Source: an uncultured Clostridia bacterium (lineage in GTDB: Bacteria; Bacillota; Clostridia; Christensenellales; Borkfalkiaceae). From it: a DNA stretch of 64,000 nt. This document shows positions 1 through 64,000 of the stretch, piece after piece. Position numbers and translations under genes: made by a program. The DNA lies in contig CALVWW010000007.1 of NCBI GenBank assembly GCA_944368155.1, positions 1 to 64,000 on the forward strand, in the 5' to 3' direction. The notes under the pieces were generated by a model. That model had not been told where the DNA came from, did not search any database, and saw only the letters and a program-made list of their open reading frames with translations. Every line of letters begins with the position of its first letter. Position 1 is the first letter of the stretch.

Positions 1-3000
1 ATAGAAGTCGCTTATGGCGAAGAAATTTCCCTTGCAGTATCGGCCAACACCGGCTATGAATACGATATCAGCGGCGCCGGCATTTCGGGCAGCAACGGAA
101 GTTACACGTTGGCGTATAACGAAACTTACTATCCCGACGGAGCTACTCTCACTATAGACTTCACAGCAAAGTCATGGGTAATTAACTTCGAGAATATCGG
201 CGAATACATTACCGGTCCCAGCGGTACGCTTTTAACAGACATAACGTTAAATATCGACGGTACCGAAATAACGCCTACCTCAAGTGACTATTGGCCCGAT
301 AATGCGTTTGAAAGAGTTACATTCAGCTACGGCCAGCGCGTTACGGTCAGCGGCCTTTCGCTCGACGGTTACTCTTTCGAGGGCTGGACATTCTATGGCG
401 GAGCAAGCAGCTTAGGTGCACTTGAATATGACAACGCTTCCGGCGTTTATGTTCTTACCGCGGGCGACGTCGACTTTGATTCTTATGTTAACAGAGATCT
501 TTATATCTATGCAAACTGGAATATTGACGCTCCCACGGTAGATATAGAGGCAAGCAATTACGATTCAGTTGAAGGCAGCACCTATACTGCTGAATACGAC
601 CCTGCTTCCGGCGTGACGCTTACGGCCGACGTAAGTCACAACGCAAGCCCCAACACACTCCGTTACACTTATTTCTGGTCGCATTCGGGCAGCAACGGCC
701 CCGTCAATAACGACAGCAGCCAGAGCATAACCGTAACCGACGTTGTCGATACGGGCAGTGTAAACGGCAGCGGCACATATACGCTTACCGTCACCCTTAC
801 TGCAAGCAGTACGCCTTACGGCATTACCGTTTCCAATCTTATGTCGTCGCCAAACGGCATAACCGAAAGGGCGGCGGTTACTGTGCAGATCACTCCTGCG
901 CAGGTTACTGCGCCGACGGCGGCAAGCGGCCTTGTTTATAACGGTCAGTTGCAGACGGGCGTGGCGGTTGCAAGCGGATATGAGGACATATATACCGTAT
1001 CGAACGGCACCGCAATAAATGCGGGCAACTATTCGGCGACTGTTGTCCTCAGCGATAAAACCAACTATGTATGGGCAGGCGGCGGCACGGACGATAAGTC
1101 TGTTGCATGGTCTATCGGCAAGCTTGAACTTAGCGGAGCAACTATAACCTTAAACAGCAGTTCGCTTGTATATAACGGCCAAACGCAGACTGTTACGATA
1201 AGCGGCGTTTCCGTGACGAGCGGCGAATATACGCTCAACCCCGTTGTAACTTCCGACTACACCATAACAAGCGGCAACAGCGGCGAAAACGTAAGTGAGT
1301 ACACCCTCACTATAACCGCGGTCGAAAAGGGCAACTACAGCGGCACGGCGACTGTGAGCTGGAATATAACGGCAAAGCAGATTAGCGAAATCGCGTGGAC
1401 GAACAAAACTCCCTATACCTATAACGGCGGAGCACAGGCGCCCGTGCTTGGAACTCAAAGCTGGCTGTGTGAGGGTGATACGCTCGAAGATATCCTCGAG
1501 GTAAGCATTTCGGGCGATAATGCCGCAAATAACGAGGCGGTAAATGTCGATAACTACACCGCCGAGGCAAACCTCAAACCGGGCGTTGTAAACTATGAGT
1601 TTGCTGCAAGCGTTACAAACAAGTCGGTTGAGTTTGAAATTCAGGCCAAGCAGCTTACGGCGGTATGGAGCGTAGACGGTACGCAGGCAGGCGAAAATGT
1701 TTTCACCGCAACCCAAACATACAAGGGCGGCTCCTTCACTGTAACCGCAACTGCGGCAACCGGCGTGAGCGGTGAAACTGTTACGCTCACTTATACCTAT
1801 ACTTATAATTCAGCTTCGCACAGCGGAGCAATAGAAAATGCAGGTATATATACCGTAACTGCTGCGGTCAACGGCAACAGCAATTATGTAATCTCCGATG
1901 CAAGTAAAGCTTTTACGTTCACTGTGACCAAGGCGACGCCGTATCCAGTAGGGAGCGGTCTTACGGCAACATACGGCGATTTGCTCTCCTCTGTCACTGC
2001 AAGCGGCGTGGCGCATTTCGATGGGAAAGTGGTCGAAGGCACGTGGAAGTGGGGCGACAGTTCGCACAGCTACACCGATGCCACATTGGTGGGCAATAAG
2101 GGCGATAACATCTTCTATGCAACGTTCACCCCGAACGACGGAACAAATTATAACACCGTTGAAAATGTTTCAATCAAAATAACCGTATCTGCAAAGTCCC
2201 TCACCGTTACATGGACGGAGTCTGCCGACTATGTTTACAGCGGTACAGACAAAACTCCTGTACCCAGCATTTCAGCTGGCCAGATAGTGAGCGGCGACGA
2301 AGGCAATGTAACTGTTTCTGCGGAAATTACAGCAGGCAGCGCTACAGACGGCAAAGCAATCAACAAGGGCAGTTACACAGCCACTGCAATCCTTTCCGGC
2401 AGTGCGGCAGGCAACTACGAGATTACGACCGAAAGCTCGACCGAGCAATTTGAGGTAACGGCCAAATCTGTAACCGTTGTGTGGACGCTCAACCCTGCGG
2501 ACAGCGACTGGAGCGTTGATTACAGCGAAAACGGCTATACGGTAAGCGTGGCTGCTCAGTCGGGCGATATACTTACAACCGACAGCGGTGTGAGCGTGGT
2601 GATTGCAAGCTACACCGTTGACGGAACCGAGGGCTCAACTACAGTTGGCGCAACCAGCAGCAAGGTGTATGGCGTAGGCGGTTATACGTTCACCGCAGCT
2701 CTCACCGGCAACGACACATATGGCAACTATGAGATTACAACAAATGAAACCCGGTCCCTCAGCATAGGGCAGACGGCGCTTTCGCCTTCGCTCAGCCTGA
2801 ACTATGAAAACACCTTCACGCTCAACGGCAGCGAAAGCGGCGCGGACATAGTTGTTACGCTCGGCGAAAACTTGCCTTCAGACCTCACCGTTTCGTTCAC
2901 AATGGGTGCAACTACCCTTTCGGACGGCGACGTGACCTTTGAAGGCGGCACATACAAGGCAACGTTCACAGTGGACGCTGAGGGTACATACGAAATTTCC

Positions 3001-6000
3001 GCAAGTGTATCCCACAGCGACGGCGGTTATAATTTAAATCAGCCGTCAGCTGTATCAGCAACTATCAGCTGGCTTGAAGCGACGGACGCATATGTAGCCG
3101 GCACGGGCACCTATATAGCTGATAACGGCGCGATATACTACAGCGGAACCAGCCCTGTATTCAACGCAAACAGCGGCTATAGCCTCGGCTCGGGTATAAC
3201 CGCGGGCGAAAGCTCCTTCAGCGGCATGCAGTTCTATTACAGGAACGCAAGCAATCAGGTCGGCTATGCAGACCTCACTGCAACGAAAGATACAGCCGCT
3301 CCTTCAATCACCATAGGCAGCTCTTCGGGCGACGACAGCTATAACGACGGCGCAAATACCGCAGGCAGCACATGGTGGGTATTTGAAGAGGGAAGCGCTC
3401 CCGCAGTTGTTGTCGGCTCTGCCGATACCGCAAGCGGCGCGGCGGATGTACAGTACTACTGGGATAGCGACGGCACAATAACTGACGGCGCAGATATAAC
3501 AGGTTGGACGTCCGGCACTCCGACGAGCGCGCAGGACGGAGTGCTGTGGATAAAGGCCACCGACAATGTTGGCAACACAGCATACGCCCACGCAAGCTTC
3601 AAGAGCTATTCGGCGCCTGATAACGCTACCGCAAGTTACACAAAACTTTCAAGCGGACCCGTTTCAGCGGCATATGGCGAAAACACCGTAACAGGCGTTT
3701 CTCTCAGCGATTCCGATATCGGAAATTCCAACTATACCGCAACGGGCGGCACGCTCACGCTCAGCACCAATTATCTCAACGCTCTTGCAATGACGGGCGA
3801 TTCGCAGTCGTTTGAATACACCGTTACCTATAGTCCTGCAGGGCTTGAAGGCTCGGATATAAAGAGCGGCAGCATTCCTTCGGGCGGCTTTACCTTTACA
3901 TTTACAGTCACCGTTGAAAAGGCTACCCTCACCGCAGGCGACTTTGATTTCAGCGCAAGCGGAGGAGTGTACAACGGCAATGCATACACCGCTACGGTTA
4001 CGCTTAAAAACGCCGCTTACGGCGCGGGCGACCTCACAGTCACCTATTACGACGAGGAAGACAGCCTTGTGACCGACAGCGATAACAGCGCGACTGCACC
4101 CGTAAATGCGGGTACCTACACCGTTAAGGTGAGCGCAAGCGGTTCAACTTACTACAAGGCGGCAACCGAACTCACCGCCGATAACTGGAACTTTACGATA
4201 ACAAAGGCAACGCCGACTATTAGCGTAAATTCCGCAGGCACGGTAACCTATGGCAATTTACTGTACATAACCGGTTCTATCGCAAACTACGGAACTGCCG
4301 TTGAGGGAATAACTTTAAATGCCACTATAGATGGCAATACTCTTAGCTCTGTCACATTAACTGATAATGGAACTTTCTATATTCCTGAATACGATACGGC
4401 AGACAAAGGACTTGCAATCGGAAGCAATACAATCACTGTTTCGTTTGCGGGCAATCAAAACCTCAATGCGGCCGAAGGTTCGGTAACAGTAGTCTTAAAT
4501 GAAAAGACCGTTACGGTCGTTGTAAACGGCGACATACGCAAGACTTACGACGGCACGACGGCGGTCGAAAGCGGCGATATAATCCTCGGGTTCACTGATG
4601 GGGATATCGAGGCAGGCGGCAATAGCGGCATCGACAATGTTTCCGCGGTGTTTACTTCGGCTGAATACTCTGATAAGAACGCAGAAACCGGCAAAACCGT
4701 TACGGTAAGCGGCATCACCCTCAGCGGAGGTGACGCAGAATGGTACAAGTTGAACGTCACCGAAGCTGCTTCAGCCAACGGTGTAATTGAAGCCAAAACT
4801 ATTTCGGCAGGCGATATAACGTGGACCTATACCAACAGCGGCGTAGCAGGAGGCGCTTCTCAGACGCTCACCGTCAACGGCGGCGCGGCTACGGTCACCT
4901 ACAACGGTTTGCAGTACACTGTTTCCGCTGAATTTACGGGCGAGGGCGAGGACGGCACCATCAGCCTTGAAATGTCGGGCAACTCCTTCACAGATGTGGA
5001 TAACAGTCCCTACGCGGTTGCGGCAGCTATCCTTTCCGCCCACAGCAACAACTATGTGCTCGATACCGGCGCGGGAAGCTTGTCTGTGAGCGTAAGTGAA
5101 GGCAGCACAAGCATTACAAACTTAGCGGCCTATCTGGGCGAAACAGCGGCGACTTTGTTCACATACGGCGACACTATAACGATAAAAGGCAATGTTGCAT
5201 ACGGCGAAGGCGGCACAATAACCGTTAAGTCGGGTGAAACCACATTGGGAACGGCCACAGTAGATGCCGACGGCTCATTCGAGCTTGATTACGATACGGC
5301 AGACAAGGGGCTTTCAATCGGCAGCAATACTCTTTCAGTCTCCTTCGGCGGAAATGCAAACGTTGGAACGGCAGTCGCAACTGTTACAGTTACTCTTGAG
5401 CAGAAAACAGTTAGTGTTTCAATCTACGGCACGACGACAAAGGAATACGACGGCACGACTGACGCACCTTCAGGCGCATCGCTCAGTTTAGCCGGTGTTT
5501 TGGGGGCTGATGATGTATCTGTAGACGGTACTCCGGCCTATAACAGCAGTAACGTCAACGAAGCCGACACAATCACTGCCTCCGGCCTGACTCTCACAGG
5601 TACACACAGCGGCTATTATAAACTCTATGCAGAAAGCGCCGAAACTTCCGGCACTATTACAGCCAAGGGTGTAGCGCTTGACTGGTCGGTAGACAACGAC
5701 GCGGTAAAACAGCCTGACGGCACCTTCACCGGCACCTATAACGGCACCGAATTCAAAGTTGAAGCAAGCGCAAGCGGCGTTAACGGCGAAACTGTGACAG
5801 CTGTGCTCGATTACAGCAGCTTCACAAATGCCAACGCGGACGGCGAAAACTACACTGCAACAGTTACCGGCCTCACCGTAACTGCTTCCGACAGCTCAAT
5901 AATTGCAAACGGCGGAAACAACTACGAAATAGCCGCGGACAATGACAGCGTAACGCTTGTTATCAATCCCAAGGAAATAGGCCTTGACTGGAGCGTACTT

Positions 6001-9000
6001 GACGACCTCGTTTACGACGGAAATGCGAAGGAGCTCACGGCAACTGCCACCGGCACGGTGGGTACCGACAGCTGCACAGTCACCGTAACTCTTACGGGCG
6101 ACAATGTAAACGTCACGGAAGACGGCTTCTATTATACGGCTACGGCGCTCGGTAATTCCAATTACAAGCTGCCTTCAGCTGTAAACAGCAATACTTACCA
6201 TATCACAGCCAAGACTGTTAACGTTGATTGGACTGTAAACGGCAGTGCATGGACGGATAGCGGCACCTATACCGCCGGCGGCTACACCGTTGAAGTTTCC
6301 ACATATGACATTGTTGCGGCCGATACCACCGCAGTCAGCCTCACGCTTTCGGGCGGAGAGTCGGGCAGCGGCGCCCGGCAGTTCATCAAGAACTACAAAG
6401 AGGACGGATATGGCCTTGAAGTATCGCTCAACAACACGAGCGGCTACAACAACTATGCGCTTGCAGCGGAAGACGTTTCAAAGATCTTCACGGTGAACAA
6501 GGCAACGCTCACCGACAATACCGCCGCCGTGACGGAGGAGTACGACGGAACGGCGCACAGCCTTACGATAAGCCTTGCTGGCTTTGCGGCAGGCGATGAG
6601 CAGACTACCGCCGCGGGCTATAAGGTGGAATACAGCACCGACGGCAACACCTGGAGCGAAACTCCCGTAACGGTTACAAACGTTGCGGACAGCAAAACCG
6701 TCTACTACCGCGTAAGTTACACCAACTACAACACGGTCGAAGGCAACAAAGCGATAACCATCGAAGCAAAACAGCTCTATGCGGATGATATCGAATGGTT
6801 CTTCACCAACGATAAAGTTGAGGGCGGAGACAGGCAGGAAATAGCCGGCGAACTCGTCTACAACGGATCAGAATATGCAATCTATGCAACTGTTGCAGGC
6901 GTGGGCGAAACTCTTGAGCTCGTTGTAACGGGCGGCGAAGACGGCGGCAACACCTTCACACACGTTCCCGCAAGCGGCGCTTACGGCATGCTGGCAGAGC
7001 TGGAAGGCACTGCGACCAACTACACATTCAAGGGGCAGACAACAAGTCTTTTCGTCCTTATCAGCAATGCCTCCATCGGCATAACTATAGAGGGATACGA
7101 AGGCGAATACGACGGCACGGCCCACGAGGCGGCGACATACAGCGCAATCACTGCCGACGGCAGCGAAGCTGCATGGCAGTTCCGCCTGAGCGAAGAAGAA
7201 GCATGGAGCGGAACAATACCTGAAGTTACCGATGCCGGCACATACACCCTGTATTACACGGTTTCCGTTGCCAACCATGCCACGGAAGAAGGCTCTGTAG
7301 AAGTTACCGTAGGCCGTAGAGACCTTGCAAACGCGGAGATAGAAGTTCTCAGCGAGCACGAATATGACGGCACGGAGCACGAGGCTGTTATCGAAGTCAC
7401 CGACGGAGAGATAGCCATAACCGAAGGTGACTGGGAAGTAGCTTTCTCTGAAAACATTGACGCGGGCGTTGCCACGATTACATTGACGGCAACGGAGGAC
7501 GGCAACTATAAGGGCGTAACATACGCACAGTTCACTATCGCCGAAAGGGAGATAGAGACCGTGTGGAACCTTCCCGAAGGCACGTCAGTGGACGAAAACG
7601 GCGCGTATACAATAGTGTACAGCGAAGGCGGCCACACGATAAGCGCGGACGTTGTAACCGAAGTTGACGGCGAGGTTGTCGTAATTCACATTACTCTCGA
7701 GGATGAAACTCTTGAGAGCCACACCTTAACAGCGGCAGGCACATACAAGCTTTCGGCGGAAATAGTATCTGTTGAAGGCGGAAAGGCCGAAAACTACAAG
7801 CTCATAAATACCGAGATAACATTTGTAATAACAAAGGCAACGGCAACTGTACCCGTTCCCGGCAAGGTTGAAGGCGAGCTCACCTACGGCGACAGCCTTT
7901 CGCAGCTCGACCCTCCCGAGGGCTGGCAGTGGACCGAACCCGGTAAGATACCCACTATCGAGGAAGGCGAGAACGGTATAAGCATCACCATACCTGTCGA
8001 CGACGATAACTACGACTGGACGGGCGTCGAGGGATATGACCCTGAAAACGGTACATACACGACTACGGTGACAGTCAAAGTCAACAAGGCGACATATGAC
8101 CTTACGGGCGTAACTTTCGACGATAAGACCTTCGTTTACGACGGTCAGCCCCACTCGCTGGAGATATCCGGAACCCTTCCCGACGGCGTGAGCGTTGAGT
8201 ATATAAACAACGCGCAGACGGAAATCGGCGAGTATGAAGTTACCGCGGTATTCAAGGGCGACGTAAACTACAACGATATACCCGACATGACCGCCAAGCT
8301 CACTATAAAGGAGATAGACATCTCGGATGCAACGATAGAGATTGTATCCTCCGGGTTGCACGTCTACAACGGCAGGGAGCACACCGTAGACATTCGCGTG
8401 ACCGACAGCGACGGCAACGTTATTTCGGGCGAGAACTACACGGTAAGCTATGCGGATAACATCGATGCAGGCATTGCAACCGTCACGGTAACGGCCACCG
8501 GCAACTACAGCGGCACGCTCAGCGCAAACTTCACCATTGCGGCCAAGCATGTCGGCGTCGAGTGGATACTTCCCGACGGAATTGCCGGCGAAGACGGTTC
8601 GTATTCGGCAGACTACAGTGAAGAAGGTTACACAATCACGGCGGTTGCAGACCTCGGAGTTGACGGCGAAAGCGCAGTGCTCACCTTCGAAGTCAACGGA
8701 GAGGCGGTAAACGGCGTAACCTGTTCCGAAGCCGGCGTTTACACGATAAACGCCATTCTGGGCGGCGTTACGGGCGGTCAGGCGAATGTAAGCAACTACA
8801 CGCTGGTCAACCACACCATTTCGCTTGAAATAAGCGAAAAGCAGGAACCCGGTCCCGCAATAAGCTTCGAGTATACCGAGCCTGAAAATCTCGTTTACGA
8901 CGGAACTGCCAAGCAGGCGACCGTTGTTCCCACGGGCGGCTACACAGGCTATGAGGCTACCGTATACTATTCGAGCACGGCCGACAGGATAACTTCCGTC

Positions 9001-11283
9001 GAACCCGTGAATGCGGGCACCTATTACGTATTTGCCACCGTTGAAATAGGCGGCAGCAGTGCGTTCGCACCCGTGCTTGTCGGCGAGTTCACAATAGCGC
9101 GTGCCGTTGTGGAAATTCCCGTCGGCGGCGAAATCGAAGCAAACGGCGAGGAACAGACCTATCTTCCCGAGGGCTTCGACGGAGATATAATGGATATTGA
9201 GGGCAACATATTCACCGAGGACGGCGAATATAACGCCACAATCTCGCTCCGCGACCCCGATAACTACGTGTGGGAAGACGGCACCGATACTTCCAAGGAG
9301 ATAGCCTTCACGGTAACTCCCGAAACCTTAAATCTCCTGTGGCTGATAATACTGCTTGCGGTAATTGCAGTCATAGAGATAGTAATCATAATACCTTTAA
9401 ATAAGCGCCGCAAGCGCAACGCGCAGAACGGCGACGGCGGCGACGATGACGAAGGCGGCGACGATAATGACGGCGGCGCGGCCGCAGGCGGAACCGACGG
9501 TACGCCTTCGGGCGGCGGCAACGGCGGAGGAGCTTCGCTCCTCGCCGTGGCCCCCATGGCAATGCTGGCGGCAGAAAACCTGCCCTCAGGCCAGCTCGCC
9601 GCTATAATAGCCCTCGGCGTTGCGGTCGTCGGCCTCGGCATCGCAGATACCGTTCTGGGAGTAAAGGGCAAAAAAAAACGCCAAAAGATAGAGAGTAACG
9701 CGCAGGAAGAGGCGGCTGCAACCCAGCCCGAACCCGAGCCCGAAGAGGCGCCTGCGGAGGAGCAGTCCGAACCTGAACCTCAGTCCGAACCTGTTTATGA
9801 ACCTCAACCCGAACCTGTTTATGAACCCCAGCCCGAACCTGTTTATGAACCTCAGCCCGAACCCGTTTATGAACCTCAGCCCGAACCTGAACCGGCATAC
9901 GGGCAGACTGACAGCGACAGGGAGTATGCCACGCAGGTGCTGTATAGCGAGCAGCCGCAGTTTGTGCCTGTGCCCGCGCCCGTGTTCGTGGCCCCGCCCG
10001 AACCCGCGCCCGTGGTGCCGGTAATTCTTCCCGACGAAGACGGAATGTACACCGTGCGCTATCTCTACAGCTTCAGGGCAAAGCTTATTCAGTCCACTCC
10101 CGAAATTCAGAGGCGCTACCAGAACATAATCGATTTGGTCGGCGCTTACGAAGGTGTAAAGGCGGTGGAGAGCTGGAAGCATGTGCGCATTTACAGCGGC
10201 AGGGAGCTCTATTCTTACATGGTGTTCAAGGGCAAGAAGCTTTGCATAACCTTTGCTCTCGACCCGGCCGAATTTGAAGATACCAAGTACCGCGGGATAG
10301 ACGTTTCCGACGTAAAGCGTTACGAAAAAACGCCTATGATGCTCAAACTCACTTCCGACAGGCGCGGCAGATATTCCGAATATCTTCTCTCGCTGCTGCT
10401 TGAGCGCGAAGGGTTTACAAAGGGCGAGGTAAAAGTAACCGAAATAAACCTGCCTTACGAAACGCGCGAACAGCTCATACGCCGCAAACTCGTAAAGATA
10501 GTTGCGCCCGGTGCGCGAGGCGGCGAGAAGGAGCGCATAGACCGCGAAACCTTCCTGAGGGAACAGCAGGCCATGCGCGAGGCGGAGGCGGAGATTATGC
10601 CCCTTGTCGACGAGCAAGGCATGGTCATTATCCGCTACAACTACAGTTTCAGGGCAAAGCTCATACAGTCCACGCCCGAAATCCAGAAGCGCTACGGCAC
10701 CCTCGTCGATTTTATGCGTTCGTATAAAAAGGTCAAGGCGGCCGAGAGCTGGAAGCAGGTGAGGGTATATGCCGGCAGAACGCTGTATGCTCTGTTCACC
10801 TTCCGCGGCAAAAAACTGTGCGTGAGCTTTGCGCTCGACCCCGCTGAATTCGAGGGTACCAAGTACCGCGGAATAGACGTTTCCGGCGTAAAGAAGTATG
10901 CGCGCACGCCCATGATGCTCAAGCTCACATCCGAGCGCAGAGCGCGCTATGCAGAACATCTCTTCACGGTCCTCATGGAACGCGGGGAAGTGCCCCAGGG
11001 CGTCGTCGTTCCCACCGAGTGGGAAAATGAATACCGCTCGCGCGAGCAGCTGATAACTGACAATAAAATAAAGATGGTCAGCGTTGGCCTGCGCCGCGGC
11101 GCAGGCGAGGCCGAAAAGGTCGACGTTTACACCGCCATACGCGAACGCGCGGCGGCGCGCATGGCCGAAAGGCAGGCGGCGGAAGCTAAGGCCGCCGAAG
11201 AAGCTGCCGCTGCACAGGCCTCTTCACAGCAGTCGGAACCTTCCGAAAAGGCGGTTGAAGAGAGCTCTGAGGCAAAGGCGTAA
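1..11283 (+). CDS. Giant MBG/Ig-repeat surface protein, membrane anchored (5' partial)
   Basis: The frame is open from base 1, so the gene starts upstream of the window; at least 3,760 residues are present. It begins with an InlB-like beta-grasp segment (GYSFEGW), followed by dozens of beta-rich modules with the YDG/YNG, KATPTIS-type and TYGD signatures of bacterial YDG and MBG domains, typical of adhesins. A hydrophobic helix (nt 9334-9399) followed by KRRKR, an Asp/Gly-rich linker and a second hydrophobic segment (about 9592-9660) replace an LPXTG anchor. Next come EPVYEPQP repeats (9780-9900) and two copies of a domain of about 120 residues (10051-10410 and 10618-10983) with YSFRAKLIQSTPEIQ and ALDPAEFE. 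From memory, this last domain occurs in uncharacterised clostridial membrane proteins. The repeats point to adhesion or cell-surface scaffolding; the role of the tail is unknown. Confidence 0.9.
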   Translation: MEVAYGEEISLAVSANTGYEYDISGAGISGSNGSYTLAYNETYYPDGATLTIDFTAKSWVINFENIGEYITGPSGTLLTDITLNIDGTEITPTSSDYWPDNAFERVTFSYGQRVTVSGLSLDGYSFEGWTFYGGASSLGALEYDNASGVYVLTAGDVDFDSYVNRDLYIYANWNIDAPTVDIEASNYDSVEGSTYTAEYDPASGVTLTADVSHNASPNTLRYTYFWSHSGSNGPVNNDSSQSITVTDVVDTGSVNGSGTYTLTVTLTASSTPYGITVSNLMSSPNGITERAAVTVQITPAQVTAPTAASGLVYNGQLQTGVAVASGYEDIYTVSNGTAINAGNYSATVVLSDKTNYVWAGGGTDDKSVAWSIGKLELSGATITLNSSSLVYNGQTQTVTISGVSVTSGEYTLNPVVTSDYTITSGNSGENVSEYTLTITAVEKGNYSGTATVSWNITAKQISEIAWTNKTPYTYNGGAQAPVLGTQSWLCEGDTLEDILEVSISGDNAANNEAVNVDNYTAEANLKPGVVNYEFAASVTNKSVEFEIQAKQLTAVWSVDGTQAGENVFTATQTYKGGSFTVTATAATGVSGETVTLTYTYTYNSASHSGAIENAGIYTVTAAVNGNSNYVISDASKAFTFTVTKATPYPVGSGLTATYGDLLSSVTASGVAHFDGKVVEGTWKWGDSSHSYTDATLVGNKGDNIFYATFTPNDGTNYNTVENVSIKITVSAKSLTVTWTESADYVYSGTDKTPVPSISAGQIVSGDEGNVTVSAEITAGSATDGKAINKGSYTATAILSGSAAGNYEITTESSTEQFEVTAKSVTVVWTLNPADSDWSVDYSENGYTVSVAAQSGDILTTDSGVSVVIASYTVDGTEGSTTVGATSSKVYGVGGYTFTAALTGNDTYGNYEITTNETRSLSIGQTALSPSLSLNYENTFTLNGSESGADIVVTLGENLPSDLTVSFTMGATTLSDGDVTFEGGTYKATFTVDAEGTYEISASVSHSDGGYNLNQPSAVSATISWLEATDAYVAGTGTYIADNGAIYYSGTSPVFNANSGYSLGSGITAGESSFSGMQFYYRNASNQVGYADLTATKDTAAPSITIGSSSGDDSYNDGANTAGSTWWVFEEGSAPAVVVGSADTASGAADVQYYWDSDGTITDGADITGWTSGTPTSAQDGVLWIKATDNVGNTAYAHASFKSYSAPDNATASYTKLSSGPVSAAYGENTVTGVSLSDSDIGNSNYTATGGTLTLSTNYLNALAMTGDSQSFEYTVTYSPAGLEGSDIKSGSIPSGGFTFTFTVTVEKATLTAGDFDFSASGGVYNGNAYTATVTLKNAAYGAGDLTVTYYDEEDSLVTDSDNSATAPVNAGTYTVKVSASGSTYYKAATELTADNWNFTITKATPTISVNSAGTVTYGNLLYITGSIANYGTAVEGITLNATIDGNTLSSVTLTDNGTFYIPEYDTADKGLAIGSNTITVSFAGNQNLNAAEGSVTVVLNEKTVTVVVNGDIRKTYDGTTAVESGDIILGFTDGDIEAGGNSGIDNVSAVFTSAEYSDKNAETGKTVTVSGITLSGGDAEWYKLNVTEAASANGVIEAKTISAGDITWTYTNSGVAGGASQTLTVNGGAATVTYNGLQYTVSAEFTGEGEDGTISLEMSGNSFTDVDNSPYAVAAAILSAHSNNYVLDTGAGSLSVSVSEGSTSITNLAAYLGETAATLFTYGDTITIKGNVAYGEGGTITVKSGETTLGTATVDADGSFELDYDTADKGLSIGSNTLSVSFGGNANVGTAVATVTVTLEQKTVSVSIYGTTTKEYDGTTDAPSGASLSLAGVLGADDVSVDGTPAYNSSNVNEADTITASGLTLTGTHSGYYKLYAESAETSGTITAKGVALDWSVDNDAVKQPDGTFTGTYNGTEFKVEASASGVNGETVTAVLDYSSFTNANADGENYTATVTGLTVTASDSSIIANGGNNYEIAADNDSVTLVINPKEIGLDWSVLDDLVYDGNAKELTATATGTVGTDSCTVTVTLTGDNVNVTEDGFYYTATALGNSNYKLPSAVNSNTYHITAKTVNVDWTVNGSAWTDSGTYTAGGYTVEVSTYDIVAADTTAVSLTLSGGESGSGARQFIKNYKEDGYGLEVSLNNTSGYNNYALAAEDVSKIFTVNKATLTDNTAAVTEEYDGTAHSLTISLAGFAAGDEQTTAAGYKVEYSTDGNTWSETPVTVTNVADSKTVYYRVSYTNYNTVEGNKAITIEAKQLYADDIEWFFTNDKVEGGDRQEIAGELVYNGSEYAIYATVAGVGETLELVVTGGEDGGNTFTHVPASGAYGMLAELEGTATNYTFKGQTTSLFVLISNASIGITIEGYEGEYDGTAHEAATYSAITADGSEAAWQFRLSEEEAWSGTIPEVTDAGTYTLYYTVSVANHATEEGSVEVTVGRRDLANAEIEVLSEHEYDGTEHEAVIEVTDGEIAITEGDWEVAFSENIDAGVATITLTATEDGNYKGVTYAQFTIAEREIETVWNLPEGTSVDENGAYTIVYSEGGHTISADVVTEVDGEVVVIHITLEDETLESHTLTAAGTYKLSAEIVSVEGGKAENYKLINTEITFVITKATATVPVPGKVEGELTYGDSLSQLDPPEGWQWTEPGKIPTIEEGENGISITIPVDDDNYDWTGVEGYDPENGTYTTTVTVKVNKATYDLTGVTFDDKTFVYDGQPHSLEISGTLPDGVSVEYINNAQTEIGEYEVTAVFKGDVNYNDIPDMTAKLTIKEIDISDATIEIVSSGLHVYNGREHTVDIRVTDSDGNVISGENYTVSYADNIDAGIATVTVTATGNYSGTLSANFTIAAKHVGVEWILPDGIAGEDGSYSADYSEEGYTITAVADLGVDGESAVLTFEVNGEAVNGVTCSEAGVYTINAILGGVTGGQANVSNYTLVNHTISLEISEKQEPGPAISFEYTEPENLVYDGTAKQATVVPTGGYTGYEATVYYSSTADRITSVEPVNAGTYYVFATVEIGGSSAFAPVLVGEFTIARAVVEIPVGGEIEANGEEQTYLPEGFDGDIMDIEGNIFTEDGEYNATISLRDPDNYVWEDGTDTSKEIAFTVTPETLNLLWLIILLAVIAVIEIVIIIPLNKRRKRNAQNGDGGDDDEGGDDNDGGAAAGGTDGTPSGGGNGGGASLLAVAPMAMLAAENLPSGQLAAIIALGVAVVGLGIADTVLGVKGKKKRQKIESNAQEEAAATQPEPEPEEAPAEEQSEPEPQSEPVYEPQPEPVYEPQPEPVYEPQPEPVYEPQPEPEPAYGQTDSDREYATQVLYSEQPQFVPVPAPVFVAPPEPAPVVPVILPDEDGMYTVRYLYSFRAKLIQSTPEIQRRYQNIIDLVGAYEGVKAVESWKHVRIYSGRELYSYMVFKGKKLCITFALDPAEFEDTKYRGIDVSDVKRYEKTPMMLKLTSDRRGRYSEYLLSLLLEREGFTKGEVKVTEINLPYETREQLIRRKLVKIVAPGARGGEKERIDRETFLREQQAMREAEAEIMPLVDEQGMVIIRYNYSFRAKLIQSTPEIQKRYGTLVDFMRSYKKVKAAESWKQVRVYAGRTLYALFTFRGKKLCVSFALDPAEFEGTKYRGIDVSGVKKYARTPMMLKLTSERRARYAEHLFTVLMERGEVPQGVVVPTEWENEYRSREQLITDNKIKMVSVGLRRGAGEAEKVDVYTAIRERAAARMAERQAAEAKAAEEAAAAQASSQQSEPSEKAVEESSEAKA

Positions 11284-11311
11284 AATTTGCCTTAAAACGT
11301 GCAGGATAAGC

Positions 11312-11340
11312 TTGCAAAAGCACGGCGGATATGTTATAAT
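11312..11340 (+). promoter_or_regulatory. Promoter TTGCAA-N17-TATAAT
   Basis: TTGCAA at 11312-11317 is spaced 17 bases from a perfect TATAAT at 11335-11340. It lies after the stop of the giant surface protein and points toward a terminator only about 65 bases downstream, so it appears to drive a very short transcript. Confidence 0.6.
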
Positions 11341-11346
11341 TATTTC

Positions 11347-11443
11347 AGTTAAAAATAAGGTATTTATTTTAATGAAAATTAAAAAGTTGCGTTGAACGTA
11401 AATTTCTGCGGCGCCGGTTTGACCTCGGCGCCGCAGTTTTTTT
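11347..11443 (+). ncRNA. Candidate small RNA or leader-peptide transcript
   Basis: A promoter (11312-11340) and a strong intrinsic terminator (11406-11443) enclose roughly 95 nt. The only reading frame inside is the seven-codon MKIKKLR (11372-11395), preceded by AAGG at a long distance, so this is either a small RNA or a minimal peptide gene. I do not recognise an RNA family. Confidence 0.4.
11406..11443 (+). terminator. Intrinsic terminator
   Basis: An 11-bp perfect stem (CTGCGGCGCCG with its complement at 11426-11436) and a 9-base loop are followed by seven T. Confidence 0.85.
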
Positions 11444-11450
11444 ATTGCGT

Positions 11451-11491
11451 AAAAGCGGCCGCGGCGAGAATTTCCCGCCGCGGCCGCTTTT
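11451..11491. terminator. Bidirectional terminator
   Basis: AAAAGCGGCCGCGGCG pairs with its complement ending in CTTTT, giving A- and T-tracts on both sides. It closes the minus-strand XRE gene and backs up the preceding plus-strand terminator. Confidence 0.8.
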
Positions 11492-11521
11492 AATTTCAAA
11501 ATTTTTAAAATCAAATATCCC

Positions 11522-11725
11522 TCAATCTTCAAGGCCGAGAATGTAGTCGGCAGAGGCGTCAATCGCCTTGCACAGCCTTGCAAACGTATCAAGCTTGGGC
11601 AATTTATTGGTCGTGCAATATTGCGTTATCATTTCATCAGAAACGCCGACGCGACGGGCTATCTCCGTTTTGGTCAGTCCGCAATGCTCTATTTCCTCTT
11701 TTAATCTCTTTTTTATTACGTCCAT
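11522..11725 (-). CDS. Small XRE-family HTH regulator
   Basis: This 67-residue protein is essentially one Cro/C1-type helix-turn-helix: KTEIARRVGVSDEMITQYCTT is the two-helix core, followed by the LDTFARLCKAIDASADYIL region typical of XRE repressors. I take the ATG at 11725 because AAGGA lies about nine bases before it; the frame opens 13 codons earlier without a ribosome site. It is divergent from the SLOG-type gene at 11814. The shared intergenic region holds two AACAGTTA repeats that may be its operator. The target is probably that divergent pair, by inference. Confidence 0.85.
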   Translation of the reverse strand: MDVIKKRLKEEIEHCGLTKTEIARRVGVSDEMITQYCTTNKLPKLDTFARLCKAIDASADYILGLED

Positions 11726-11762
11726 GCCTGAATTATTCCTTATCAGCAACAATTGTATAACC

Positions 11763-11799
11763 AACAGTTAACTTTTTCTTGACTTCTAAGTAACAGTTA
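11763..11799. promoter_or_regulatory. Two AACAGTTA direct repeats between divergent genes
   Basis: AACAGTTA occurs at 11763-11770 and 11792-11799, 29 bp apart (about three helical turns), between the XRE gene and the SLOG-type gene. This is a plausible binding site for the XRE protein. Confidence 0.4.
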
Positions 11800-11813
11800 G
11801 ATGCAATTTAATT

Positions 11814-12254
11814 ATGATAGTTACATTTTTCGGGCACAGGGCCTATGCCGGCTACGATGCGCTGCGCGGTGATATTCTGAGTACAATGTGTGCGATAGCC
11901 GAGCAAAATCCGCAATGCGAATTTTTTTGCGGCGGCAAAGGCGATTTTGACGGACTGTGCGAAAATTGCATAGACGAGCTCAAAATCACTTTTCCGCATA
12001 TTAAAAAGATTCTGATATTGCCGTATTTTGACGTTGAATATCAGCAGGAAATTCTTGAATATATAAAAAGCAAGTTTGACGAAATGATATTTCCCCCGCC
12101 TTGCGAAAATTGTCCGCCGAAATATGCATGGCTGCACCGCAACCGCTGGATGGTAGATAATGCCGATATAATTCTTTCGGGCGTGAGGTGGAGCTGGGGC
12201 GGAGCGGCACACGCGTCGGAATATGCGCGCAGAAAAAAAATTATACAGTTCTGA
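11814..12254 (+). CDS. SLOG/YpsA-like Rossmann-fold protein (DUF1273-type)
   Basis: The 146-residue protein opens with MIVTFFGHR, the strand-loop signature of the SLOG nucleotide-binding superfamily that includes YpsA and DprA-like proteins. A second segment (residues 40-45, FFCGGKGDFD) matches the conserved Gly-rich turn. Family members bind nucleotide-derived ligands and are often linked to stress or defence, but none of that is shown here. It is divergent from a small XRE regulator with shared repeats in between, so the two probably form one regulatory unit. The start is the ATG at 11814; no strong ribosome site is visible. Confidence 0.75.
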   Translation: MIVTFFGHRAYAGYDALRGDILSTMCAIAEQNPQCEFFCGGKGDFDGLCENCIDELKITFPHIKKILILPYFDVEYQQEILEYIKSKFDEMIFPPPCENCPPKYAWLHRNRWMVDNADIILSGVRWSWGGAAHASEYARRKKIIQF

Positions 12255-12277
12255 TAGTAACGGCTGCAATAAGCAAA

Positions 12278-12311
12278 ACGGCCGCGGCGGGTAATTTCCC
12301 GCCGCGGCCGT
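12278..12311 (+). terminator. Hairpin after the SLOG-type gene
   Basis: A 14-bp perfect GC-rich stem (12278-12291 with 12298-12311) has a 6-base loop. The T-tract is poor (CCTTGT), so termination may be partial. Confidence 0.55.
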
Positions 12312-12384
12312 CCTTGTCATGCCGGACAAAATTAAATTTTTTCGGGCCTTGCGGCCGGCGCCGCAGCTTTGCGCGCCCTTCTTT

Positions 12385-13062
12385 TTACGGTTTCTTCTTT
12401 CTCTTATTCGAACTTACGTCGGGGGAGAAGTCGAACGAAAAGTCTCCCTCGCCCGTAAGCACGACCACCGCCGCAATTACGGCCACGGCAAATACCGAGT
12501 AGGTGGAGAGGGTGAGCGAGCGCATAAGCCCCTTCAGGTCGGCAACTTCCGCGCACATGGCGTAAATGAACGCCGCCACAACAAGCATATAGTAACCGAA
12601 TGTGGATACGAAGGAAGTTTCGGTAAAAATTATAACGAGTATGTACGCCGCGAACGAGGCGCCGAAAAATATCCAGAAGTAGAGCTTGACGTGCCGCGCT
12701 ATGGGCGGGATAAGTCCTATTAAAAAGAATATCCACAGGCAGACAATGCAGGCGAGGCAAATCAGAAGCATTGTTAAAAAATTGTTCTCCAGTCCGCGCA
12801 GAATGTACCATGCGCGTATGCACAGCCCCAGAGCGACAGCGTTTGCGGCAAAACAGGCAATGTTTACTCCCGAAACCGTGCGCACCTTGAATGCGGCAAT
12901 TCCGCTGGCGATGAGCAAAAGCACGCCTGCCGCGAGGAATATCCAGCCGTAATCTGTATTGGAAATTTTTATAAAGCCGAGGAGGTATGCCGTCAGCGAT
13001 GCCGCCGCAAGGAACGCAAGAGCCGCAGCAGTGACAAACATCAGCTTTTTGAATTTACTCAT
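12385..13062 (-). CDS. Seven-helix integral membrane protein, unknown function
   Basis: I chose the ATG at 13062 (MSKFKKLMF) because GAAGGAAG lies just upstream; the open frame extends 39 codons further without a ribosome site. The 225-residue product has about seven hydrophobic helices (near residues 7-30, 38-58, 64-83, 95-118, 125-146, 152-172 and 183-203) and a short basic C-terminus (NKRKKKP). I see no catalytic or transporter signature. It follows the PEPCK gene on the same strand at a distance of about 250 bp, with a 14-bp hairpin in between, so it is probably a separate unit. Confidence 0.75.
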   Translation of the reverse strand: MSKFKKLMFVTAAALAFLAAASLTAYLLGFIKISNTDYGWIFLAAGVLLLIASGIAAFKVRTVSGVNIACFAANAVALGLCIRAWYILRGLENNFLTMLLICLACIVCLWIFFLIGLIPPIARHVKLYFWIFFGASFAAYILVIIFTETSFVSTFGYYMLVVAAFIYAMCAEVADLKGLMRSLTLSTYSVFAVAVIAAVVVLTGEGDFSFDFSPDVSSNKRKKKP

Positions 13063-13145
13063 ATTTTCTTCCTTCAGGCCGCCGCGGCGCGTGCATGCAA
13101 CTCCGCACAAAAAGCGGGCCGCCGTCTGCCCCCATAAATTGCAAG

Positions 13146-13178
13146 GCGCCCGCGCGGCAAATCTGCCGCGCGGGCGCA
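13146..13178. terminator. GC-rich hairpin between PEPCK and the membrane-protein gene
   Basis: A near-perfect stem of about 14 bp with a 3-base loop lies here but has no T-tract on either strand. It may slow or block read-through from the PEPCK gene. Confidence 0.4.
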
Positions 13179-13314
13179 CCGCTATATCAATTACTTATCG
13201 CCTCTGCACAGCGTGCAGCACGTCATGAAAATAAATTATAATATATAAATTATATTTTTTTCACCTGCGCCTTATCGGCCGCTCCCCGCGGCGGTTTGCG
13301 CAGACCTCGCAAGA

Positions 13315-15303
13315 TTACTGGGGGTTTTTGCGGGGGCGGCCCCTGCCGCGCTTAACCTGCGGAACTTCGGGCTGCTGCTGTTTTTTGCCCGAGCCGGGTT
13401 TTCTGCCGCGCTTTTTGCCCGTATATGCGGGCTTTGCTTCGCCTTCGGCGCTCACGGCCGTTGCGGGTGCTTCTGCCTCCGCCTTTGCCTTTGCCTCGGC
13501 GCAGTTTTCCTTTAAAGTATTCAGGCAGTCCCAAAGCTCTTTGGGAATTCTGCTGCCTATCGAACCTGTATAGTAGCCCTCGAGCTCGTCGGCTTCATAG
13601 CCCCAGCGTGCCTCGTCAACCTCGAGAATGCTCTTAAGGTCATCAATTCCGAACTTATGTCCGGGTGCAATTTCGTAATCGAGGTCGGATATGTCGATAT
13701 CCTCGGCATTGGGCACATAGCCGATAGCTGTCTCTTTTGCGCCTACCGAATCTTCGCAACGTTTCAAAATCCACTCTAAAACGCGCATATTGTCGCCGAA
13801 ACCGGGCCATATGAAGTTGCCGTCTTTATCCTGACGGAACCAGTTTACGTTAAAGATTTTGGGCGGATTTTTAACTATTTTGCCCATATCTATCCAGTGC
13901 TGCCAATAGTCGCCCATATGGTAGCCGGCAAAGGGCTTCATTGCCATGGGGTCGTGGCGCAGAACGCCGGTCGCGCCCGTTGCGGCCGCGGTCGTCTCAG
14001 ACGACATTGCCGAGCCTACGAACACGCCGTGGTTCCAGTCTCTCGACTGGTAAACAAGAGGGGTGGTGGTAGCCCTTCTGCCGCCGAAAATTATCGCCGA
14101 AAGAGGCACGCCCTTGGGGCTTTCAAATTCGGGGGAAATGCAGGGGCAGTTGTTTGCGGGCGCCGTAAATCTGCTGTTGGGGTGCGCCGCGCAGGTCGAT
14201 TTATCTTTCTTGTCGAATTTAGCGGGGTTCCAGGGTTTACCCGTCCAGTCGATGACGTGTTCGGGCAGCTCCTTGGTGAGTCCTTCCCACCAGACTGTCA
14301 TGTCGTCGGTGTTTAAAGCTACGTTTGTGAATATAGTTCCGCGCTTTGTCGTGGCCAGAGCGTTGGGGTTGGAATGGTCGTTTGTGCCGGGAGCCACGCC
14401 GAAGAAGCCGTTTTCGGGGTTCACAGCCCAAAGTCTGCCGTCGTCGCCCACGCGTATCCACGCTATATCGTCGCCCACGCATTCAACTTTGTAACCCTTT
14501 TCAAGGTAGTGCTTGGGCGGAATGAGCATTGCAAGGTTGGTTTTGCCGCATGCCGAGGGGAATGCCGCAGCTACGTACTTCTTTTCGCCGTCGGGATAAG
14601 TTACGCCGAGGATGAGCATGTGTTCCGCCATCCAGCCCTCGTTCTTGCCGAGGTACGAGGCAATGCGCAGCGCAAAGCATTTTTTGCCCAGAAGCACGTT
14701 GCCGCCGTATGCGGAGTTGACTGAAATTATCGAGTTCTCCTCGGGGAAGTGGAGAATATATCTGTTTTCGGCCTCCACATTGCACTTTGCGTGGAAACCT
14801 TTTATGAAGTCGCCGTCGCGGCCTATTTCATCGAGCACTTTTTTGCCTACGCGCGTCATTATGCTCATGTTTAAAACTACATAGATTGAGTCGGTCACCT
14901 CTATTCCGTAGCGGGCGAAGGGAGAGCCGATAACGCCCATGGAATAGGGAATTACGTACATCGTCCTGCCGCGCATAGAGCCGCGCGCAATTTCTTCTGC
15001 AAGCTCGTGCGCCTGCCTGGGGTCCATCCAATAGTTGTTGGGGCCGGCGTCGTCGCGGTCTTTTGTGCAGATAAAAGTTCTGTCTTCCACGCGCGCAACG
15101 TCGTTCACCTTGGTGCGGTGAAGGTAGCAGTCGGGCAGGAGGCTGTCGTTCAGCTTGATGAGCTCGCCGGAATATACGGCCTCTTTTCTCAGCTCGTCGA
15201 TTTGTTTCTGGCTGCCGTCAATCCACACGATGTAATCGGGCTGTGCAAGGTCGGCGCTCTCTTCGACAAAGGAGAGAATTTTCTTATTTTTCGTAAGTGC
15301 CAT
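13315..15303 (-). CDS. pckG: Phosphoenolpyruvate carboxykinase (GTP) with AT-hook-like tail
   Basis: It interconverts oxaloacetate plus GTP with PEP, CO2 and GDP. In anaerobes this often runs toward oxaloacetate. The kinase P-loop with the reactive cysteine of GTP-PEPCKs, FPSACGKTNLAML, is at residues 248-260, and the family segments SMGVIGSPFARYGIEVTDS and GGRRATTTPLVY are present. The core ends near residue 600, the usual family length. The last 62 residues are an Ala/Lys/Glu-rich linker followed by KRGRKPGSGK (631-640) and KRGRGRPRKN (651-660), both resembling DNA-binding AT-hooks. AAGGAG lies 14 bases before the ATG, a long spacing. Confidence 0.97.
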   Translation of the reverse strand: MALTKNKKILSFVEESADLAQPDYIVWIDGSQKQIDELRKEAVYSGELIKLNDSLLPDCYLHRTKVNDVARVEDRTFICTKDRDDAGPNNYWMDPRQAHELAEEIARGSMRGRTMYVIPYSMGVIGSPFARYGIEVTDSIYVVLNMSIMTRVGKKVLDEIGRDGDFIKGFHAKCNVEAENRYILHFPEENSIISVNSAYGGNVLLGKKCFALRIASYLGKNEGWMAEHMLILGVTYPDGEKKYVAAAFPSACGKTNLAMLIPPKHYLEKGYKVECVGDDIAWIRVGDDGRLWAVNPENGFFGVAPGTNDHSNPNALATTKRGTIFTNVALNTDDMTVWWEGLTKELPEHVIDWTGKPWNPAKFDKKDKSTCAAHPNSRFTAPANNCPCISPEFESPKGVPLSAIIFGGRRATTTPLVYQSRDWNHGVFVGSAMSSETTAAATGATGVLRHDPMAMKPFAGYHMGDYWQHWIDMGKIVKNPPKIFNVNWFRQDKDGNFIWPGFGDNMRVLEWILKRCEDSVGAKETAIGYVPNAEDIDISDLDYEIAPGHKFGIDDLKSILEVDEARWGYEADELEGYYTGSIGSRIPKELWDCLNTLKENCAEAKAKAEAEAPATAVSAEGEAKPAYTGKKRGRKPGSGKKQQQPEVPQVKRGRGRPRKNPQ

Positions 15304-15627
15304 TGTGATTAGTAATACTCCTTGTTTACGAATAAAAATTTATTTCAGATTAATTATACTTCAAAATATTATTAAAGGCAATTATTTTAAACATAAAAAA
15401 TCTTATGTATTTTATTTTAATTTAATTTTTGTACGATTTTTTTGCGCACATGTAGCGATTTAACCGCTCGCAACCGCAAAATATGTGCAGCGTATGCGCG
15501 CAATCATATTTTCATTCGTCAAAATGTTATAAAAGGAGGCAAATATTTTTATTAACCGCACGCCGCGCGGCAGTATATTATTCTATGTATAACAAAAAAA
15601 ATTATTATTTTTTTGCGGCAGGTGAAT
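15304..15627. other. AT-rich intergenic region, no gene seen
   Basis: This divergent promoter region lies between PEPCK and the gene at 15628. A perfect-looking ribosome site (AAAAGGAGGC near 15531) is not followed by a convincing reading frame. I see no riboswitch class that I recognise. Confidence 0.5.
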
Positions 15628-16635
15628 ATGGCAGGCTACACAAAAAATATCGCCGTAATCAGGGCGGAAAAGAGCGGGTTCTCATCCGACGGCGGCGCGC
15701 TCTCCGGCCTTGTCAAGGTCGAAAAATACGGTTCGTATTTCCGCGCCGAAGTGTCGTTAATTAATTTTGCACCCCTCACTTTCGGCAGATACGTCGTCTG
15801 CATAGGCGACGGCGTCAATTTTGTCGCCTTCGAGGGGCAGGTGTTCGAGGGCGAAAGCGACATTGATACCGGGCACGGTTTTGCCGCGCTGGTGTGTTTT
15901 GTCGGCGCCGACGTTTCGCCCGTTGCGTCGGCGGTGTGCGGCGATTTCGGCTGGGCTAAGGCGTCATGCCTGCAGTACGTGCAAAATACCGAAAATTTAA
16001 AGAAGGGGCCTTCGGCTGTAAATTATGAGGACGAGGCCATTGCGGAGGAAAATTATTATGAATATGGTGCCGCTCTTCAGGGCGAAGGCGCTGTACGCGA
16101 AGATAAAGAGCAAAAAAACGGGGGCGGCATACGCGAAGATGAAGATGCTGGCGGCCTATTCGAGGGGCCGTCGGCAGAGGGAGAGGCCGCCGCAGTGAAC
16201 GGCGACGCGGCGCAGCATAGCGAAGAGAAGACTGCAGCTGAAGTCGGTGCAGACATACGCGGCGACCCCGCCGCCGGCGAGGCGCAGCCCGTACCGCTCG
16301 CCGAAGACCTCAGATTTTACGAGCGCGTGCGCGGCGAGATAGAGCGCCTGCTCACCGACCATCCGCACGAAGAGGCGCTCGAACGCGCAGTGGAAAATTC
16401 ACGCTGGGCAAAGGTAAACTACGGCGGCAGGCGGTTCTATGTTTTCGGCGTAATTTTCGAAGACGGGCGCCCTGCCTATATCTGTTACGGCGTGCCCGCC
16501 ATGGGTTCGCCCTGCCCTCCGAGTTTGCACGGCATGGCAGGTTTTATTCCCGTGAGCGAAAAAAAGAACGACGGATACTGGGTCATGTATCAGGACGCGC
16601 GCACCGGCGTCTCGGTAAAGCTTGATTCGGTGTAA
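15628..16635 (+). CDS. Unrecognised two-domain protein with acidic linker
   Basis: I chose the ATG at 15628 (MAGYTKNIAV), which follows AGGTGAAT; a TTG five codons earlier lacks a ribosome site. The 335-residue product has a beta-rich N-terminal domain of about 120 residues and a low-complexity acidic Ala/Glu-rich linker of about 100 residues. Its C-terminal domain (about 115 residues) has RWAKVNYGGRRFYVFGV and YICYGVPAMGSP. There is no signal peptide or membrane helix, so it should be cytoplasmic. I do not recognise either domain and assign no function. The linker's codon use is like the rest of the window, so it looks native. Confidence 0.75.
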   Translation: MAGYTKNIAVIRAEKSGFSSDGGALSGLVKVEKYGSYFRAEVSLINFAPLTFGRYVVCIGDGVNFVAFEGQVFEGESDIDTGHGFAALVCFVGADVSPVASAVCGDFGWAKASCLQYVQNTENLKKGPSAVNYEDEAIAEENYYEYGAALQGEGAVREDKEQKNGGGIREDEDAGGLFEGPSAEGEAAAVNGDAAQHSEEKTAAEVGADIRGDPAAGEAQPVPLAEDLRFYERVRGEIERLLTDHPHEEALERAVENSRWAKVNYGGRRFYVFGVIFEDGRPAYICYGVPAMGSPCPPSLHGMAGFIPVSEKKNDGYWVMYQDARTGVSVKLDSV

Positions 16636-16642
16636 ATAATAT

Positions 16643-16757
16643 AGGCGCCGGCTCGTCATTCCGACCGGGCGCAGCGGGCGGAGAAATCTTCTGCCCGAAC
16701 GTTGGACGAAATGAGATTTCTCCGTTGTTCCGTCTGCGGCTTCGGCCGAAGCGGCAT
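16643..16757. repeat. Interspersed repeat with GAGAAATCT/AGATTTCTC arms
   Basis: GAGAAATCT near 16680 and AGATTTCTC near 16714 form an inverted repeat embedded in a CGTCATTCC-type sequence. Similar extragenic repeats are common in Clostridia and other gut bacteria, from memory. No coding potential is apparent. Confidence 0.5.
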
Positions 16758-16820
16758 GAATATAATTTATAATTGCGCATATTGCGGCTGAATTATTTTA
16801 AAATTGCCCATACTCTATGT

Positions 16821-17030
16821 ATGAGACTTTCGGCCACAATCTGCCTTCTGAACCTTGTATTTTTGGGCGTATGCGGAGGAGTGTATGCCTTTTCGGGCTT
16901 TAACCTCTTGTATTTCCTGTGCTTTGAAAACGTAACGGCCATGCGCGCCGTGCTCGGTATTTGCTTTGTTTCTGCGCTTTTTTCGCTCTATGCGCTCATC
17001 GCTTTCAAGCCGTTCAAAGGCCTTAAATAA
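16821..17030 (+). CDS. DUF378-like small membrane protein
   Basis: This protein of about 69 residues has two hydrophobic helices and a middle segment (GVYAFSGFNLLYFLCF) that resembles the GLFGFDLVAALFG core of DUF378 (YuzA) proteins; their function is unknown. I prefer the ATG at 16821 because it matches the family length. A TTG 16 codons earlier is in frame, but neither start has a good ribosome site. TATAAT at 16761-16766 could be its -10 box. It stands alone and is closed by the hairpin at 17041. Confidence 0.6.
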   Translation: MRLSATICLLNLVFLGVCGGVYAFSGFNLLYFLCFENVTAMRAVLGICFVSALFSLYALIAFKPFKGLK

Positions 17031-17040
17031 ACGGTAAATA

Positions 17041-17085
17041 AACAGCCGCCGCGGGCGAAAATTTTTGCCCGCGGCGGCTGTTTTA
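17041..17085. terminator. Bidirectional terminator
   Basis: A 16-bp perfect stem (AACAGCCGCCGCGGGC and its complement) is followed by TTTT. It serves the DUF378-like gene and probably also the converging gene at 17113. Confidence 0.8.
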
Positions 17086-17112
17086 ATCAGTCATAAAAAA
17101 ACTAAATTTTAT

Positions 17113-17373
17113 TTATCTTAAAATATTTTCTAAAACCAATTTATCGAACTTCACGGGTTCGGCAAAGTCGCGCGGGATAAAGGTCACGCGGTTGAATTTG
17201 GCGTAGTTGAAAATGTGCGTTTTTAAAAGTATGGGCGTGCCTATATCGAGCTCCTCGCAGATGTCCGCAAGGTACTTAAAAAAGTCGCTCCACTCGAACT
17301 TTGCCTCGCTCTCGTACGTCACCTGCCGCACTATTTTGTGCTCCTTTTCAATTCTGCCCCAAATTCTGAACAT
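17113..17373 (-). CDS. Small conserved-looking hypothetical protein
   Basis: This 86-residue soluble protein begins MFRIWGRI; its ATG at 17373 follows CGGAGA. It is mixed alpha/beta and charged, with the segment ICEELDIGTPILLKTH in the middle, a pattern I associate with short uncharacterised clostridial proteins. It has no signal peptide, Cys cluster or HTH. It lies about 110 bp downstream of a same-strand XRE repressor gene and could be co-transcribed with it, since no terminator is obvious between them. Confidence 0.7.
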   Translation of the reverse strand: MFRIWGRIEKEHKIVRQVTYESEAKFEWSDFFKYLADICEELDIGTPILLKTHIFNYAKFNRVTFIPRDFAEPVKFDKLVLENILR

Positions 17374-17484
17374 TTTTATCTCCGTTGGCGCTTTGCCAGA
17401 TTATTGCGAGTAAAAGTATACAGCAAATCTCCCCGTTTGTAAACGGTATTTTGGGCCAGATATTTATTTTTGCAAAACATGCGC

Positions 17485-17706
17485 CTATTTTTCGCCCATA
17501 TCCTGGCACAAGATATAGTTTGCGTCGATATCTAATATCTTGCACAGATTAGCCAGCGTATCCAGCGCGGGCAGCGCCCTCCCTGAAAGGTATTGTCCCA
17601 CGGTCGGCTGTTTAATTCCCAGCTTTTTTGCAAGTTCAGTCTGACTCATTCCGCTTTGAGCTATAGCTTCCGCAATTCGGGCTCGTATCTGCTCGGTGGT
17701 TATCAT
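17485..17706 (-). CDS. XRE-family repressor of a divergent Cys-rich module
   Basis: This is a 73-residue single-domain Cro/C1 helix-turn-helix protein. SQTELAKKLGIKQPTVGQYLS is the core (about residues 20-40), and LDTLANLCKILDIDANYIL is the dimer-side helix pair. The ATG at 17706 follows AAGGGA. It is divergent from two small Cys-rich genes. The 100-bp gap contains two identical perfect palindromes (ATAGGCATTGCCTAT), one overlapping its own -10 box and one inside the spacer of the opposite promoter. That is the layout of a phage-type repressor controlling itself and the divergent operon; the regulatory role is inferred from it. Confidence 0.88.
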   Translation of the reverse strand: MITTEQIRARIAEAIAQSGMSQTELAKKLGIKQPTVGQYLSGRALPALDTLANLCKILDIDANYILCQDMGEK

Positions 17707-17738
17707 TGTTTTGTTCCCTTGATTTTTTAATTAATTAT

Positions 17739-17753
17739 ATAGGCATTGCCTAT
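17739..17753. promoter_or_regulatory. Operator 1, perfect 15-bp palindrome
   Basis: ATAGGCATTGCCTAT is perfectly palindromic around one central base. It abuts the minus-strand -10 box (TATAAT, 17734-17739 on the complement) of the XRE gene. Confidence 0.8.
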
Positions 17754-17760
17754 TAAATGC

Positions 17761-17789
17761 TTGACATATAGGCATTGCCTATGATATTT
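17761..17789 (+). promoter_or_regulatory. Promoter TTGACA-N17 with operator 2 in the spacer
   Basis: TTGACA at 17761-17766 and an ATATTT -10 box at 17784-17789 flank a second identical copy of ATAGGCATTGCCTAT (17768-17782), centred 29 bp from operator 1. Repressor bound here would directly occlude RNA polymerase. Confidence 0.75.
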
Positions 17790-17819
17790 TACAGACAATA
17801 AAAATATAAGGGAGAAGCA

Positions 17820-18095
17820 ATAAAAGATAAATGCAATTTATGTTACAGGTGCCGCTATTTCGACAGATATTACACAAAAGGCGCCAAGAGCTTTAACAAA
17901 ACGCCTTATGGCTGGTGTTGCGGTACCGGCGTCGAAGCGCGTGCAGACGGCGGCTGCGATAAGTTTGCGGCAAAGAAAAAAACGAAGGTACGCGAAGCTC
18001 ATATCCGCCGCTGCCTGAGTGACATTTTAACCGAGCTTTCCGAACTTAGAAAGGTGGTAGAAAGCGATGAGCGGGAAGAATGTGAAGAGCTGTAA
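17820..18095 (+). CDS. Cys-rich small protein 1, only an ATA start available
   Basis: An open frame of 91 codons begins ATA-AAA-GAT-AAA-TGC five bases after AGGGAG (17809-17814). No ATG, GTG or TTG lies in frame between the upstream stop (17799) and the Cys-rich core. The product has a C-x2-C-x2-C cluster at residues 5-11, a WCC at about 32-34, CDKF near 46 and a C-terminal helix. The same layout occurs in the next gene, so this frame is very probably translated. Paired cysteines suggest a zinc-binding fold; the function is unknown. It is the first gene behind the XRE-controlled promoter and overlaps the next by 29 nt. Confidence 0.65.
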   Translation: MKDKCNLCYRCRYFDRYYTKGAKSFNKTPYGWCCGTGVEARADGGCDKFAAKKKTKVREAHIRRCLSDILTELSELRKVVESDEREECEEL

Positions 18096-18309
18096 AAACT
18101 GCAATGCGTGCAAAATTTTATACAGGCAGCCCCGTTACGGTTTCTGGCGGAGCGGCGGTCATTACTGCACGGCTTTCAGCCGTCCGACAAATATTAAAAA
18201 TTATTGCAACGGCTGGAGCAAAAAGGCGCGCCCCGATTATTATTTAAAAGAAAAATATGAACAGGCCTTGCGTGATATCGCCTGGCTTTTAAATCATTTT
18301 AAAAATTAA
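18067..18309 (+). CDS. Cys-rich small protein 2, paralogue of the preceding gene
   Basis: This 80-residue protein starts at an ATG 10 bases after AGGTGG. It repeats the plan of the upstream product: SCKNCNACK near the start, an aromatic stretch, YCTAF and YCNGW, then an amphipathic C-terminal helix (DIAWLLNHF). A metal-binding small protein of mobile-element or phage type is the nearest comparison I can make from memory. The stop is followed by about 50 nt and then a structured repeat. The two genes form an operon under the XRE-type operators. Confidence 0.7.
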   Translation: MSGKNVKSCKNCNACKILYRQPRYGFWRSGGHYCTAFSRPTNIKNYCNGWSKKARPDYYLKEKYEQALRDIAWLLNHFKN

Positions 18310-18365
18310 AATAAAAAATGCGACACAATCCTCAGTCATGACCTCACAAGCTCGCCCATGCCAGC

Positions 18366-18508
18366 GTCTCGCCGTGCGTGCGGTGAATAAACCGCACGGC
18401 TCGGTCACCGCTCGGGCGAGACATATGCCCTCGCCCATCTCGCATTGCTCAAACAGCGGGTGTCCGCTGTTTGAAGAACTGCAATGCTCGTCTTTACACA
18501 AGGGAGCC
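18366..18508 (+). repeat. Structured interspersed element, copy A1
   Basis: Four helices are visible: P1 18378-18384/18391-18397; P2 18414-18420/18430-18436; P3 GCATTGC 18442-18448/18481-18487; P4 18451-18459/18464-18472 closing the loop GTGT. The constant parts CGGTCA and CATCTC are shared with the copies at 21.0 and 21.8 kb, whose helices differ in sequence yet still pair. It lies between the Cys-rich genes and the Lrp promoter. Confidence 0.7.
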
Positions 18509-18591
18509 TTTAATTTATACGCCTGCCGCGCGGCGGGCTTTTAATTTTAACCGCATATCAAACGGCGCGGCGGCGTAGCGCTTTAAAATAT

Positions 18592-18620
18592 TTGACAATA
18601 CTCACGCAAAGTTTTAATAT
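18592..18620 (+). promoter_or_regulatory. Promoter TTGACA-N17-TAATAT of the Lrp-type gene
   Basis: TTGACA at 18592-18597 and TAATAT at 18615-18620 are spaced 17 bases apart. They leave a leader of about 110 nt before the start at 18740. Confidence 0.6.
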
Positions 18621-18739
18621 ATTATAAATACCGCGCGCGGGTGCGTGCGGAGCGGCCGCGCGCGGCATGGCCTCGGAATGCGCAACCTTCAAGCGGGGCG
18701 CATACGGCTTAAACACAGGCGCGGCACGGGGGCTATTCT

Positions 18740-19228
18740 ATGGATAAGATAAAAAAGGACATACTCTCACTTTTGACCGAAGATTCCCGTCTTTCGGCGG
18801 CAAGTATGGCCGCCATGCTCGGCGTTTCCGAGGCAGAGGCTAAAAAAGCCGTCGCCGAACTCGAGGCGGACGGCGTGATAGTAAAATATACGGCCATCAT
18901 CAACGAAAATATTTCCGATGAGGAGAAGGTGGAGGCTCTGATTGAAGTTAAAGTGACCCCCCAGCGCGGTCACGGCTTCGACGCCATTGCCGCGGAGATT
19001 GCCGCCCATCCCGAGGTTAAAAACCTGTATCTCATGAGCGGCGCATACGACCTTGCGGTTATCGTCGAAAGTGCGTCTTTAAAGGCCGTTTCGCGCTTTG
19101 TTTCCGAGTGCATTTCCACCTACGAGAGCGTAATTTCCACCGCCACGCACTTTATTTTAAAGAAATATAAGGTGGAGGGCGCCCTCATGCAGGACGAAGA
19201 GGGCGGCAGACTGAGCATTCAGCCGTAA
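18740..19228 (+). CDS. Lrp/AsnC-family transcriptional regulator
   Basis: The protein has 162 residues, the usual family length. An N-terminal winged helix-turn-helix (residues 5-50, LSAASMAAMLGVSEAEAKKAV) is followed by the alpha-beta sandwich ligand-binding (RAM) domain with VKNLYLMSGAYDLAVIVE. Such proteins sense amino acids and control amino acid genes. The start codon follows GGGGGC. The gene is 17 bp from an aminotransferase gene on the same strand and is almost certainly co-transcribed with it. This suggests regulation tied to the aminotransferase substrate, which the sequence does not identify. Confidence 0.93.
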   Translation: MDKIKKDILSLLTEDSRLSAASMAAMLGVSEAEAKKAVAELEADGVIVKYTAIINENISDEEKVEALIEVKVTPQRGHGFDAIAAEIAAHPEVKNLYLMSGAYDLAVIVESASLKAVSRFVSECISTYESVISTATHFILKKYKVEGALMQDEEGGRLSIQP

Positions 19229-19245
19229 CGTGTTGCAGGTGCCCT

Positions 19246-20412
19246 ATGAGAGATTTTGTAAACAGGCGCGCCGCCGAGTTAAAGCCGAGCGGCATACGCA
19301 AATTTTTTGATATAGTTTCCGAAATGAAGGGCGCGATTTCCCTCGGCGTGGGCGAGCCCGATTTCATTACGCCGTGGAACATACGCGACGCCGCCGTGCG
19401 CTCGATAAAGCGCGGCCTCACCCAATACACGGGCAACAGGGGGCTGCCCGAGCTGCGAGAAAATATATGCAGATACTTAGAGGAGCGTTTCAACGTAAAA
19501 TATTCCCCCGAACATACGATAGTTACCGTTGGAGCGAGCGAGGCGATAGACCTTGTCCTGCGCGCCGTGTGCGAAGAGGGCGACGAAATACTTGTGCCTT
19601 CGCCCTGCTATGTATCGTATGCGCCCCTCGTGCATATGGCGGGCGGCGTGCCCGTGCCCTTAAGCTGCGTGGCTGAAAACGAATTTATAGTAACTCCGGA
19701 GCTTATCGAGGGGGCCTGCACACCCAGAACGAAGGCCATAATTTTGGCCTATCCCAACAATCCGACGGGCGCGATAATGACAAAAGAACAGCTCGGGGCG
19801 ATTGTCCCTGTAATTGAAAAACGCGACTTGCTTGTCATTTCCGATGAAATTTATGCCGAACTCACCTACACGGGCAGACACACGTCTATTGCGTCCCTTG
19901 CAGGTATGGCCGAAAGAACTGTGCTTATCAACGGCTTTTCCAAGGCGTTCGCCATGACGGGTTGGCGCGTGGGCTTTGTTTGCTCGCCCGCACCTATAGA
20001 CGAGGCAATGTTCAAAATACACCAATACACGATTATGTGCGCGCCTCGGATGAGTCAGCACGCGGCGAACGCCGCGCTGGCGGAGGGTTTTTCCGACGGT
20101 TTCGCCACAGTCGAAGAGATGAGGGAAGAGTATAAAAAGCGCGGCGGCTTTCTGGTAAACGCCTTCAATGCGCTCGATTTGAAGTGCTTTGCGCCAAAGG
20201 GCGCCTTCTATGTGTTCCCGTCTGTGGCGGCTACCGGTCTGGACGGAGAACAGTTTGCAAACAAACTGCTTGAAGCAAAAAGGGTTGCCGTCGTTCCGGG
20301 CGAGGCGTTCGGCGAGGCGGGAAAAATGCACGTGCGCTGCTCATATGCCACTTCCATGGCGCAACTTGCCGAGGCTATAGAGAGGATAGGCGACTTTGTG
20401 CGAGGCCTGTAA
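19246..20412 (+). CDS. PLP-dependent class I/II aminotransferase
   Basis: This 388-residue fold-type I aminotransferase resembles the aspartate/aromatic group (AspC/PatA-like). YPNNPTG (169-175), D200 and Y203 of the PLP site, and the Schiff-base lysine K233 in NGFSKAFAMTGWRVGF are all visible. A C-terminal arginine region (HVRCSYATS) would bind the substrate carboxylate. The start is the ATG at 19246, 17 bp after the Lrp-type gene. Substrate specificity cannot be fixed from sequence. A perfect hairpin terminator follows. Confidence 0.93.
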   Translation: MRDFVNRRAAELKPSGIRKFFDIVSEMKGAISLGVGEPDFITPWNIRDAAVRSIKRGLTQYTGNRGLPELRENICRYLEERFNVKYSPEHTIVTVGASEAIDLVLRAVCEEGDEILVPSPCYVSYAPLVHMAGGVPVPLSCVAENEFIVTPELIEGACTPRTKAIILAYPNNPTGAIMTKEQLGAIVPVIEKRDLLVISDEIYAELTYTGRHTSIASLAGMAERTVLINGFSKAFAMTGWRVGFVCSPAPIDEAMFKIHQYTIMCAPRMSQHAANAALAEGFSDGFATVEEMREEYKKRGGFLVNAFNALDLKCFAPKGAFYVFPSVAATGLDGEQFANKLLEAKRVAVVPGEAFGEAGKMHVRCSYATSMAQLAEAIERIGDFVRGL

Positions 20413-20423
20413 CTTGTTGAAAT

Positions 20424-20470
20424 ATTGCCGCGGCGGCAAAAATTTGTCGCCGCGGCAATAAAATTTTTTG
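20424..20470 (+). terminator. Intrinsic terminator after the aminotransferase gene
   Basis: A 12-bp stem (ATTGCCGCGGCG and complement, 20424-20435/20448-20459) with a 12-base loop is followed by AAAATTTTTT. Confidence 0.8.
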
Positions 20471-20508
20471 ACCGCAATTTTTAAAAATATATGCAAGGGC
20501 AGATTTTG

Positions 20509-20537
20509 TTGACAAATTTGCCGCATAATTATATAAT
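20509..20537 (+). promoter_or_regulatory. Consensus promoter TTGACA-N17-TATAAT
   Basis: This is a perfect consensus promoter. The next plus-strand gene, greA, starts about 750 nt downstream, so either the greA mRNA has a very long leader full of repeats or an uncharacterised RNA is made here. Confidence 0.75.
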
Positions 20538-20590
20538 AGTATGCGTTAAACGTGGTTCCGTGCATATTTCCGGAATCACTTTTGTTATTT

Positions 20591-20758
20591 GTTTGCAAAA
20601 TATTCGCTTTGCAATACTTTGTTGCGCTGTGGCTACCTTCGGTCATGTACGTCTTTGTACACTCCCTCAGGTTATCCTCGCGCGCCGCGTCTTGCTCGCG
20701 ACTATTTCGTAAGCGTTTGCAAAATATTCGTTTTGCAATACTCTGTTGCGCTGTGGCT
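20591..20758. repeat. 44-bp direct repeat pair, B family
   Basis: Copies at 20591-20634 and 20715-20758 match at 42 of 44 positions. After copy 1 comes CGGTCATGTAC...GTACACTCCCTC, a hairpin inside the frame CGGTCA-stem-CTC-N2-CTC that resembles the P2 part of the A elements. It has no credible coding content. Confidence 0.7.
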
Positions 20759-20896
20759 CGTCGGAACGCGCGTGCCACTGCGGGCGGGCAAACGCTGTTT
20801 GCCGCCGCGCCTCTTGCCGCGGCTTCTCCTCTTCGCCGAAAATTTTTTAAAATTTTTTCGGCGGGCGATATGGTTAAATAAAATTTTAAATAAATA

Positions 20897-20977
20897 ATGG
20901 CGAAACGCGGCAGCGCGAATTTAGTTCGTGCTATAAGCCGCGTTACGACAATATAAATTCACGGCAAAGATTTTTGC
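20897..20977. repeat. 81-bp direct repeat, copy 1
   Basis: It is identical over 81 bp to 21183-21263. The pair brackets element A2. This copy holds the first hairpin of the greA-type leader but lacks the second. Confidence 0.9.
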
Positions 20978-21018
20978 GTAGCAAAAAATTAAAAAATAAA
21001 TAAATGTCGCAAGGCGGG

Positions 21019-21145
21019 GTCTCGCCGTCATTAAAGTAATGGCATGACGGCTCGGTCACCGCAAACGCGTTAACATATGCGTTTGCTCATCTCATTTCGC
21101 CACGCACAATGGGTGTCCATTGTGCTATGAAATGGCTCATTCGAC
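21019..21145 (+). repeat. Structured interspersed element, copy A2
   Basis: Its helices are P1 CCGTCAT/ATGACGG (21025-21031/21044-21050), P2 AAACGC/GCGTTT (21063-21068/21079-21084), P3 CATTTC/GAAATG (21093-21098/21129-21134) and P4 21104-21112/21117-21125 with loop GTGT. The layout is that of A1 and A3 with different base pairs. Confidence 0.7.
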
Positions 21146-21182
21146 CCTCCGCAGCAGGATTTATATAAAGTATAAATAAAAA

Positions 21183-21263
21183 ATGGCGAAACGCGGCAGC
21201 GCGAATTTAGTTCGTGCTATAAGCCGCGTTACGACAATATAAATTCACGGCAAAGATTTTTGC
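21183..21263. repeat. 81-bp direct repeat, copy 2
   Basis: This copy is identical to 20897-20977, 286 bp away, and forms most of the greA leader. Confidence 0.9.
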
Positions 21264-21283
21264 ATGGCAAAAAGATTTGCGTG
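21190..21283 (+). promoter_or_regulatory. Two-hairpin leader motif of greA
   Basis: An outer helix AACGCGGC/GCCGCGTT (21190-21197/21223-21230) encloses a hairpin with GAATTTAGTTC. Next comes the single-stranded ACGACAATAT (21231-21240), then a second hairpin (21246-21283) ending at the ribosome site AGAGGAG. The same arrangement with changed pairs precedes the minus-strand GTPase gene at 48408. Confidence 0.65.
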
Positions 21284-21295
21284 AGAGGAGTATTT

Positions 21296-21769
21296 ATGGC
21301 TGATCAAGTTTTTGAAATGACTCAGAAAAATTATGATGATTTAAAGAAGGAGCTCGACTATCTCGTAAAGGAGAAGCGCCCGGAAATAATCGAGCGCATA
21401 GCCGAGGCGAGGAGCCACGGCGACCTCTCGGAAAACGCCGAGTATGACGCGGCGAGAGAGGAGCAGCGCTCTAACGAGGGCAAAATCGCCGAGCTTGAAT
21501 ATCAGATTAAAAACGCCGTCATTATAGCCGAGGTGACCGACAATTCCTATGTCCATCTCGACAGTAAAGTGACCGTCGAGGACGAGGAATTCGGCGACAA
21601 GGAAACTTACACTATAACATCGGTCACCGACGTAGATGTTATGGCAAACCGCATATCGAGCGAATCGCCGGTTGGCGCCGCGCTCATGCGTCACAAGGCG
21701 GGCGATATTGTTACCGTAAGCTGCCCCGACGGCTCTTCGTATAAGCTCAAAATAGTATCTATCGCCTGA
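21296..21769 (+). CDS. greA: Transcription elongation factor GreA
   Basis: GreA rescues backtracked RNA polymerase by stimulating transcript cleavage through its secondary channel. The 157-residue product is of normal length. The N-terminal coiled coil contains the acidic tip with GDLSENAEYDAAREEQ (about residues 41-56), and the C-terminal FKBP-like domain has SPVGAALMRHKAGD. The ATG at 21296 follows AGAGGAG; the frame opens 12 codons earlier inside the leader hairpin. It precedes lysS by about 260 bp, a greA-lysS neighbourhood common in Bacillota. Confidence 0.97.
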   Translation: MADQVFEMTQKNYDDLKKELDYLVKEKRPEIIERIAEARSHGDLSENAEYDAAREEQRSNEGKIAELEYQIKNAVIIAEVTDNSYVHLDSKVTVEDEEFGDKETYTITSVTDVDVMANRISSESPVGAALMRHKAGDIVTVSCPDGSSYKLKIVSIA

Positions 21770-21810
21770 CGCGGAGTTGTCGGGCAATCTCTCAGCCGGC
21801 TTCGTCACCG

Positions 21811-21950
21811 TTCTCACGGGACGTAAGGACGGCGTCCCGTTCGGTCAGCGCTCGGGCGGGGCATTTGCCCTCGCTCATCTCACATTGCCCGAACAGCGGG
21901 TGACCGCTGTTCGGAGAAATGCAATGTTCGTCCCTTTGCGCAAAGGAGCC
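21811..21950 (+). repeat. Structured interspersed element, copy A3
   Basis: P1 ACGGGACG/CGTCCCGT (21816-21823/21833-21840), a P2 hairpin around GGGCATTTGCCC, P3 ACATTGC/GCAATGT (21882-21888/21921-21927) and P4 GAACAGCGG/CCGCTGTTC (21891-21899/21904-21912) with loop GTGA are present. It lies between greA and lysS. Compared with A1, the P3 end pair changes from G-C to A-T. Confidence 0.7.
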
Positions 21951-22026
21951 ATGGATACGAGGAGAAAGTCCGCCCGCAACCCGTCACTTTTATATGGCCC
22001 TAAATCAGAACAGATTGAGGATATCA

Positions 22027-23541
22027 ATGGAAGAAAATAACATTCAGCTCACAGAACAAGAGGAAGAGGAGCGCCTTGCCGAACAGGCGAAAATAAGAAG
22101 GGAAAAACTTGCCAAGCTCGTTTCCGAGGGCAAAAACCCCTATGAAAAGGTGAAATACGATTTTACCGCAAATTCCTCGTCGATAAAAGAAAATTTTGAG
22201 AAGCTCGAGGGTAAAGAGGTCTCCGTTGCAGGAAGGCTGATGTCGCGCAGAATTATGGGCAAGGCCTCCTTTTCGCATCTCTCCGACCGCGACGGGCAAA
22301 TTCAGATTTACGTAAAGAGGGACGACGTCGGCGAAGAGGACTATATGTCGTATAAAAAGGACTACGACATAGGCGATATAATCGGCGTAAAGGGCTTTGT
22401 TTTCAAAACGCAGACGGGCGAAATATCAGTGCACTGCACTCACATAGAGATGCTGTCCAAGTCGCTCCGTCCCCTGCCCGAAAAGCAGCACGGCCTTACA
22501 AACATCGACCTTAAATACCGCCAGCGCGACCTCGACCTGATTGTAAATCCCGAGGTGCGCACAACATTTATAAAGCGCTCGCAGATAATACGCGAAATAC
22601 GCAGCTATCTCGACGGAATGGGGTATCTCGAGGTGGATACGCCCATACTCACCACGCTTGAGATAGGCGCCGCGGCGCGCCCCTTCAAAACCCACCACAA
22701 TTCGCTCGATATCGACATGTATCTGCGCATAGAGACTGAGCTCTTTTTAAAGAGGCTTATCGTCGGGGGGCTTGAGCGCGTGTACGAAGTGGGCAGGATT
22801 TTCCGAAACGAGGGCATGGACGCTTTCCACAACCCCGAGTTCACCACGGTGGAGATGTATCAGGCCTACACCGACTACAAGGGCATGATGGACCTCATTG
22901 AGAATATGTACCGCACAATCACTTTAAATGTGTGCGGCAGTGCAAAGATAACTTATCAGGGCACCGAGATAGATATGGGCGCGCCCTGGGCGCGGCTCAC
23001 CATGAAGGAGGCCGTTAAAAAGTACTGCGGCGCCGACTACGACGGGTGGGCAGACGATGCCGCCGCGCGCAGCGTTGCCAAAGAACTCGGCGTTGAAGTC
23101 GAGGAGGGAGAGCATGCCACCAAAGGACATGTGCTCATCGCCCTTTTCGATAAGTTCGTAGAGGACAACCTCGTTCAGCCTACCATAATCTACGATTATC
23201 CCGTGGAGAATTCGCCGCTTGCCAAGCGCAAGCCTCAAGAGCCCGCCTTTACCGAGAGGTTTGAATATTTCATCTGCGGACACGAATTTGGCAACGCCTT
23301 CTCCGAACTCAACGACCCCATCGACCAGAAAGAGAGGTTTGTAAAGCAGGTAAAGGAAAAGAGGGCGCAGGAACCCGGGTGCAATGCGCAGGTAGACGAG
23401 GACTTTGTCGCCGCACTCGAATTCGGCCTTCCCCCCACGGGCGGCCTCGGCATGGGCGTTGACAGGCTGGTAATGCTGCTTACCGACAGTCCCACGATAA
23501 GGGATGTAATACTCTTCCCCACAATGAAACCCAGAAAGTAA
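22027..23541 (+). CDS. lysS: Lysyl-tRNA synthetase, class II
   Basis: It charges tRNA-Lys with lysine using ATP. The 504-residue product has the N-terminal OB-fold anticodon-binding domain (about 50-170, with VAGRLMSRRIMGKASFSHL). The class II catalytic domain has motif 2 (RIFRNEGMDAFHNPEFTTVE) and motif 3 (GLGMGVDRLVMLLTDSPTIR) near the C-terminus. I chose the ATG at 22027 (MEENNIQL), preceded by GAGG; the frame is open 36 codons upstream within the A3 repeat region. No T-box-like leader is seen. Confidence 0.97.
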   Translation: MEENNIQLTEQEEEERLAEQAKIRREKLAKLVSEGKNPYEKVKYDFTANSSSIKENFEKLEGKEVSVAGRLMSRRIMGKASFSHLSDRDGQIQIYVKRDDVGEEDYMSYKKDYDIGDIIGVKGFVFKTQTGEISVHCTHIEMLSKSLRPLPEKQHGLTNIDLKYRQRDLDLIVNPEVRTTFIKRSQIIREIRSYLDGMGYLEVDTPILTTLEIGAAARPFKTHHNSLDIDMYLRIETELFLKRLIVGGLERVYEVGRIFRNEGMDAFHNPEFTTVEMYQAYTDYKGMMDLIENMYRTITLNVCGSAKITYQGTEIDMGAPWARLTMKEAVKKYCGADYDGWADDAAARSVAKELGVEVEEGEHATKGHVLIALFDKFVEDNLVQPTIIYDYPVENSPLAKRKPQEPAFTERFEYFICGHEFGNAFSELNDPIDQKERFVKQVKEKRAQEPGCNAQVDEDFVAALEFGLPPTGGLGMGVDRLVMLLTDSPTIRDVILFPTMKPRK

Positions 23542-23547
23542 GTTCAC

Positions 23548-23580
23548 AAAAATTCCGCGCAGGCCGTGCGCGGAATTTTT
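23548..23580 (+). terminator. Intrinsic terminator of lysS
   Basis: A 13-bp stem (AAAAATTCCGCGC with its complement) and a 7-base loop end in TTTTT. Confidence 0.9.
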
Positions 23581-23835
23581 CGTGATTTGAGGAACTAAGT
23601 TCCTCTTCGCGCGACCTTTCGGGGCCCACGGTTATATAGTCGCGCGAATTCACCTCCGGTGAGCCTGCTTACGCAGCAAATCGGGACGAGCGGCACTCTT
23701 CATAGAACAGCGGATATCCGCTGTTAGTGTGCCGCGGAGAGACCGCAACGTGCCGAGCGTCAGCGTGAGGCGTTGCGGAGCCGACCAACGAGGCACGAGG
23801 CGACCGCGCTTAACGGCGAACTAAATTCGCCTTGC
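23581..23835 (-). repeat. Structured interspersed element, copy A4 (minus strand)
   Basis: On the minus strand it shows P2 CGCAACG/CGTTGCG, P3 CGGCAC/GTGCCG and P4 AACAGCGG/CCGCTGTT with loop ATAT. A 3' extension follows, with GCTGCG...GCAGGCTC, a CGCGCGAC/GTCGCGCG helix and a GAACTTAGTTC hairpin (23589-23605). A second such hairpin (23815-23831) flanks the other end. The extension matches the copy at 29.4 kb closely. Confidence 0.65.
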
Positions 23836-23996
23836 GCACATTATTTATTTTTTAAAGTAAACTCCCTCGCGCCTTCCGCCGGCTCCGCGTACTGCTCGCA
23901 TCTGCAAGGGTTATCTAGGCGGGAGGGCGAGATTTTCGCGCCTTGCGCACATAATTTGTTTAAAAGCCCTTCGCGCCTTCCGCCGGCTCCGCGACT
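23826..23996. repeat. Direct repeat pair in the lysS-decarboxylase gap
   Basis: CGCCTTGCGCACAT (from 23828 and 23938) and CGCGCCTTCCGCCGGCTCC (near 23867 and 23970) occur in the same order twice, about 105 bp apart, joined by AT-rich spacers. There is no coding content. Confidence 0.6.
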
Positions 23997-24094
23997 TTCG
24001 TATCTCCGGGAGATTATTCCGGCAGAGCTGGCGGCGAAAACGTTATTCAAGCGGGCAATCGCTTGCCAAAAATTAAAAAAAATTAAAAAAATGC

Positions 24095-24123
24095 CGGCGG
24101 GCGGTAGTGCCCGCCGTTTTTTT
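24095..24123 (+). terminator. Orphan intrinsic terminator
   Basis: CGGCGGGC/GCCCGCCG with a 6-base loop and seven T lies more than 500 bp after lysS, which already has its own terminator. It may end a non-coding transcript from the repeat region. Confidence 0.7.
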
Positions 24124-24124
24124 G

Positions 24125-24133
24125 TGCTATAAT
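24125..24133 (+). promoter_or_regulatory. Extended -10 element TGCTATAAT
   Basis: A perfect extended -10 box with no good -35 box lies about 100 nt before the decarboxylase start. It is the likely promoter of the decarboxylase-tmk-holB-ricT operon. Confidence 0.5.
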
Positions 24134-24241
24134 ATAAAAAAGCGCCTAAAAAAACGGAAGGGGCGTCCCGCCGTAGCGCAGCTTGCGGTGCAGGGACATC
24201 ACGCGGCCGGGGCGCATTAATTCATTTACGGATATACGGTT

Positions 24242-25579
24242 ATGATATACCACATTTACAAGAGTTTAAGAGGCGGAGCCCGTCATATAAGTTTTCATAC
24301 ACCCGGCCATAAAGGGGGCGGAGCGCTCTCCGCGTTTTTTTCCGAGTGCGCTCTCGATTTGACGGAACTGCCCTTTACCGACGACCTCGGCAGTCCCTCC
24401 GGCCCCATTGCCGCCGCTCAGTCGGACATCGCCTCGATTGCCGGCGCAAAGCGCGCGTATATAACTACCGACGGCTCCACGAGCGGGATATATGCCATGC
24501 TGTATGCCGCCAGGCAGGCGGGCGGCAAAATAATAGTGCCCAGAAACAGCCACAAGAGCGTGTGGCATGCCTGCCGTCTCGTCGGGTTGGAGCCGGTAAT
24601 CGTTCAGGGAGAGGAGCGCGAGGGCGTAATGCTCCCCCCCGACCCCGAAAAGGTCGCCGCCCTCTTTGCCGCCGACGCCGATATATGCGGCATTATAGCC
24701 GTTTCACCCGACTATTACGGCAACGTTGCTCCCCTTGAAAAGTATGCGGAGGCGGCGCATGCCTACGGAAGAACGCTCATGGTTGACGGTGCGCACGGCG
24801 CCCATCTCGCCTTCGGTGCGGACCGCCCGCTCTATGCCGGCGAATATGCCGATATGTGGGTTGACGGCGCGCACAAGACGCTGCCCGTGTTAACGCAGGG
24901 TGCGGCGGTATTTTTAAATGATTTGAGGTTTGAAGAGCGGCTTTCGGAGGGGCTCTCCGTGTTCCGCACGACCTCGCCTTCTTTCCCCATCATGGCGTCG
25001 GTGGAGTTCGGTTATAAATATACCGCGGCAAACACCGTTGAAATTGAAAAGGTCAAGGAGGGTATTAAGGCGCTCAGGGCCGCCCTGCCCGACCTTGCTT
25101 TTTACCCTTCCGACGATTGGACAAAGCTGTGCATAGACTGCGCGCCGCTCACCGTTGATTCCCGCCTCTTTGCCAAGCGGCTGGAAAAGAAGCGGGTGTA
25201 TGCCGAGTTTGCCGACGGCAGATATGTCGTATTCTATCTCTCGGCGGCAACAACGCCGTCGCACTTAAAGGCGCTGCGTTCTGCGCTCGTTTCGGCACTA
25301 AGGGTAAAAAAATTGCGCAAGACGTACGTTCCGCGCAGGGCAATGCCTGTGCCCGCGCGCACATACAGTTATCTGTATGCGCTTGCCCAGCCCTTCGAAT
25401 ATCTTCCGCCCGAGAACTGCGTGGGCCGCATGAGCGCCTGCAACGCGGGGCTCATGCCTCCCTGCATACCCGTAGTGGCGGCAGGCGAGATAATAACCGA
25501 CGCGGCGGCAAAAATGCTTGCCGGCGCCGAACATACTTTCGGCCTTAAAGACGGGCTTTTGAAGGTGGTGAAAAGATGA
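24242..25579 (+). CDS. Orn/Lys/Arg decarboxylase family protein, short form
   Basis: This PLP enzyme of the basic amino acid decarboxylase family (fold type I, YaaO/SpeA-like, 445 residues) would make a polyamine precursor from Lys, Arg or Orn. FHTPGHKGGG (18-27), TTDGSTSG (75-82), D182 in VDGAHGAH and the PLP lysine K212 in VDGAHKTLP are visible. The N-terminal response-regulator-like wing of the large enterobacterial enzymes is absent, as in the Bacillus type. Location directly before tmk and holB is a frequent Bacillota arrangement. The substrate cannot be told from sequence. Confidence 0.92.
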   Translation: MIYHIYKSLRGGARHISFHTPGHKGGGALSAFFSECALDLTELPFTDDLGSPSGPIAAAQSDIASIAGAKRAYITTDGSTSGIYAMLYAARQAGGKIIVPRNSHKSVWHACRLVGLEPVIVQGEEREGVMLPPDPEKVAALFAADADICGIIAVSPDYYGNVAPLEKYAEAAHAYGRTLMVDGAHGAHLAFGADRPLYAGEYADMWVDGAHKTLPVLTQGAAVFLNDLRFEERLSEGLSVFRTTSPSFPIMASVEFGYKYTAANTVEIEKVKEGIKALRAALPDLAFYPSDDWTKLCIDCAPLTVDSRLFAKRLEKKRVYAEFADGRYVVFYLSAATTPSHLKALRSALVSALRVKKLRKTYVPRRAMPVPARTYSYLYALAQPFEYLPPENCVGRMSACNAGLMPPCIPVVAAGEIITDAAAKMLAGAEHTFGLKDGLLKVVKR

Positions 25580-26205
25580 AGCGGGGCGCGTTTATAACCT
25601 TCGAGGGGTGTGAAGGCTCGGGCAAATCTACGCAGATAAGGCTGCTTTCGGAGCGGCTTAAAAGGGAAGGTATTTCCCACATAGTAACGCGCGAACCGGG
25701 CGGCAGCGACATTGCCGAGCAGATACGCGCAATAATTTTAAGCGGCAAAAATACTGCCATGTGCGACGAATGCGAAGCGCTTCTGTACGCCGCGGCGCGG
25801 GCGCAGCATCTCCGCGAACGCGTTCAGCCGGAGCTTGAGCGCGGCACGCTCGTGCTTTGCGACAGATTCGTCGACTCTTCGCTCGCCTATCAGGGCTATG
25901 CAAGAGGGCTGGGAATGAAGTTCATAGAGGAGATAAACGCCTTTGCCCTGCGCGACTTCAGGCCGGATTTAACGCTCTTTTTAAATATCTCACCCAAGTC
26001 GGCCTTCGAACGCAAGCACGGCGCCGACGAGAACGACAGAATGGAACAGCTCGGCTTAAACTTCCACAGCAGGGTTTACGAGGGATATTTAAAGCTTGCC
26101 GAAAGTTATCCCGAAAGGATAGTCAAGGTGGATTGCTCTGGTACAAAGTGGGATACCGCCGGGAACATCTACGATATCTTAAAGAACCGCAAAATAATAA
26201 ATTGA
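25576..26205 (+). CDS. tmk: Thymidylate kinase
   Basis: It phosphorylates dTMP to dTDP. The 209-residue product has the P-loop FEGCEGSGKSTQ (9-20), the DR(F/Y) motif in LCDRFVDSSLAYQGYARG, and the REPGG segment of the substrate pocket. Its ATG overlaps the stop of the preceding decarboxylase gene by 4 nt (ATGA), so the two are translationally coupled. holB and ricT follow, a DNA-metabolism cluster well known from Bacillus. Confidence 0.97.
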   Translation: MKRGAFITFEGCEGSGKSTQIRLLSERLKREGISHIVTREPGGSDIAEQIRAIILSGKNTAMCDECEALLYAAARAQHLRERVQPELERGTLVLCDRFVDSSLAYQGYARGLGMKFIEEINAFALRDFRPDLTLFLNISPKSAFERKHGADENDRMEQLGLNFHSRVYEGYLKLAESYPERIVKVDCSGTKWDTAGNIYDILKNRKIIN

Positions 26206-26260
26206 CGGCCGCATATGCCGCAAATACCGCGGCGCGGCCGCATGAAAGAGAAGTTAAAAA

Positions 26261-27205
26261 GTGGAACAGCTTATAAAGGGGACAACTGCATACAAAATTT
26301 TCTGCCGCGAGGCGGAGGCAGGCAGGCTCGCCCATGCTTATATGCTCTCGTTCGAGGATGCCGCCTATCTCCGCTATGCCCTCAAGCTGTTTGCCATGCG
26401 CTTCTTCGGCGCGGAAGAAGGCAGTGCGCAGGGCGGGCAGATTATGCGCGAGGCCTTTCCCGACTGTAAAATATTCCCCGAACAGGGCAAAAAATTCAAT
26501 GCGGAGGCGGCCGTCGCTCTCATAGAGGACAGTGCAATGCGCCCCTCTGCGGGGGACAGAAAGCTCTATCTTATCAGCTCGTTCGAGGAGTGTTCGGCAG
26601 TCGTGCAGAACAAACTTTTAAAGATAATCGAAGAGCCGCCCGAGGGCGTAACATTTATTCTCGGCGCGGCATCGCTCGCCCCCGTGCTGCCCACAATACT
26701 CTCCCGCGTGCGCCTTCTGGAGATAGCTCCGTTTTCCGCCCCGCAGATATTTTCCGCCCTCTGCCGCAAAAACGGCGCGGGGGTGTACAATTCCGAGGCC
26801 GCGGCAAGCTGCGGCGGGGTGTTCAGCGTAGCCGAAGCGCTTGCGGAAGGGCAGTTTTCCGAAATTCATTCTTCTGCAATGGAGCTGCTCTCTGCAACCG
26901 ACGCGGGCAGGGCAGGCATAGTTTCTTTAAAGCTCGGGGAAAGTAAGTTTAAAAGGCAGATTCTTTCCGAGGCGCAGCGCCTGTGCCTTGCGGCGGCCGC
27001 GGCACGGCCGGCGGGCAGGGCGGCCGGGGAAGACGGCCGCATTTTACTTGCGGCATGGTTACCTCCCGCGCTCATTAAGGGCGCCGAGGTGTTCGGCGAG
27101 GCCATGCGCGACTTAAAATTCAATGCATACTACTCGGCGCTTTTATACAGCGCCATGCTAAGGCTCATAGAGGAGAACAATAAATGGCAAAAATTATCGG
27201 AGTAA
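26261..27205 (+). CDS. holB: DNA polymerase III delta' subunit
   Basis: This 314-residue clamp-loader subunit has the AAA+-like N-terminal fold (AHAYMLSFEDA), the segment LLKIIEEPPEGVTFILGA, and TILSRVR, the sensor/arginine-finger SRx region. The classical Walker A is missing, and the zinc-binding cysteines of many delta' proteins are also absent. It starts at GTG 26261 with a weak ribosome site. It overlaps ricT by 22 nt and follows tmk by 55 bp; the gap contains a GC-rich hairpin. Confidence 0.92.
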   Translation: MEQLIKGTTAYKIFCREAEAGRLAHAYMLSFEDAAYLRYALKLFAMRFFGAEEGSAQGGQIMREAFPDCKIFPEQGKKFNAEAAVALIEDSAMRPSAGDRKLYLISSFEECSAVVQNKLLKIIEEPPEGVTFILGAASLAPVLPTILSRVRLLEIAPFSAPQIFSALCRKNGAGVYNSEAAASCGGVFSVAEALAEGQFSEIHSSAMELLSATDAGRAGIVSLKLGESKFKRQILSEAQRLCLAAAAARPAGRAAGEDGRILLAAWLPPALIKGAEVFGEAMRDLKFNAYYSALLYSAMLRLIEENNKWQKLSE

Positions 27206-28056
27206 AATTCAAAGACTGCGGCAAACTTTACTACTTTGACCCCGGCGATAATACTTATGAAAAGGGGCAGGGGGTAGTCGTGGAAACTGCGCGCGGCGTG
27301 GAATATGCCACGGTGCATCTTCCCGTGCGTGAAGTGCCGGAAAGCGAGCTGGTCGCGCCGTTGAAGCCTGTGCTCCGCGCCGCAACTGAAAAAGACGCGG
27401 AGACGGTGAAGTATAACGAGGAGAGGCGGGTCCCCGCCATGAAGACGGCTGCCGAGAAGATAGCCGCGCGCGGACTTGATATGAAACTGGTCGACTGTGA
27501 ATTCACGTTCGACGGCACGAAGGTGATATTTTATTTTACCGCAGACGGCAGGGTAGATTTCAGAGAGCTTGTAAAGGACCTCTCGGCCGTGTTCAGAATA
27601 AGAATTGAACTGCGCCAGATAGGCGTGCGCGACGAAACCAAGATGCTGGGCGGTCTCGGCCCCTGCGGCAGGGAGTGCTGTTGCGCGAGCTGTATGCCCG
27701 ATTTTAAAAAAGTTTCGATTAAAATGGCGAAAAACCAGGGGTTGTCGCTCAACCCGAGCAAAATTTCCGGACTTTGCGGAAGGCTTATGTGTTGCCTTTC
27801 ATATGAGAACGATTACTATGCCGAAGCCTATAAAAAAATGCCCAAAGTGGGCAGCGAGGTGGGCACTCCCGACGGAGCAGGCACGGTTGTAAACGTCAAT
27901 ATGCTCAAAATGGAGGCAAAGGTGCGCATTGAAAAGGGCGACGGCGCGGCTTATAAAGATTTTAAGGTGGACGAGCTCCGCTTCAAGCGCCGCGGGCAGG
28001 ATAAAGCAAAGGACGACGAACCTATTGACGAGGAAATAAAAAAGCTTCTCGATTGA
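27184..28056 (+). CDS. ricT: PSP1-domain protein RicT (YaaT)
   Basis: RicT works with RicA and RicF in Bacillus as a [4Fe-4S] complex that stimulates RNase Y-dependent mRNA maturation. The 290-residue protein has the PSP1 domain and the Cys signature CGRECCCASC (about 160-170) plus CGRLMCC further on, which supply cluster ligands. Its start ATG lies inside the end of holB, so translation is probably coupled. The C-terminal tail is charged and probably disordered. Confidence 0.94.
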   Translation: MAKIIGVKFKDCGKLYYFDPGDNTYEKGQGVVVETARGVEYATVHLPVREVPESELVAPLKPVLRAATEKDAETVKYNEERRVPAMKTAAEKIAARGLDMKLVDCEFTFDGTKVIFYFTADGRVDFRELVKDLSAVFRIRIELRQIGVRDETKMLGGLGPCGRECCCASCMPDFKKVSIKMAKNQGLSLNPSKISGLCGRLMCCLSYENDYYAEAYKKMPKVGSEVGTPDGAGTVVNVNMLKMEAKVRIEKGDGAAYKDFKVDELRFKRRGQDKAKDDEPIDEEIKKLLD

Positions 28057-28068
28057 ATTTATGAATAA

Positions 28069-28104
28069 TCTGTGCCGCCCGCCGTTAACGGCGGGCGGCA
28101 CAGG
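28069..28104 (+). terminator. Hairpin terminator after ricT
   Basis: CTGTGCCGCCCGCCG pairs perfectly with its complement around TTAA. The T-tract is absent, so it may act together with the next hairpin. Confidence 0.6.
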
Positions 28105-28114
28105 CTCATTACAG

Positions 28115-28149
28115 GAAAAACGGCGGAGCTGATAAATCAGCTCCGCCGT
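28115..28149 (-). terminator. Terminator of the ferredoxin gene
   Basis: ACGGCGGAGCTGAT and its complement (28120-28133/28136-28149), read on the minus strand, are followed by five T. Confidence 0.85.
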
Positions 28150-28162
28150 CAGGTTTGTTAAA

Positions 28163-28336
28163 TTATTCAGCAGGCGTGATAGCGCCGGTAGGGCAACCGT
28201 CTTCGCAAGCGCCGCAGTCGATGCAGACATCGGGATCAACTACGTATTTGGAATCGCCCTCGGAAATAGCGGTTACGGGGCAAACAGCCGCGCATGCACC
28301 GCACATTACGCACTCGTCAGATATTACGTGAGCCAT
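28163..28336 (-). CDS. 2[4Fe-4S] ferredoxin
   Basis: This 57-residue clostridial-type ferredoxin carries two CxxCxxCxxxCP-type motifs: CVMCGACAAVCP (residues 9-20) and CIDCGACEDGCP (38-49). They bind two low-potential [4Fe-4S] clusters for electron transfer in the cytoplasm. The ATG at 28336 follows a strong GGAGGT at seven bases. It is a single-gene unit on the minus strand with its own terminator, convergent with ricT. Confidence 0.97.
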   Translation of the reverse strand: MAHVISDECVMCGACAAVCPVTAISEGDSKYVVDPDVCIDCGACEDGCPTGAITPAE

Positions 28337-28542
28337 ATCGTACCTCCATGTTAAATAATACGCTTTCAGTAAATTTATTATAGCACACCATTTTTGTAAA
28401 GTAAAGGGGAAAATAAAATTTTTTTGTGCGTTACGGCTCTTTTTTTGTGTAAATTCTTGCCATTGTTATAAAAAATAAATCATAGTTAAGTTATCGCGAG
28501 GCGGGGCGTTTTAACGGCGGAGCATAAAGCGCGCGTTTACCG

Positions 28543-28571
28543 TTGCAAAAACTTTTGCAATAATGTATAAT
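28543..28571 (+). promoter_or_regulatory. Promoter TTGCAA-N17-TATAAT, apparently leaderless
   Basis: TTGCAA 28543-28548 and TATAAT 28566-28571 place the expected transcription start at about 28578, which is the A of the first usable ATG of the next gene. Confidence 0.7.
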
Positions 28572-28577
28572 GGGTCC

Positions 28578-29252
28578 ATGGAAATTGCGCTTAAAGAGGG
28601 TGAGGTGCTCGAAGAGCTCTTTGAAGATAAAAAAATAATTCAGAATACCTCATTGTATCGTTTTACTTCCGACAGTGTACTCCTTTCAAAGTTTGTAAAG
28701 GGCAAAAAGGGTGACGCCGTGGCCGACTTCTGCGCGGGCAGCGGTATTGTAGGGCTTCATTTTATGTGCCTGAATCCCCACATATCCACTGTAACTTTGT
28801 TCGAAATGCAGCCTGCGCTACATGATATGAGCGCCCGAACTATCGGATATAACAATTTTTCAAAGGCGAAAGCCGTCTGCACGAGGGTGCAGGATATCGG
28901 GCGGGAGCACGACGGGAAATTTTCGCTTGTGCTGTGCAATCCTCCTTATGAGCGCGGCGGATTCGAGAACGTTTCATATGAGAAGGCTGTCTGCCGCAAG
29001 GAGATAACCATAACGCTCGGCGAAATTTTAGATTGCGCCGCCCGCGTGTTGAAGTTCGGCGGCAGGATAGGTATTATAAACCGCGCCGACAGGGCGGCTG
29101 AACTAATTTTCGGGCTGAAGACCCGTTCTCTTGAGCCCAAGCGCATTCAGTTCGTGTGCGGAGCCGGTGCGGCAAAGCCATACCTGATTATGGTTGAGGC
29201 GTGCAAGGGCGGCCGGGAAGGCGTAGACGTCCTGCCCGTCTGTCAAAACTGA
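28578..29252 (+). CDS. trmN6: tRNA1(Val) (adenine37-N6)-methyltransferase family protein
   Basis: This SAM-dependent N6-adenine methyltransferase of the TrmN6/YfiC family has about 224 residues. SAM motif I is VADFCAGSGIVGLHF, and the catalytic motif IV is NPPY in LVLCNPPYERGG. ATG 28578 is chosen over the ATG at 28563 because the latter lies within the -10 box and would not be transcribed. The resulting mRNA would have no 5' leader. The exact tRNA target is taken from the family, not shown here. Confidence 0.88.
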   Translation: MEIALKEGEVLEELFEDKKIIQNTSLYRFTSDSVLLSKFVKGKKGDAVADFCAGSGIVGLHFMCLNPHISTVTLFEMQPALHDMSARTIGYNNFSKAKAVCTRVQDIGREHDGKFSLVLCNPPYERGGFENVSYEKAVCRKEITITLGEILDCAARVLKFGGRIGIINRADRAAELIFGLKTRSLEPKRIQFVCGAGAAKPYLIMVEACKGGREGVDVLPVCQN

Positions 29253-29326
29253 ATCTTGCTCTTATATCACATTGCCCCCATACTATGCTGCAAATAACGG
29301 CACTTTTGTAAAAGCAATAAATGTTT

Positions 29327-29461
29327 CAAGCAGGGTGTCTCGGCGCAGAAAGACCCTATTTGCTGCGGTCAGCAGGCTCTACTTAAGTGAATTCGCGCGA
29401 CTATATGTTTCGCGGGCCCTTAAATGTCGCGCGAAGAGAAACATAGTTTCTCAAACTCACG
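29327..29461 (+). repeat. Structured interspersed element, copy A5
   Basis: It shares with A4 (reverse complement) the order GACCC-TTTGCTGCG-GCAGGCTC-GAATTCGCGCGAC-GGGCCC-GTCGCGCGAAGAG and then a TAGTTTC hairpin (29436-29452). In A4 that hairpin is GAGGAAC/GTTCCTC; here it is GAGAAAC/GTTTCTC, a compensated change. The P1-P4 part is reduced. Confidence 0.6.
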
Positions 29462-29503
29462 AAAAATTTAGTTTTCGGCCAAAATTAAATTTTTGTGAAT
29501 CAA
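29460..29503 (+). promoter_or_regulatory. Hairpin leader of rsmI
   Basis: CGAAAAATTTAGTTTTCGG forms a hairpin with the same TTTAGTT loop as the greA leader, nested in a longer A/T-rich stem just before AAGGAG. Confidence 0.4.
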
Positions 29504-29513
29504 GGAGTTTTTT

Positions 29514-30320
29514 ATGGTTTATTTTGTGGCAACCCCCATCGGAAATCTGAAAGATATTTCGCTCAGGGCGCTGGAGGTTCTGCGTGCCGCCGACGTAATA
29601 TTTTGCGAGGATACGCGGCATTCGTTAAAGCTTTTGAATGCCTACGAAATAAAAAAGCCGCTCGTTGCTTGCCATAAATTCAACGAGCGCTCGGCCGCCG
29701 AAAGGATAATCGAAGAGGCGCGCGCAGGCAAAGAGGTTGCAATAATTTCCGATGCGGGCATGCCTGTCATATCCGACCCGGGCGGACAGGTGTGCGCCGC
29801 GCTTAAGGGCGCGGGCGTGCGCTATACCGTCGTACCCGGCGCCAATGCCGCGCTCTCTGCACTCATACTTTCGGCAATGCCCGCGGAGCGCTTTGCTTTT
29901 ATCGGTTTTCTTCCCGATAAGCAGGGGGAAAGGCGCCGCCTTTTGGAGAGGTATAAACAGCTCGGCTTAACGCTTGTATTTCACGCCGCTCCGCAGGATG
30001 TTGACAGGTATATCGCCGATATGTTTGAAGTATTCGGCGACCGCCCTGCCTGTGCCGTGCGTGAAATCACCAAAATTCACGAGGAGGCGTCGGCCTTTGC
30101 TTTAAAAGACGGTTTACCGGGCGAAAAGAGGGGTGAATATGTGCTTGTGGTCGGCGGCGCCGCAGAGCAGGGGCCGGGCGAGCTCAACGCTCTCACGGAA
30201 ACAGAGCATATAAAATATTATATGGCTCAGGGCCTTGATAAAAAGGAGGCGGTAAAACGCGCCGCAAAGGACAGGGGGGTCACTAAGAGCGAGCTTTACA
30301 AATTCGGGATAGACTTATAA
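29514..30320 (+). CDS. rsmI: 16S rRNA (cytidine1402-2'-O)-methyltransferase
   Basis: RsmI 2'-O-methylates C1402 in the decoding centre of 16S rRNA. The 268-residue protein has the tetrapyrrole-methylase fold: VATPIGNLKDISLRAL at the start, CEDTRHSLKLL, ISDAGMPVISDPGG (about 81-94), and VPGANAALSALILS in the SAM pocket. The start is the ATG at 29514 after AAGGAG. A DUF697 protein gene follows about 70 bp later. Confidence 0.96.
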   Translation: MVYFVATPIGNLKDISLRALEVLRAADVIFCEDTRHSLKLLNAYEIKKPLVACHKFNERSAAERIIEEARAGKEVAIISDAGMPVISDPGGQVCAALKGAGVRYTVVPGANAALSALILSAMPAERFAFIGFLPDKQGERRRLLERYKQLGLTLVFHAAPQDVDRYIADMFEVFGDRPACAVREITKIHEEASAFALKDGLPGEKRGEYVLVVGGAAEQGPGELNALTETEHIKYYMAQGLDKKEAVKRAAKDRGVTKSELYKFGIDL

Positions 30321-30391
30321 ATATAATTTGCTTGCGACCCGTTAATTCGGGCATATATGCGGGTCAATTCCATTTTTCTGAGGTGTTTTCA

Positions 30392-31417
30392 ATGAAAAAC
30401 AGACAAGATAACCAGAAGATGACGATATATGAATACGAGGAAAAATACGTAAAAAGCCGTAATACGCGCGGCGCGCGCGTGCTCATCTGGGTGATTGCGG
30501 GCATTGTGGGCGTATTCCTTGCATGGTGCCTGCTCTCCATTACCTTGCAGATTTGGGAGCTGAACGAATATGCGGGCTATGCGGCGGCCGCGGTAGCGGT
30601 AGTGCTGTACATATTGCTCTTTATCGTGCCGCTGGTAAAAATCTTCAGGCTGGACTATTTCAGAACAAACGTGAATGCCGCACACGCCGCCGCAGCCAAA
30701 CGCCACAATAAAAAACTGCGCCGCTCCATTGCCGGGCGCATGGTAGACTTCGGCGCGAGGGTGGAGAGCGCAGGCTGGTACGACGACGCGATACTTGCAG
30801 AACTTGCAAACTGCCTTGCAAATAATGACGACGAAGGCATAAAGCGCTCGCTGACCGCCATGTATTCCGGCAGGGTAAAAAAGACCGCCAAGGACTACAT
30901 ATTCCGCTATGCACTCAAGTCGGCGGCATACTCGGCAATATCGCAGCAGTCGCGCACCGACGCCGCGCTTGTCGCCGTGGTAAATCTGCAGCTCATTAAA
31001 GATATAGTATTTCTTTACGGCTTCCGTCCTTCGGATACACGGCTTGTAAAAATATTTGCCGCAGTAGTGCGCAATTCGCTCGTTTCTTACGGCCTCGGTT
31101 CGCTTAAAATAGGCAACGGCATAGTCAAAACCATGGGCGACGCGGCAAAGGGCATACCTTTTCTCGGCGCCGCCATCTCCGCGCTTGTCGACAGTTCCGT
31201 GCAGGGACTGACAAACGGCACCCTCACCGCAGTTATCGGATTCCAGACGATAAGGTATCTGAATAAGGAATACAGGCTGCAGAATATTCTCGACGGGGTG
31301 GACGTAACGGGCGGCGAAGAGGAGCTTGAAGAGACCTGCCGCGAGATTGAGAGCGAGCTGAGAAGAAAGCCGCGCAAGTCTAAGGCGGAGCAGGAGGCAG
31401 CGGCAAGCGAAGCATGA
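30392..31417 (+). CDS. DUF697/YcjF-like membrane protein
   Basis: I chose the ATG at 30392 (MKNRQDNQKM), preceded by GAGGTG; the frame is open 20 codons earlier. The 341-residue protein has two N-terminal membrane helices (about residues 30-52 and 61-82). A C-terminal alpha-helical DUF697 region follows with AVVNLQLIKDIVFLYGFRPS, then a charged tail. DUF697 proteins are often found with GTPases at membranes; their function is not established. No GTPase gene is adjacent here. Confidence 0.85.
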   Translation: MKNRQDNQKMTIYEYEEKYVKSRNTRGARVLIWVIAGIVGVFLAWCLLSITLQIWELNEYAGYAAAAVAVVLYILLFIVPLVKIFRLDYFRTNVNAAHAAAAKRHNKKLRRSIAGRMVDFGARVESAGWYDDAILAELANCLANNDDEGIKRSLTAMYSGRVKKTAKDYIFRYALKSAAYSAISQQSRTDAALVAVVNLQLIKDIVFLYGFRPSDTRLVKIFAAVVRNSLVSYGLGSLKIGNGIVKTMGDAAKGIPFLGAAISALVDSSVQGLTNGTLTAVIGFQTIRYLNKEYRLQNILDGVDVTGGEEELEETCREIESELRRKPRKSKAEQEAAASEA

Positions 31418-31560
31418 TTTTATGAAGTTTTATTATCAAGTCTGATGTTGTCATGCAGACCTACGGCTCTTCCGTCGGCGATGAAATTGATTGCGCCCGG
31501 AACGGGCTGGCGCGGCGCCGTGTGCAAAAGCGATGAAAATATCTGTGATTGAGGTATATT

Positions 31561-31962
31561 ATGGGGTTAATTTACAGGGAAGAAAAAAATTTCACGCCGG
31601 AAGAGCTTGAAAAACTTTTTTTGTCGGTAGAGTGGGCGTCGGGCAAATTCCCGCAAAAACTTGTCGCCGCCATGCGCGGTTACGACTTTGTTTATTCGGC
31701 GCGCGATGAAGGCAGGCTTGCGGGGCTTGCCTGCGCAATGGACGACGGCGTTATGACGGCTTACGTGCACTACTTGCTTGTGTTGCCCGAATATCAGGGC
31801 AGGGGCATAGGCCGCCGGCTTGCCGACGCAGTCAGGGAACACTATGCCGATTATCTCAAAATAGTGCTCGTTGCCTCGCCCGAAAAAGAGGGTTTTTATT
31901 CCAAACTCGGGTACAAAGTTGCTGGCGGCACGCCCATGTCTCTCACCGAAATGGAAGACTGA
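31561..31962 (+). CDS. GNAT-family N-acetyltransferase
   Basis: This 133-residue acetyl-CoA-dependent transferase has the acetyl-CoA pyrophosphate loop YQGRGIGRRL (about residues 81-90), preceded by the beta-4 strand YVHYLLVLPE. FYSKLGYKV near the C-terminus is the usual end of the fold. I use the ATG at 31561, which follows GAGGT; a TTG four codons earlier is part of that ribosome site. The substrate is unknown, and it stands alone. Confidence 0.88.
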   Translation: MGLIYREEKNFTPEELEKLFLSVEWASGKFPQKLVAAMRGYDFVYSARDEGRLAGLACAMDDGVMTAYVHYLLVLPEYQGRGIGRRLADAVREHYADYLKIVLVASPEKEGFYSKLGYKVAGGTPMSLTEMED

Positions 31963-32033
31963 GCAGCAGTTAATCGGCAATTATAATTGCAATTGCCCGC
32001 CATATATGGCGTAATTAATCGGGTAAACGTATC

Positions 32034-32064
32034 GCGGCGGGGCGCAAATTTTGCGCCCCGCCGC
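32034..32064. terminator. Terminator between GNAT and mnmA
   Basis: A 15-bp stem (GCGGCGGGGCGCAAA with its complement) encloses a one-base centre. Moderately T-rich sequence follows it on the plus strand. Confidence 0.65.
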
Positions 32065-32168
32065 CCGTAATTTTGTTTTAAATTAAATTGATGCGGCAAT
32101 ATGCCCCGGATATGCCCGGCTATCGGCATATTTTATTGGTTGTTTACGGCTCTGACTGCAAAGTTGTG

Positions 32169-33326
<1,158 letters not shown>

Positions 33327-33351
33327 TTAATTATAACACAAATAAAAGTGA

Positions 33352-33380
33352 TTGCAAACGCATTGGGGATATGTTATAAT
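33352..33380 (+). promoter_or_regulatory. Promoter TTGCAA-N17-TATAAT
   Basis: TTGCAA 33352-33357 and TATAAT 33375-33380 are preceded by GGATATGT before the -10 box, as in the promoter at 11312. It drives the DUF4250 gene. Confidence 0.7.
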
Positions 33381-33447
33381 ATTTTTACGCGCCGCGGACC
33401 GCACCGCTATGATGGTAAGGTTTTCGGCGGCAAAAGAGGTTAAAATT

Positions 33448-33624
33448 ATGGAAATGCCTGAAGACAGCGCAATGCTGCTCTCTTTAGTCAATATGAAGCT
33501 GCGCGACGGCGCGCCCTCCCCCGAAGAGCTGTGCGAAGAACTCGGCTGGGACTGCTCCAAGCTCTATAAGCGCCTTGCAGGTATCGGTTGTTTATACGAC
33601 GAGGAGAAGAACAGATTTTGCTGA
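33448..33624 (+). CDS. DUF4250 domain protein
   Basis: The 58-residue protein matches DUF4250 from end to end: MPEDSAMLLSLVNMKLRD is the family's N-terminal signature and EEKNRF its C-terminal one. It is a short helical protein, found in Clostridia and some other groups, of unknown function. ATG 33448 follows AGAGGT; the frame is open 32 codons further up but would start in the promoter. It sits just before tRNA-Arg. Confidence 0.88.
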   Translation: MEMPEDSAMLLSLVNMKLRDGAPSPEELCEELGWDCSKLYKRLAGIGCLYDEEKNRFC

Positions 33625-33696
33625 GCGGGCGGCGTAACGCTCCCGTAACGCCCGGCAAGGGGAAATTGTTGCTGAAAACTTTATTATGTCATATAT

Positions 33697-33773
33697 CTGC
33701 CTGTGGTGCAGCTGGATAACACGTCAGACTCCGACTCTGGAGACCCGCGGTTCGAATCCGCGCAGGCAGACCA
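33697..33773 (+). tRNA. tRNA-Arg (anticodon CCG)
   Basis: A full cloverleaf is present: acceptor CTGCCTG/CAGGCAG, D arm around AGCTGGATAA, anticodon stem TCAGA/TCTGG with loop CTCCGAC, T arm CGCGG-TTCGAAT-CCGCG, discriminator A and encoded CCA. It decodes CGG. A hairpin terminator follows at once. Confidence 0.95.
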
Positions 33774-33812
33774 AAAGCCGAGGGGACAGCGTATGTCTGT
33801 CCCCTCGGCTTT
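33774..33812 (+). terminator. Terminator of tRNA-Arg
   Basis: AGCCGAGGGGACAG and its complement are separated by CGTATGT and followed by TTT. It is the first part of the tandem repeat that follows. Confidence 0.75.
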
Positions 33813-34087
33813 CTAAGTCTTCTGTGCGGCCGCTCGAAGCGCATCGTTCGGGCTGTGACGCGCAAGCGGCAAGCCCTGCCGGGGGCCCCTTCAGGGGTGT
33901 GGCAGTATCCGCGCAAAACATGGCAGTTGTATAAAAGTAGCGAGGGAGGGGGACAGCGTATGTCTGTCCCCTCGGCTTTTTGAGTCTTCTGTGCGGCCGT
34001 TCGAAGCGCATCGTTCGGGCTGTGACGCGCAAGCGGCAAGCCCTGCCGGGGGCCCCTTCAGGGGTGTGGCAGTATCCGCGAAAACAT
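33782..34087. repeat. Tandem pair of about 138-bp repeats downstream of tRNA-Arg
   Basis: Unit 1 (33782-33920) and unit 2 (33951-34087) differ at only a handful of positions. Each contains the terminator hairpin, TCTTCTGTGCGGCCG, and a segment ending GGGGTGTGGCAGTATCCGCG. Together with the spacer they fill most of the gap before the next gene. Frames crossing the repeat look like chance. Confidence 0.85.
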
Positions 34088-34117
34088 GTTCATTTATGCA
34101 GAAAGCAGACTATTTAA

Positions 34118-34148
34118 AGGCCCCGAACCTCGTTCGGGGCCTCGGTTT
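34118..34148 (+). terminator. Hairpin terminator after the tandem repeat
   Basis: AGGCCCCGAAC and its complement (loop CTC) are followed by CGGTTTT. Confidence 0.6.
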
Positions 34149-34211
34149 TGCCCGCAGTTTATCTACCGTCGGTAGAATTTGCCGCAATTTTTCAACGTGA
34201 GCGGAAGTGTC

Positions 34212-34240
34212 GTGCAATTTATCGGGATATGTGATATAAT
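34212..34240 (+). promoter_or_regulatory. Promoter GTGCAA-N17-TATAAT
   Basis: TATAAT 34235-34240 is preceded by GGGATATGTGA, again similar to the promoters at 11312 and 33352. A strong AAGGAGG at 34249-34255 lies at the expected start site but has no frame behind it. The next gene begins 100 nt further on. Confidence 0.6.
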
Positions 34241-34351
34241 CATATCGCAAGGAGGAAATTCCGCAAAAATAAATTGAAATTAAATATATAAATTTATTTT
34301 TCGGTGCCGGAAAATAAAATTAAATTGTATTTTTCCGGAAATAAAATATTT

Positions 34352-34843
34352 ATGAAATTGAGTGAAAAACTTGTCAGCTTAAGAAAGGCGAGCGGACTCA
34401 CGCAGGATGAGCTTGCGGCAAAATTATTTGTCACGCGTACCGCCGTTTCCAAATGGGAGAACGATAAGGGCTATCCGGGCATAGACAGTTTAAAACTTTT
34501 GTCTAAGGTGTACGGAGTCAGTCTTGACGAACTCATCTCCGACGACGACGTGGCCGCGGCGAGGAAGGCAAGAAAAAGGCGCTCGCGCATGTTCTACTGG
34601 TGCGCGGTGGCCTGCCTTGTAGCTGCGGTTGCATTTATGCTCGCCGCAAGCCTTGCAGAAATTGTTTGGCTGTTTATCCCAAGCGCCGTCTTTGTGCTCG
34701 GTTACGTAGGTTTTGCGTTTGCCACAAGGCCTACGCTTTCCGGGATGCCCCGTGCGCAGTTTGTGCGCTATATTGTTGCGCGGGTAATTGTGCTTGCGAT
34801 AGTCGTCGGCATAATAATTTCAGAGGCTGTGCGTCTTTTTTGA
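34352..34843 (+). CDS. XRE-family HTH protein with two or three membrane helices
   Basis: This protein of about 163 residues fuses an N-terminal Cro/C1 HTH to hydrophobic helices. The HTH is TQDELAAKLFVTRTAVSKWENDKGYPGIDSL in type, the standard clostridial variant. The helices (about 75-97, 99-120 and 135-157) follow a basic linker ARKARKRRSR. Membrane-tethered XRE regulators of this build are common in Clostridia. ATG 34352 is preferred by family alignment. A GTG at 34304 is in frame but neither has a good ribosome site; a hairpin CCGGAAAATA/TATTTTTCCGG lies between them. Confidence 0.8.
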   Translation: MKLSEKLVSLRKASGLTQDELAAKLFVTRTAVSKWENDKGYPGIDSLKLLSKVYGVSLDELISDDDVAAARKARKRRSRMFYWCAVACLVAAVAFMLAASLAEIVWLFIPSAVFVLGYVGFAFATRPTLSGMPRAQFVRYIVARVIVLAIVVGIIISEAVRLF

Positions 34844-34864
34844 AAGAATTCCGGCTATAAAAAG

Positions 34865-34900
34865 TTGCGGCGGCGCCCTGTTCAGGGCGCCGCCGCAACC
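34865..34900 (+). terminator. Terminator of the XRE-membrane gene
   Basis: A 16-bp perfect stem (GTTGCGGCGGCGCCCT region) is followed by CGCTTTT. Confidence 0.8.
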
Positions 34901-34909
34901 GCTTTTGTA

Positions 34910-35330
34910 CATTTTGCCGACATTAACCCGTTTATCTGCATAAAAACATACCCTGTTATAAGCTGTGCTTGTATATAAAGTATAAGTAAAGGGTATACGG
35001 GTATAAGAAATAATTAAGTTTGCCCGCCGCTCTATCATTTGACAGCGCAAAAACTTTGGCGTACAATAGCCGTGAATTGATGGGTGGGAAAAACGCCTGC
35101 GTCCGCTTTTCAAGTTGCGGCGCGGCCATCGAGAGCGGCTTACAAATGCGCGCTGCAGAATTTTCTGCAATGCGGACGAAGTCGTGCTTTTTGCACCATC
35201 TTCGAACGCCGTACGCGCTTATATGTTGCTGTATGGGCGTTTATTTTTTGCCTTGAATGGTTGGGGCGCCGCGTGCGGCGCTTTTATGAACGGTATTTAG
35301 TTGCGACCGCAACTATTTTATCCGAACAGA
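34910..35330. other. Gap before the ATP synthase operon
   Basis: The first part is AT-rich with several TATAA-like and GGGTATA repeats. The second part is GC-rich, and the reading frames in it have no ribosome site or recognisable product. I see no atpI-like gene. Confidence 0.5.
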
Positions 35331-35359
35331 TTGCAGCGCGGCGGCATTACGCATAATAT
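35331..35359 (+). promoter_or_regulatory. Promoter TTGCAG-N17-TAATAT of the atp operon
   Basis: The promoter ends 15 bases before the atpB start, giving a very short leader with GGTGA as the ribosome site. Confidence 0.5.
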
Positions 35360-35374
35360 GATTACGGTGAATTC

Positions 35375-36244
35375 ATGAAGACTGTTAAAAGACCTGCAAG
35401 CAAAAAGTACATAATTATAGCGGTGTTGATGCTGGTACTCGTTGCCCTTCTCGTCGGCGCCTTTTTAATCGGCGGGACAGAGCGTTCGGGCACTGTTTCA
35501 GACGAACTGACCGACGCCGTTCTGCACGAGGAGAAGAAGATAGACCTGTTCGGGTGGAAGGTCAACCCCGCCGCGATTTCTGCGTTTATCGTAACTGCCG
35601 TTCTGCTGATTTTTGCAGTATGCGTGCGCGTGTTCGCTCTGCCGCGGTTTAAGGAGGTGCCCGGAAAATTTCAGCTCCTCATCGAAAAACTTGTTGAGTT
35701 TTTCGACAGCATGGCAAAGGACAACAGTCCCCACTCCAACGGCTTTCTCGGCTGCTATATTTTCGCTGCCGGGTGCTACATCTGCATAGGTACGCTATTC
35801 GAACTGCTGGGAGTGCAGGTGACGGCTGCAAACGGGGAAATAGTTTCGCTCCCTGCGCCCCTGTCCGACATAAACGCCGCAATAGCAATGGGCTTTATGA
35901 GCTATTTCGTAATTCTCTTCGGCGGCATAGTAAAGAACGGCGCGAGGGGACTGGGCAGGGCTCTCAAAGAGTTTTCGTTGCCCATATCCATGAGCTTCCG
36001 TCTCTTCGGCGCGCTTCTTTCAGGCCTGCTTGTGACCGAGCTCGTATATTATACCGTATCGCTCAGCGTGGTGCTGCCTGTAATAGTGGGAGTGCTGTTC
36101 ACCCTGTTGCACGCGCTCATTCAGACTTATGTGCTGGTAGTGCTCACGGCCACATATTTCGGCGAGGTGACAGAACCTCCCGCACCTTCGCGCAAGCGGG
36201 AGAAAAAGCACGCCGCCGCAAAAAAAGCGCTCGGCGCCGCGTGA
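35375..36244 (+). CDS. atpB: ATP synthase F0 subunit a
   Basis: Subunit a forms the proton half-channels beside the c-ring. The 289-residue protein has about six membrane helices. The essential arginine is R209 in SMSFRLFGALLSG, and the last helices (LLHALIQTYVLVVLTATYFGE) are as in the family. It has an unusually long N-terminal soluble region (about 33-65) and a basic C-terminal tail (RKREKKHAAAKK). It is the first gene of the operon a-c-b-alpha-gamma-beta-epsilon. Confidence 0.96.
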   Translation: MKTVKRPASKKYIIIAVLMLVLVALLVGAFLIGGTERSGTVSDELTDAVLHEEKKIDLFGWKVNPAAISAFIVTAVLLIFAVCVRVFALPRFKEVPGKFQLLIEKLVEFFDSMAKDNSPHSNGFLGCYIFAAGCYICIGTLFELLGVQVTAANGEIVSLPAPLSDINAAIAMGFMSYFVILFGGIVKNGARGLGRALKEFSLPISMSFRLFGALLSGLLVTELVYYTVSLSVVLPVIVGVLFTLLHALIQTYVLVVLTATYFGEVTEPPAPSRKREKKHAAAKKALGAA

Positions 36245-36375
36245 TTTTTTCAGCCCGCACAGAGCGGAAAATAAAATTAAATTCAAATTAAAATTTATTA
36301 AAAATAATTAAATTAAAATTATGCCCGAACGGGTTTTAACATATATATTTCACAAGATGATTCCGGAGGAGTTTT

Positions 36376-36789
36376 ATGAAAATTGCTAAGAGAGTAACAG
36401 GTCTTATTCTGGCTGCGCTGCTTGCCGTACTTGTGGGCTTTGCCGTTGTTTCGGCCGTACAGTCTTTTGATTCAGTATCGGCTTCTGCCGAAACTTCCAT
36501 CGTTGCGACGTCTTCCGAAAGTACGCCGGACGATTCCGCCTCATCGGACGAGGATAGCGGCAGTGCCACGAGCGGAAAGGCGATAGCCGCGGGCGTTGCC
36601 ATAGGGCTTGCCGCACTCGGCGGCGCGATAGGCATGGGTCTTGCAATAGCCAAGGCATCGGAGGGCATTTCCCGCCAGCCTGAGGCCTCGGGCAACATCC
36701 GTTCGACGATGATGCTCGGACTCGTGTTTATAGAAACTGTAGTTATTTACGCATTGATTGTTTCGGTATTGCTGATATTTGTACTGTAA
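36376..36789 (+). CDS. atpE: ATP synthase F0 subunit c with N-terminal signal-like extension
   Basis: The C-terminal 70 residues are a normal c-ring hairpin: Gly-rich helix 1 (about 68-95), polar loop SRQPEA (99-104), and helix 2 with the ion-binding E120 in FIETVVIY. Ahead of it is an extra hydrophobic segment (8-28) ending in VSASA, a good signal peptidase I site (36-38), then a Ser/Asp/Glu-rich stretch. Cleavage would leave the mature N-terminus outside, the known orientation of c. The Na+-type helix-1 Gln is replaced by Met (GMGLA), so proton coupling is more likely. ATG 36376 follows GGAGG. Confidence 0.95.
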   Translation: MKIAKRVTGLILAALLAVLVGFAVVSAVQSFDSVSASAETSIVATSSESTPDDSASSDEDSGSATSGKAIAAGVAIGLAALGGAIGMGLAIAKASEGISRQPEASGNIRSTMMLGLVFIETVVIYALIVSVLLIFVL

Positions 36790-36860
36790 TCTTCACCCCG
36801 TGGGCGCCGCGGCGGGAGGCAACTTTCAGACTGCTTTCTGTGCGGCGGAGGAGGTAAATT

Positions 36861-37559
36861 ATGCCTTTGAATATCGATTGGCAGCAGATACTGCTGCACG
36901 CTTTCAACTTTATAATTCTTGCCGCGGGGCTTACTTTTATTCTCTTCAAACCCGTGCGCAAATTCATGCGCGAGAGGCAGGAGAAATACAGGGCGGCGGC
37001 CGAGGAACATGCAAAAAAGAAGGCCGAAATTGCCGCAATGGAGGAGGAGCGCAAGCAAAAGATTGCCGGTCTTGACGAAGAGCTTGCCGCGCACAGGCGC
37101 GAGGTGCTCGAACGGGCCGAAGCCCGCTCCCGTCAGATAGTTGCGGCCGCTCAGGAGGAGGCGCAAGACATACTTGCGCAGGGCCGTAAACGCGCCGAAG
37201 AGGAGCGCGCCGCCTATCTCGCCGACGCCGGAGATGAAATCGCGGATATGGTAGTAAAATCGGCCGAAAAGCTGCTTGTCGTAGGCAGTACTCCCGAAAA
37301 CGACAGAGCGCTGTACGACAGCTATCTTAAAACGGCGTCCGAAAATATTTCAGTGAACACAGCCGCGCGTGAGCGCGCCGCGAACGCCAAACGGCGCGGC
37401 GCGTCTGAGTGCGGAGATAATTGCCCTCAGAGCGTGGCGGAAGCCGTGGGCGACGCGGCGCTCGCCGCAATCGGGCGCGGCAGGACGGCGGCAAGCGACG
37501 GAGCCGTCTACGATGAATTTTTAAAGAGCGTGAGCGGAGGCGGCGATGGAAAGCAATAA
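36861..37559 (+). CDS. atpF: ATP synthase F0 subunit b with C-terminal extension
   Basis: The peripheral stalk subunit has one membrane helix (about 9-29) followed by a long charged coiled coil (about 33-145). The family end, IADMVVKSAEKLL, is near residue 135. About 90 extra residues follow. They hold two related motifs, NDRALYDSYLKTAS and SDGAVYDEFLKSVS, separated by an Ala/Gly-rich linker. In other bacteria the C-terminus of b contacts the delta subunit. Here no delta gene exists nearby, so the extension may contact the delta-like domains fused to alpha. It overlaps atpA by 14 nt. Confidence 0.93.
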   Translation: MPLNIDWQQILLHAFNFIILAAGLTFILFKPVRKFMRERQEKYRAAAEEHAKKKAEIAAMEEERKQKIAGLDEELAAHRREVLERAEARSRQIVAAAQEEAQDILAQGRKRAEEERAAYLADAGDEIADMVVKSAEKLLVVGSTPENDRALYDSYLKTASENISVNTAARERAANAKRRGASECGDNCPQSVAEAVGDAALAAIGRGRTAASDGAVYDEFLKSVSGGGDGKQ

Positions 37560-39594
37560 AAAAACTCTTTCGGGCGCAGCCCCTCTCACCGCGAAACTAT
37601 ATTGCGTAACGCCCCCCACCGAACAGCAGCGCGAGGGCATCTGCGCCTTTCTGGAAAAAAAGTACGGCGCCCGCCCCGTGCTTGAGATTATTACCGAGCA
37701 AACGCTTGTCGGCGGGTTCCGTCTGGAATGCGGCAAAGATGTGTACGATTGGTCGGCGCGCGGGGGCGTGCAGAAGATAAAAGATATTTTAAAGCCCGTT
37801 TCGGGCGCGTCCGTCTTCCGGCCCGTGCAGGAGGCCGAGGAAGAAACAGCCAGGCTGTATTGCGTTACAGCCCCCACGCCTTCACAGCGCAGGGGTATGG
37901 CCGACTTCCTTGAAAAGACTTACGGAGTGCGTCCCGATATCGAAATTCTGATAGATAACTCGCTCGTCGGCGGTTTCCGCCTCGAATTCGGCGGAGAGGT
38001 ATACGACTGGAGCGCGCAGGGCAGAATAAATAAGCTCAAAGAGCAAATAAAAAATTCGGGCGCCGGAGTCACTACGCTGCTCAAAGTTGCCGTGGACGAT
38101 TTGAAAGCCGCGGTCGAAAACTGGTCGATGCCGCTCGGCGGCCGCCAGACAGGCAAAGTGCTCTCTGTCGGCGACGGCATAGCCCGCATCGGCGGGCTTG
38201 AGCTTGTGGAATACGGCGAAATAGTTGCCTTTGAATGCGGCATAAAGGGCATGGTACAGGAACTCGGCGAAGCCGTCGGCGTTATAGTTTTCGGCGACGA
38301 CAGGGAAATCGAAGAGGGCAGCGACGTTTACCGTACGGGAAAAACTGCCGGCGTGCCCGCGGGCGACGGGCTGATAGGAAGGGTGGTAGACGCCCTCGGC
38401 TCGCCCATAGACGGCCGTGGCGAAATATCTGCCGAGGCTTATATGCCCATAGAAACCCCCGCACCGGGCATAGTCGACCGTCAGCCTGTAAACAGGCCGC
38501 TTGAAACGGGAATTCTGGCCATCGACTCCATGTTTCCCATAGGCAGGGGCCAGCGCGAACTTATAATAGGCGACAGGCAGACGGGCAAAACAGCCATCGC
38601 AACCGATACCATACTCAATCAGAAAGGCAAGGACGTTATCTGCATATACGTGGCAGTCGGGCAGAAGGCAAGCTCCGTTGCCCGCCTTGCCGAAATGTTA
38701 AAAAAGCGCGGCGCCATGGATTACACGATTATCGTTTGCGCCTTTGCAAGCGACAGCGCTTCGCTGCAATATATTGCGCCCTATTCGGGCTGCGCTATGG
38801 CGGAATATTTCATGAACAAGGGCAAGGACGTACTAATCGTGTACGATGATTTGTCCAAGCACGCCGTCGCATACCGCGCGCTTTCGCTGCTTCTGGGGCG
38901 TTCGCCCGGGCGCGAGGCCTATCCCGGCGACGTGTTCTATCTCCATTCCCGCCTTTTGGAGCGCGCCGCACACCTCTCCGACGAGAGGGGAGGCGGCTCG
39001 ATAACCGCTCTGCCCATTGTGGAGACGCAGGCGGGCGATATTTCCGCATATATACCTACCAATATAATTTCCATAACCGACGGACAGATATTCCTTGCTG
39101 GCGACTTGTTCTTCTCAGGCCAGCGCCCCGCGGTCAATGTCGGCATATCCGTGTCGCGTGTGGGCGGCGACGCCCAGACAAAGGCAATGAAGTCGATTGC
39201 CGGCCCTCTCCGTCTCGACCTCGCGCAGTACAGGGAAATGGAGGTGTTCATGCAGTTCTCTTCCGACCTCGACGACGCAACAAAGAAGCTGCTTTTCTAC
39301 GGGAAGAGCCTCATGATGCTGCTCCGCCAGCCGCAGTCTGCTCCGCTTGAAATGTATCAGCAGGTGTTGCTGCTTGCCGCGGCGCTCGGCCACGGCCTTG
39401 GCGACGTAAAGGCGGAGGATATCCCCGATTTCAAGGTAAAGCTTTTAGAATACTTCGAAGAGTCGTACCCCGATATCTGCGAAGAGCTTAAAAAGGGTGA
39501 AAAGGTATCGGAAGAGCTTAAGGCAAAGATTGTTGAAAGTGCTCAGCAGTTTGCGGCAAAATACAATCAGGCGGGCGGCAGCAGAATAGCGTGA
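37546..39594 (+). CDS. atpA: ATP synthase alpha subunit fused to two delta/OSCP C-terminal domains
   Basis: At 682 residues it is about 180 longer than a normal alpha. Residues 16-83 and 102-170 each match the C-terminal domain of delta/OSCP: LYCVT.PT..Q, LEKKYG.RP, the LVGGFRLE turn, then VYDWSA.G and an amphipathic helix. A linker helix (176-193) replaces the usual alpha N-terminal helix. The beta-barrel follows (GKVLSVGDGIARI, 203-215), then the nucleotide domain with P-loop GDRQTGKT (342-349). No delta N-terminal domain is encoded between atpF and atpG. The start follows GGAGGCG within the end of atpF, so translation is coupled. Confidence 0.95.
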   Translation: MESNKKTLSGAAPLTAKLYCVTPPTEQQREGICAFLEKKYGARPVLEIITEQTLVGGFRLECGKDVYDWSARGGVQKIKDILKPVSGASVFRPVQEAEEETARLYCVTAPTPSQRRGMADFLEKTYGVRPDIEILIDNSLVGGFRLEFGGEVYDWSAQGRINKLKEQIKNSGAGVTTLLKVAVDDLKAAVENWSMPLGGRQTGKVLSVGDGIARIGGLELVEYGEIVAFECGIKGMVQELGEAVGVIVFGDDREIEEGSDVYRTGKTAGVPAGDGLIGRVVDALGSPIDGRGEISAEAYMPIETPAPGIVDRQPVNRPLETGILAIDSMFPIGRGQRELIIGDRQTGKTAIATDTILNQKGKDVICIYVAVGQKASSVARLAEMLKKRGAMDYTIIVCAFASDSASLQYIAPYSGCAMAEYFMNKGKDVLIVYDDLSKHAVAYRALSLLLGRSPGREAYPGDVFYLHSRLLERAAHLSDERGGGSITALPIVETQAGDISAYIPTNIISITDGQIFLAGDLFFSGQRPAVNVGISVSRVGGDAQTKAMKSIAGPLRLDLAQYREMEVFMQFSSDLDDATKKLLFYGKSLMMLLRQPQSAPLEMYQQVLLLAAALGHGLGDVKAEDIPDFKVKLLEYFEESYPDICEELKKGEKVSEELKAKIVESAQQFAAKYNQAGGSRIA

Positions 39595-39832
39595 CCCCCC
39601 ATCGCCTCACATTTGCGGGGGATATAATGGTTCCCCGCGCCGATTAAAGCCTTCGGCAGAGCTTCGGCTATTGTCTCGCGCGGCAGAACAGCGAGCAAAG
39701 CTCTCGCACCGCGGGGTGAATTGCCCCGATTATATAATAAGAGAGCCCCTGAAATCGGGGCAAGAGGGGCCGGCCCCTCAAATCACGAAGATTCTCCTTT
39801 GTTACCAAAAGGAAAATCTGTGAGGTCTTACT
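39595..39832 (+). other. Structured gap between atpA and atpG
   Basis: This 238-nt intergenic region inside the operon has no coding frame and several hairpins. One is GCCCCGATT/AATCGGGGC around 39724-39762. The last (39787-39818) is a stem with TCCTTT/AAAGGA ending just before the atpG ribosome site GTGAGG. It may set the alpha:gamma ratio by processing or attenuation. Confidence 0.5.
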
Positions 39833-42114
<2,282 letters not shown>

Positions 42115-42216
42115 GCGCAAAAAACTTTTAAGTTTACGCATCCTGTGTTTCATGGCCGCAAAGGCGGCGCTGTATGCGTCAAATAACACTATACCTTGCA
42201 AAAGGATAACTGTAAT

Positions 42217-42642
42217 ATGAACACTTTCAAAGTTCATCTTTTAAGCTCCTCGCGCACATTCTACGAGGGCGATTGCGAAAGTCTGGTAATTCCCACGGTA
42301 GACGGCCAGTACGGCGTCTGGGCGGGGCACAGCAACACGATAACGGCAATCGTGCCGGGGAAACTGAGTTTCCGCGTTCCGGGGCAGGAGCAGCAGGAGA
42401 CTGCGGTCTCTTCAGGCATAATGAAGATAGAGGACAACGACGTTTTGGTGCTCGTAGAATCTATTCTCCGCCCTGAAGAGATAGACGAGGAGCGCGCCGA
42501 GCGCGAGGCTGCCGACGCAAAGGAAGCCATGCTGCAAAAACTCAGCAGGCAGGAATATCTCTCCGTGCAGGCCCAGCTTGCCCGGGCCGTGAGCAAACTT
42601 AAAATCCGCCGCTCGTATCTCCGCGGCGGCAGGAGAGGTTAA
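42217..42642 (+). CDS. atpC: ATP synthase F1 subunit epsilon
   Basis: The rotor subunit couples gamma to the c-ring and inhibits ATP hydrolysis. The N-terminal beta-sandwich (about 1-85) has the pattern FKVHLLSSSRTFYEGDCESLVIPTVDGQYGV in type and is followed by the two-helix C-terminal domain (about 92-135). I chose the ATG at 42217 (MNTFKVHLL) after AAGGA; a TTG seven codons earlier is also in frame. It is the last gene of the operon. Confidence 0.93.
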   Translation: MNTFKVHLLSSSRTFYEGDCESLVIPTVDGQYGVWAGHSNTITAIVPGKLSFRVPGQEQQETAVSSGIMKIEDNDVLVLVESILRPEEIDEERAEREAADAKEAMLQKLSRQEYLSVQAQLARAVSKLKIRRSYLRGGRRG

Positions 42643-42676
42643 AATTGATTTCGCAAAATTTTGGCAGATACGATAA

Positions 42677-42727
42677 TTAAAGCCGCAGAGTTCAAGGACG
42701 AACGCCCTTCCGACTTTGCGGCTTTAA
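42677..42727. terminator. Terminator of the atp operon
   Basis: TTAAAGCCGC pairs with GCGGCTTTAA, with inner AGT/ACT and AAGG/CCTT helices. TATTTTT follows on the plus strand. Confidence 0.7.
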
Positions 42728-42798
42728 TATTTTTACCGCTTCAGGCTTGCAGCACAAAAACAGCAAAATCAATTTGCCGCGGTTTAAAAAATTGGGTA

Positions 42799-42827
42799 TT
42801 GCAATTTGAAGGAATATACTGTATAAT
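42799..42827 (+). promoter_or_regulatory. Promoter TTGCAA-N17-TATAAT of the EF-G-like gene
   Basis: TTGCAA 42799-42804 and TATAAT 42822-42827 lie 70 bp before the start codon. Confidence 0.7.
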
Positions 42828-42897
42828 TGATTTGTATGGGGCAGTTTTGTCCGCAGGCGCCGTTAAAAGCGCAAATTTATGATAAGGGACTTTTAAT

Positions 42898-44940
42898 ATG
42901 AGCATCACACCAAAAAACATTCACAACATTGCAATCATCGGCCACAGCGGCGAGGGTAAAACCACCCTCTGCGAGGCCATTCTGTTCAACGGCCGCTCTG
43001 TCGACCGCATGGGAAAGATTGAGAACGGCACGACCGTCTCCGACTTTGACGAGCAGGAAATTGCCCGCAAAATGTCGATTTCGCTCTCTGTGAGCTACAC
43101 CGTGTGGAAAGAGACAAAAATAAATCTTTTAGACGTGCCCGGTTTTTACGACTTCGAGGGCGAGTTCAACGAGGCCATGCGCGCCTGCGGTGGCGCTCTC
43201 GTCGTTATGGGCGCGAGCGGCACGGTTACCGTCGGTGCGGAAAAAGCAATAAACGCCTGTCTCAAAGCCAAAAAACCCATGGTTATCTTTATAAACGGCA
43301 TGGATAAAGAGAATGCCGACTATAACGGCACGGTAGCCGCCCTTCAGGAAAAATACCACGGCAAGATAGCCCCCATTCAGATACCTATAATGGAGGGCAA
43401 CAAGATGGCGGGCTTCGTAAACGCCCTCACCGAGCGCGCCTACCACTTCACCGGCGTGGGCCCTGAAGAGATAGCAATCCCCGAAGATAAGCGCGACGAA
43501 CTTACGGCTATGCAGCTCTCGCTCACCGAGACCGCAGCCGAGAACGACGACGTGCTCCTTGAAAAATACTTCGAGACGGGCACTTTGGAGCGCGACGAAG
43601 TAATTCACGGCATCAGGAAGGGTATTCAGAACATAAACACCATTCCCGTCATGGCGGGCAGCGCTCTCAACAACCGCGGCGTAATAAACCTCATGAATGA
43701 GATAGTGAAATACATGCCCGACGCATCCGAGCGCGGCGACCTGCTTGCAACCGACCTGAACAAGGACGAGCTCGTGGATATTGAGTGCGACGACAGTCAG
43801 CCGTTCGCCGCACAGGTTTTCAAAACCGCCGTCGATTCCTTTGTGGGCAAGATGAACTATTTAAGGGTGTGCCGCGGCGTTTTAAAGACGGGCATGACCG
43901 TTCTGAACTCCACTACGGGGCAGACCGAGCGCATCAACGCCATATATCTTTTAAAGGGCAAAAAGCAGGAGCCTGTCTCCGAGCTTACAGCGGGCGACAT
44001 AGGCGCCGTCTCCAAACTTACCAACACCAATACGGGCGATACGCTTTGCGATGAAGCGGCTCCCGTAAAATTTGACCCCATTCTTTTCCCCCGTCCCGTG
44101 CTGTTCATGGCGGTATATGCCAAGGTCAAGGGCACGGAAGACAAGGTTTTCTCCGGCCTTGCCCGTTTAGAAGAGGAGGACAAGTCGTTCGGAGTGCGTA
44201 AAATTGCCGATACGGGCGAAACGCTCATAGGCGGCCAGGGCGAAGTGCACCTCGACATAATAAACAAAAAACTCAAGGCCAAATTCGGGGCCGACGCCGA
44301 CCTTCGTTCGCCGCAGATTAACTATAAAGAGACAATACTCGGCACCGCCCTTGCCGAGGGCAAGTACAAAAAGCAGTCGGGCGGCCACGGCCAGTACGGT
44401 CACTGCAAGATAAGGTTCGAGCCCTCGGATAAAGATTTTGAATTTGCCGAAGAGGTTGTGGGCGGCTCTGTGCCCAAGCAGTATATCCCCGCCGTTGAAA
44501 AGGGACTCATTGAGTGCCTGCCCCACGGCGTGCTCGCAGGTTACCCCGTAATACGCATGAAGGCGGTGCTCACCGACGGCAGTTATCACGAGGTAGACAG
44601 TTCGGAGGCGGCGTTCAAGGCTGCGGCGGAAATCGCATTCAAAGAGGGAATGAAGGCGGCAAAGCCCGCCATACTCGAGCCCTACTCCAAGCTCAGGATT
44701 GGCGTGCCCGAACAGTACCTCGGCGACGTTTTGGGCGATTTGAACAAGCGCCGCGGCAGGATAATAGGCATGGACGCGCAGGATGGAATGCAGATAATCA
44801 CCGCCGAGGCGCCCAAGGCCGAGCTTTTAACATACGCCACGGCTCTCCGTTCTCTTACTCAGGGCAGGGGCAAATTTATTGAAACGTTCGAACGTTTTGA
44901 GCTCGCGCCTGAAAATGTCGTTCAGTCGCTAATAAAGTGA
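42898..44940 (+). CDS. EF-G-like translational GTPase (paralogue type)
   Basis: The 680-residue product has the five-domain EF-G architecture. The G1 loop is GHSGEGKTT (15-23), G3 is DVPGFYDF, and G4 reads NGMD where translation GTPases normally have NKxD. Domain II, III and IV-V signatures follow (GGQGEVHLDI, QSGGHGQYGHCKI, YHEVDSSEAAFKAAAEIAF). This matches the second EF-G type (EF-G2/FusA2-like) of many Clostridia rather than the main FusA, which is normally next to rpsL/rpsG. Its role may be in recycling or a specialised translation step. The promoter is at 42799 and the terminator at 44976. Confidence 0.9.
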   Translation: MSITPKNIHNIAIIGHSGEGKTTLCEAILFNGRSVDRMGKIENGTTVSDFDEQEIARKMSISLSVSYTVWKETKINLLDVPGFYDFEGEFNEAMRACGGALVVMGASGTVTVGAEKAINACLKAKKPMVIFINGMDKENADYNGTVAALQEKYHGKIAPIQIPIMEGNKMAGFVNALTERAYHFTGVGPEEIAIPEDKRDELTAMQLSLTETAAENDDVLLEKYFETGTLERDEVIHGIRKGIQNINTIPVMAGSALNNRGVINLMNEIVKYMPDASERGDLLATDLNKDELVDIECDDSQPFAAQVFKTAVDSFVGKMNYLRVCRGVLKTGMTVLNSTTGQTERINAIYLLKGKKQEPVSELTAGDIGAVSKLTNTNTGDTLCDEAAPVKFDPILFPRPVLFMAVYAKVKGTEDKVFSGLARLEEEDKSFGVRKIADTGETLIGGQGEVHLDIINKKLKAKFGADADLRSPQINYKETILGTALAEGKYKKQSGGHGQYGHCKIRFEPSDKDFEFAEEVVGGSVPKQYIPAVEKGLIECLPHGVLAGYPVIRMKAVLTDGSYHEVDSSEAAFKAAAEIAFKEGMKAAKPAILEPYSKLRIGVPEQYLGDVLGDLNKRRGRIIGMDAQDGMQIITAEAPKAELLTYATALRSLTQGRGKFIETFERFELAPENVVQSLIK

Positions 44941-44975
44941 TATTCGGAATTAAAAAATAAAAACGGTATAAACGT

Positions 44976-45016
44976 ACCGCCCCGCCGCGGAAACATTTCC
45001 GCGGCGGGGCGGTTTT
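44976..45016 (+). terminator. Terminator of the EF-G-like gene
   Basis: A 17-18 bp stem beginning ACCGCCCCGCCGCGGAAA closes on a tiny loop and is followed by TTTT. Confidence 0.85.
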
Positions 45017-45038
45017 CTGTTGTGTTTTAAAATGCCCC

Positions 45039-45066
45039 TTGACAAAATTTATCATTTTGCTATAAT
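45039..45066 (+). promoter_or_regulatory. Promoter TTGACA-N16-TATAAT (extended -10)
   Basis: TTGACA 45039-45044 and TGCTATAAT ending at 45066. A small hairpin AAGCGAA/TTCGCTT is in the leader. Confidence 0.7.
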
Positions 45067-45112
45067 TTTTATAAGCGAAGTTTCGCTTGAATTCAGTAAG
45101 GAGGGATTTTCA

Positions 45113-45832
45113 GTGAATTATCTTATACTTGCCGGCGGCGACGAAGCCGGTTTGCCCCTGTGGGCATGGATAGTCATAGCCGTAGTCGCGGTGGCGGCTA
45201 TAGTTGCCGTTGTTGTACTTATTAAGGCCCACCGCACCCAGCGCATGGACGAAGAGCCGGCAGCGACGGAGAGCGGGCAGTCCGCAGACGTCGACGCACC
45301 TGCCGAAACGGTTGCCGCACCGTCACAGGAGAAAACGCAGCCGGTAAAAGACAGCGTAGTTCCTTTGGAGTCTTCCGCCCAAAATGTTGGGACGGAAAAG
45401 GCTGTGAAGGCAGATGATGAACGGACCGAAGATACGCAGCCCAAGAGCGATAAGTCGCGTACTGCGCAAAAGAGCGGCGCTAAAACTAATGTTGCGGCTA
45501 AGAGCGAAAAGGCGGACGCCCCCAAGAGCGATAAATCGGGCGCCGTTCAGCCTAAGTCTCAGCCTGCGCCCGCAAAAGAGGAGCCCAAGGCCGCAGACAG
45601 CGCGCCCGCAGAGGCGGCGAAACCCGCCGGCCCCAAAGTTTATCACATAACCAAACGCGTGTCCGACGGAAAGTGGCAGATAAAGTTCAACAAGGGCAAA
45701 AAGGCCATAAAATTGTTCGATACACAGGCACAGGCAATAGATTACGCCAAGGCGCTTGCCCAGAACCAGGAGGCGAGCATAATGATACACAAGGAAGACG
45801 GCTCGTTCCGCAAACTGAGATACGACAAATAA
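45113..45832 (+). CDS. Membrane-anchored DUF2188 protein
   Basis: I chose GTG 45113 because AAGGAGG lies eight bases before it; the frame is open 31 codons further upstream, but that start overlaps the promoter. The 239-residue product has one N-terminal membrane helix (about 17-38) and a long Lys/Ala/Ser/Glu low-complexity linker (about 45-170). It ends in a C-terminal DUF2188 domain (KVYHITKRVSDGKWQIKF to the end). DUF2188 is a small beta-alpha domain of unknown function that occurs singly or as a tail. It is a single-gene unit. Confidence 0.88.
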   Translation: MNYLILAGGDEAGLPLWAWIVIAVVAVAAIVAVVVLIKAHRTQRMDEEPAATESGQSADVDAPAETVAAPSQEKTQPVKDSVVPLESSAQNVGTEKAVKADDERTEDTQPKSDKSRTAQKSGAKTNVAAKSEKADAPKSDKSGAVQPKSQPAPAKEEPKAADSAPAEAAKPAGPKVYHITKRVSDGKWQIKFNKGKKAIKLFDTQAQAIDYAKALAQNQEASIMIHKEDGSFRKLRYDK

Positions 45833-45884
45833 GTTTCATGCCTTTTAGTTGCACTGTTTATGCAGCGCGACCGCGCGTTTTTCC

Positions 45885-45911
45885 TGCCGCAAATACACAG
45901 TATTTGCGGCA
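45885..45911 (+). terminator. Hairpin after the DUF2188 gene
   Basis: TGCCGCAAATA and its complement with loop CACAG. The T-tract is weak. Confidence 0.5.
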
Positions 45912-45944
45912 TATTCATGGGGTAATTTAATAAGGGTTATTTTT

Positions 45945-46001
45945 ATGAAGCTTATTTTAAAGTATTTTTCGGCTGCGGTGAAATATTTCCGAGAGAGATA
46001 A
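45945..46001 (+). CDS. Possible 18-residue peptide
   Basis: An ATG 7-10 bases after AAGGG opens an 18-codon frame encoding MKLILKYFSAAVKYFRER, a cationic amphipathic-looking peptide. It sits between two hairpins in an otherwise empty gap. It could be chance; I list it because the ribosome site is reasonable and nothing else explains the stretch. Confidence 0.2.
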   Translation: MKLILKYFSAAVKYFRER

Positions 46002-46092
46002 AATTTACATATTGGCAGAGCATGAGGATATCCCGTTTTCTGTAGATAAACTCGTCAAATTTTAAAAATCGGTTGGTAATCTAAGATGGTTC

Positions 46093-46132
46093 AAACGGCC
46101 GTCTGCGTAAATATTTACGCAGACGGCCGTTT
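46093..46132. terminator. Perfect 40-nt inverted repeat
   Basis: AAACGGCCGTCTGCGTAAAT pairs over its full 20 bp with its complement. It acts as a barrier between the DUF2188 and AraC units. Confidence 0.75.
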
Positions 46133-46150
46133 GCCGTTTATTTAAATGAG

Positions 46151-46179
46151 TTGACAAGTTTTTCAGCAGACTGTATAAT
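46151..46179 (+). promoter_or_regulatory. Consensus promoter TTGACA-N17-TATAAT of the araC-type gene
   Basis: A perfect consensus. The expected start site falls inside the palindrome at 46182-46199, so strong transcription is likely repressed in cis. Confidence 0.8.
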
Positions 46180-46181
46180 AA

Positions 46182-46199
46182 AATAAACCGCGGTTTATT
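46182..46199. promoter_or_regulatory. 18-bp perfect palindrome, operator
   Basis: AATAAACCGCGGTTTATT overlaps the transcription start of the araC-type gene. A 15/18 match lies at the same position in the ABC exporter promoter (54571-54588). Confidence 0.7.
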
Positions 46200-46229
46200 A
46201 ATTATATAAAATCTGAAAGGCGGGCATAT

Positions 46230-47354
46230 ATGGCCGATTTATCGAAAAAAAATGATATAGAATTGCCGTGTAAGGCAGATAAAACCGGGAACAGTGCGGC
46301 AAACAATTCAGCCTGCAGCGTGCGCGAAATGAACCCCGGCAGCGGCTTTATAAGCGAAAGCAGGGATGAACTCGGGCGCATATATGCCCGGCTTTGTCCG
46401 GGCGACAGTGCGGAGGTGGTTTATAAAGAAGATTGTGCCGAATCTCATCTGCACAATGCGGGAGGCGAGGGCAGAATTACTGCATATCCTGCGTTCGACG
46501 GCGTGAGCGTGCTGTACGACGACATGCACCTTGAAACGTTCGGTGAAGGTACGACGGGCAAATACGAGCTCATTATCGAGCATTGCCGCCAGGGCAGATT
46601 CGAAGCGGGCATGCGCGACGGGCGCAGGTTCTACATCGGCGCGGGCGATATTTGCCTGCATAATATGGACTACGGAGATATAAACGTTGCTTCCATGCCG
46701 TACAGACACTATCACGGTTGTACCGTCATGATAAAAGACGCAAGCGACGGGCTTTTTCAGAGTTTCCTTAAAGGCGCGGGCGTAAATTTTGACGGACTTG
46801 TTGCCGCTACACGAAGCTGCCGCGGAGTGCGCCTTGTCGGGCAGAGCGAAAAGACCGCGCGGATATTCGAGGATATCTACCGCGCGGGAGGGGAGGAAAG
46901 GCGGGGAATTCTCAGACTCAGAGTGGTAGAGCTTCTGCTGGTCCTCGGCAGAGAGCTTTCGGAAAAATTTAACCAAACCCGCGCCATTCACCCCGAAGTC
47001 GCGGAACTTATAAAGTCGATAGAGCGCTACATATGGAAGAATCTTGGAGGCGACCTTTCGCTCGCGGAACTGTGTGCCCGGTTCTGCATAAGCGCCACTT
47101 CGCTCAAAACGTACTTCAAAATAATGTACGGTTGCCCGATACATGCTTACATAAGCACCTGCCGTATGCAGGTTGCGGCAAAAATGCTCTCGTGCGGGAC
47201 GGAAAAAGTCAGCGAGGTTGCCCGGGCCGTCGGTTACAGGAACGGCAGCAAGTTTGCACAATCGTTTTTGAAATACAGCGGCTGTACTCCCGTGCGCTGG
47301 CGGGCAGAACGGCGCACCGCAGACTGGGCTTTTTTCTCTCCCGAAAACAATTGA
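46230..47354 (+). CDS. AraC-family transcriptional regulator
   Basis: The 374-residue protein ends in an AraC-type double HTH (about 275-365): DLSLAELCARFCISATSLKTYFK then VSEVARAVGYRNGSKFAQSFLKYSGCTP. The N-terminal 250 residues contain a cupin-like beta segment (YELIIEHCRQGRFE, GRRFYIGAGDICLHNMD). The layout resembles YbtA/PchR-type regulators of metal-uptake or siderophore systems. The promoter is consensus and carries a palindrome also found at the ABC exporter operon. It is the only AraC protein here and the natural candidate for that site, although a dimeric repressor of another family would fit the palindrome too. Confidence 0.9.
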   Translation: MADLSKKNDIELPCKADKTGNSAANNSACSVREMNPGSGFISESRDELGRIYARLCPGDSAEVVYKEDCAESHLHNAGGEGRITAYPAFDGVSVLYDDMHLETFGEGTTGKYELIIEHCRQGRFEAGMRDGRRFYIGAGDICLHNMDYGDINVASMPYRHYHGCTVMIKDASDGLFQSFLKGAGVNFDGLVAATRSCRGVRLVGQSEKTARIFEDIYRAGGEERRGILRLRVVELLLVLGRELSEKFNQTRAIHPEVAELIKSIERYIWKNLGGDLSLAELCARFCISATSLKTYFKIMYGCPIHAYISTCRMQVAAKMLSCGTEKVSEVARAVGYRNGSKFAQSFLKYSGCTPVRWRAERRTADWAFFSPENN

Positions 47355-47383
47355 GGGGCATATATGCCTTAATTATTTGGTGC

Positions 47384-47427
47384 AAAAGCCCTGCGGGGAG
47401 CGCATTCGCGCTCCCCGCAGGGCTTTT
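47384..47427. terminator. Bidirectional terminator between araC-type gene and GTPase
   Basis: A 20-bp perfect stem with loop ATTC, A-tract on one side and T-tract on the other, serves both converging genes. Confidence 0.9.
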
Positions 47428-47457
47428 TAAATGCCGCCGGTGGCGGTAATTTCTCAA

Positions 47458-48408
47458 TTAAAAAAAGGTGGCCACTTCCTGTTCGGGCTTTTCGGCGGGC
47501 TCCAGCTTTTCGGCAATCAGCACGGGCCCTTTGGAACGGTATACCGAGTTGTATTCATACATTATCTTGCCCGTAACATACAGCCAGTCGCGTGTTTTGA
47601 CTTCCGAGGCTTTTTTGCCGCACTTTACGGCAAATCCGTCGTATGCAATATCGGCTTCGCAGCACGTCATAATATATCTGCCGAGCACGATATATCCCGC
47701 GGGTACCTTTTTATTGACCGCCGCCATACCTTTAAAGCGCACGGTTTTGCCTATGTATGTGTCAAGCTTTTCGGCCACGTCGCGGTAAAAGAGCGCAAAA
47801 TCGCCGTCCTCTATCTCAATTACGGGCGCGTTCACGTCGAAGGGGAGGGGGTCCTCGATATCGTCGAATTCCGCTTTGCCTCCGATATATTCATAGACGA
47901 TATCCGGCCTGCGCGAAATAGCGCGCACTACCTTATGATACTCCGTCTTTTCATACTCTCCCTTAAAGCGGTTGAATACTACCATCTGAGTGAGCTGAAT
48001 TTTATCGAATACCAGCTGGCGCATATTGCGGTTATAGTTCAAAAAGGTGGCGGAGTCGAAGAAGGTCATCATCTGGTTTATCACCCAGTCCTCCGGCATG
48101 GCGTCGAAAAAGGACTGTAACAGCCATGTGCCGTTGTATTCCACGAGCACTCTGTCGCATCTGCGCTTCCGGGCGAGGGCGTTGAGTGTCTCCTGCGTCA
48201 GGTCGGCCTCGTTCTCCAGATATTCTATGGCCACGTTCTTCACTTTGAACAGATGAGGGTCGTATTCCTCCTCGCCTTCCTCACACACGAGCAGCAGCGT
48301 TTTTTCGCCGTTCTCCATACGCTCGTCCTCGAGCGTCTCCTGAATGAATTTGGTTTTTCCAGACTCCAGAAAGCCGAGGAACATATAAACAGAAATTTCT
48401 TCCGACAT
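47458..48408 (-). CDS. P-loop GTPase (CobW-like) fused to a DUF1980/YcgQ-type domain
   Basis: This is a 316-residue protein. Residues 5-180 form a G3E-type P-loop NTPase with LGFLESGKTKF (11-21) and VLVEYNGTW; the CxCC metal motif of true CobW proteins is missing. Residues about 220-300 match the C-terminal domain of TIGR03943/DUF1980 (YcgQ) proteins: VRFKGMA, IVLGRYIMTCCEADIAYDGF and DWLYVTGKI. YcgQ-type proteins accompany YcgR permeases in zinc-responsive loci. The neighbouring CobW chaperone and ZIP transporter support a metal role. Its leader shares the greA-type two-hairpin motif. Confidence 0.85.
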   Translation of the reverse strand: MSEEISVYMFLGFLESGKTKFIQETLEDERMENGEKTLLLVCEEGEEEYDPHLFKVKNVAIEYLENEADLTQETLNALARKRRCDRVLVEYNGTWLLQSFFDAMPEDWVINQMMTFFDSATFLNYNRNMRQLVFDKIQLTQMVVFNRFKGEYEKTEYHKVVRAISRRPDIVYEYIGGKAEFDDIEDPLPFDVNAPVIEIEDGDFALFYRDVAEKLDTYIGKTVRFKGMAAVNKKVPAGYIVLGRYIMTCCEADIAYDGFAVKCGKKASEVKTRDWLYVTGKIMYEYNSVYRSKGPVLIAEKLEPAEKPEQEVATFF

Positions 48409-48422
48409 AAAAAACTACCGTT

Positions 48423-48520
48423 TCGCAGCAAATCTTTTGCATGCAAAATCTTTGCTGCGATTTTTTTAATATTGTCGTGAAAAAGAGGTATCGGCGAACT
48501 AAATTCGCCTGCTCTTTTTC
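48423..48520 (-). promoter_or_regulatory. Two-hairpin leader motif of the GTPase gene
   Basis: Read on the minus strand: an outer helix (48512-48520/48479-48487) encloses GGCGAATTTAGTTCGCC (48493-48509). Next comes the single-stranded ACGACAATAT (48469-48478), then hairpin CGCAGCAAA/TTTGCTGCG (48423-48460), 14 nt before the ATG. The order and loops are the same as in the greA leader, with different base pairs. Confidence 0.65.
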
Positions 48521-48592
48521 CGCCTTAATTATTTTTGAATTTTCGCCTTATTGCCCGTAATTAATAAAGGATAAACTAAGAAATGAACGGAG

Positions 48593-49738
48593 TTAGTCAC
48601 CCACTCCGAATAAGGTGGCCAGCTCTTCCTTCTCCAGCTTGCTGCCGATAACGCAAAGCCTGCCGGTATAAGCTGCGGCGCCTTCATGAACATCGGGTTC
48701 GCCGGGGTTGTAGTCAAAATGCAGCCACTTGCCGTCTTTGCCGCATACTATGCCCTTTGCGCGCAGTACCACGCCGTACTCCACGGCGTTTGTCAGCTGT
48801 GAGAGAATGGACCTGAGCTCGTCTGCCGAGTATGTCTTTGCCGTCTCAACGCCCCAGCTGTCGAACACCTCGTCGGCATGATGGTGGTGATGATGTCCGC
48901 ATCCGCACCCCTCGCCGTGTTCATGTTCGTGCTCATGTTCATGTTCGTGTTCGTGGTCATGGTGGCAGCAGTGACCGTGCTCGTGTTCGTGCTCGTCGTC
49001 ATCGTCGTGCTCATGTTCGTGCTCATGCTCATGTTCGTGGTCGTGGTGGCAGCAGTGACCGTGCTCGTGTTCGTGCTCATCGTCATCGTGCTCACTGCGG
49101 GCAAGCGCGTCGGCCTTAAGTTTTTCCATCTGGTCGGCGAGCGTATCGCTGTGCTCCATTGCGGCGAGCAGTTCGGCACCCGTAAGCTGTTGCCAGGGGG
49201 TTGTTACGAGCGTGGCTTTTGAATTGTGTTCGCGCACGAGTCCGACAGCCCTCTTAAGTTTTTCTTCACCCGCAATATCGGCATGGGTGAATATGATGCA
49301 GTTGGCCGTTTCAATCTGGTCGTTGAAGAATTCTCCGAAATTCTTCATGTACATTTTGCACTTGGCCGCGTCGACAATGGCAGTGTAGGTGTTTATTTCG
49401 CAGTTCTCAAGGTTTGCGCTGTAAACGGCGCGTATAACGTCAGAAAGCTTGCCCACGCCCGATGGTTCTATCAATATCCTGTCGGGGGCGTACTCTTCGC
49501 AGACCTTTTTCAGCGCCTTGGCAAAGTCGCCCACGAGCGAGCAGCATATGCAGCCCGAGTTCAACTCGTTTATTTTAATTCCGGCATCGGCAAGGAAGCC
49601 TCCGTCTATGCCTATGTCGCCGAACTCATTTTCAATCAGAACGAGCTTTTCGCCTGCGTAGGCCTCCTTTATCAGCTTCTTTATCAGCGTGGTTTTGCCT
49701 GCGCCGAGGAAGCCCGAAAATATATCGATTTTTGTCAT
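48593..49738 (-). CDS. CobW/G3E-family GTP-dependent metallochaperone with His-rich segment
   Basis: This 381-residue protein of the COG0523 group uses GTP to hand metal to client proteins. SGFLGAGKTT (8-17), the metal motif GCICC (C63, C65, C66), ILIEPSGVG, and the CobW C-terminal domain (VVLRAKGIVCGKDGKWLHFDY) are present. Residues about 215-292 are almost entirely His, Glu and Asp with CC and CGCG; the unit EHEHEHGHCCHHDHEHEHEH occurs twice. Such stretches bind zinc, nickel or cobalt. The repetitive DNA suggests slippage variation. A promoter TTGCTT-N17-TATAAT lies at 49781-49809 on the complement. Confidence 0.93.
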   Translation of the reverse strand: MTKIDIFSGFLGAGKTTLIKKLIKEAYAGEKLVLIENEFGDIGIDGGFLADAGIKINELNSGCICCSLVGDFAKALKKVCEEYAPDRILIEPSGVGKLSDVIRAVYSANLENCEINTYTAIVDAAKCKMYMKNFGEFFNDQIETANCIIFTHADIAGEEKLKRAVGLVREHNSKATLVTTPWQQLTGAELLAAMEHSDTLADQMEKLKADALARSEHDDDEHEHEHGHCCHHDHEHEHEHEHEHDDDDEHEHEHGHCCHHDHEHEHEHEHEHEHGEGCGCGHHHHHHADEVFDSWGVETAKTYSADELRSILSQLTNAVEYGVVLRAKGIVCGKDGKWLHFDYNPGEPDVHEGAAAYTGRLCVIGSKLEKEELATLFGVGD

Positions 49739-49780
49739 GAAAAAGTCACTTCCTTAAAAAATTATTTTTCTTTATACACT

Positions 49781-49809
49781 ATTATATAACCCCTATTTGC
49801 AAAAAGCAA
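49781..49809 (-). promoter_or_regulatory. Promoter of the metallochaperone gene
   Basis: On the minus strand TTGCTT (49804-49809) is spaced 17 bases from TATAAT (49781-49786). I see no clear Zur-like palindrome. Confidence 0.5.
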
Positions 49810-49848
49810 ACCTTGTGAATGATTTTTATTTCAATAAAAGGATGTGCA

Positions 49849-49888
49849 ATACGCCGTACGCGCAAAATTATTTGCACGTACGGCGTAT
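49849..49888 (-). terminator. Hairpin after the ZIP transporter gene
   Basis: ATACGCCGTACG and its complement, with inner GCAAA/TTTGC, lie downstream of the ZIP stop on the minus strand. Confidence 0.6.
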
Positions 49889-49945
49889 CCGGAAAAAATA
49901 CAATAAATTACTGCCCGGCGGCAAACTTCTGTATTATCAGGTTCG

Positions 49946-50737
49946 TCAGGCGAGAGCGACGTCGAGAATCATCATAATCACAAACCCGGCCATGGCGCCC
50001 CACGCCCCGAGGTGAGGGTGTTCCGCAAGCTTGCTGTCGGGAATGAGGTCTTCCGCCACGACAAATATCATGGCGCCTGCCGCGAAAGATAAAAAATACG
50101 GCTGCGCCGCCGTAAGGTATGCGGCGAGAAAGTATCCTGCTGTCGCAAACAGCGGTTCAACTGCTCCGCTTGCCGCTCCGTAGCCGAAAGCTTTGAGCCG
50201 GCTGCCCGTCTCCCTTCTCATCGGCAATGCCACAGCGGCGCCCTCAGGCAGATTCTGTATTCCCATGCCGGCCGCAAGCGCAAGCGCGGAAATATATGCC
50301 GCATGTTCTCCGAGCGCGGCCGCCGCGCCGAATGCGAATCCCACGGCAAGCCCCTCGGGGATATTGTGTATCGTAACGGCGAGAAAAAGTTTTACAGAGC
50401 GTTTCAACCGTACATGCGGCCCCTCCTCTTCGGAAGTTCCCTTGTGTATATGCGGCACAATTTTATCGAGAAGCACCAAAAAGAGCCCGCCCAGAATAAA
50501 ACCTGTCGCCGCGGGAATAAAGCTTAAACTGCCGTATTCGGCCCCGGCCTCTTCTATTGCCGGAATGAGCAGCGACCACACCGAAGCGGCTATCATTACG
50601 CCTGAGGCAAAGCCTAAAATGAGTGTGTTTGCCTTCGGTGAAATTTCTTTCCTGAAGAAAAAAACCGTCGAAGAGCCGAGCACCGTCATGGCGAAAATAA
50701 TTATAAAGCCTGTAACCGTTATTGCAGTATTGCTCAT
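49946..50737 (-). CDS. ZIP-family divalent metal transporter
   Basis: This 263-residue integral membrane protein of the GufA/ZupT-like ZIP group has eight predicted helices. The metal-site helix IV motif HNIPEG is at 124-129, and helix V has NLPEGAAVA at 162-170. A short His-containing loop lies before helix IV (VPHIHKG, 94-100). It imports zinc or another divalent metal. The adjacent metallochaperone gene on the same strand, separated by a hairpin, supports a metal-homeostasis locus. Confidence 0.93.
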   Translation of the reverse strand: MSNTAITVTGFIIIFAMTVLGSSTVFFFRKEISPKANTLILGFASGVMIAASVWSLLIPAIEEAGAEYGSLSFIPAATGFILGGLFLVLLDKIVPHIHKGTSEEEGPHVRLKRSVKLFLAVTIHNIPEGLAVGFAFGAAAALGEHAAYISALALAAGMGIQNLPEGAAVALPMRRETGSRLKAFGYGAASGAVEPLFATAGYFLAAYLTAAQPYFLSFAAGAMIFVVAEDLIPDSKLAEHPHLGAWGAMAGFVIMMILDVALA

Positions 50738-50832
50738 TGATTTTCCTTTAAAAATAAATTTTAATTTAATTTTAATTTATTTATCTGTATTTATTTTTTG
50801 CAATTTAAATTAAATAATTTTGATTTTTTATT

Positions 50833-50866
50833 TATGCGCCCTGCGCGGATGAAACCGCGCAGGGCG
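50833..50866 (-). terminator. Terminator after the ABC exporter operon
   Basis: TGCGCCCTGCGCGG and its complement with loop ATGAAA lie about 130 bp after the stop of the second ABC gene, in the ZIP upstream region. Confidence 0.55.
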
Positions 50867-50998
50867 CAAGTCGGGCCTTATGCCGGGCATTATGCATTTT
50901 ATCATATATATTTTATTTTATGAAATTCAAACTGCCGAACCGAAAGGTAATTTTTTATTGAAATATCGGATATTTTTTTGTATTTGCCTGCGGGTTTC

Positions 50999-52723
50999 TC
51001 ATGCTCCGTTCTGCAGGCGGCGCATACGGGCGTATTCTCCGCCGCTCGCTTCAAGCTCCCCGGGCGTGCCCTGTTCTGCAACTGCGCCGTCTTTGAGCAA
51101 TACAAGTTTATCCGCGCCTGCAACGGTCCGCATTCTGTGCGCTATCACAAGCACGGTCTTATCCCGCACGAGGCGGGATATTGCCGTCTGCACCTGTGTT
51201 TCGTTTTCCACGTCAAGGCTTGCAGTCGCTTCATCCAGCAGTATTACGGGTGCGTCTTTCAGCAGTGCGCGGGCTATGGATATGCGTTGCCGCTCCCCTC
51301 CTGAGAGCATGCTTCCGTTCTCTCCTATAACGGTGTCATAGCCCTGAGGCAGTTTTTCAACAAACTCGTCGCACTGCGCTGCCTTTGCGGCAGCCAGCAC
51401 CTCGTCGTCTGTGGCGTCTTTTTTGCCTATGCGTATGTTTTCTTTAACGGTATTGTTGAAGAGCGTTACGTCCTGGAATACTATCGAATATTTTGCAAGC
51501 AGCGTTTCGGGGTCGATTTCTGATATATTTTCTCCGCCGAGAGTAATTTGGCCGCTGTCCGCGTCCCAGAATCTTGCCGCAAGTTTTGCAACCGTAGATT
51601 TGCCCCCGCCCGAAGGCCCTATAAGCGCGGTCACTTCGCCCTGCTTTGCGGTGAATGATACTCCGTCGAGCACCTGTTCGCCCTCGTTGTATGAAAATTT
51701 CACGTTTTTGAAGGCGACGTCGTACCCCTTCGGTTCAAAAGCTGTTTCCCCCGTCTGCAGGGGAGTATGGTATATTTCGTTCATGCGGCCGATATTCACG
51801 CGGCAGGAGATAATCGCGGCAAGATTCTGCAGCGCCGTGCTCATAGGGTCGTAGAGTCTGGATACGACGAGCAGATATGCGAAGAAAGTCATGACGGACA
51901 GCTCGTTGCGCCCGAGCAGAATTGCACCGGCGAGCGCAGTCGTGGCTATTCCGAATTTGAGTAAAAGTTGTGCGCTCACTACAAATGCCGCCGTAGCAAA
52001 TTCGCTTATTATATTTCTCTTTTCCACGAGGTCAATCTTGCGTTTGAGGCCGTCGAGATACCGCTTCTCGGCGTTGCATGCCTTTAAATCGCGCAGCGTC
52101 TCCAAACACTCCTGAATGCCGTCCTCGCACGCGGTTGCTGCGGCAACCTTTTTAACGGTAAACCGCTGTTGCACCCTGCCCGAAAAGGCGACGATAAGTA
52201 TGGCGGCCGGCAGCACCCACAGGCTGGCAAGCGCCATGCGCCAGTCAAATATGAACAGTCCCGCGGCGTAGATGCATGTGCTGGCTATAGCGCCCGAAAG
52301 TTCGGGGAAGTAGTGCGAAAAAGACTGCTCAATCGTCGTGCAGTCGCTCATTATAGTATGTGTAAGGTCGGCAAGGTCCTTTTTCCCGAAGTAGGAGAGG
52401 GGGAGCTTGCGCATGCGCTCGGCCAGCGTTATGCGGCGGGATGCGCTCTCTTTATATGTATTGAAGTAATTGCAGTTATACTGTATGTAGTTGGAGATAT
52501 ACATAACAACAAGTATGCCCGCTATGCCGAAGCCGTATAAGTAATAGTTGAACTGCCGCTCATAGCCGAGTACGGGCGCGAGCATGTCGCAAACGAGCAG
52601 ATAGAGCAGTCCCACCGGCACCATTTTGACGAGGTCGACGACTGTGCATGCAACGCATGCCTTTATATAGTCCTTTGCTCCCCGGCGCGAGAGGGCGTAT
52701 TTTTTCATCAGGCGCTCAACCAT
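50999..52723 (-). CDS. ABC exporter half-transporter 2 (permease-ATPase fusion)
   Basis: The 574-residue type IV ABC protein has six N-terminal membrane helices (about 20-300) and a C-terminal ATPase. Walker A is GPSGGGKST, the signature is LSGGERQRISIARAL, and Walker B is VILLDEATASLD. ATG 52723 follows AAAGGAGG and overlaps the end of the preceding ABC gene by 8 nt, so the two are coupled and probably form a heterodimer. Together with an AraC-type regulator this resembles YbtPQ/IrtAB pairs that handle metal chelates, but multidrug or peptide export is equally possible from sequence alone. Confidence 0.93.
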   Translation of the reverse strand: MVERLMKKYALSRRGAKDYIKACVACTVVDLVKMVPVGLLYLLVCDMLAPVLGYERQFNYYLYGFGIAGILVVMYISNYIQYNCNYFNTYKESASRRITLAERMRKLPLSYFGKKDLADLTHTIMSDCTTIEQSFSHYFPELSGAIASTCIYAAGLFIFDWRMALASLWVLPAAILIVAFSGRVQQRFTVKKVAAATACEDGIQECLETLRDLKACNAEKRYLDGLKRKIDLVEKRNIISEFATAAFVVSAQLLLKFGIATTALAGAILLGRNELSVMTFFAYLLVVSRLYDPMSTALQNLAAIISCRVNIGRMNEIYHTPLQTGETAFEPKGYDVAFKNVKFSYNEGEQVLDGVSFTAKQGEVTALIGPSGGGKSTVAKLAARFWDADSGQITLGGENISEIDPETLLAKYSIVFQDVTLFNNTVKENIRIGKKDATDDEVLAAAKAAQCDEFVEKLPQGYDTVIGENGSMLSGGERQRISIARALLKDAPVILLDEATASLDVENETQVQTAISRLVRDKTVLVIAHRMRTVAGADKLVLLKDGAVAEQGTPGELEASGGEYARMRRLQNGA

Positions 52724-54500
52724 TTGACGCCTCCTTTGAGCCTACGCTCCACGTAACAGATTTTTTATATTCTCTCCACATGGCGGCATATTTGCCGCCG
52801 GCCGCCGCAAGTTCGGCGTGCGTGCCGTTCTCTTTCAGCTCTCCTCCGTCAAGCACGCATATGCGCTGCGCTCCCGCCACGGTGGAAAGCCTGTGCGCTA
52901 TCATTATCACCGTCTTTCCGCGGGTAAGCTCTGCAAAAGCTCGCTGAACGAGGTATTCGTTCTCCGGGTCGGCGAATGCAGTCGCCTCGTCAAGAACGAC
53001 AACGGGCGCGTCCTTTAAAATTGCGCGCGCTATGGCTATGCGCTGTTGTTCTCCGCCGGAGAGGTACTGGCCGTTCCTGCCTATAACGGTGTTTATTCCC
53101 TGCGGAAGTTTGGCTATGATATCCGAGCATTGCGCAAGTTCAAGCGCCCTCATTACCTCCTCGTCGGTCGCGCGCGGCCGCGCAAGGCGTACGTTTTCGG
53201 CTATCGTCGTCTTTAAGAGGCGGCTTTCCTGAAAAACGTACGACACCGTGTCGCAAAGCTTTTCTTTGGGGATATCTTTAGCGTTGACGCCTCCAATCTC
53301 CACGGCTCCCGCGCTCACATCCCAAAAGCGGGAAATAAGCCCGGCAACGGTCGTTTTGCCTCCGCCTGAGGGCCCTACAAGTGCTACTGTCCCGCCCGCG
53401 GGGATATCTATGCTCAGATTTTTGACGGCGAAATTTTCGCTGTCGGCGTATTTAAAGCTCACGTTTTTAAGGCTCACAGAGTTGTCTTTAGGAGTAAGTA
53501 TGCCTCCTTCTTCCAGAGGCTTCATGTCGAGTATTTCATTTATCCGCGCCGTCGCGTCGCGCGCTATCATGCCGTTTTCGCTCATAAACATTATTTTATT
53601 CAGAGTTACCGCGATAACGGGGGTAAAAATCACATAAAATATCAAATCTGTCGTAAACGACGCGCTCCCGCCCCCTGTATTTACAATTATAAGAGTCAAC
53701 ACTATTATGAATGCAAACACGCTGTCAATCAGCAGCGTAAAAAACATCATCGGCTGGCGCAGCTGCTTCGTGTAAGCCACTACCCACGTGTGATAGCGGT
53801 CGATGCTGTCTTTAAAGCGCTCGAATGAAAATACTGTCTGGCCGAAGGTTTTAACGACCGGTATGCCGCGCACATATTCTACGGCCTCGTTGTTCATGTC
53901 CATGAGCGCGTCGTTGTACTGCTTCATTTTTTCGGCCATTCTCCTGCCCGTCATGGCCGACATAACGGCAAAGGCGCACGCGACCGGGAAGAGAGATACC
54001 AGCCCAAGACGCCAGTCGAACAAGAACATTAAAACTATCATGGCGAGCGGAGTAACAACGGCGCCGGCAAAGTCGGGCAGGTTGTGCGCAAGATAGGTTT
54101 CGGCCGCTGCGCTCGACTCGTTTATAACTTTGCGCGCCCGGCCGCTGCCGAATGTGTCGAACGCGCCCGCGGGCAGGGTGACAACGTGGTCTAACAGCTT
54201 CTTTTTAATATTTGCTGCTACGCGGAACGCGGCTATATGCGAACACATCAGTCCCGCTACGTATACCAGCACGGAGAGCACGGCAAAAAGCACGGCCATC
54301 CAACCGTAAAACGAAATATTGGCCGCCTCGGAGAAATCCGGCGCCGCCGCTATTACGTCGCGGATTATAAACCATATCCATATAAAAGGACCGAGTGCCA
54401 GCACGGCGCTCACGCCTGAAAGTATGAGCGACAGATATGTCAGTATTCTGCGACTGCCAGCATATGCAAGCAGCGGCTTTAATGTGTGTTGTCTTTTCAT
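52716..54500 (-). CDS. ABC exporter half-transporter 1 (permease-ATPase fusion)
   Basis: This 594-residue partner of the next gene has six membrane helices. The coupling region FDTFGSGRARKVINES matches YbtPQ-like proteins. The ATPase has Walker A GPSGGGKTT, signature LSGGEQQRIAIARAI and Walker B VVVLDEATAFAD. The second residue after the signature Walker B is unusual (AFADPEN instead of ASLDxxN), as in many heterodimeric exporters. I chose ATG 54500 (MKRQHTLK); AAGGAGG lies 14 bases upstream, a long spacing, and a TTG at 54533 is in frame. It is the first gene of the operon, with a palindrome at its transcription start. Confidence 0.92.
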   Translation of the reverse strand: MKRQHTLKPLLAYAGSRRILTYLSLILSGVSAVLALGPFIWIWFIIRDVIAAAPDFSEAANISFYGWMAVLFAVLSVLVYVAGLMCSHIAAFRVAANIKKKLLDHVVTLPAGAFDTFGSGRARKVINESSAAAETYLAHNLPDFAGAVVTPLAMIVLMFLFDWRLGLVSLFPVACAFAVMSAMTGRRMAEKMKQYNDALMDMNNEAVEYVRGIPVVKTFGQTVFSFERFKDSIDRYHTWVVAYTKQLRQPMMFFTLLIDSVFAFIIVLTLIIVNTGGGSASFTTDLIFYVIFTPVIAVTLNKIMFMSENGMIARDATARINEILDMKPLEEGGILTPKDNSVSLKNVSFKYADSENFAVKNLSIDIPAGGTVALVGPSGGGKTTVAGLISRFWDVSAGAVEIGGVNAKDIPKEKLCDTVSYVFQESRLLKTTIAENVRLARPRATDEEVMRALELAQCSDIIAKLPQGINTVIGRNGQYLSGGEQQRIAIARAILKDAPVVVLDEATAFADPENEYLVQRAFAELTRGKTVIMIAHRLSTVAGAQRICVLDGGELKENGTHAELAAAGGKYAAMWREYKKSVTWSVGSKEASNG

Positions 54501-54570
54501 TTGAGATATAATCGCCTCCTTGTTCCGGGTCAATCATTCCTGCACGGCGCGCGCGTCTTTGCGGATAAAT

Positions 54571-54603
54571 AATTAACCTCGGTTTATCTACAGCTAAATT
54601 ATA
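54571..54603 (-). promoter_or_regulatory. ABC operon -10 box and operator
   Basis: On the minus strand TATAAT (54598-54603) is followed, at the expected start site, by GATAAACCGAGGTTAATT (54571-54588). This matches the araC promoter palindrome at 15 of 18 positions. Confidence 0.6.
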
Positions 54604-54927
54604 TTAAAAGGGAAAGAGATTTAAAAATATTTGCGCCGCCCGAACGGGCGCGGTTCAAGCCCGAACAGACAAAATATTTTTTTAGCAGAGCAGAATGCTG
54701 TTTTTCTTTCGGAAACCGTTGCCTTTTAAAAAAAATTTGCCGCGTGGCTAAAGGGTTTGCCGGCTGATTGAGACGGGTAATATTGGCTTGTTAATAATTC
54801 ACAAATATATTGTAAATATATATTGTCAATACGCAAATATAGACATAAAAATAGTTATAAAGAATCAAAATACTAATATAAAAATGATAACAAGTGCCAA
54901 AAATTGAAATTAATTTGCAATTTGTTA
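54604..54927. other. AT-rich divergent intergenic region
   Basis: Very AT-rich sequence lies between the ABC operon and the lipoprotein locus, with several short inverted A/T repeats. I see no gene. Confidence 0.5.
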
Positions 54928-54956
54928 TTGACACTGCCGAATGTTTGTGCTATATT
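54928..54956 (+). promoter_or_regulatory. Promoter TTGACA-N17-TATATT of lipoprotein gene 1
   Basis: TTGACA 54928-54933 and TATATT 54951-54956, giving a leader of about 170 nt before the start at 55134. Confidence 0.75.
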
Positions 54957-54962
54957 GTACGT

Positions 54963-55133
54963 GGCAAAAATTGCGAAAGAAATTTTTATTTGCATCAAGC
55001 TGCCAATAAAATGCTGGGCGTCTTCAGGCAGGCGCCCAGCACAAAAAACCTTTCTTAAGGGGATGATACGGGCAAGGTCTTATTGGGGGTGCAATAAAAA
55101 TTCTTCGCCAATAAAATCTTATAGGAGGGCAAA
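54963..55133 (+). ncRNA. Conserved lipoprotein leader RNA, copy 1
   Basis: It shares an ordered set of blocks with the leader at 58638. First TTTGCA.CAAGCTGCCAATAAAA, forming a short hairpin, then a GC-rich hairpin (TGCTGGGCG/CGCCCAGCA). Next ACAAA.AACCTTTCT-AAGG (hairpin CCTT/AAGG), and finally GCCAAYAAAAT..TATAGGAGG-CAAA at the start codon. The GC hairpin differs in sequence but pairs in both copies. Confidence 0.6.
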
Positions 55134-58100
55134 ATGAAAAAACTCAAACGGTTGATTCCTATGTCGCTCGGTCTCGTAATGGCGGTTTCGATTTCCTTTG
55201 CCGCAGCATGTACCGAGACCGGCGAAAGCGGATATACCGTAACGTTCGATTCGAACGGCGGCACGGCTATCGCTTCTCAGCAGATAGACGACGGCGGAAC
55301 CATTGATGAACCGACTGAACCTCAGTTCGGCGGCTACACTTTTAAGGGATGGTACTATAACGGCGCGGAATACGATTTCTCGTCGGTTGTAACGTCCGAT
55401 ATGACTCTTTCGGCTGTATGGGAAAAGATAGAAGAGGAAGAGCCTGAACCCGAACCCGAACCCGAACCTGAAGTTTACATAGTGTCGTTCGATTCTGCAG
55501 GCGGCGGATATGTGCCTGTGCAAAAAGTGGAGGAAGGCGGAAGCGCGACCCGTCCTTCCAATCCCGTATATGCCGGCCACACTTTTGAAGGCTGGTATCT
55601 GAACGGCTCGCTGTATAATTTCTCAACGCCTGTTACGGATGATATTGTGCTTACGGCGCACTGGTCCAATCTCTACACCGTAACGTTCAACACCAACGGC
55701 GGTTCGGTTGTTGCCAGCCAGAGCGTGGCTCCCGGCGGCAGGATTTCAAAGCCTTCGGACCCCGTATTCGACGGCTACACATTCCAGGGCTGGTACTATA
55801 ACGGCGCAGAATATGATTTCTCTTCGACTGTCACATCCGACATGGTCATAACTGCAATGTGGGCAGAGGAGAGCGGCACTTCGCCTTCTGATTCGCAGTT
55901 CCCCGTAACTCTTGCTCCCGGCGGCAAGTCGTTCACTTATGGTTGGGAAGGTGAGGAAACAACCGTTCAGATAGACGAAAAGAATATATATGTAGACGGA
56001 AGACTGACCGATGAACAGATTGAGGGCGTCGACAACGTATATAATTCTTTTGTGGATGCCATGAATAATCTTACCGACGGAACGGAGAGCGAGCCGATGA
56101 ACGTATACATAGCTCCCTATGTATATTGGATTCACAATCCTTATTCATCCTCCACGACCGAAGCCTACGGCATGTATATTAATTGCAAAAATCTGCACAT
56201 CACCGGCCTCACCGACGACCCTTATAATGTAGTTATAGCCGGCAACTACGGCCATAACGAAGGATATGACGGCGGCAACTGGACTATGTTCAGCGTGAGC
56301 GGCGACGGGCTCAATCTCAGGAACGTGACGTTCGGCGATTACTGCAACGTCGACCTTGAATATCCGCTCGACCCCTCGCTCAGCATGCCCAAGAGAACGG
56401 ATAATATCACACAGGGCCAGATAGCTTCTTACCGCGGCGACAAGCTGTATGCCGAAAACTGCAACTTCATAAGCCGTCTGAATATGATGCCCTTCAATAA
56501 CAGCCAGCGTGCGCTTTACGTCAACTGCCATATGGAGAGCACCGACGACTCGTTGAACGGTTCTTCCAAGGCCGTCTATCTCGGCTGCGACTTTGAATTC
56601 TACGGAACCAAACCTTGGGGCGGTTCGAGCGGCGTTACCCTTCTCGACTGCACAATGACGTCCTGCAACTACAACGTAAGAGATTCTGTTTCGCAGTATC
56701 TCAGCAAGGGCGCAGGCCGTTTCACGGTCATCGACTGCAGATTCCTCAGCGATTACGATGTTCCCGTAACATTCGGCTGGTCGGATGTCATAAGCGAGTC
56801 TTTCCGCAGCTATTATTCAAACGTAACGCATAACGGCGAGCAGATAGCCATAGACGACGGCGGCGCAAGACCCGACGCATGCGTGGATATCACCGGCACC
56901 GAAATGCTCAAGGCATATAAACTTGTCGATGAAAACGGACAGATAGTATACAATGTCTACAACCTTCTCCGCGGCACCGACGATTGGGACCCTCTCGGCC
57001 AGAAAGAAATAGTGACCAAGCTCGGCGCAACCGACATTGCCACTAACATGACCGTATCTATTTCCGAAGGTTCTTCAGAGATAGAAGCAGGCGCAAGCAC
57101 GGCTACGCTTACATACAGCCTTTCCGGACCGCAGAACAGCGATTACACTTCAAAGGCAAAAGTAACATGGAGCGTGGCTCCCGAAGATGAACAGTATGTA
57201 AAACTTACCCCTTCGGCAGACGGAACAACTTGTGTTGTAGAGTCCTTGAATGACACCGACGAAATTCCCACCGTCGTTGTTATGGCTACCGACGAATCCG
57301 GCCTTCAGGGCGCTGTTGCCCTTCAGGTCAGGGCTGAGATTCTTCCCGCTCCCGAGTTTACGTCCGACCCCGTTATCAGGCAGAATGCCGACGGAACCGC
57401 TCAGGTTGACTATGAAATCAGCGGCGAAAGCGCGGATAACTCCTATATCATATGGTCTGTATGCGACGACGCACAGGGAACCAACGCCATAGAGATAGCC
57501 GTAGGCCGCATGGACGAGCCTCTCAAGGTCATAACTCTCGACCAGGCGTATGTAGGCAAATACCTTCAGGTTTCCATTTTAAGGAAGTCTGTACGTTCCG
57601 ATTACGCCGATGTGGCTGACGTTTATATCCTTGAAACTCCTATAGCGCAGGAAGGCATAACTGCCGGCAATACGCTCACGACAGATTTCTCAACGTTCTC
57701 CACCGCGCCTCAGACCGACGTAATCAAAGGCATGTGGACTGTAGACGCTTATTGCCCCGAAGATACGCAGGCCGGTTACATCCCTCTCGACGGTACCGAA
57801 GTGGACGGCAAGTATTCCGACAAGGTAGGCGGCAAGTGGACACCTGCAAATATAAATAACAGCATATCTTCATGGAATTACGGCACAGGTGCCAAGGTCG
57901 GCTATAACGGATATTCCGGCATAATGAATACCCAGCGCGGCGCCAGAATAATGTACACGCCGCTTGAGGAAGAATATTCGGATATGGACGTGACCTTAAT
58001 GGTAGCTCCCGGTAAAGAGGCTTCACAGGGCTTCGGTTCCGACTATCAGTACATGGATATCATGATTCAGTTCGATACCGAAACTCTCACCGGTTACGGC

Positions 58101-58412
58101 CTCAGGATATACAGGAAGAGCGGCAACAGCTGTGAATTTGTTCTCATGGAACATAGAGACGGCAAGAGCAAAGAAATATGCACGCCTGTTGAATCTGCTG
58201 CATATCTTACCGAATGCACCATTCACGTATGGACGGAAGACGGCAATCTCAACGCCCATGTTGAAAGCAGCCAGATTCCCGACGACCAGGTTGACCTTTC
58301 CGTCAAGATGGATAAAGATTACAATTACGGCGGTTTCTGCCTGATAAGCACAGGCACTACAGGCGACAACTCAACGTATCTTTGCAATCTTTCCATGGAA
58401 TGGACTAAATAA
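55134..58412 (+). CDS. Beta-helix surface lipoprotein with three InlB repeats (pectin-active-like)
   Basis: This is a 1,092-residue protein. A signal peptide ends in the lipobox FAAAC (about 19-23). Three InlB/Listeria-Bacteroides repeats follow (about 32-250, each YTVTFDSNGG...GWYYNG...TLSAVW). Next is a right-handed beta-helix (about 270-600) with YAENCNFISRLNMMP and RALYVNCHMESTDDSLNG, resembling pectin methylesterase or pectate lyase helices. It closes with an Ig-like module and a ConA-like C-terminal domain (about 850-1092, DMDVTLMVAP, MDIMIQFDTE, GYGLRIYRKSG). Substrate and catalysis are uncertain. It has its own promoter, leader and terminator (58458). Confidence 0.88.
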   Translation: MKKLKRLIPMSLGLVMAVSISFAAACTETGESGYTVTFDSNGGTAIASQQIDDGGTIDEPTEPQFGGYTFKGWYYNGAEYDFSSVVTSDMTLSAVWEKIEEEEPEPEPEPEPEVYIVSFDSAGGGYVPVQKVEEGGSATRPSNPVYAGHTFEGWYLNGSLYNFSTPVTDDIVLTAHWSNLYTVTFNTNGGSVVASQSVAPGGRISKPSDPVFDGYTFQGWYYNGAEYDFSSTVTSDMVITAMWAEESGTSPSDSQFPVTLAPGGKSFTYGWEGEETTVQIDEKNIYVDGRLTDEQIEGVDNVYNSFVDAMNNLTDGTESEPMNVYIAPYVYWIHNPYSSSTTEAYGMYINCKNLHITGLTDDPYNVVIAGNYGHNEGYDGGNWTMFSVSGDGLNLRNVTFGDYCNVDLEYPLDPSLSMPKRTDNITQGQIASYRGDKLYAENCNFISRLNMMPFNNSQRALYVNCHMESTDDSLNGSSKAVYLGCDFEFYGTKPWGGSSGVTLLDCTMTSCNYNVRDSVSQYLSKGAGRFTVIDCRFLSDYDVPVTFGWSDVISESFRSYYSNVTHNGEQIAIDDGGARPDACVDITGTEMLKAYKLVDENGQIVYNVYNLLRGTDDWDPLGQKEIVTKLGATDIATNMTVSISEGSSEIEAGASTATLTYSLSGPQNSDYTSKAKVTWSVAPEDEQYVKLTPSADGTTCVVESLNDTDEIPTVVVMATDESGLQGAVALQVRAEILPAPEFTSDPVIRQNADGTAQVDYEISGESADNSYIIWSVCDDAQGTNAIEIAVGRMDEPLKVITLDQAYVGKYLQVSILRKSVRSDYADVADVYILETPIAQEGITAGNTLTTDFSTFSTAPQTDVIKGMWTVDAYCPEDTQAGYIPLDGTEVDGKYSDKVGGKWTPANINNSISSWNYGTGAKVGYNGYSGIMNTQRGARIMYTPLEEEYSDMDVTLMVAPGKEASQGFGSDYQYMDIMIQFDTETLTGYGLRIYRKSGNSCEFVLMEHRDGKSKEICTPVESAAYLTECTIHVWTEDGNLNAHVESSQIPDDQVDLSVKMDKDYNYGGFCLISTGTTGDNSTYLCNLSMEWTK

Positions 58413-58457
58413 TAACAATTTGTTGCATGATTTTCCCTGCAACGGATAAAGCCAGCT

Positions 58458-58495
58458 AAAATCTCCGCGAAGGCGTTTGCCTTCGCGGAGATTTT
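58458..58495 (+). terminator. Terminator of lipoprotein gene 1
   Basis: AAAATCTCCGCGAAGGC pairs with its complement around GTTT; the T-tract is part of the stem end. Confidence 0.85.
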
Positions 58496-58601
58496 CAGCC
58501 TTAATTTCAAGATATTTACATAAAATTTGCGTTATAAACATAATTATTATAATTTTTATGATAAAAAGTTGCAAAAATCGGGATTTTTTTTACATTTACT
58601 A

Positions 58602-58631
58602 TTGACATTAAAGTAAAAACCGTGTTATATT
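58602..58631 (+). promoter_or_regulatory. Promoter TTGACA-N18-TATATT of lipoprotein gene 2
   Basis: TTGACA 58602-58607 and TATATT 58626-58631, the same pair as upstream of gene 1 apart from one spacer base. Confidence 0.75.
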
Positions 58632-58637
58632 GTATAA

Positions 58638-58811
58638 GGTAAAATAGCGGAGAAATTTTTTATTTGCAGCAAGCTGCCAATAAAAGGGCGGGGCGCCTTA
58701 AACCGGCGCCCCGCACAAATAACCTTTCTAAGGCGAAAAAGACGGCAAAGTTTTTGTTATGCAAACTGCAAAAAAGTTTCTTTTGCCAACAAAATATGAT
58801 AGGAGGACAAA
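58638..58811 (+). ncRNA. Conserved lipoprotein leader RNA, copy 2
   Basis: Its hairpin 1 is TTTATTTGCAGC/GCTGCCAATAAA in outline, hairpin 2 is GCGGGGCGCC-type (58688-58713), and hairpin 3 is CCTT/AAGG. GCCAACAAAAT...ATAGGAGGACAAA leads into the ATG. Order, spacing and unpaired bases match copy 1. Confidence 0.6.
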
Positions 58812-61800
58812 ATGAAAAGACTAAAGCGGTTTATTCCTCTGTTGCTCGGGCTCGTTCTGGCGATTTCTATCTGTTTCGCCGCGGCGTGCTCAGGCACTGA
58901 GTATACCGTAACGTTCGACTCGAACGGCGGCTCTGCCGTGGAAAGCCAGAGTGTGGTTGAAGGCGAATCGGCAGAAGAGCCCGAAGAGCCCGTTTACGCA
59001 GGCTATGAGTTCGACGGCTGGTATCTGAACGGACAGGCTTACGACTTCTCCTCGGCGGTGACGGAAGATATAACGCTCACCGCGCAGTGGACTGCCGTAT
59101 ACACGGTTACGTTCGATTCCAACGGCGGCACGGCTGTTGCCGACCAGCAGGTAAGGGATGGGGAGACGGCCACCGAGCCCACTGCCCCCACAAACGGCGA
59201 AAACGCCTTCCTCGGCTGGTATCTCAACGGCAGGAAATACGACTTTTCGACGCCGGTAACTTCCAATATCACCCTCGTGGCCGTTTGGAACGACGGAGGG
59301 CAGGTTGAATATACGATAACATTTAATTCCAACGGCGGCAGTGCTGTTTCATCACAGCAGGTGGCCGCAGGCGGAAATGTTGCGCAGCCCGCCGACCCCG
59401 TTTACGAGGGCTACGCTTTCGACGGTTGGTATTACGGCGACGTTCTGTTCAATTTCGACACCGTTGTTACTTCCAACATTATCCTTGTCGCAAGGTGGAC
59501 GAGGGCTTATACCGTAACATTCGACTCGAACGGCGGTTCGGAAGTTGAAGCACAGATTGTGAGAACGGGTCAGATAGCTACTCTGCCCGCGGAACCTACA
59601 TATCTCGGCCGTGAGTTCCTTGGCTGGACTCTCGACGGCGAAGAGTATGATTTCCTCACGCCCGTAACAAGCGACATAACGCTCACGGCAAGCTGGAGTG
59701 AGGGCAACAACGACATGATAGTCGATATGGCTATCGATACCGCAACGGCGGTGACCGAATTTGCCATAGGCGATGAGTTCAGCGCCGAGGGGCTGAGCAT
59801 TACCGCTACTCTGTATGACGAGGAGACCCTCGCCACGAGAGAAGAGCGCGTCGACATTACAGACCCCAGTGTCACCATCGATTCTTCCGAGTTCGATTCT
59901 ACCGCGGCCGGCACATATACAATATATGTAGGTTGCACGCTCGGCGGCCTTACCCGCTGGCAGAGCTATGAAGTTACCGTGTCGTCTGTAATCAGCGGCG
60001 TGCACGGCATTGAACTTTCCAAGACTGTGACCGAGTACGAAGTGGCAATAGACGGTGACCCCGCTCCTATTGACCTCGACGACCTGACGGTCAACGCCGT
60101 TAACGAGGACGGTACTCTCGGTGCCGAAATCACGAGCGGCATAACCTATAAATATTTCCTCGGCGCAGAAGAAGTTACCGCCGAGCAGCTCACTACCGCA
60201 AACGCAAGAGTATTCCAGATATGGGCATACGTTGACTACACCGTAGGCAACGAGACTTATGTTATGTCCGATTTTGTACTCGTTGAAGTTGTGGGCAATC
60301 TCATAACGGCAATGAGCTTTGCAGAGGGTAACACCACGCAGGCCCAGAGCTACACCAACTCCATGACCTCAACGTGGGTATTTAACGCTGAGTACAGCCT
60401 TACGGGCGACGCCACAATCGATTTAAGCACGGCAACCATAGGTACCGGAGCAGGCCAGTACACGGTAAGCGGCCTCTATCCCGCGGTTACGGGCAACGGC
60501 ACTGCTGTAGTTACTTACTATTATCAGGTTGGTTCTGAAGTTCTCAGCGCAACTTGCGAAGTTCCTTACACCATAACCGGCGCAACCGAAGAGAGCACGT
60601 TCTCCGCGGTAATCGACGTGAATGCAGGTACTGCGGATGAAGCCGACCTTCCCGAGGCAACAACGGTTATAACCTCTATGGCCGACGGTGATGAAATTGT
60701 TGCCGGCATGGTATATTCCAACGGTCTTTCCGGCGTCAATTCCGAGAATAAGGCCGGCGCCAACGGCGAGGGCAAGCTCTATGGCCGCGTTCAGTTCGGT
60801 TCAACAAAGGGCGTAACGCTCTACCTCGGCGGCCCAGCAACGATAACCCTGTATGCGCGCTACGGCTCGTCCAGCGGCACCGGTTCACAGTTTGTGCTCA
60901 GCTCCGACGGTGAAGAAGTTGCAAGGTCTGCAGTTTTAGCGAACAGCAAAGCATATGAAATTGTCACCGTAGAAGTTCCCGCGGCAGGCGTATATACACT
61001 GTTTGCTTCCAGCGGTTCGCTCAATACCTTCAGAATTGAAATCGAAGGTACAATAGTGCCTGATAACATGGTGACTGAAACCTTCAATGTAAATGACCTT
61101 ACTGCAACCGATGTGGGCGAATATACCGCCAATAAGGCGCTTGACGATACGTTTACAATCGTTGCAGCATCGGGCGCATCTGTAAAAATTGACGACAAAA
61201 CAAGTGACCCCGTAACGGTTGGAGGACAGTCTTTCAACTATGCGGTAAACCTCGGCGGCAGCAAGAAAGGCAGCGGCAATGCCCGCTCGATTATGTTCAC
61301 CGTTACCGAAGCTATGGTGGCCGAAGGCCCCGTAACGCTTACCGTTTATGCTAACCACGGCGGCGGCGCGGGTTCAATCAGAATGCTCGGCATATACGCT
61401 GACGGCAAGAGCAGTAGCAGCTATATCGTTAGCAGCGCAGTAGACGGCGGCGGAGCAGTTGTCGAACTCACTATCGATACTGCAGGAACCTATTATATGG
61501 GCTCGCAGAGCAGCGGTATCAATATCTACCGCATAGACCTCAGCTATGTTCCTACCATTGTTACTGTAGACTTCAATGTAAATGACCTTACTGCAACCGA
61601 TGTCGGTGAATATACGGCGAACAAGGCGCTTGACGAAACTTTCACTATCGTTGCGGCTTCGGGCTCTACCGTAAAAATTGACGACAAAACGAGTGCTCCT
61701 GTTACAATCGAGGGTCAGTCTTACAACTATGCCGTAAATCTTGGCGGCGGTAAGAAACCCAGCGGCAACACCCGCTCGATTATGTTCACAATCACCGAAG

Positions 61801-62060
61801 ATATGGTTGCGGCAGGTCCCGTGACTCTCACTGTATATGCTAACCACGGCGGCGGCGCAGGTTCAATAAGAACGCTCGGCGTTTATAATGACGGCGGCGA
61901 AAAAGATGAATATGTTGCCGGTGAAGATATAGACGGCGCCGGCGCAGTTGTTGAACTTACTATCGAGGCGGCGGGTACGTATTATATGGGTTCCGCAGGC
62001 AGCGGCATGAACATCTACCAGATAATTCTCAGCTATACTTCTGCTGGGGAGGGGGTGTAA
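58812..62060 (+). CDS. Surface lipoprotein with four InlB repeats and repeated carbohydrate-binding-like domains
   Basis: This is a 1,082-residue protein. The signal peptide has lipobox FAAAC (about 19-23); four InlB repeats follow (about 30-300). Then comes an Ig-like module (about 300-400, with EFAIGDEFSAEGLSITATLYD). Three beta-sandwich domains of 120-150 residues make up the C-terminal part. The last two are close copies (TFNVNDLTATDVGEYTANKAL and DFNVNDLTATDVGEYTANKAL; both end TYYMGS...NIY). I see no catalytic domain, so substrate binding at the cell surface is the likely role. The next gene starts four bases after the stop, forming an operon with the PL9 lyase. Confidence 0.85.
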   Translation: MKRLKRFIPLLLGLVLAISICFAAACSGTEYTVTFDSNGGSAVESQSVVEGESAEEPEEPVYAGYEFDGWYLNGQAYDFSSAVTEDITLTAQWTAVYTVTFDSNGGTAVADQQVRDGETATEPTAPTNGENAFLGWYLNGRKYDFSTPVTSNITLVAVWNDGGQVEYTITFNSNGGSAVSSQQVAAGGNVAQPADPVYEGYAFDGWYYGDVLFNFDTVVTSNIILVARWTRAYTVTFDSNGGSEVEAQIVRTGQIATLPAEPTYLGREFLGWTLDGEEYDFLTPVTSDITLTASWSEGNNDMIVDMAIDTATAVTEFAIGDEFSAEGLSITATLYDEETLATREERVDITDPSVTIDSSEFDSTAAGTYTIYVGCTLGGLTRWQSYEVTVSSVISGVHGIELSKTVTEYEVAIDGDPAPIDLDDLTVNAVNEDGTLGAEITSGITYKYFLGAEEVTAEQLTTANARVFQIWAYVDYTVGNETYVMSDFVLVEVVGNLITAMSFAEGNTTQAQSYTNSMTSTWVFNAEYSLTGDATIDLSTATIGTGAGQYTVSGLYPAVTGNGTAVVTYYYQVGSEVLSATCEVPYTITGATEESTFSAVIDVNAGTADEADLPEATTVITSMADGDEIVAGMVYSNGLSGVNSENKAGANGEGKLYGRVQFGSTKGVTLYLGGPATITLYARYGSSSGTGSQFVLSSDGEEVARSAVLANSKAYEIVTVEVPAAGVYTLFASSGSLNTFRIEIEGTIVPDNMVTETFNVNDLTATDVGEYTANKALDDTFTIVAASGASVKIDDKTSDPVTVGGQSFNYAVNLGGSKKGSGNARSIMFTVTEAMVAEGPVTLTVYANHGGGAGSIRMLGIYADGKSSSSYIVSSAVDGGGAVVELTIDTAGTYYMGSQSSGINIYRIDLSYVPTIVTVDFNVNDLTATDVGEYTANKALDETFTIVAASGSTVKIDDKTSAPVTIEGQSYNYAVNLGGGKKPSGNTRSIMFTITEDMVAAGPVTLTVYANHGGGAGSIRTLGVYNDGGEKDEYVAGEDIDGAGAVVELTIEAAGTYYMGSAGSGMNIYQIILSYTSAGEGV

Positions 62061-62064
62061 TTAA

Positions 62065-64000
62065 ATGAAAAAATTTAAAAGAAAGGCAGTTGCGCTCTTT
62101 GCAACGCTTGCAATGGCGGCAACGTCGGCGTTCGGCCTGCTTTCGCTTGCAGCCTGCACCGACAGCAATGAGACTTTCGGCTCAGATACCGGCAGCACGC
62201 AGATAGACGGCAACAAAACGTATTCTGTAAGCTCGGTATTCGGAACCAGAACGGTTACCGCTTCCGAAAATACCTATTACGTATCTCCCGACGGCACGGG
62301 CGACGGCTCGGCGGAATCGCCCGCAGATTTAATGACTCTTGTCAGCGGCGATGCGAGCACGCTTCAGCCGGGCGATACCGTAATATTGAAGGACGGCGTT
62401 TACAGCTTAACTTCAACGCTGGCAATCAACGTAAGCGGTACATACGATATGCCCATAACCATAAAGGCTGAAAATAACGGCGCTGCCATTCTCGACTGCT
62501 ATTCGCAGGGCTGGGGTACGCGCGGCGTTAACCTCGGCGGCAATTACATTAACTTTATCGGCATAACCGTGCGCGGCGCGGGCGATAACGGCATGTATCT
62601 TGCAGGCAGCTACAACCTGGTTGAGGACTGCGAGTTCTACGACAACCGCGACTCCGGCCTTCAGATAGGCCGCAACACCGGCAACACAGTCGACCTGTGG
62701 CCGAGCTATAACCTCGTTAAAAACTGCACTTCGCACAATAACTACGATAACCAGACGCTCGGCGAAAATGCCGACGGCTTTGCGGCAAAACTCACTCTCG
62801 GCTACGGCAACGTATTCGACGGCTGCATAGCGTACCGCAATTCCGACGATGGTTGGGATTTGTATGCAAGACTGTCGCAGGGCAACATAGGCGCGGTTTA
62901 TATTTACAACTGCGTAGCGTTCGAAAACGGCTATCTTGAATACACCCAGGAAGTCAGCAACGCCCGTTACGGAGATTCATACGACCATTCGTATGACGAA
63001 GTGAACACGAACAGTTACACAACTGCCAACGGCGACGGCAACGGCTTCAAGCTGGGCGGCGAGTCGATGGAGGGCGACGTATTCGTTTACAACAGCCTTT
63101 CATTCGGCAACAGAATGCACGGCTTCACCGATAACTCCAACCCCGGTTATATATCTATCAAGTACAGCACCGCGGTTGATAACGGTGCGGGAATCGATAA
63201 CGACCCGACGAGCGAAACTTTCGGCCAGATAAACGATACGTCCTCGGGCGGCCATTCCAACTATGATGTTTCCCGTCAGACCTACAGCTATAACCACCTC
63301 GACCATGTGCTTTCCGTAGCTACGGCAATGGGCACGGCCGGCCTTGAAGTTGATAACTACCGCGGCTCCGTTCAGGACAGCTACTTCTATCAGCCCGAAG
63401 GCTCAGGCGCATGGGTGGTTGAAGGCACTCTCGACGCCGACAGCAAGAATGATATAGGCGGAGAGGACGCGGCTCAGGTGACTGCAGACGTGTTCACGCA
63501 GGTGAACGCAACCGTGACTACGGCTGCCGACGGCACAAAGAGCTACACTTATAATATAAGCGGTCTTGAAAGCAGGGACGCCGCTTCCACAATTCACAAC
63601 ACCTACCGCAATGAAGACGGCTCCGTGAATATGGGCGACCTGTTTGAGATTGACCAGACCAAGCTCTTCGGCGCGGATAACGCAATCGGCGCAACGCTCA
63701 ACCTCGGCAGCTATGAAGAATATACTCATTACCAGATGTCAGACCTCTCTACCGCAAGCGACGCTGTTGAAGCGCGCCTTATGGCGGCAAGGGATATGCT
63801 CTATATCCAGACGGATGAGAACGCTGTATATCAGGATTTCGAAGCTGTTTCCAAGATATACGGTTGCGAAGTAAGCTGGAGCTCGGGCAACAGCGATGTG
63901 CTTGAAGTGGGCAAGAGCTATACCGGCAGCGACATCTCCGAGGCAGAGTATGTGCCCATCATAGTTCACCGTCCCGAAGAGGATACCGAAGTTACCCTCA
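62065..64000 (+). CDS. PL9-family pectate lyase lipoprotein (3' partial)
   Basis: It cleaves de-esterified pectin by calcium-dependent beta-elimination. A signal peptide with lipobox LSLAAC (about residues 27-32) is followed by YYVSPDGTGDGSAESP, the usual entry to PL9 beta-helices. Calcium-site residues lie in NADGFAAKL and RNSDDGWDLY, and the catalytic lysine is expected in GNGFKLGG. About 645 codons are present and the frame continues past the window, with an Ig/BIG-like region near the end. The ATG at 62065 follows GAGGGGG, four bases after the previous stop. Confidence 0.93.
   Translation, partial: MKKFKRKAVALFATLAMAATSAFGLLSLAACTDSNETFGSDTGSTQIDGNKTYSVSSVFGTRTVTASENTYYVSPDGTGDGSAESPADLMTLVSGDASTLQPGDTVILKDGVYSLTSTLAINVSGTYDMPITIKAENNGAAILDCYSQGWGTRGVNLGGNYINFIGITVRGAGDNGMYLAGSYNLVEDCEFYDNRDSGLQIGRNTGNTVDLWPSYNLVKNCTSHNNYDNQTLGENADGFAAKLTLGYGNVFDGCIAYRNSDDGWDLYARLSQGNIGAVYIYNCVAFENGYLEYTQEVSNARYGDSYDHSYDEVNTNSYTTANGDGNGFKLGGESMEGDVFVYNSLSFGNRMHGFTDNSNPGYISIKYSTAVDNGAGIDNDPTSETFGQINDTSSGGHSNYDVSRQTYSYNHLDHVLSVATAMGTAGLEVDNYRGSVQDSYFYQPEGSGAWVVEGTLDADSKNDIGGEDAAQVTADVFTQVNATVTTAADGTKSYTYNISGLESRDAASTIHNTYRNEDGSVNMGDLFEIDQTKLFGADNAIGATLNLGSYEEYTHYQMSDLSTASDAVEARLMAARDMLYIQTDENAVYQDFEAVSKIYGCEVSWSSGNSDVLEVGKSYTGSDISEAEYVPIIVHRPEEDTEVTL

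Follow-up and report, generated by a model that had tools for sequence, protein, structure and literature searches.

Why should two genes for large surface lipoproteins in the DNA of an uncultured Borkfalkiaceae bacterium be preceded by leaders so alike, and what could such a leader do? The window, by which we mean the whole 64,000-nt stretch analysed, holds both transcription units (Table 1), with leaders of 171 and 174 nt between the predicted transcript start and the start codon, and both promoters carry a perfect -35 box. The sequence-only reading had described, for both leaders, one promoter type, a first hairpin (P1), a GC hairpin (P2) with unrelated but pairing arms and a second GCCAAYAAAA box, and this description held: P1 has a conserved core, the arms of P2 covary, and an A-run follows. 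The A-run/CCTTTCT block and the second box are common to both window copies, but elsewhere only the A-run (AAAAACAYTT) is kept. In a genome of 1.73 Mb, the P1 block TTTGCANCAAGCTGCCAATAAAA is confined to two sites, both of them in the window; shuffles expect 0.00 occurrences, and the genome yielded no third leader copy. The leader of the giant gene that is truncated at the window start falls outside the assembly, as contig C7 begins there too.

Table 1. Features of the two transcription units; positions are those of the window.
Feature	Coordinates	Strand	Description and basis
Promoter, unit 1	54928..54956	+	TTGACA (54928-54933), 17 bp, TATATT (54951-54956); sequence, consensus promoter scan; predicted start 54963
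P0 5' strand, leader 1	54970..54981	+	ATTGCG-A-AAGAA; predicted duplex with 55101-55112
P1 hairpin, leader 1	54985..55010	+	TTTATTTGCA TCAAGC TGCCAATAAA; covariation across 20 copies
P2 hairpin, leader 1	55012..55041	+	12-bp perfect stem TGCTGGGCGTCT/AGGCGCCCAGCA; reached by 0/2000 shuffles
A-rich segment 3' of P2, leader 1	55042..55049	+	alignments; AAAAACAYTT is the consensus of other copies
P0 3' strand, leader 1	55101..55112	+	overlaps second GCCAATAAAA box (55107-55116); duplex prediction
Shine-Dalgarno, unit 1	55123..55128	+	AGGAGG; sequence
Gene 1	55134..58412	+	1092-aa secreted lipoprotein; three Flg_new (InlB-type) repeats, C-terminal region without domain assignment
Promoter, unit 2	58602..58631	+	TTGACA (58602-58607), 18 bp, TATATT (58626-58631); consensus promoter scan; predicted start 58638
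P0 5' strand, leader 2	58638..58658	+	first base is +1; predicted folds
P1 hairpin, leader 2	58659..58684	+	TTTATTTGCA GCAAGC TGCCAATAAA; covariation
P2 hairpin, leader 2	58688..58714	+	10-bp perfect stem GCGGGGCGCC/GGCGCCCCGC; shuffle test
A-rich segment 3' of P2, leader 2	58715..58724	+	ACAAATAACC
P0 3' strand, leader 2	58774..58787	+	final pair 24 nt 5' of AUG; predicted folds
Shine-Dalgarno, unit 2	58801..58806	+	AGGAGG; sequence
Gene 2	58812..62060	+	1082-aa secreted lipoprotein; four Flg_new repeats and Big_3

Comparison within the genus argues that the leader is selected as an RNA structure. We found 21 copies in 20 of the 93 same-genus genomes, all preceding secreted lipoprotein genes (one contig-truncated). 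Their promoters are near-consensus, and P1 stands at a fixed distance, beginning 13-25 nt 3' of the predicted transcript start. P1 is a hairpin of about 10 bp with a conserved AU core (UUUAUU/AAUAAA) and covarying upper pairs: among 20 copies, five pairs show double changes, giving 25 double-change cells, which none of 500 shuffles reached and which far exceeds slid controls. Directly 3' of it lies P2, a perfect stem of 9-13 bp that is free to vary in sequence and is followed by the A-rich segment; it is present in 13/13 leaders (each p <= 0.0045), with both window stems at p < 0.001 against shuffles. Thus the earlier claim of a conserved, structurally selected leader stands, P1 and P2 being kept or covarying in more than 20 copies. 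The core of P1 and the A-run are conserved across copies, and the P1 loop is variable (GCAAGC, GCGAGC, GCGGGC, GCAGAC, GUAGC, GUACC and GAAAC).

A third helix, P0, had not been part of the earlier reading. According to predictions and shuffle tests, it links the very start of the transcript to a strand whose end lies 18-30 nt 5' of the AUG and, by joining the 5' end to this distal strand, makes the leader a single closed domain that begins at the predicted mRNA 5' end and ends about 10 nt before the Shine-Dalgarno site. In 16/18 leaders, where 0.86 were expected, the outermost pair of the minimum-free-energy fold joins one of the first 5 nt to a base 18-30 nt 5' of the AUG; the 18-30 nt range and the criterion for closure were fixed after viewing the folds, related copies are not independent, and a helix this close to the mRNA 5' end relies on predicted transcript starts. 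Closure was found in 16/17 leaders and in 5/43 same-genus control genes (Fisher 2e-9), as well as in 1/12 lipoprotein genes without P1, and the P0 duplexes gave a Stouffer z of -9.2. In all leaders a helix is predicted that starts between +1 and +9 and reaches to 18-36 nt 5' of the AUG, which places the ribosome-binding site outside P0, and local Shine-Dalgarno pairing varies. Leader 1 (W1) closes as a suboptimal fold only, P0 not being in its global minimum-free-energy structure; its flank plus P1 pairs with the tail at z -3.6, and P0 alone (z -0.5) is not significant. G063 has neither promoter nor closure.

The family appears to be confined to one genus. No convincing copy was found outside it among 396 order-wide genomes, a search of low sensitivity because 12 candidates were scored per genome, nor with the exact P1 pattern across 84,980 GTDB species; IMG/VR gave no convincing copy either, and a search of 11 genomes from the family and 12 from the order returned background matches only. 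The expectation that the leader belongs to no known riboswitch class was borne out by Rfam 15, in which no leader matched at the gathering threshold, the only match being a tRNA, with permissive matches at chance level. On comparative sequence evidence, the leader is a new, genus-restricted cis-acting RNA outside current catalogues.

Genes 1 and 2 have only the signal peptide and repeats in common, their domain matches are limited to Flg_new/InlB and Big_3 repeats, and the middle domain of gene 1 gave a predicted structure too poor to use, with a mean pLDDT of 32. These matches do not bear out the earlier label of pectin-type proteins; in two other genomes, PF00544 pectate lyases follow the same leader.

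Our models suggest that the leader probably governs how long the message survives. It would cap long, strongly transcribed lipoprotein mRNAs at their 5' end and guard them against 5'-end-dependent decay by pyrophosphohydrolase and RNase J, with the ribosome site held outside the fold; RNase J is present, scoring over its cut-off. Protective 5' stem-loops on mRNAs are documented, and B. subtilis RppH requires at least two unpaired 5' nucleotides (PMC3997798, PMC7509114). The complete proposal, a 5'-terminal structured leader that controls 5'-end-dependent decay, possibly as a bistable element and with a partner of P1, is tentative, at slightly under even chances. Against it, the function is derived from predicted folding and predicted transcript starts, and a plain stabiliser would need neither a conserved P1 core nor a conserved loop, and lipoprotein genes lacking P1 are mostly unclosed. 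The leaders of E. coli ompA/papA and B. subtilis aprE are alike in having a 5'-terminal helix with few unpaired bases, a strong downstream Shine-Dalgarno site and an abundant secreted or surface product. In contrast, the present leader folds into a closed multibranch domain, about 100-195 nt in size, that has a conserved inner hairpin and an alternative fold; it forms a family across many genes of one genus, and its stabilising role is putative. The anatomy of this RNA family is clear, and its output can be tested. If the putative role is correct, the family would show how gut Clostridia with small genomes may preserve mRNAs that encode long and costly surface proteins, and its approximately 20 natural leaders would form a series in which 5'-end closure and the internal hairpin are separable by mutation.

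The alternative fold bears on the first of the competing explanations. In about half of the copies, predictions and shuffle tests allow the arms of P1 to pair instead with the P2-P0 linker, which would exclude P1; the pairing reaches significance in about half of the leaders only, and the long ones lack it. One could read P0, P1 and P2 as a three-way-junction aptamer, with a conserved P1 loop and an A-rich joining strand, in which a metabolite picks between P1 and the extended fold. The closed multibranch domain, the conserved junction A-run, the near-equal predicted energies of the exclusive folds in about half of the copies and the lack of a matching Rfam class agree with a riboswitch, but seven loop forms are more than expected of an aptamer core, and the downstream genes encode large surface proteins rather than single-metabolite enzymes or transporters. 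Nor is there a usual expression platform: a terminator is lacking, no U-tract follows the leader hairpins by inspection, and Shine-Dalgarno accessibility stays constant between modelled states. We consider a riboswitch unlikely; the sugar or second-messenger signal once suggested is conceivable but found no positive evidence. A preQ1-like pseudoknot between hairpin and A-tail was rejected by inspection, as the loops of P2 vary and show no pairing to the tail.

Comparably unlikely is that P1 is the site of an RNA-binding protein regulating translation or decay of a lipoprotein regulon. Its conserved UUUAUU stem and GCRRGC-type loop, set at constant spacing from the 5' end, would fit, with P2 acting as a spacer; however, the loop is not strictly conserved, the partner is hypothetical, and since the leader occurs in only 20/93 genus genomes a dedicated partner should co-occur with it.

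A stabilising leader could also be bistable. Between the P1 state and the alternative, Shine-Dalgarno and AUG accessibility is unchanged (mean change -0.02), whereas the first four nucleotides gain exposure by 0.22 (up in 13 leaders and down in 3; Wilcoxon p 0.003), so that in the models fold switching would open or close the RNA 5' end and leave the ribosome-binding site as it is. Because the rearrangement would alter 5'-end exposure, a partner bound to P1 could adjust how long the mRNA lives. That the two folds act in this way is rather improbable; if true, it would be a switch on 5'-end-dependent decay common to a surface-lipoprotein regulon. In hok-type (type I toxin) mRNAs, a metastable early local hairpin competes with a later 5' long-range helix. 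The competition predicted here is alike, the differences being a Shine-Dalgarno site outside the fold and a lipoprotein product.

The likeness of the two leaders might instead reflect copying. The earlier reading had named recent duplication of the whole region as a possible refutation, and this is ruled out: four-fold degenerate sites of identical amino acids agree between genes 1 and 2 at 6/12 positions of the signal-peptide region and at 12/27 over the 85 aligned codons that follow, 18/39 in total, while P1 is identical at 25/26 bases. A single module of promoter, leader and signal peptide, duplicated with the leader as a functionless by-product, would explain why the three move jointly and why the window copies are paralogues, but synonymous sites are near-random while P1 is identical, and the P2 arms differ yet still pair, making this very unlikely.

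Less credible still is a palindromic DNA repressor site at about +20, to which the 26-bp inverted repeat of P1 with its conserved half-sites would correspond: the spacer positions covary as Watson-Crick pairs, the loops are asymmetric in L176, L177 and L188, and in P2 and P0 pairing does not depend on a conserved sequence. Recruitment by P1 of a LoaP-type NusG paralog for processive antitermination, which would suit a hairpin leader 5' of very long Clostridia genes, as in the dfn leaders of Bacillus velezensis (also Bacillota), is barely conceivable and rejected as far as the assemblies allow, since LoaP (NF033641) scores over the cut-off in 0/93 genomes, each genome has at most one full-length NusG-like gene (a second match in G068 is a split fragment), no leader terminator was seen, and the UNCG loop of the dfn hairpin (PMC12691694) is missing from P1.

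Two further ideas were set aside. For CCTTTCT, an anti-Shine-Dalgarno role is conceivable in both window leaders, but other genomes do not keep it; an antisense terminator made of P2 and the upstream A/T tract was rejected by inspection because the T-tract is displaced from the stem, by up to 5 nt in several copies. At many same-genus loci, 6S RNA (RF00013) is a gene neighbour. It resembles the leader in its long imperfect hairpin, but the 6S model gave no match to the leader, which is a 5' UTR, whereas 6S is a separate RNA.

The sequence-only reading had proposed that two lipoprotein transcription units in the window carry a common leader RNA of no known class, and both leaders are indeed present, each with a perfect TTGACA -35 box. 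Their first hairpin, P1, is identical at 25 of 26 positions, and the window contains exactly two copies of the P1 block, the only ones in the 1.73 Mb genome, with 0 expected from shuffles. The class also appears to be new, since the sole Rfam match at gathering score is a tRNA, and a permissive scan of the window gave chance-level matches only. A recent duplication of the whole region, the same reading's competing explanation, is ruled out, as third bases are randomised (6/12, 12/27 and 53/145 four-fold sites identical at identical amino acids of the gene pair) and yet P1 is conserved. The two gene products have a signal peptide and InlB-type repeats in common and differ in their C-terminal regions; Pfam, NCBIfam and PDB searches match the repeat regions only. 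The contig begins inside a large open frame encoding YDG and Big_3_5 domains, whose leader the assembly therefore lacks.

The covariance search across related genomes suggested by that reading recovered the same leader elsewhere in the genus. Pattern and covariance searches together give 21 copies in 20 of 93 same-genus genomes, two of them in the window and one in each of 19 others. Strong matches extend down to about 33 bits and background begins at about 29 bits; one copy (L205, 23.7 bits) was counted because it lies in the right place upstream of a homologous gene. A secreted lipoprotein gene follows every copy except that of G005, truncated by a contig end, and among the domains encoded downstream are Flg_new and Big_3, with pectate lyase (PF00544) in G017 and G111. 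Outside the genus, searches of limited sensitivity in order-wide genomes, GTDB r220 and IMG/VR gave no convincing copy.

Features of the leader family and its surroundings
Feature	Location	Position	Details
Leader 1	window	54963 (predicted start)	171 nt to AUG; -35 box 17 bp from TATATT
Leader 2	window	58638 (predicted start)	174 nt to AUG; -35 box 18 bp from TATATT
Open frame	window	109-11283	3724 aa
tRNA	window	33697
Single leader copies	G005, G006, G008, G013, G014, G015, G016, G017, G019, G027, G033, G063, G075, G084, G086, G096, G108, G111, G115
Tandem P1 + P2	L156, G111 C28	2833-2958, oriented	leader of pectate lyase gene
Look-alike	L269, G111 C33	8014-8075, minus strand	intergenic
P1 + P2, no recognisable promoter	L153, G063 C213
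6S RNA	L155	2068-2250
6S RNA	L150	6145-6325
6S RNA	L160	575-754
6S RNA	L166, L172, L174, L175, L181, L189, L190, L205
6S RNA	L170, L184, L187		other strand

Comparative sequence evidence demonstrates both P1 and the GC hairpin behind it, P2. P1 begins 13-25 nt downstream of the predicted transcript start and has a near-invariant AU core, with U-A to C-G changes in L164 and L205, and covarying upper pairs. Cells changed on both sides number 25 against 10.9 in shuffles (0/500 reach 25), and the covariation score reaches 0.282, whereas slid controls do not exceed 0.116. The loop is mostly GCAAGC, otherwise GCGAGC, GCGGGC, GCAGAC or shorter. P2 follows after 0-5 nt as a perfect 9-13 bp stem in 13/13 leaders tested (each p <= 0.0045), its sequences being unrelated among them, and is succeeded by an A-rich strand (consensus AAAAACAYTT). 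In the pectate lyase leader of G111, P1 and P2 are almost exactly duplicated in tandem.

A third helix, P0, absent from the sequence-only reading, is supported by structure prediction and shuffle tests. The tail that follows P2 shows complementarity to the 5' flank plus P1 (Stouffer z -10.2, 13 leaders), and eight of these tails pair better with their own partner than with any of the other 12. P0 joins the 5' flank to the final section of the leader (Stouffer -9.2, z negative in 18/18). In 16 of 18 full leaders, against 0.86 expected from dinucleotide shuffles, the outermost MFE pair lies within the first 5 nt of the predicted transcript and ends 18-30 nt before the AUG; in leader 1, P0 forms only in a suboptimal fold. 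Among same-genus genes with comparable promoters, such closure is found in 1/12 P1-less lipoprotein genes and 4/31 others, compared with 16/17 P1 leaders (Fisher 2e-9), p-values that serve as guides only, because the criterion was fixed after the folds had been seen and the copies share ancestry. Since closure is rare in these controls, P0 belongs to the leader RNA and is no genus-wide habit.

Prediction and shuffle tests support in part an alternative fold. In the first predicted state, P1 and P0 coexist in a junction with P2 and sometimes more hairpins; in the second, P1 opens out and its arms pair with the linker between P2 and the P0 3' strand, forming an extended helix. P1-linker pairing (Stouffer -6.3, the L156 value being inflated by its tandem duplication) is strong in shorter leaders only. 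In 9/18 leaders, including both window copies, the two states lie less than 2 kcal/mol apart in predicted ensemble energy, while the extended fold is favoured by 3.7-9.5 kcal/mol in 7/18 and P1 by 3.0-6.7 in 2/18.

We assign the leader's output to the 5' end of the transcript, mainly because the modelled states differ in exposure of the first four nucleotides (+0.22 in the P1 state; 13 up, 3 down, Wilcoxon p 0.003) and not in Shine-Dalgarno and AUG accessibility (mean change -0.02). The leader would protect this end from pyrophosphohydrolase and RNase J, the latter encoded in the genome, and the ribosome site would stay beyond the fold. B. subtilis RppH requires two or more unpaired nucleotides at the 5' end (PMC3997798), and passages in PMC3997798 and PMC7509114 describe mRNAs such as ompA and aprE as stabilised by 5' stem-loops. 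The conserved core and loop of P1 suggest a binding partner, either protein or ligand, and thus both a riboswitch and a protein site stay candidates. Recruitment of the antitermination NusG paralog LoaP is rejected, as none of the 93 genomes passes the LoaP cut-off or has more than one full-length NusG-like gene (the second match of G068 comes from a split fragment), and P1 has no UNCG loop such as that of the LoaP system hairpin (PMC12691694).

Two further loci resemble the family. L269, flanked by a malQ-like gene and a solute-binding lipoprotein gene, carries look-alikes of P1, P2 and the A-run and has no consensus promoter; it is doubtful as a copy and may be a relative or a chance similarity. 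L153 has intact P1 and P2 and a lipoprotein gene downstream, with no recognisable promoter or tail complementarity; it is possibly an assembly junction or a degenerate copy. Finally, 6S RNA (RF00013), with no match within the window, is encoded beside the lipoprotein gene at no fewer than 14 loci of the genus, whether the P1 leader is present or absent.
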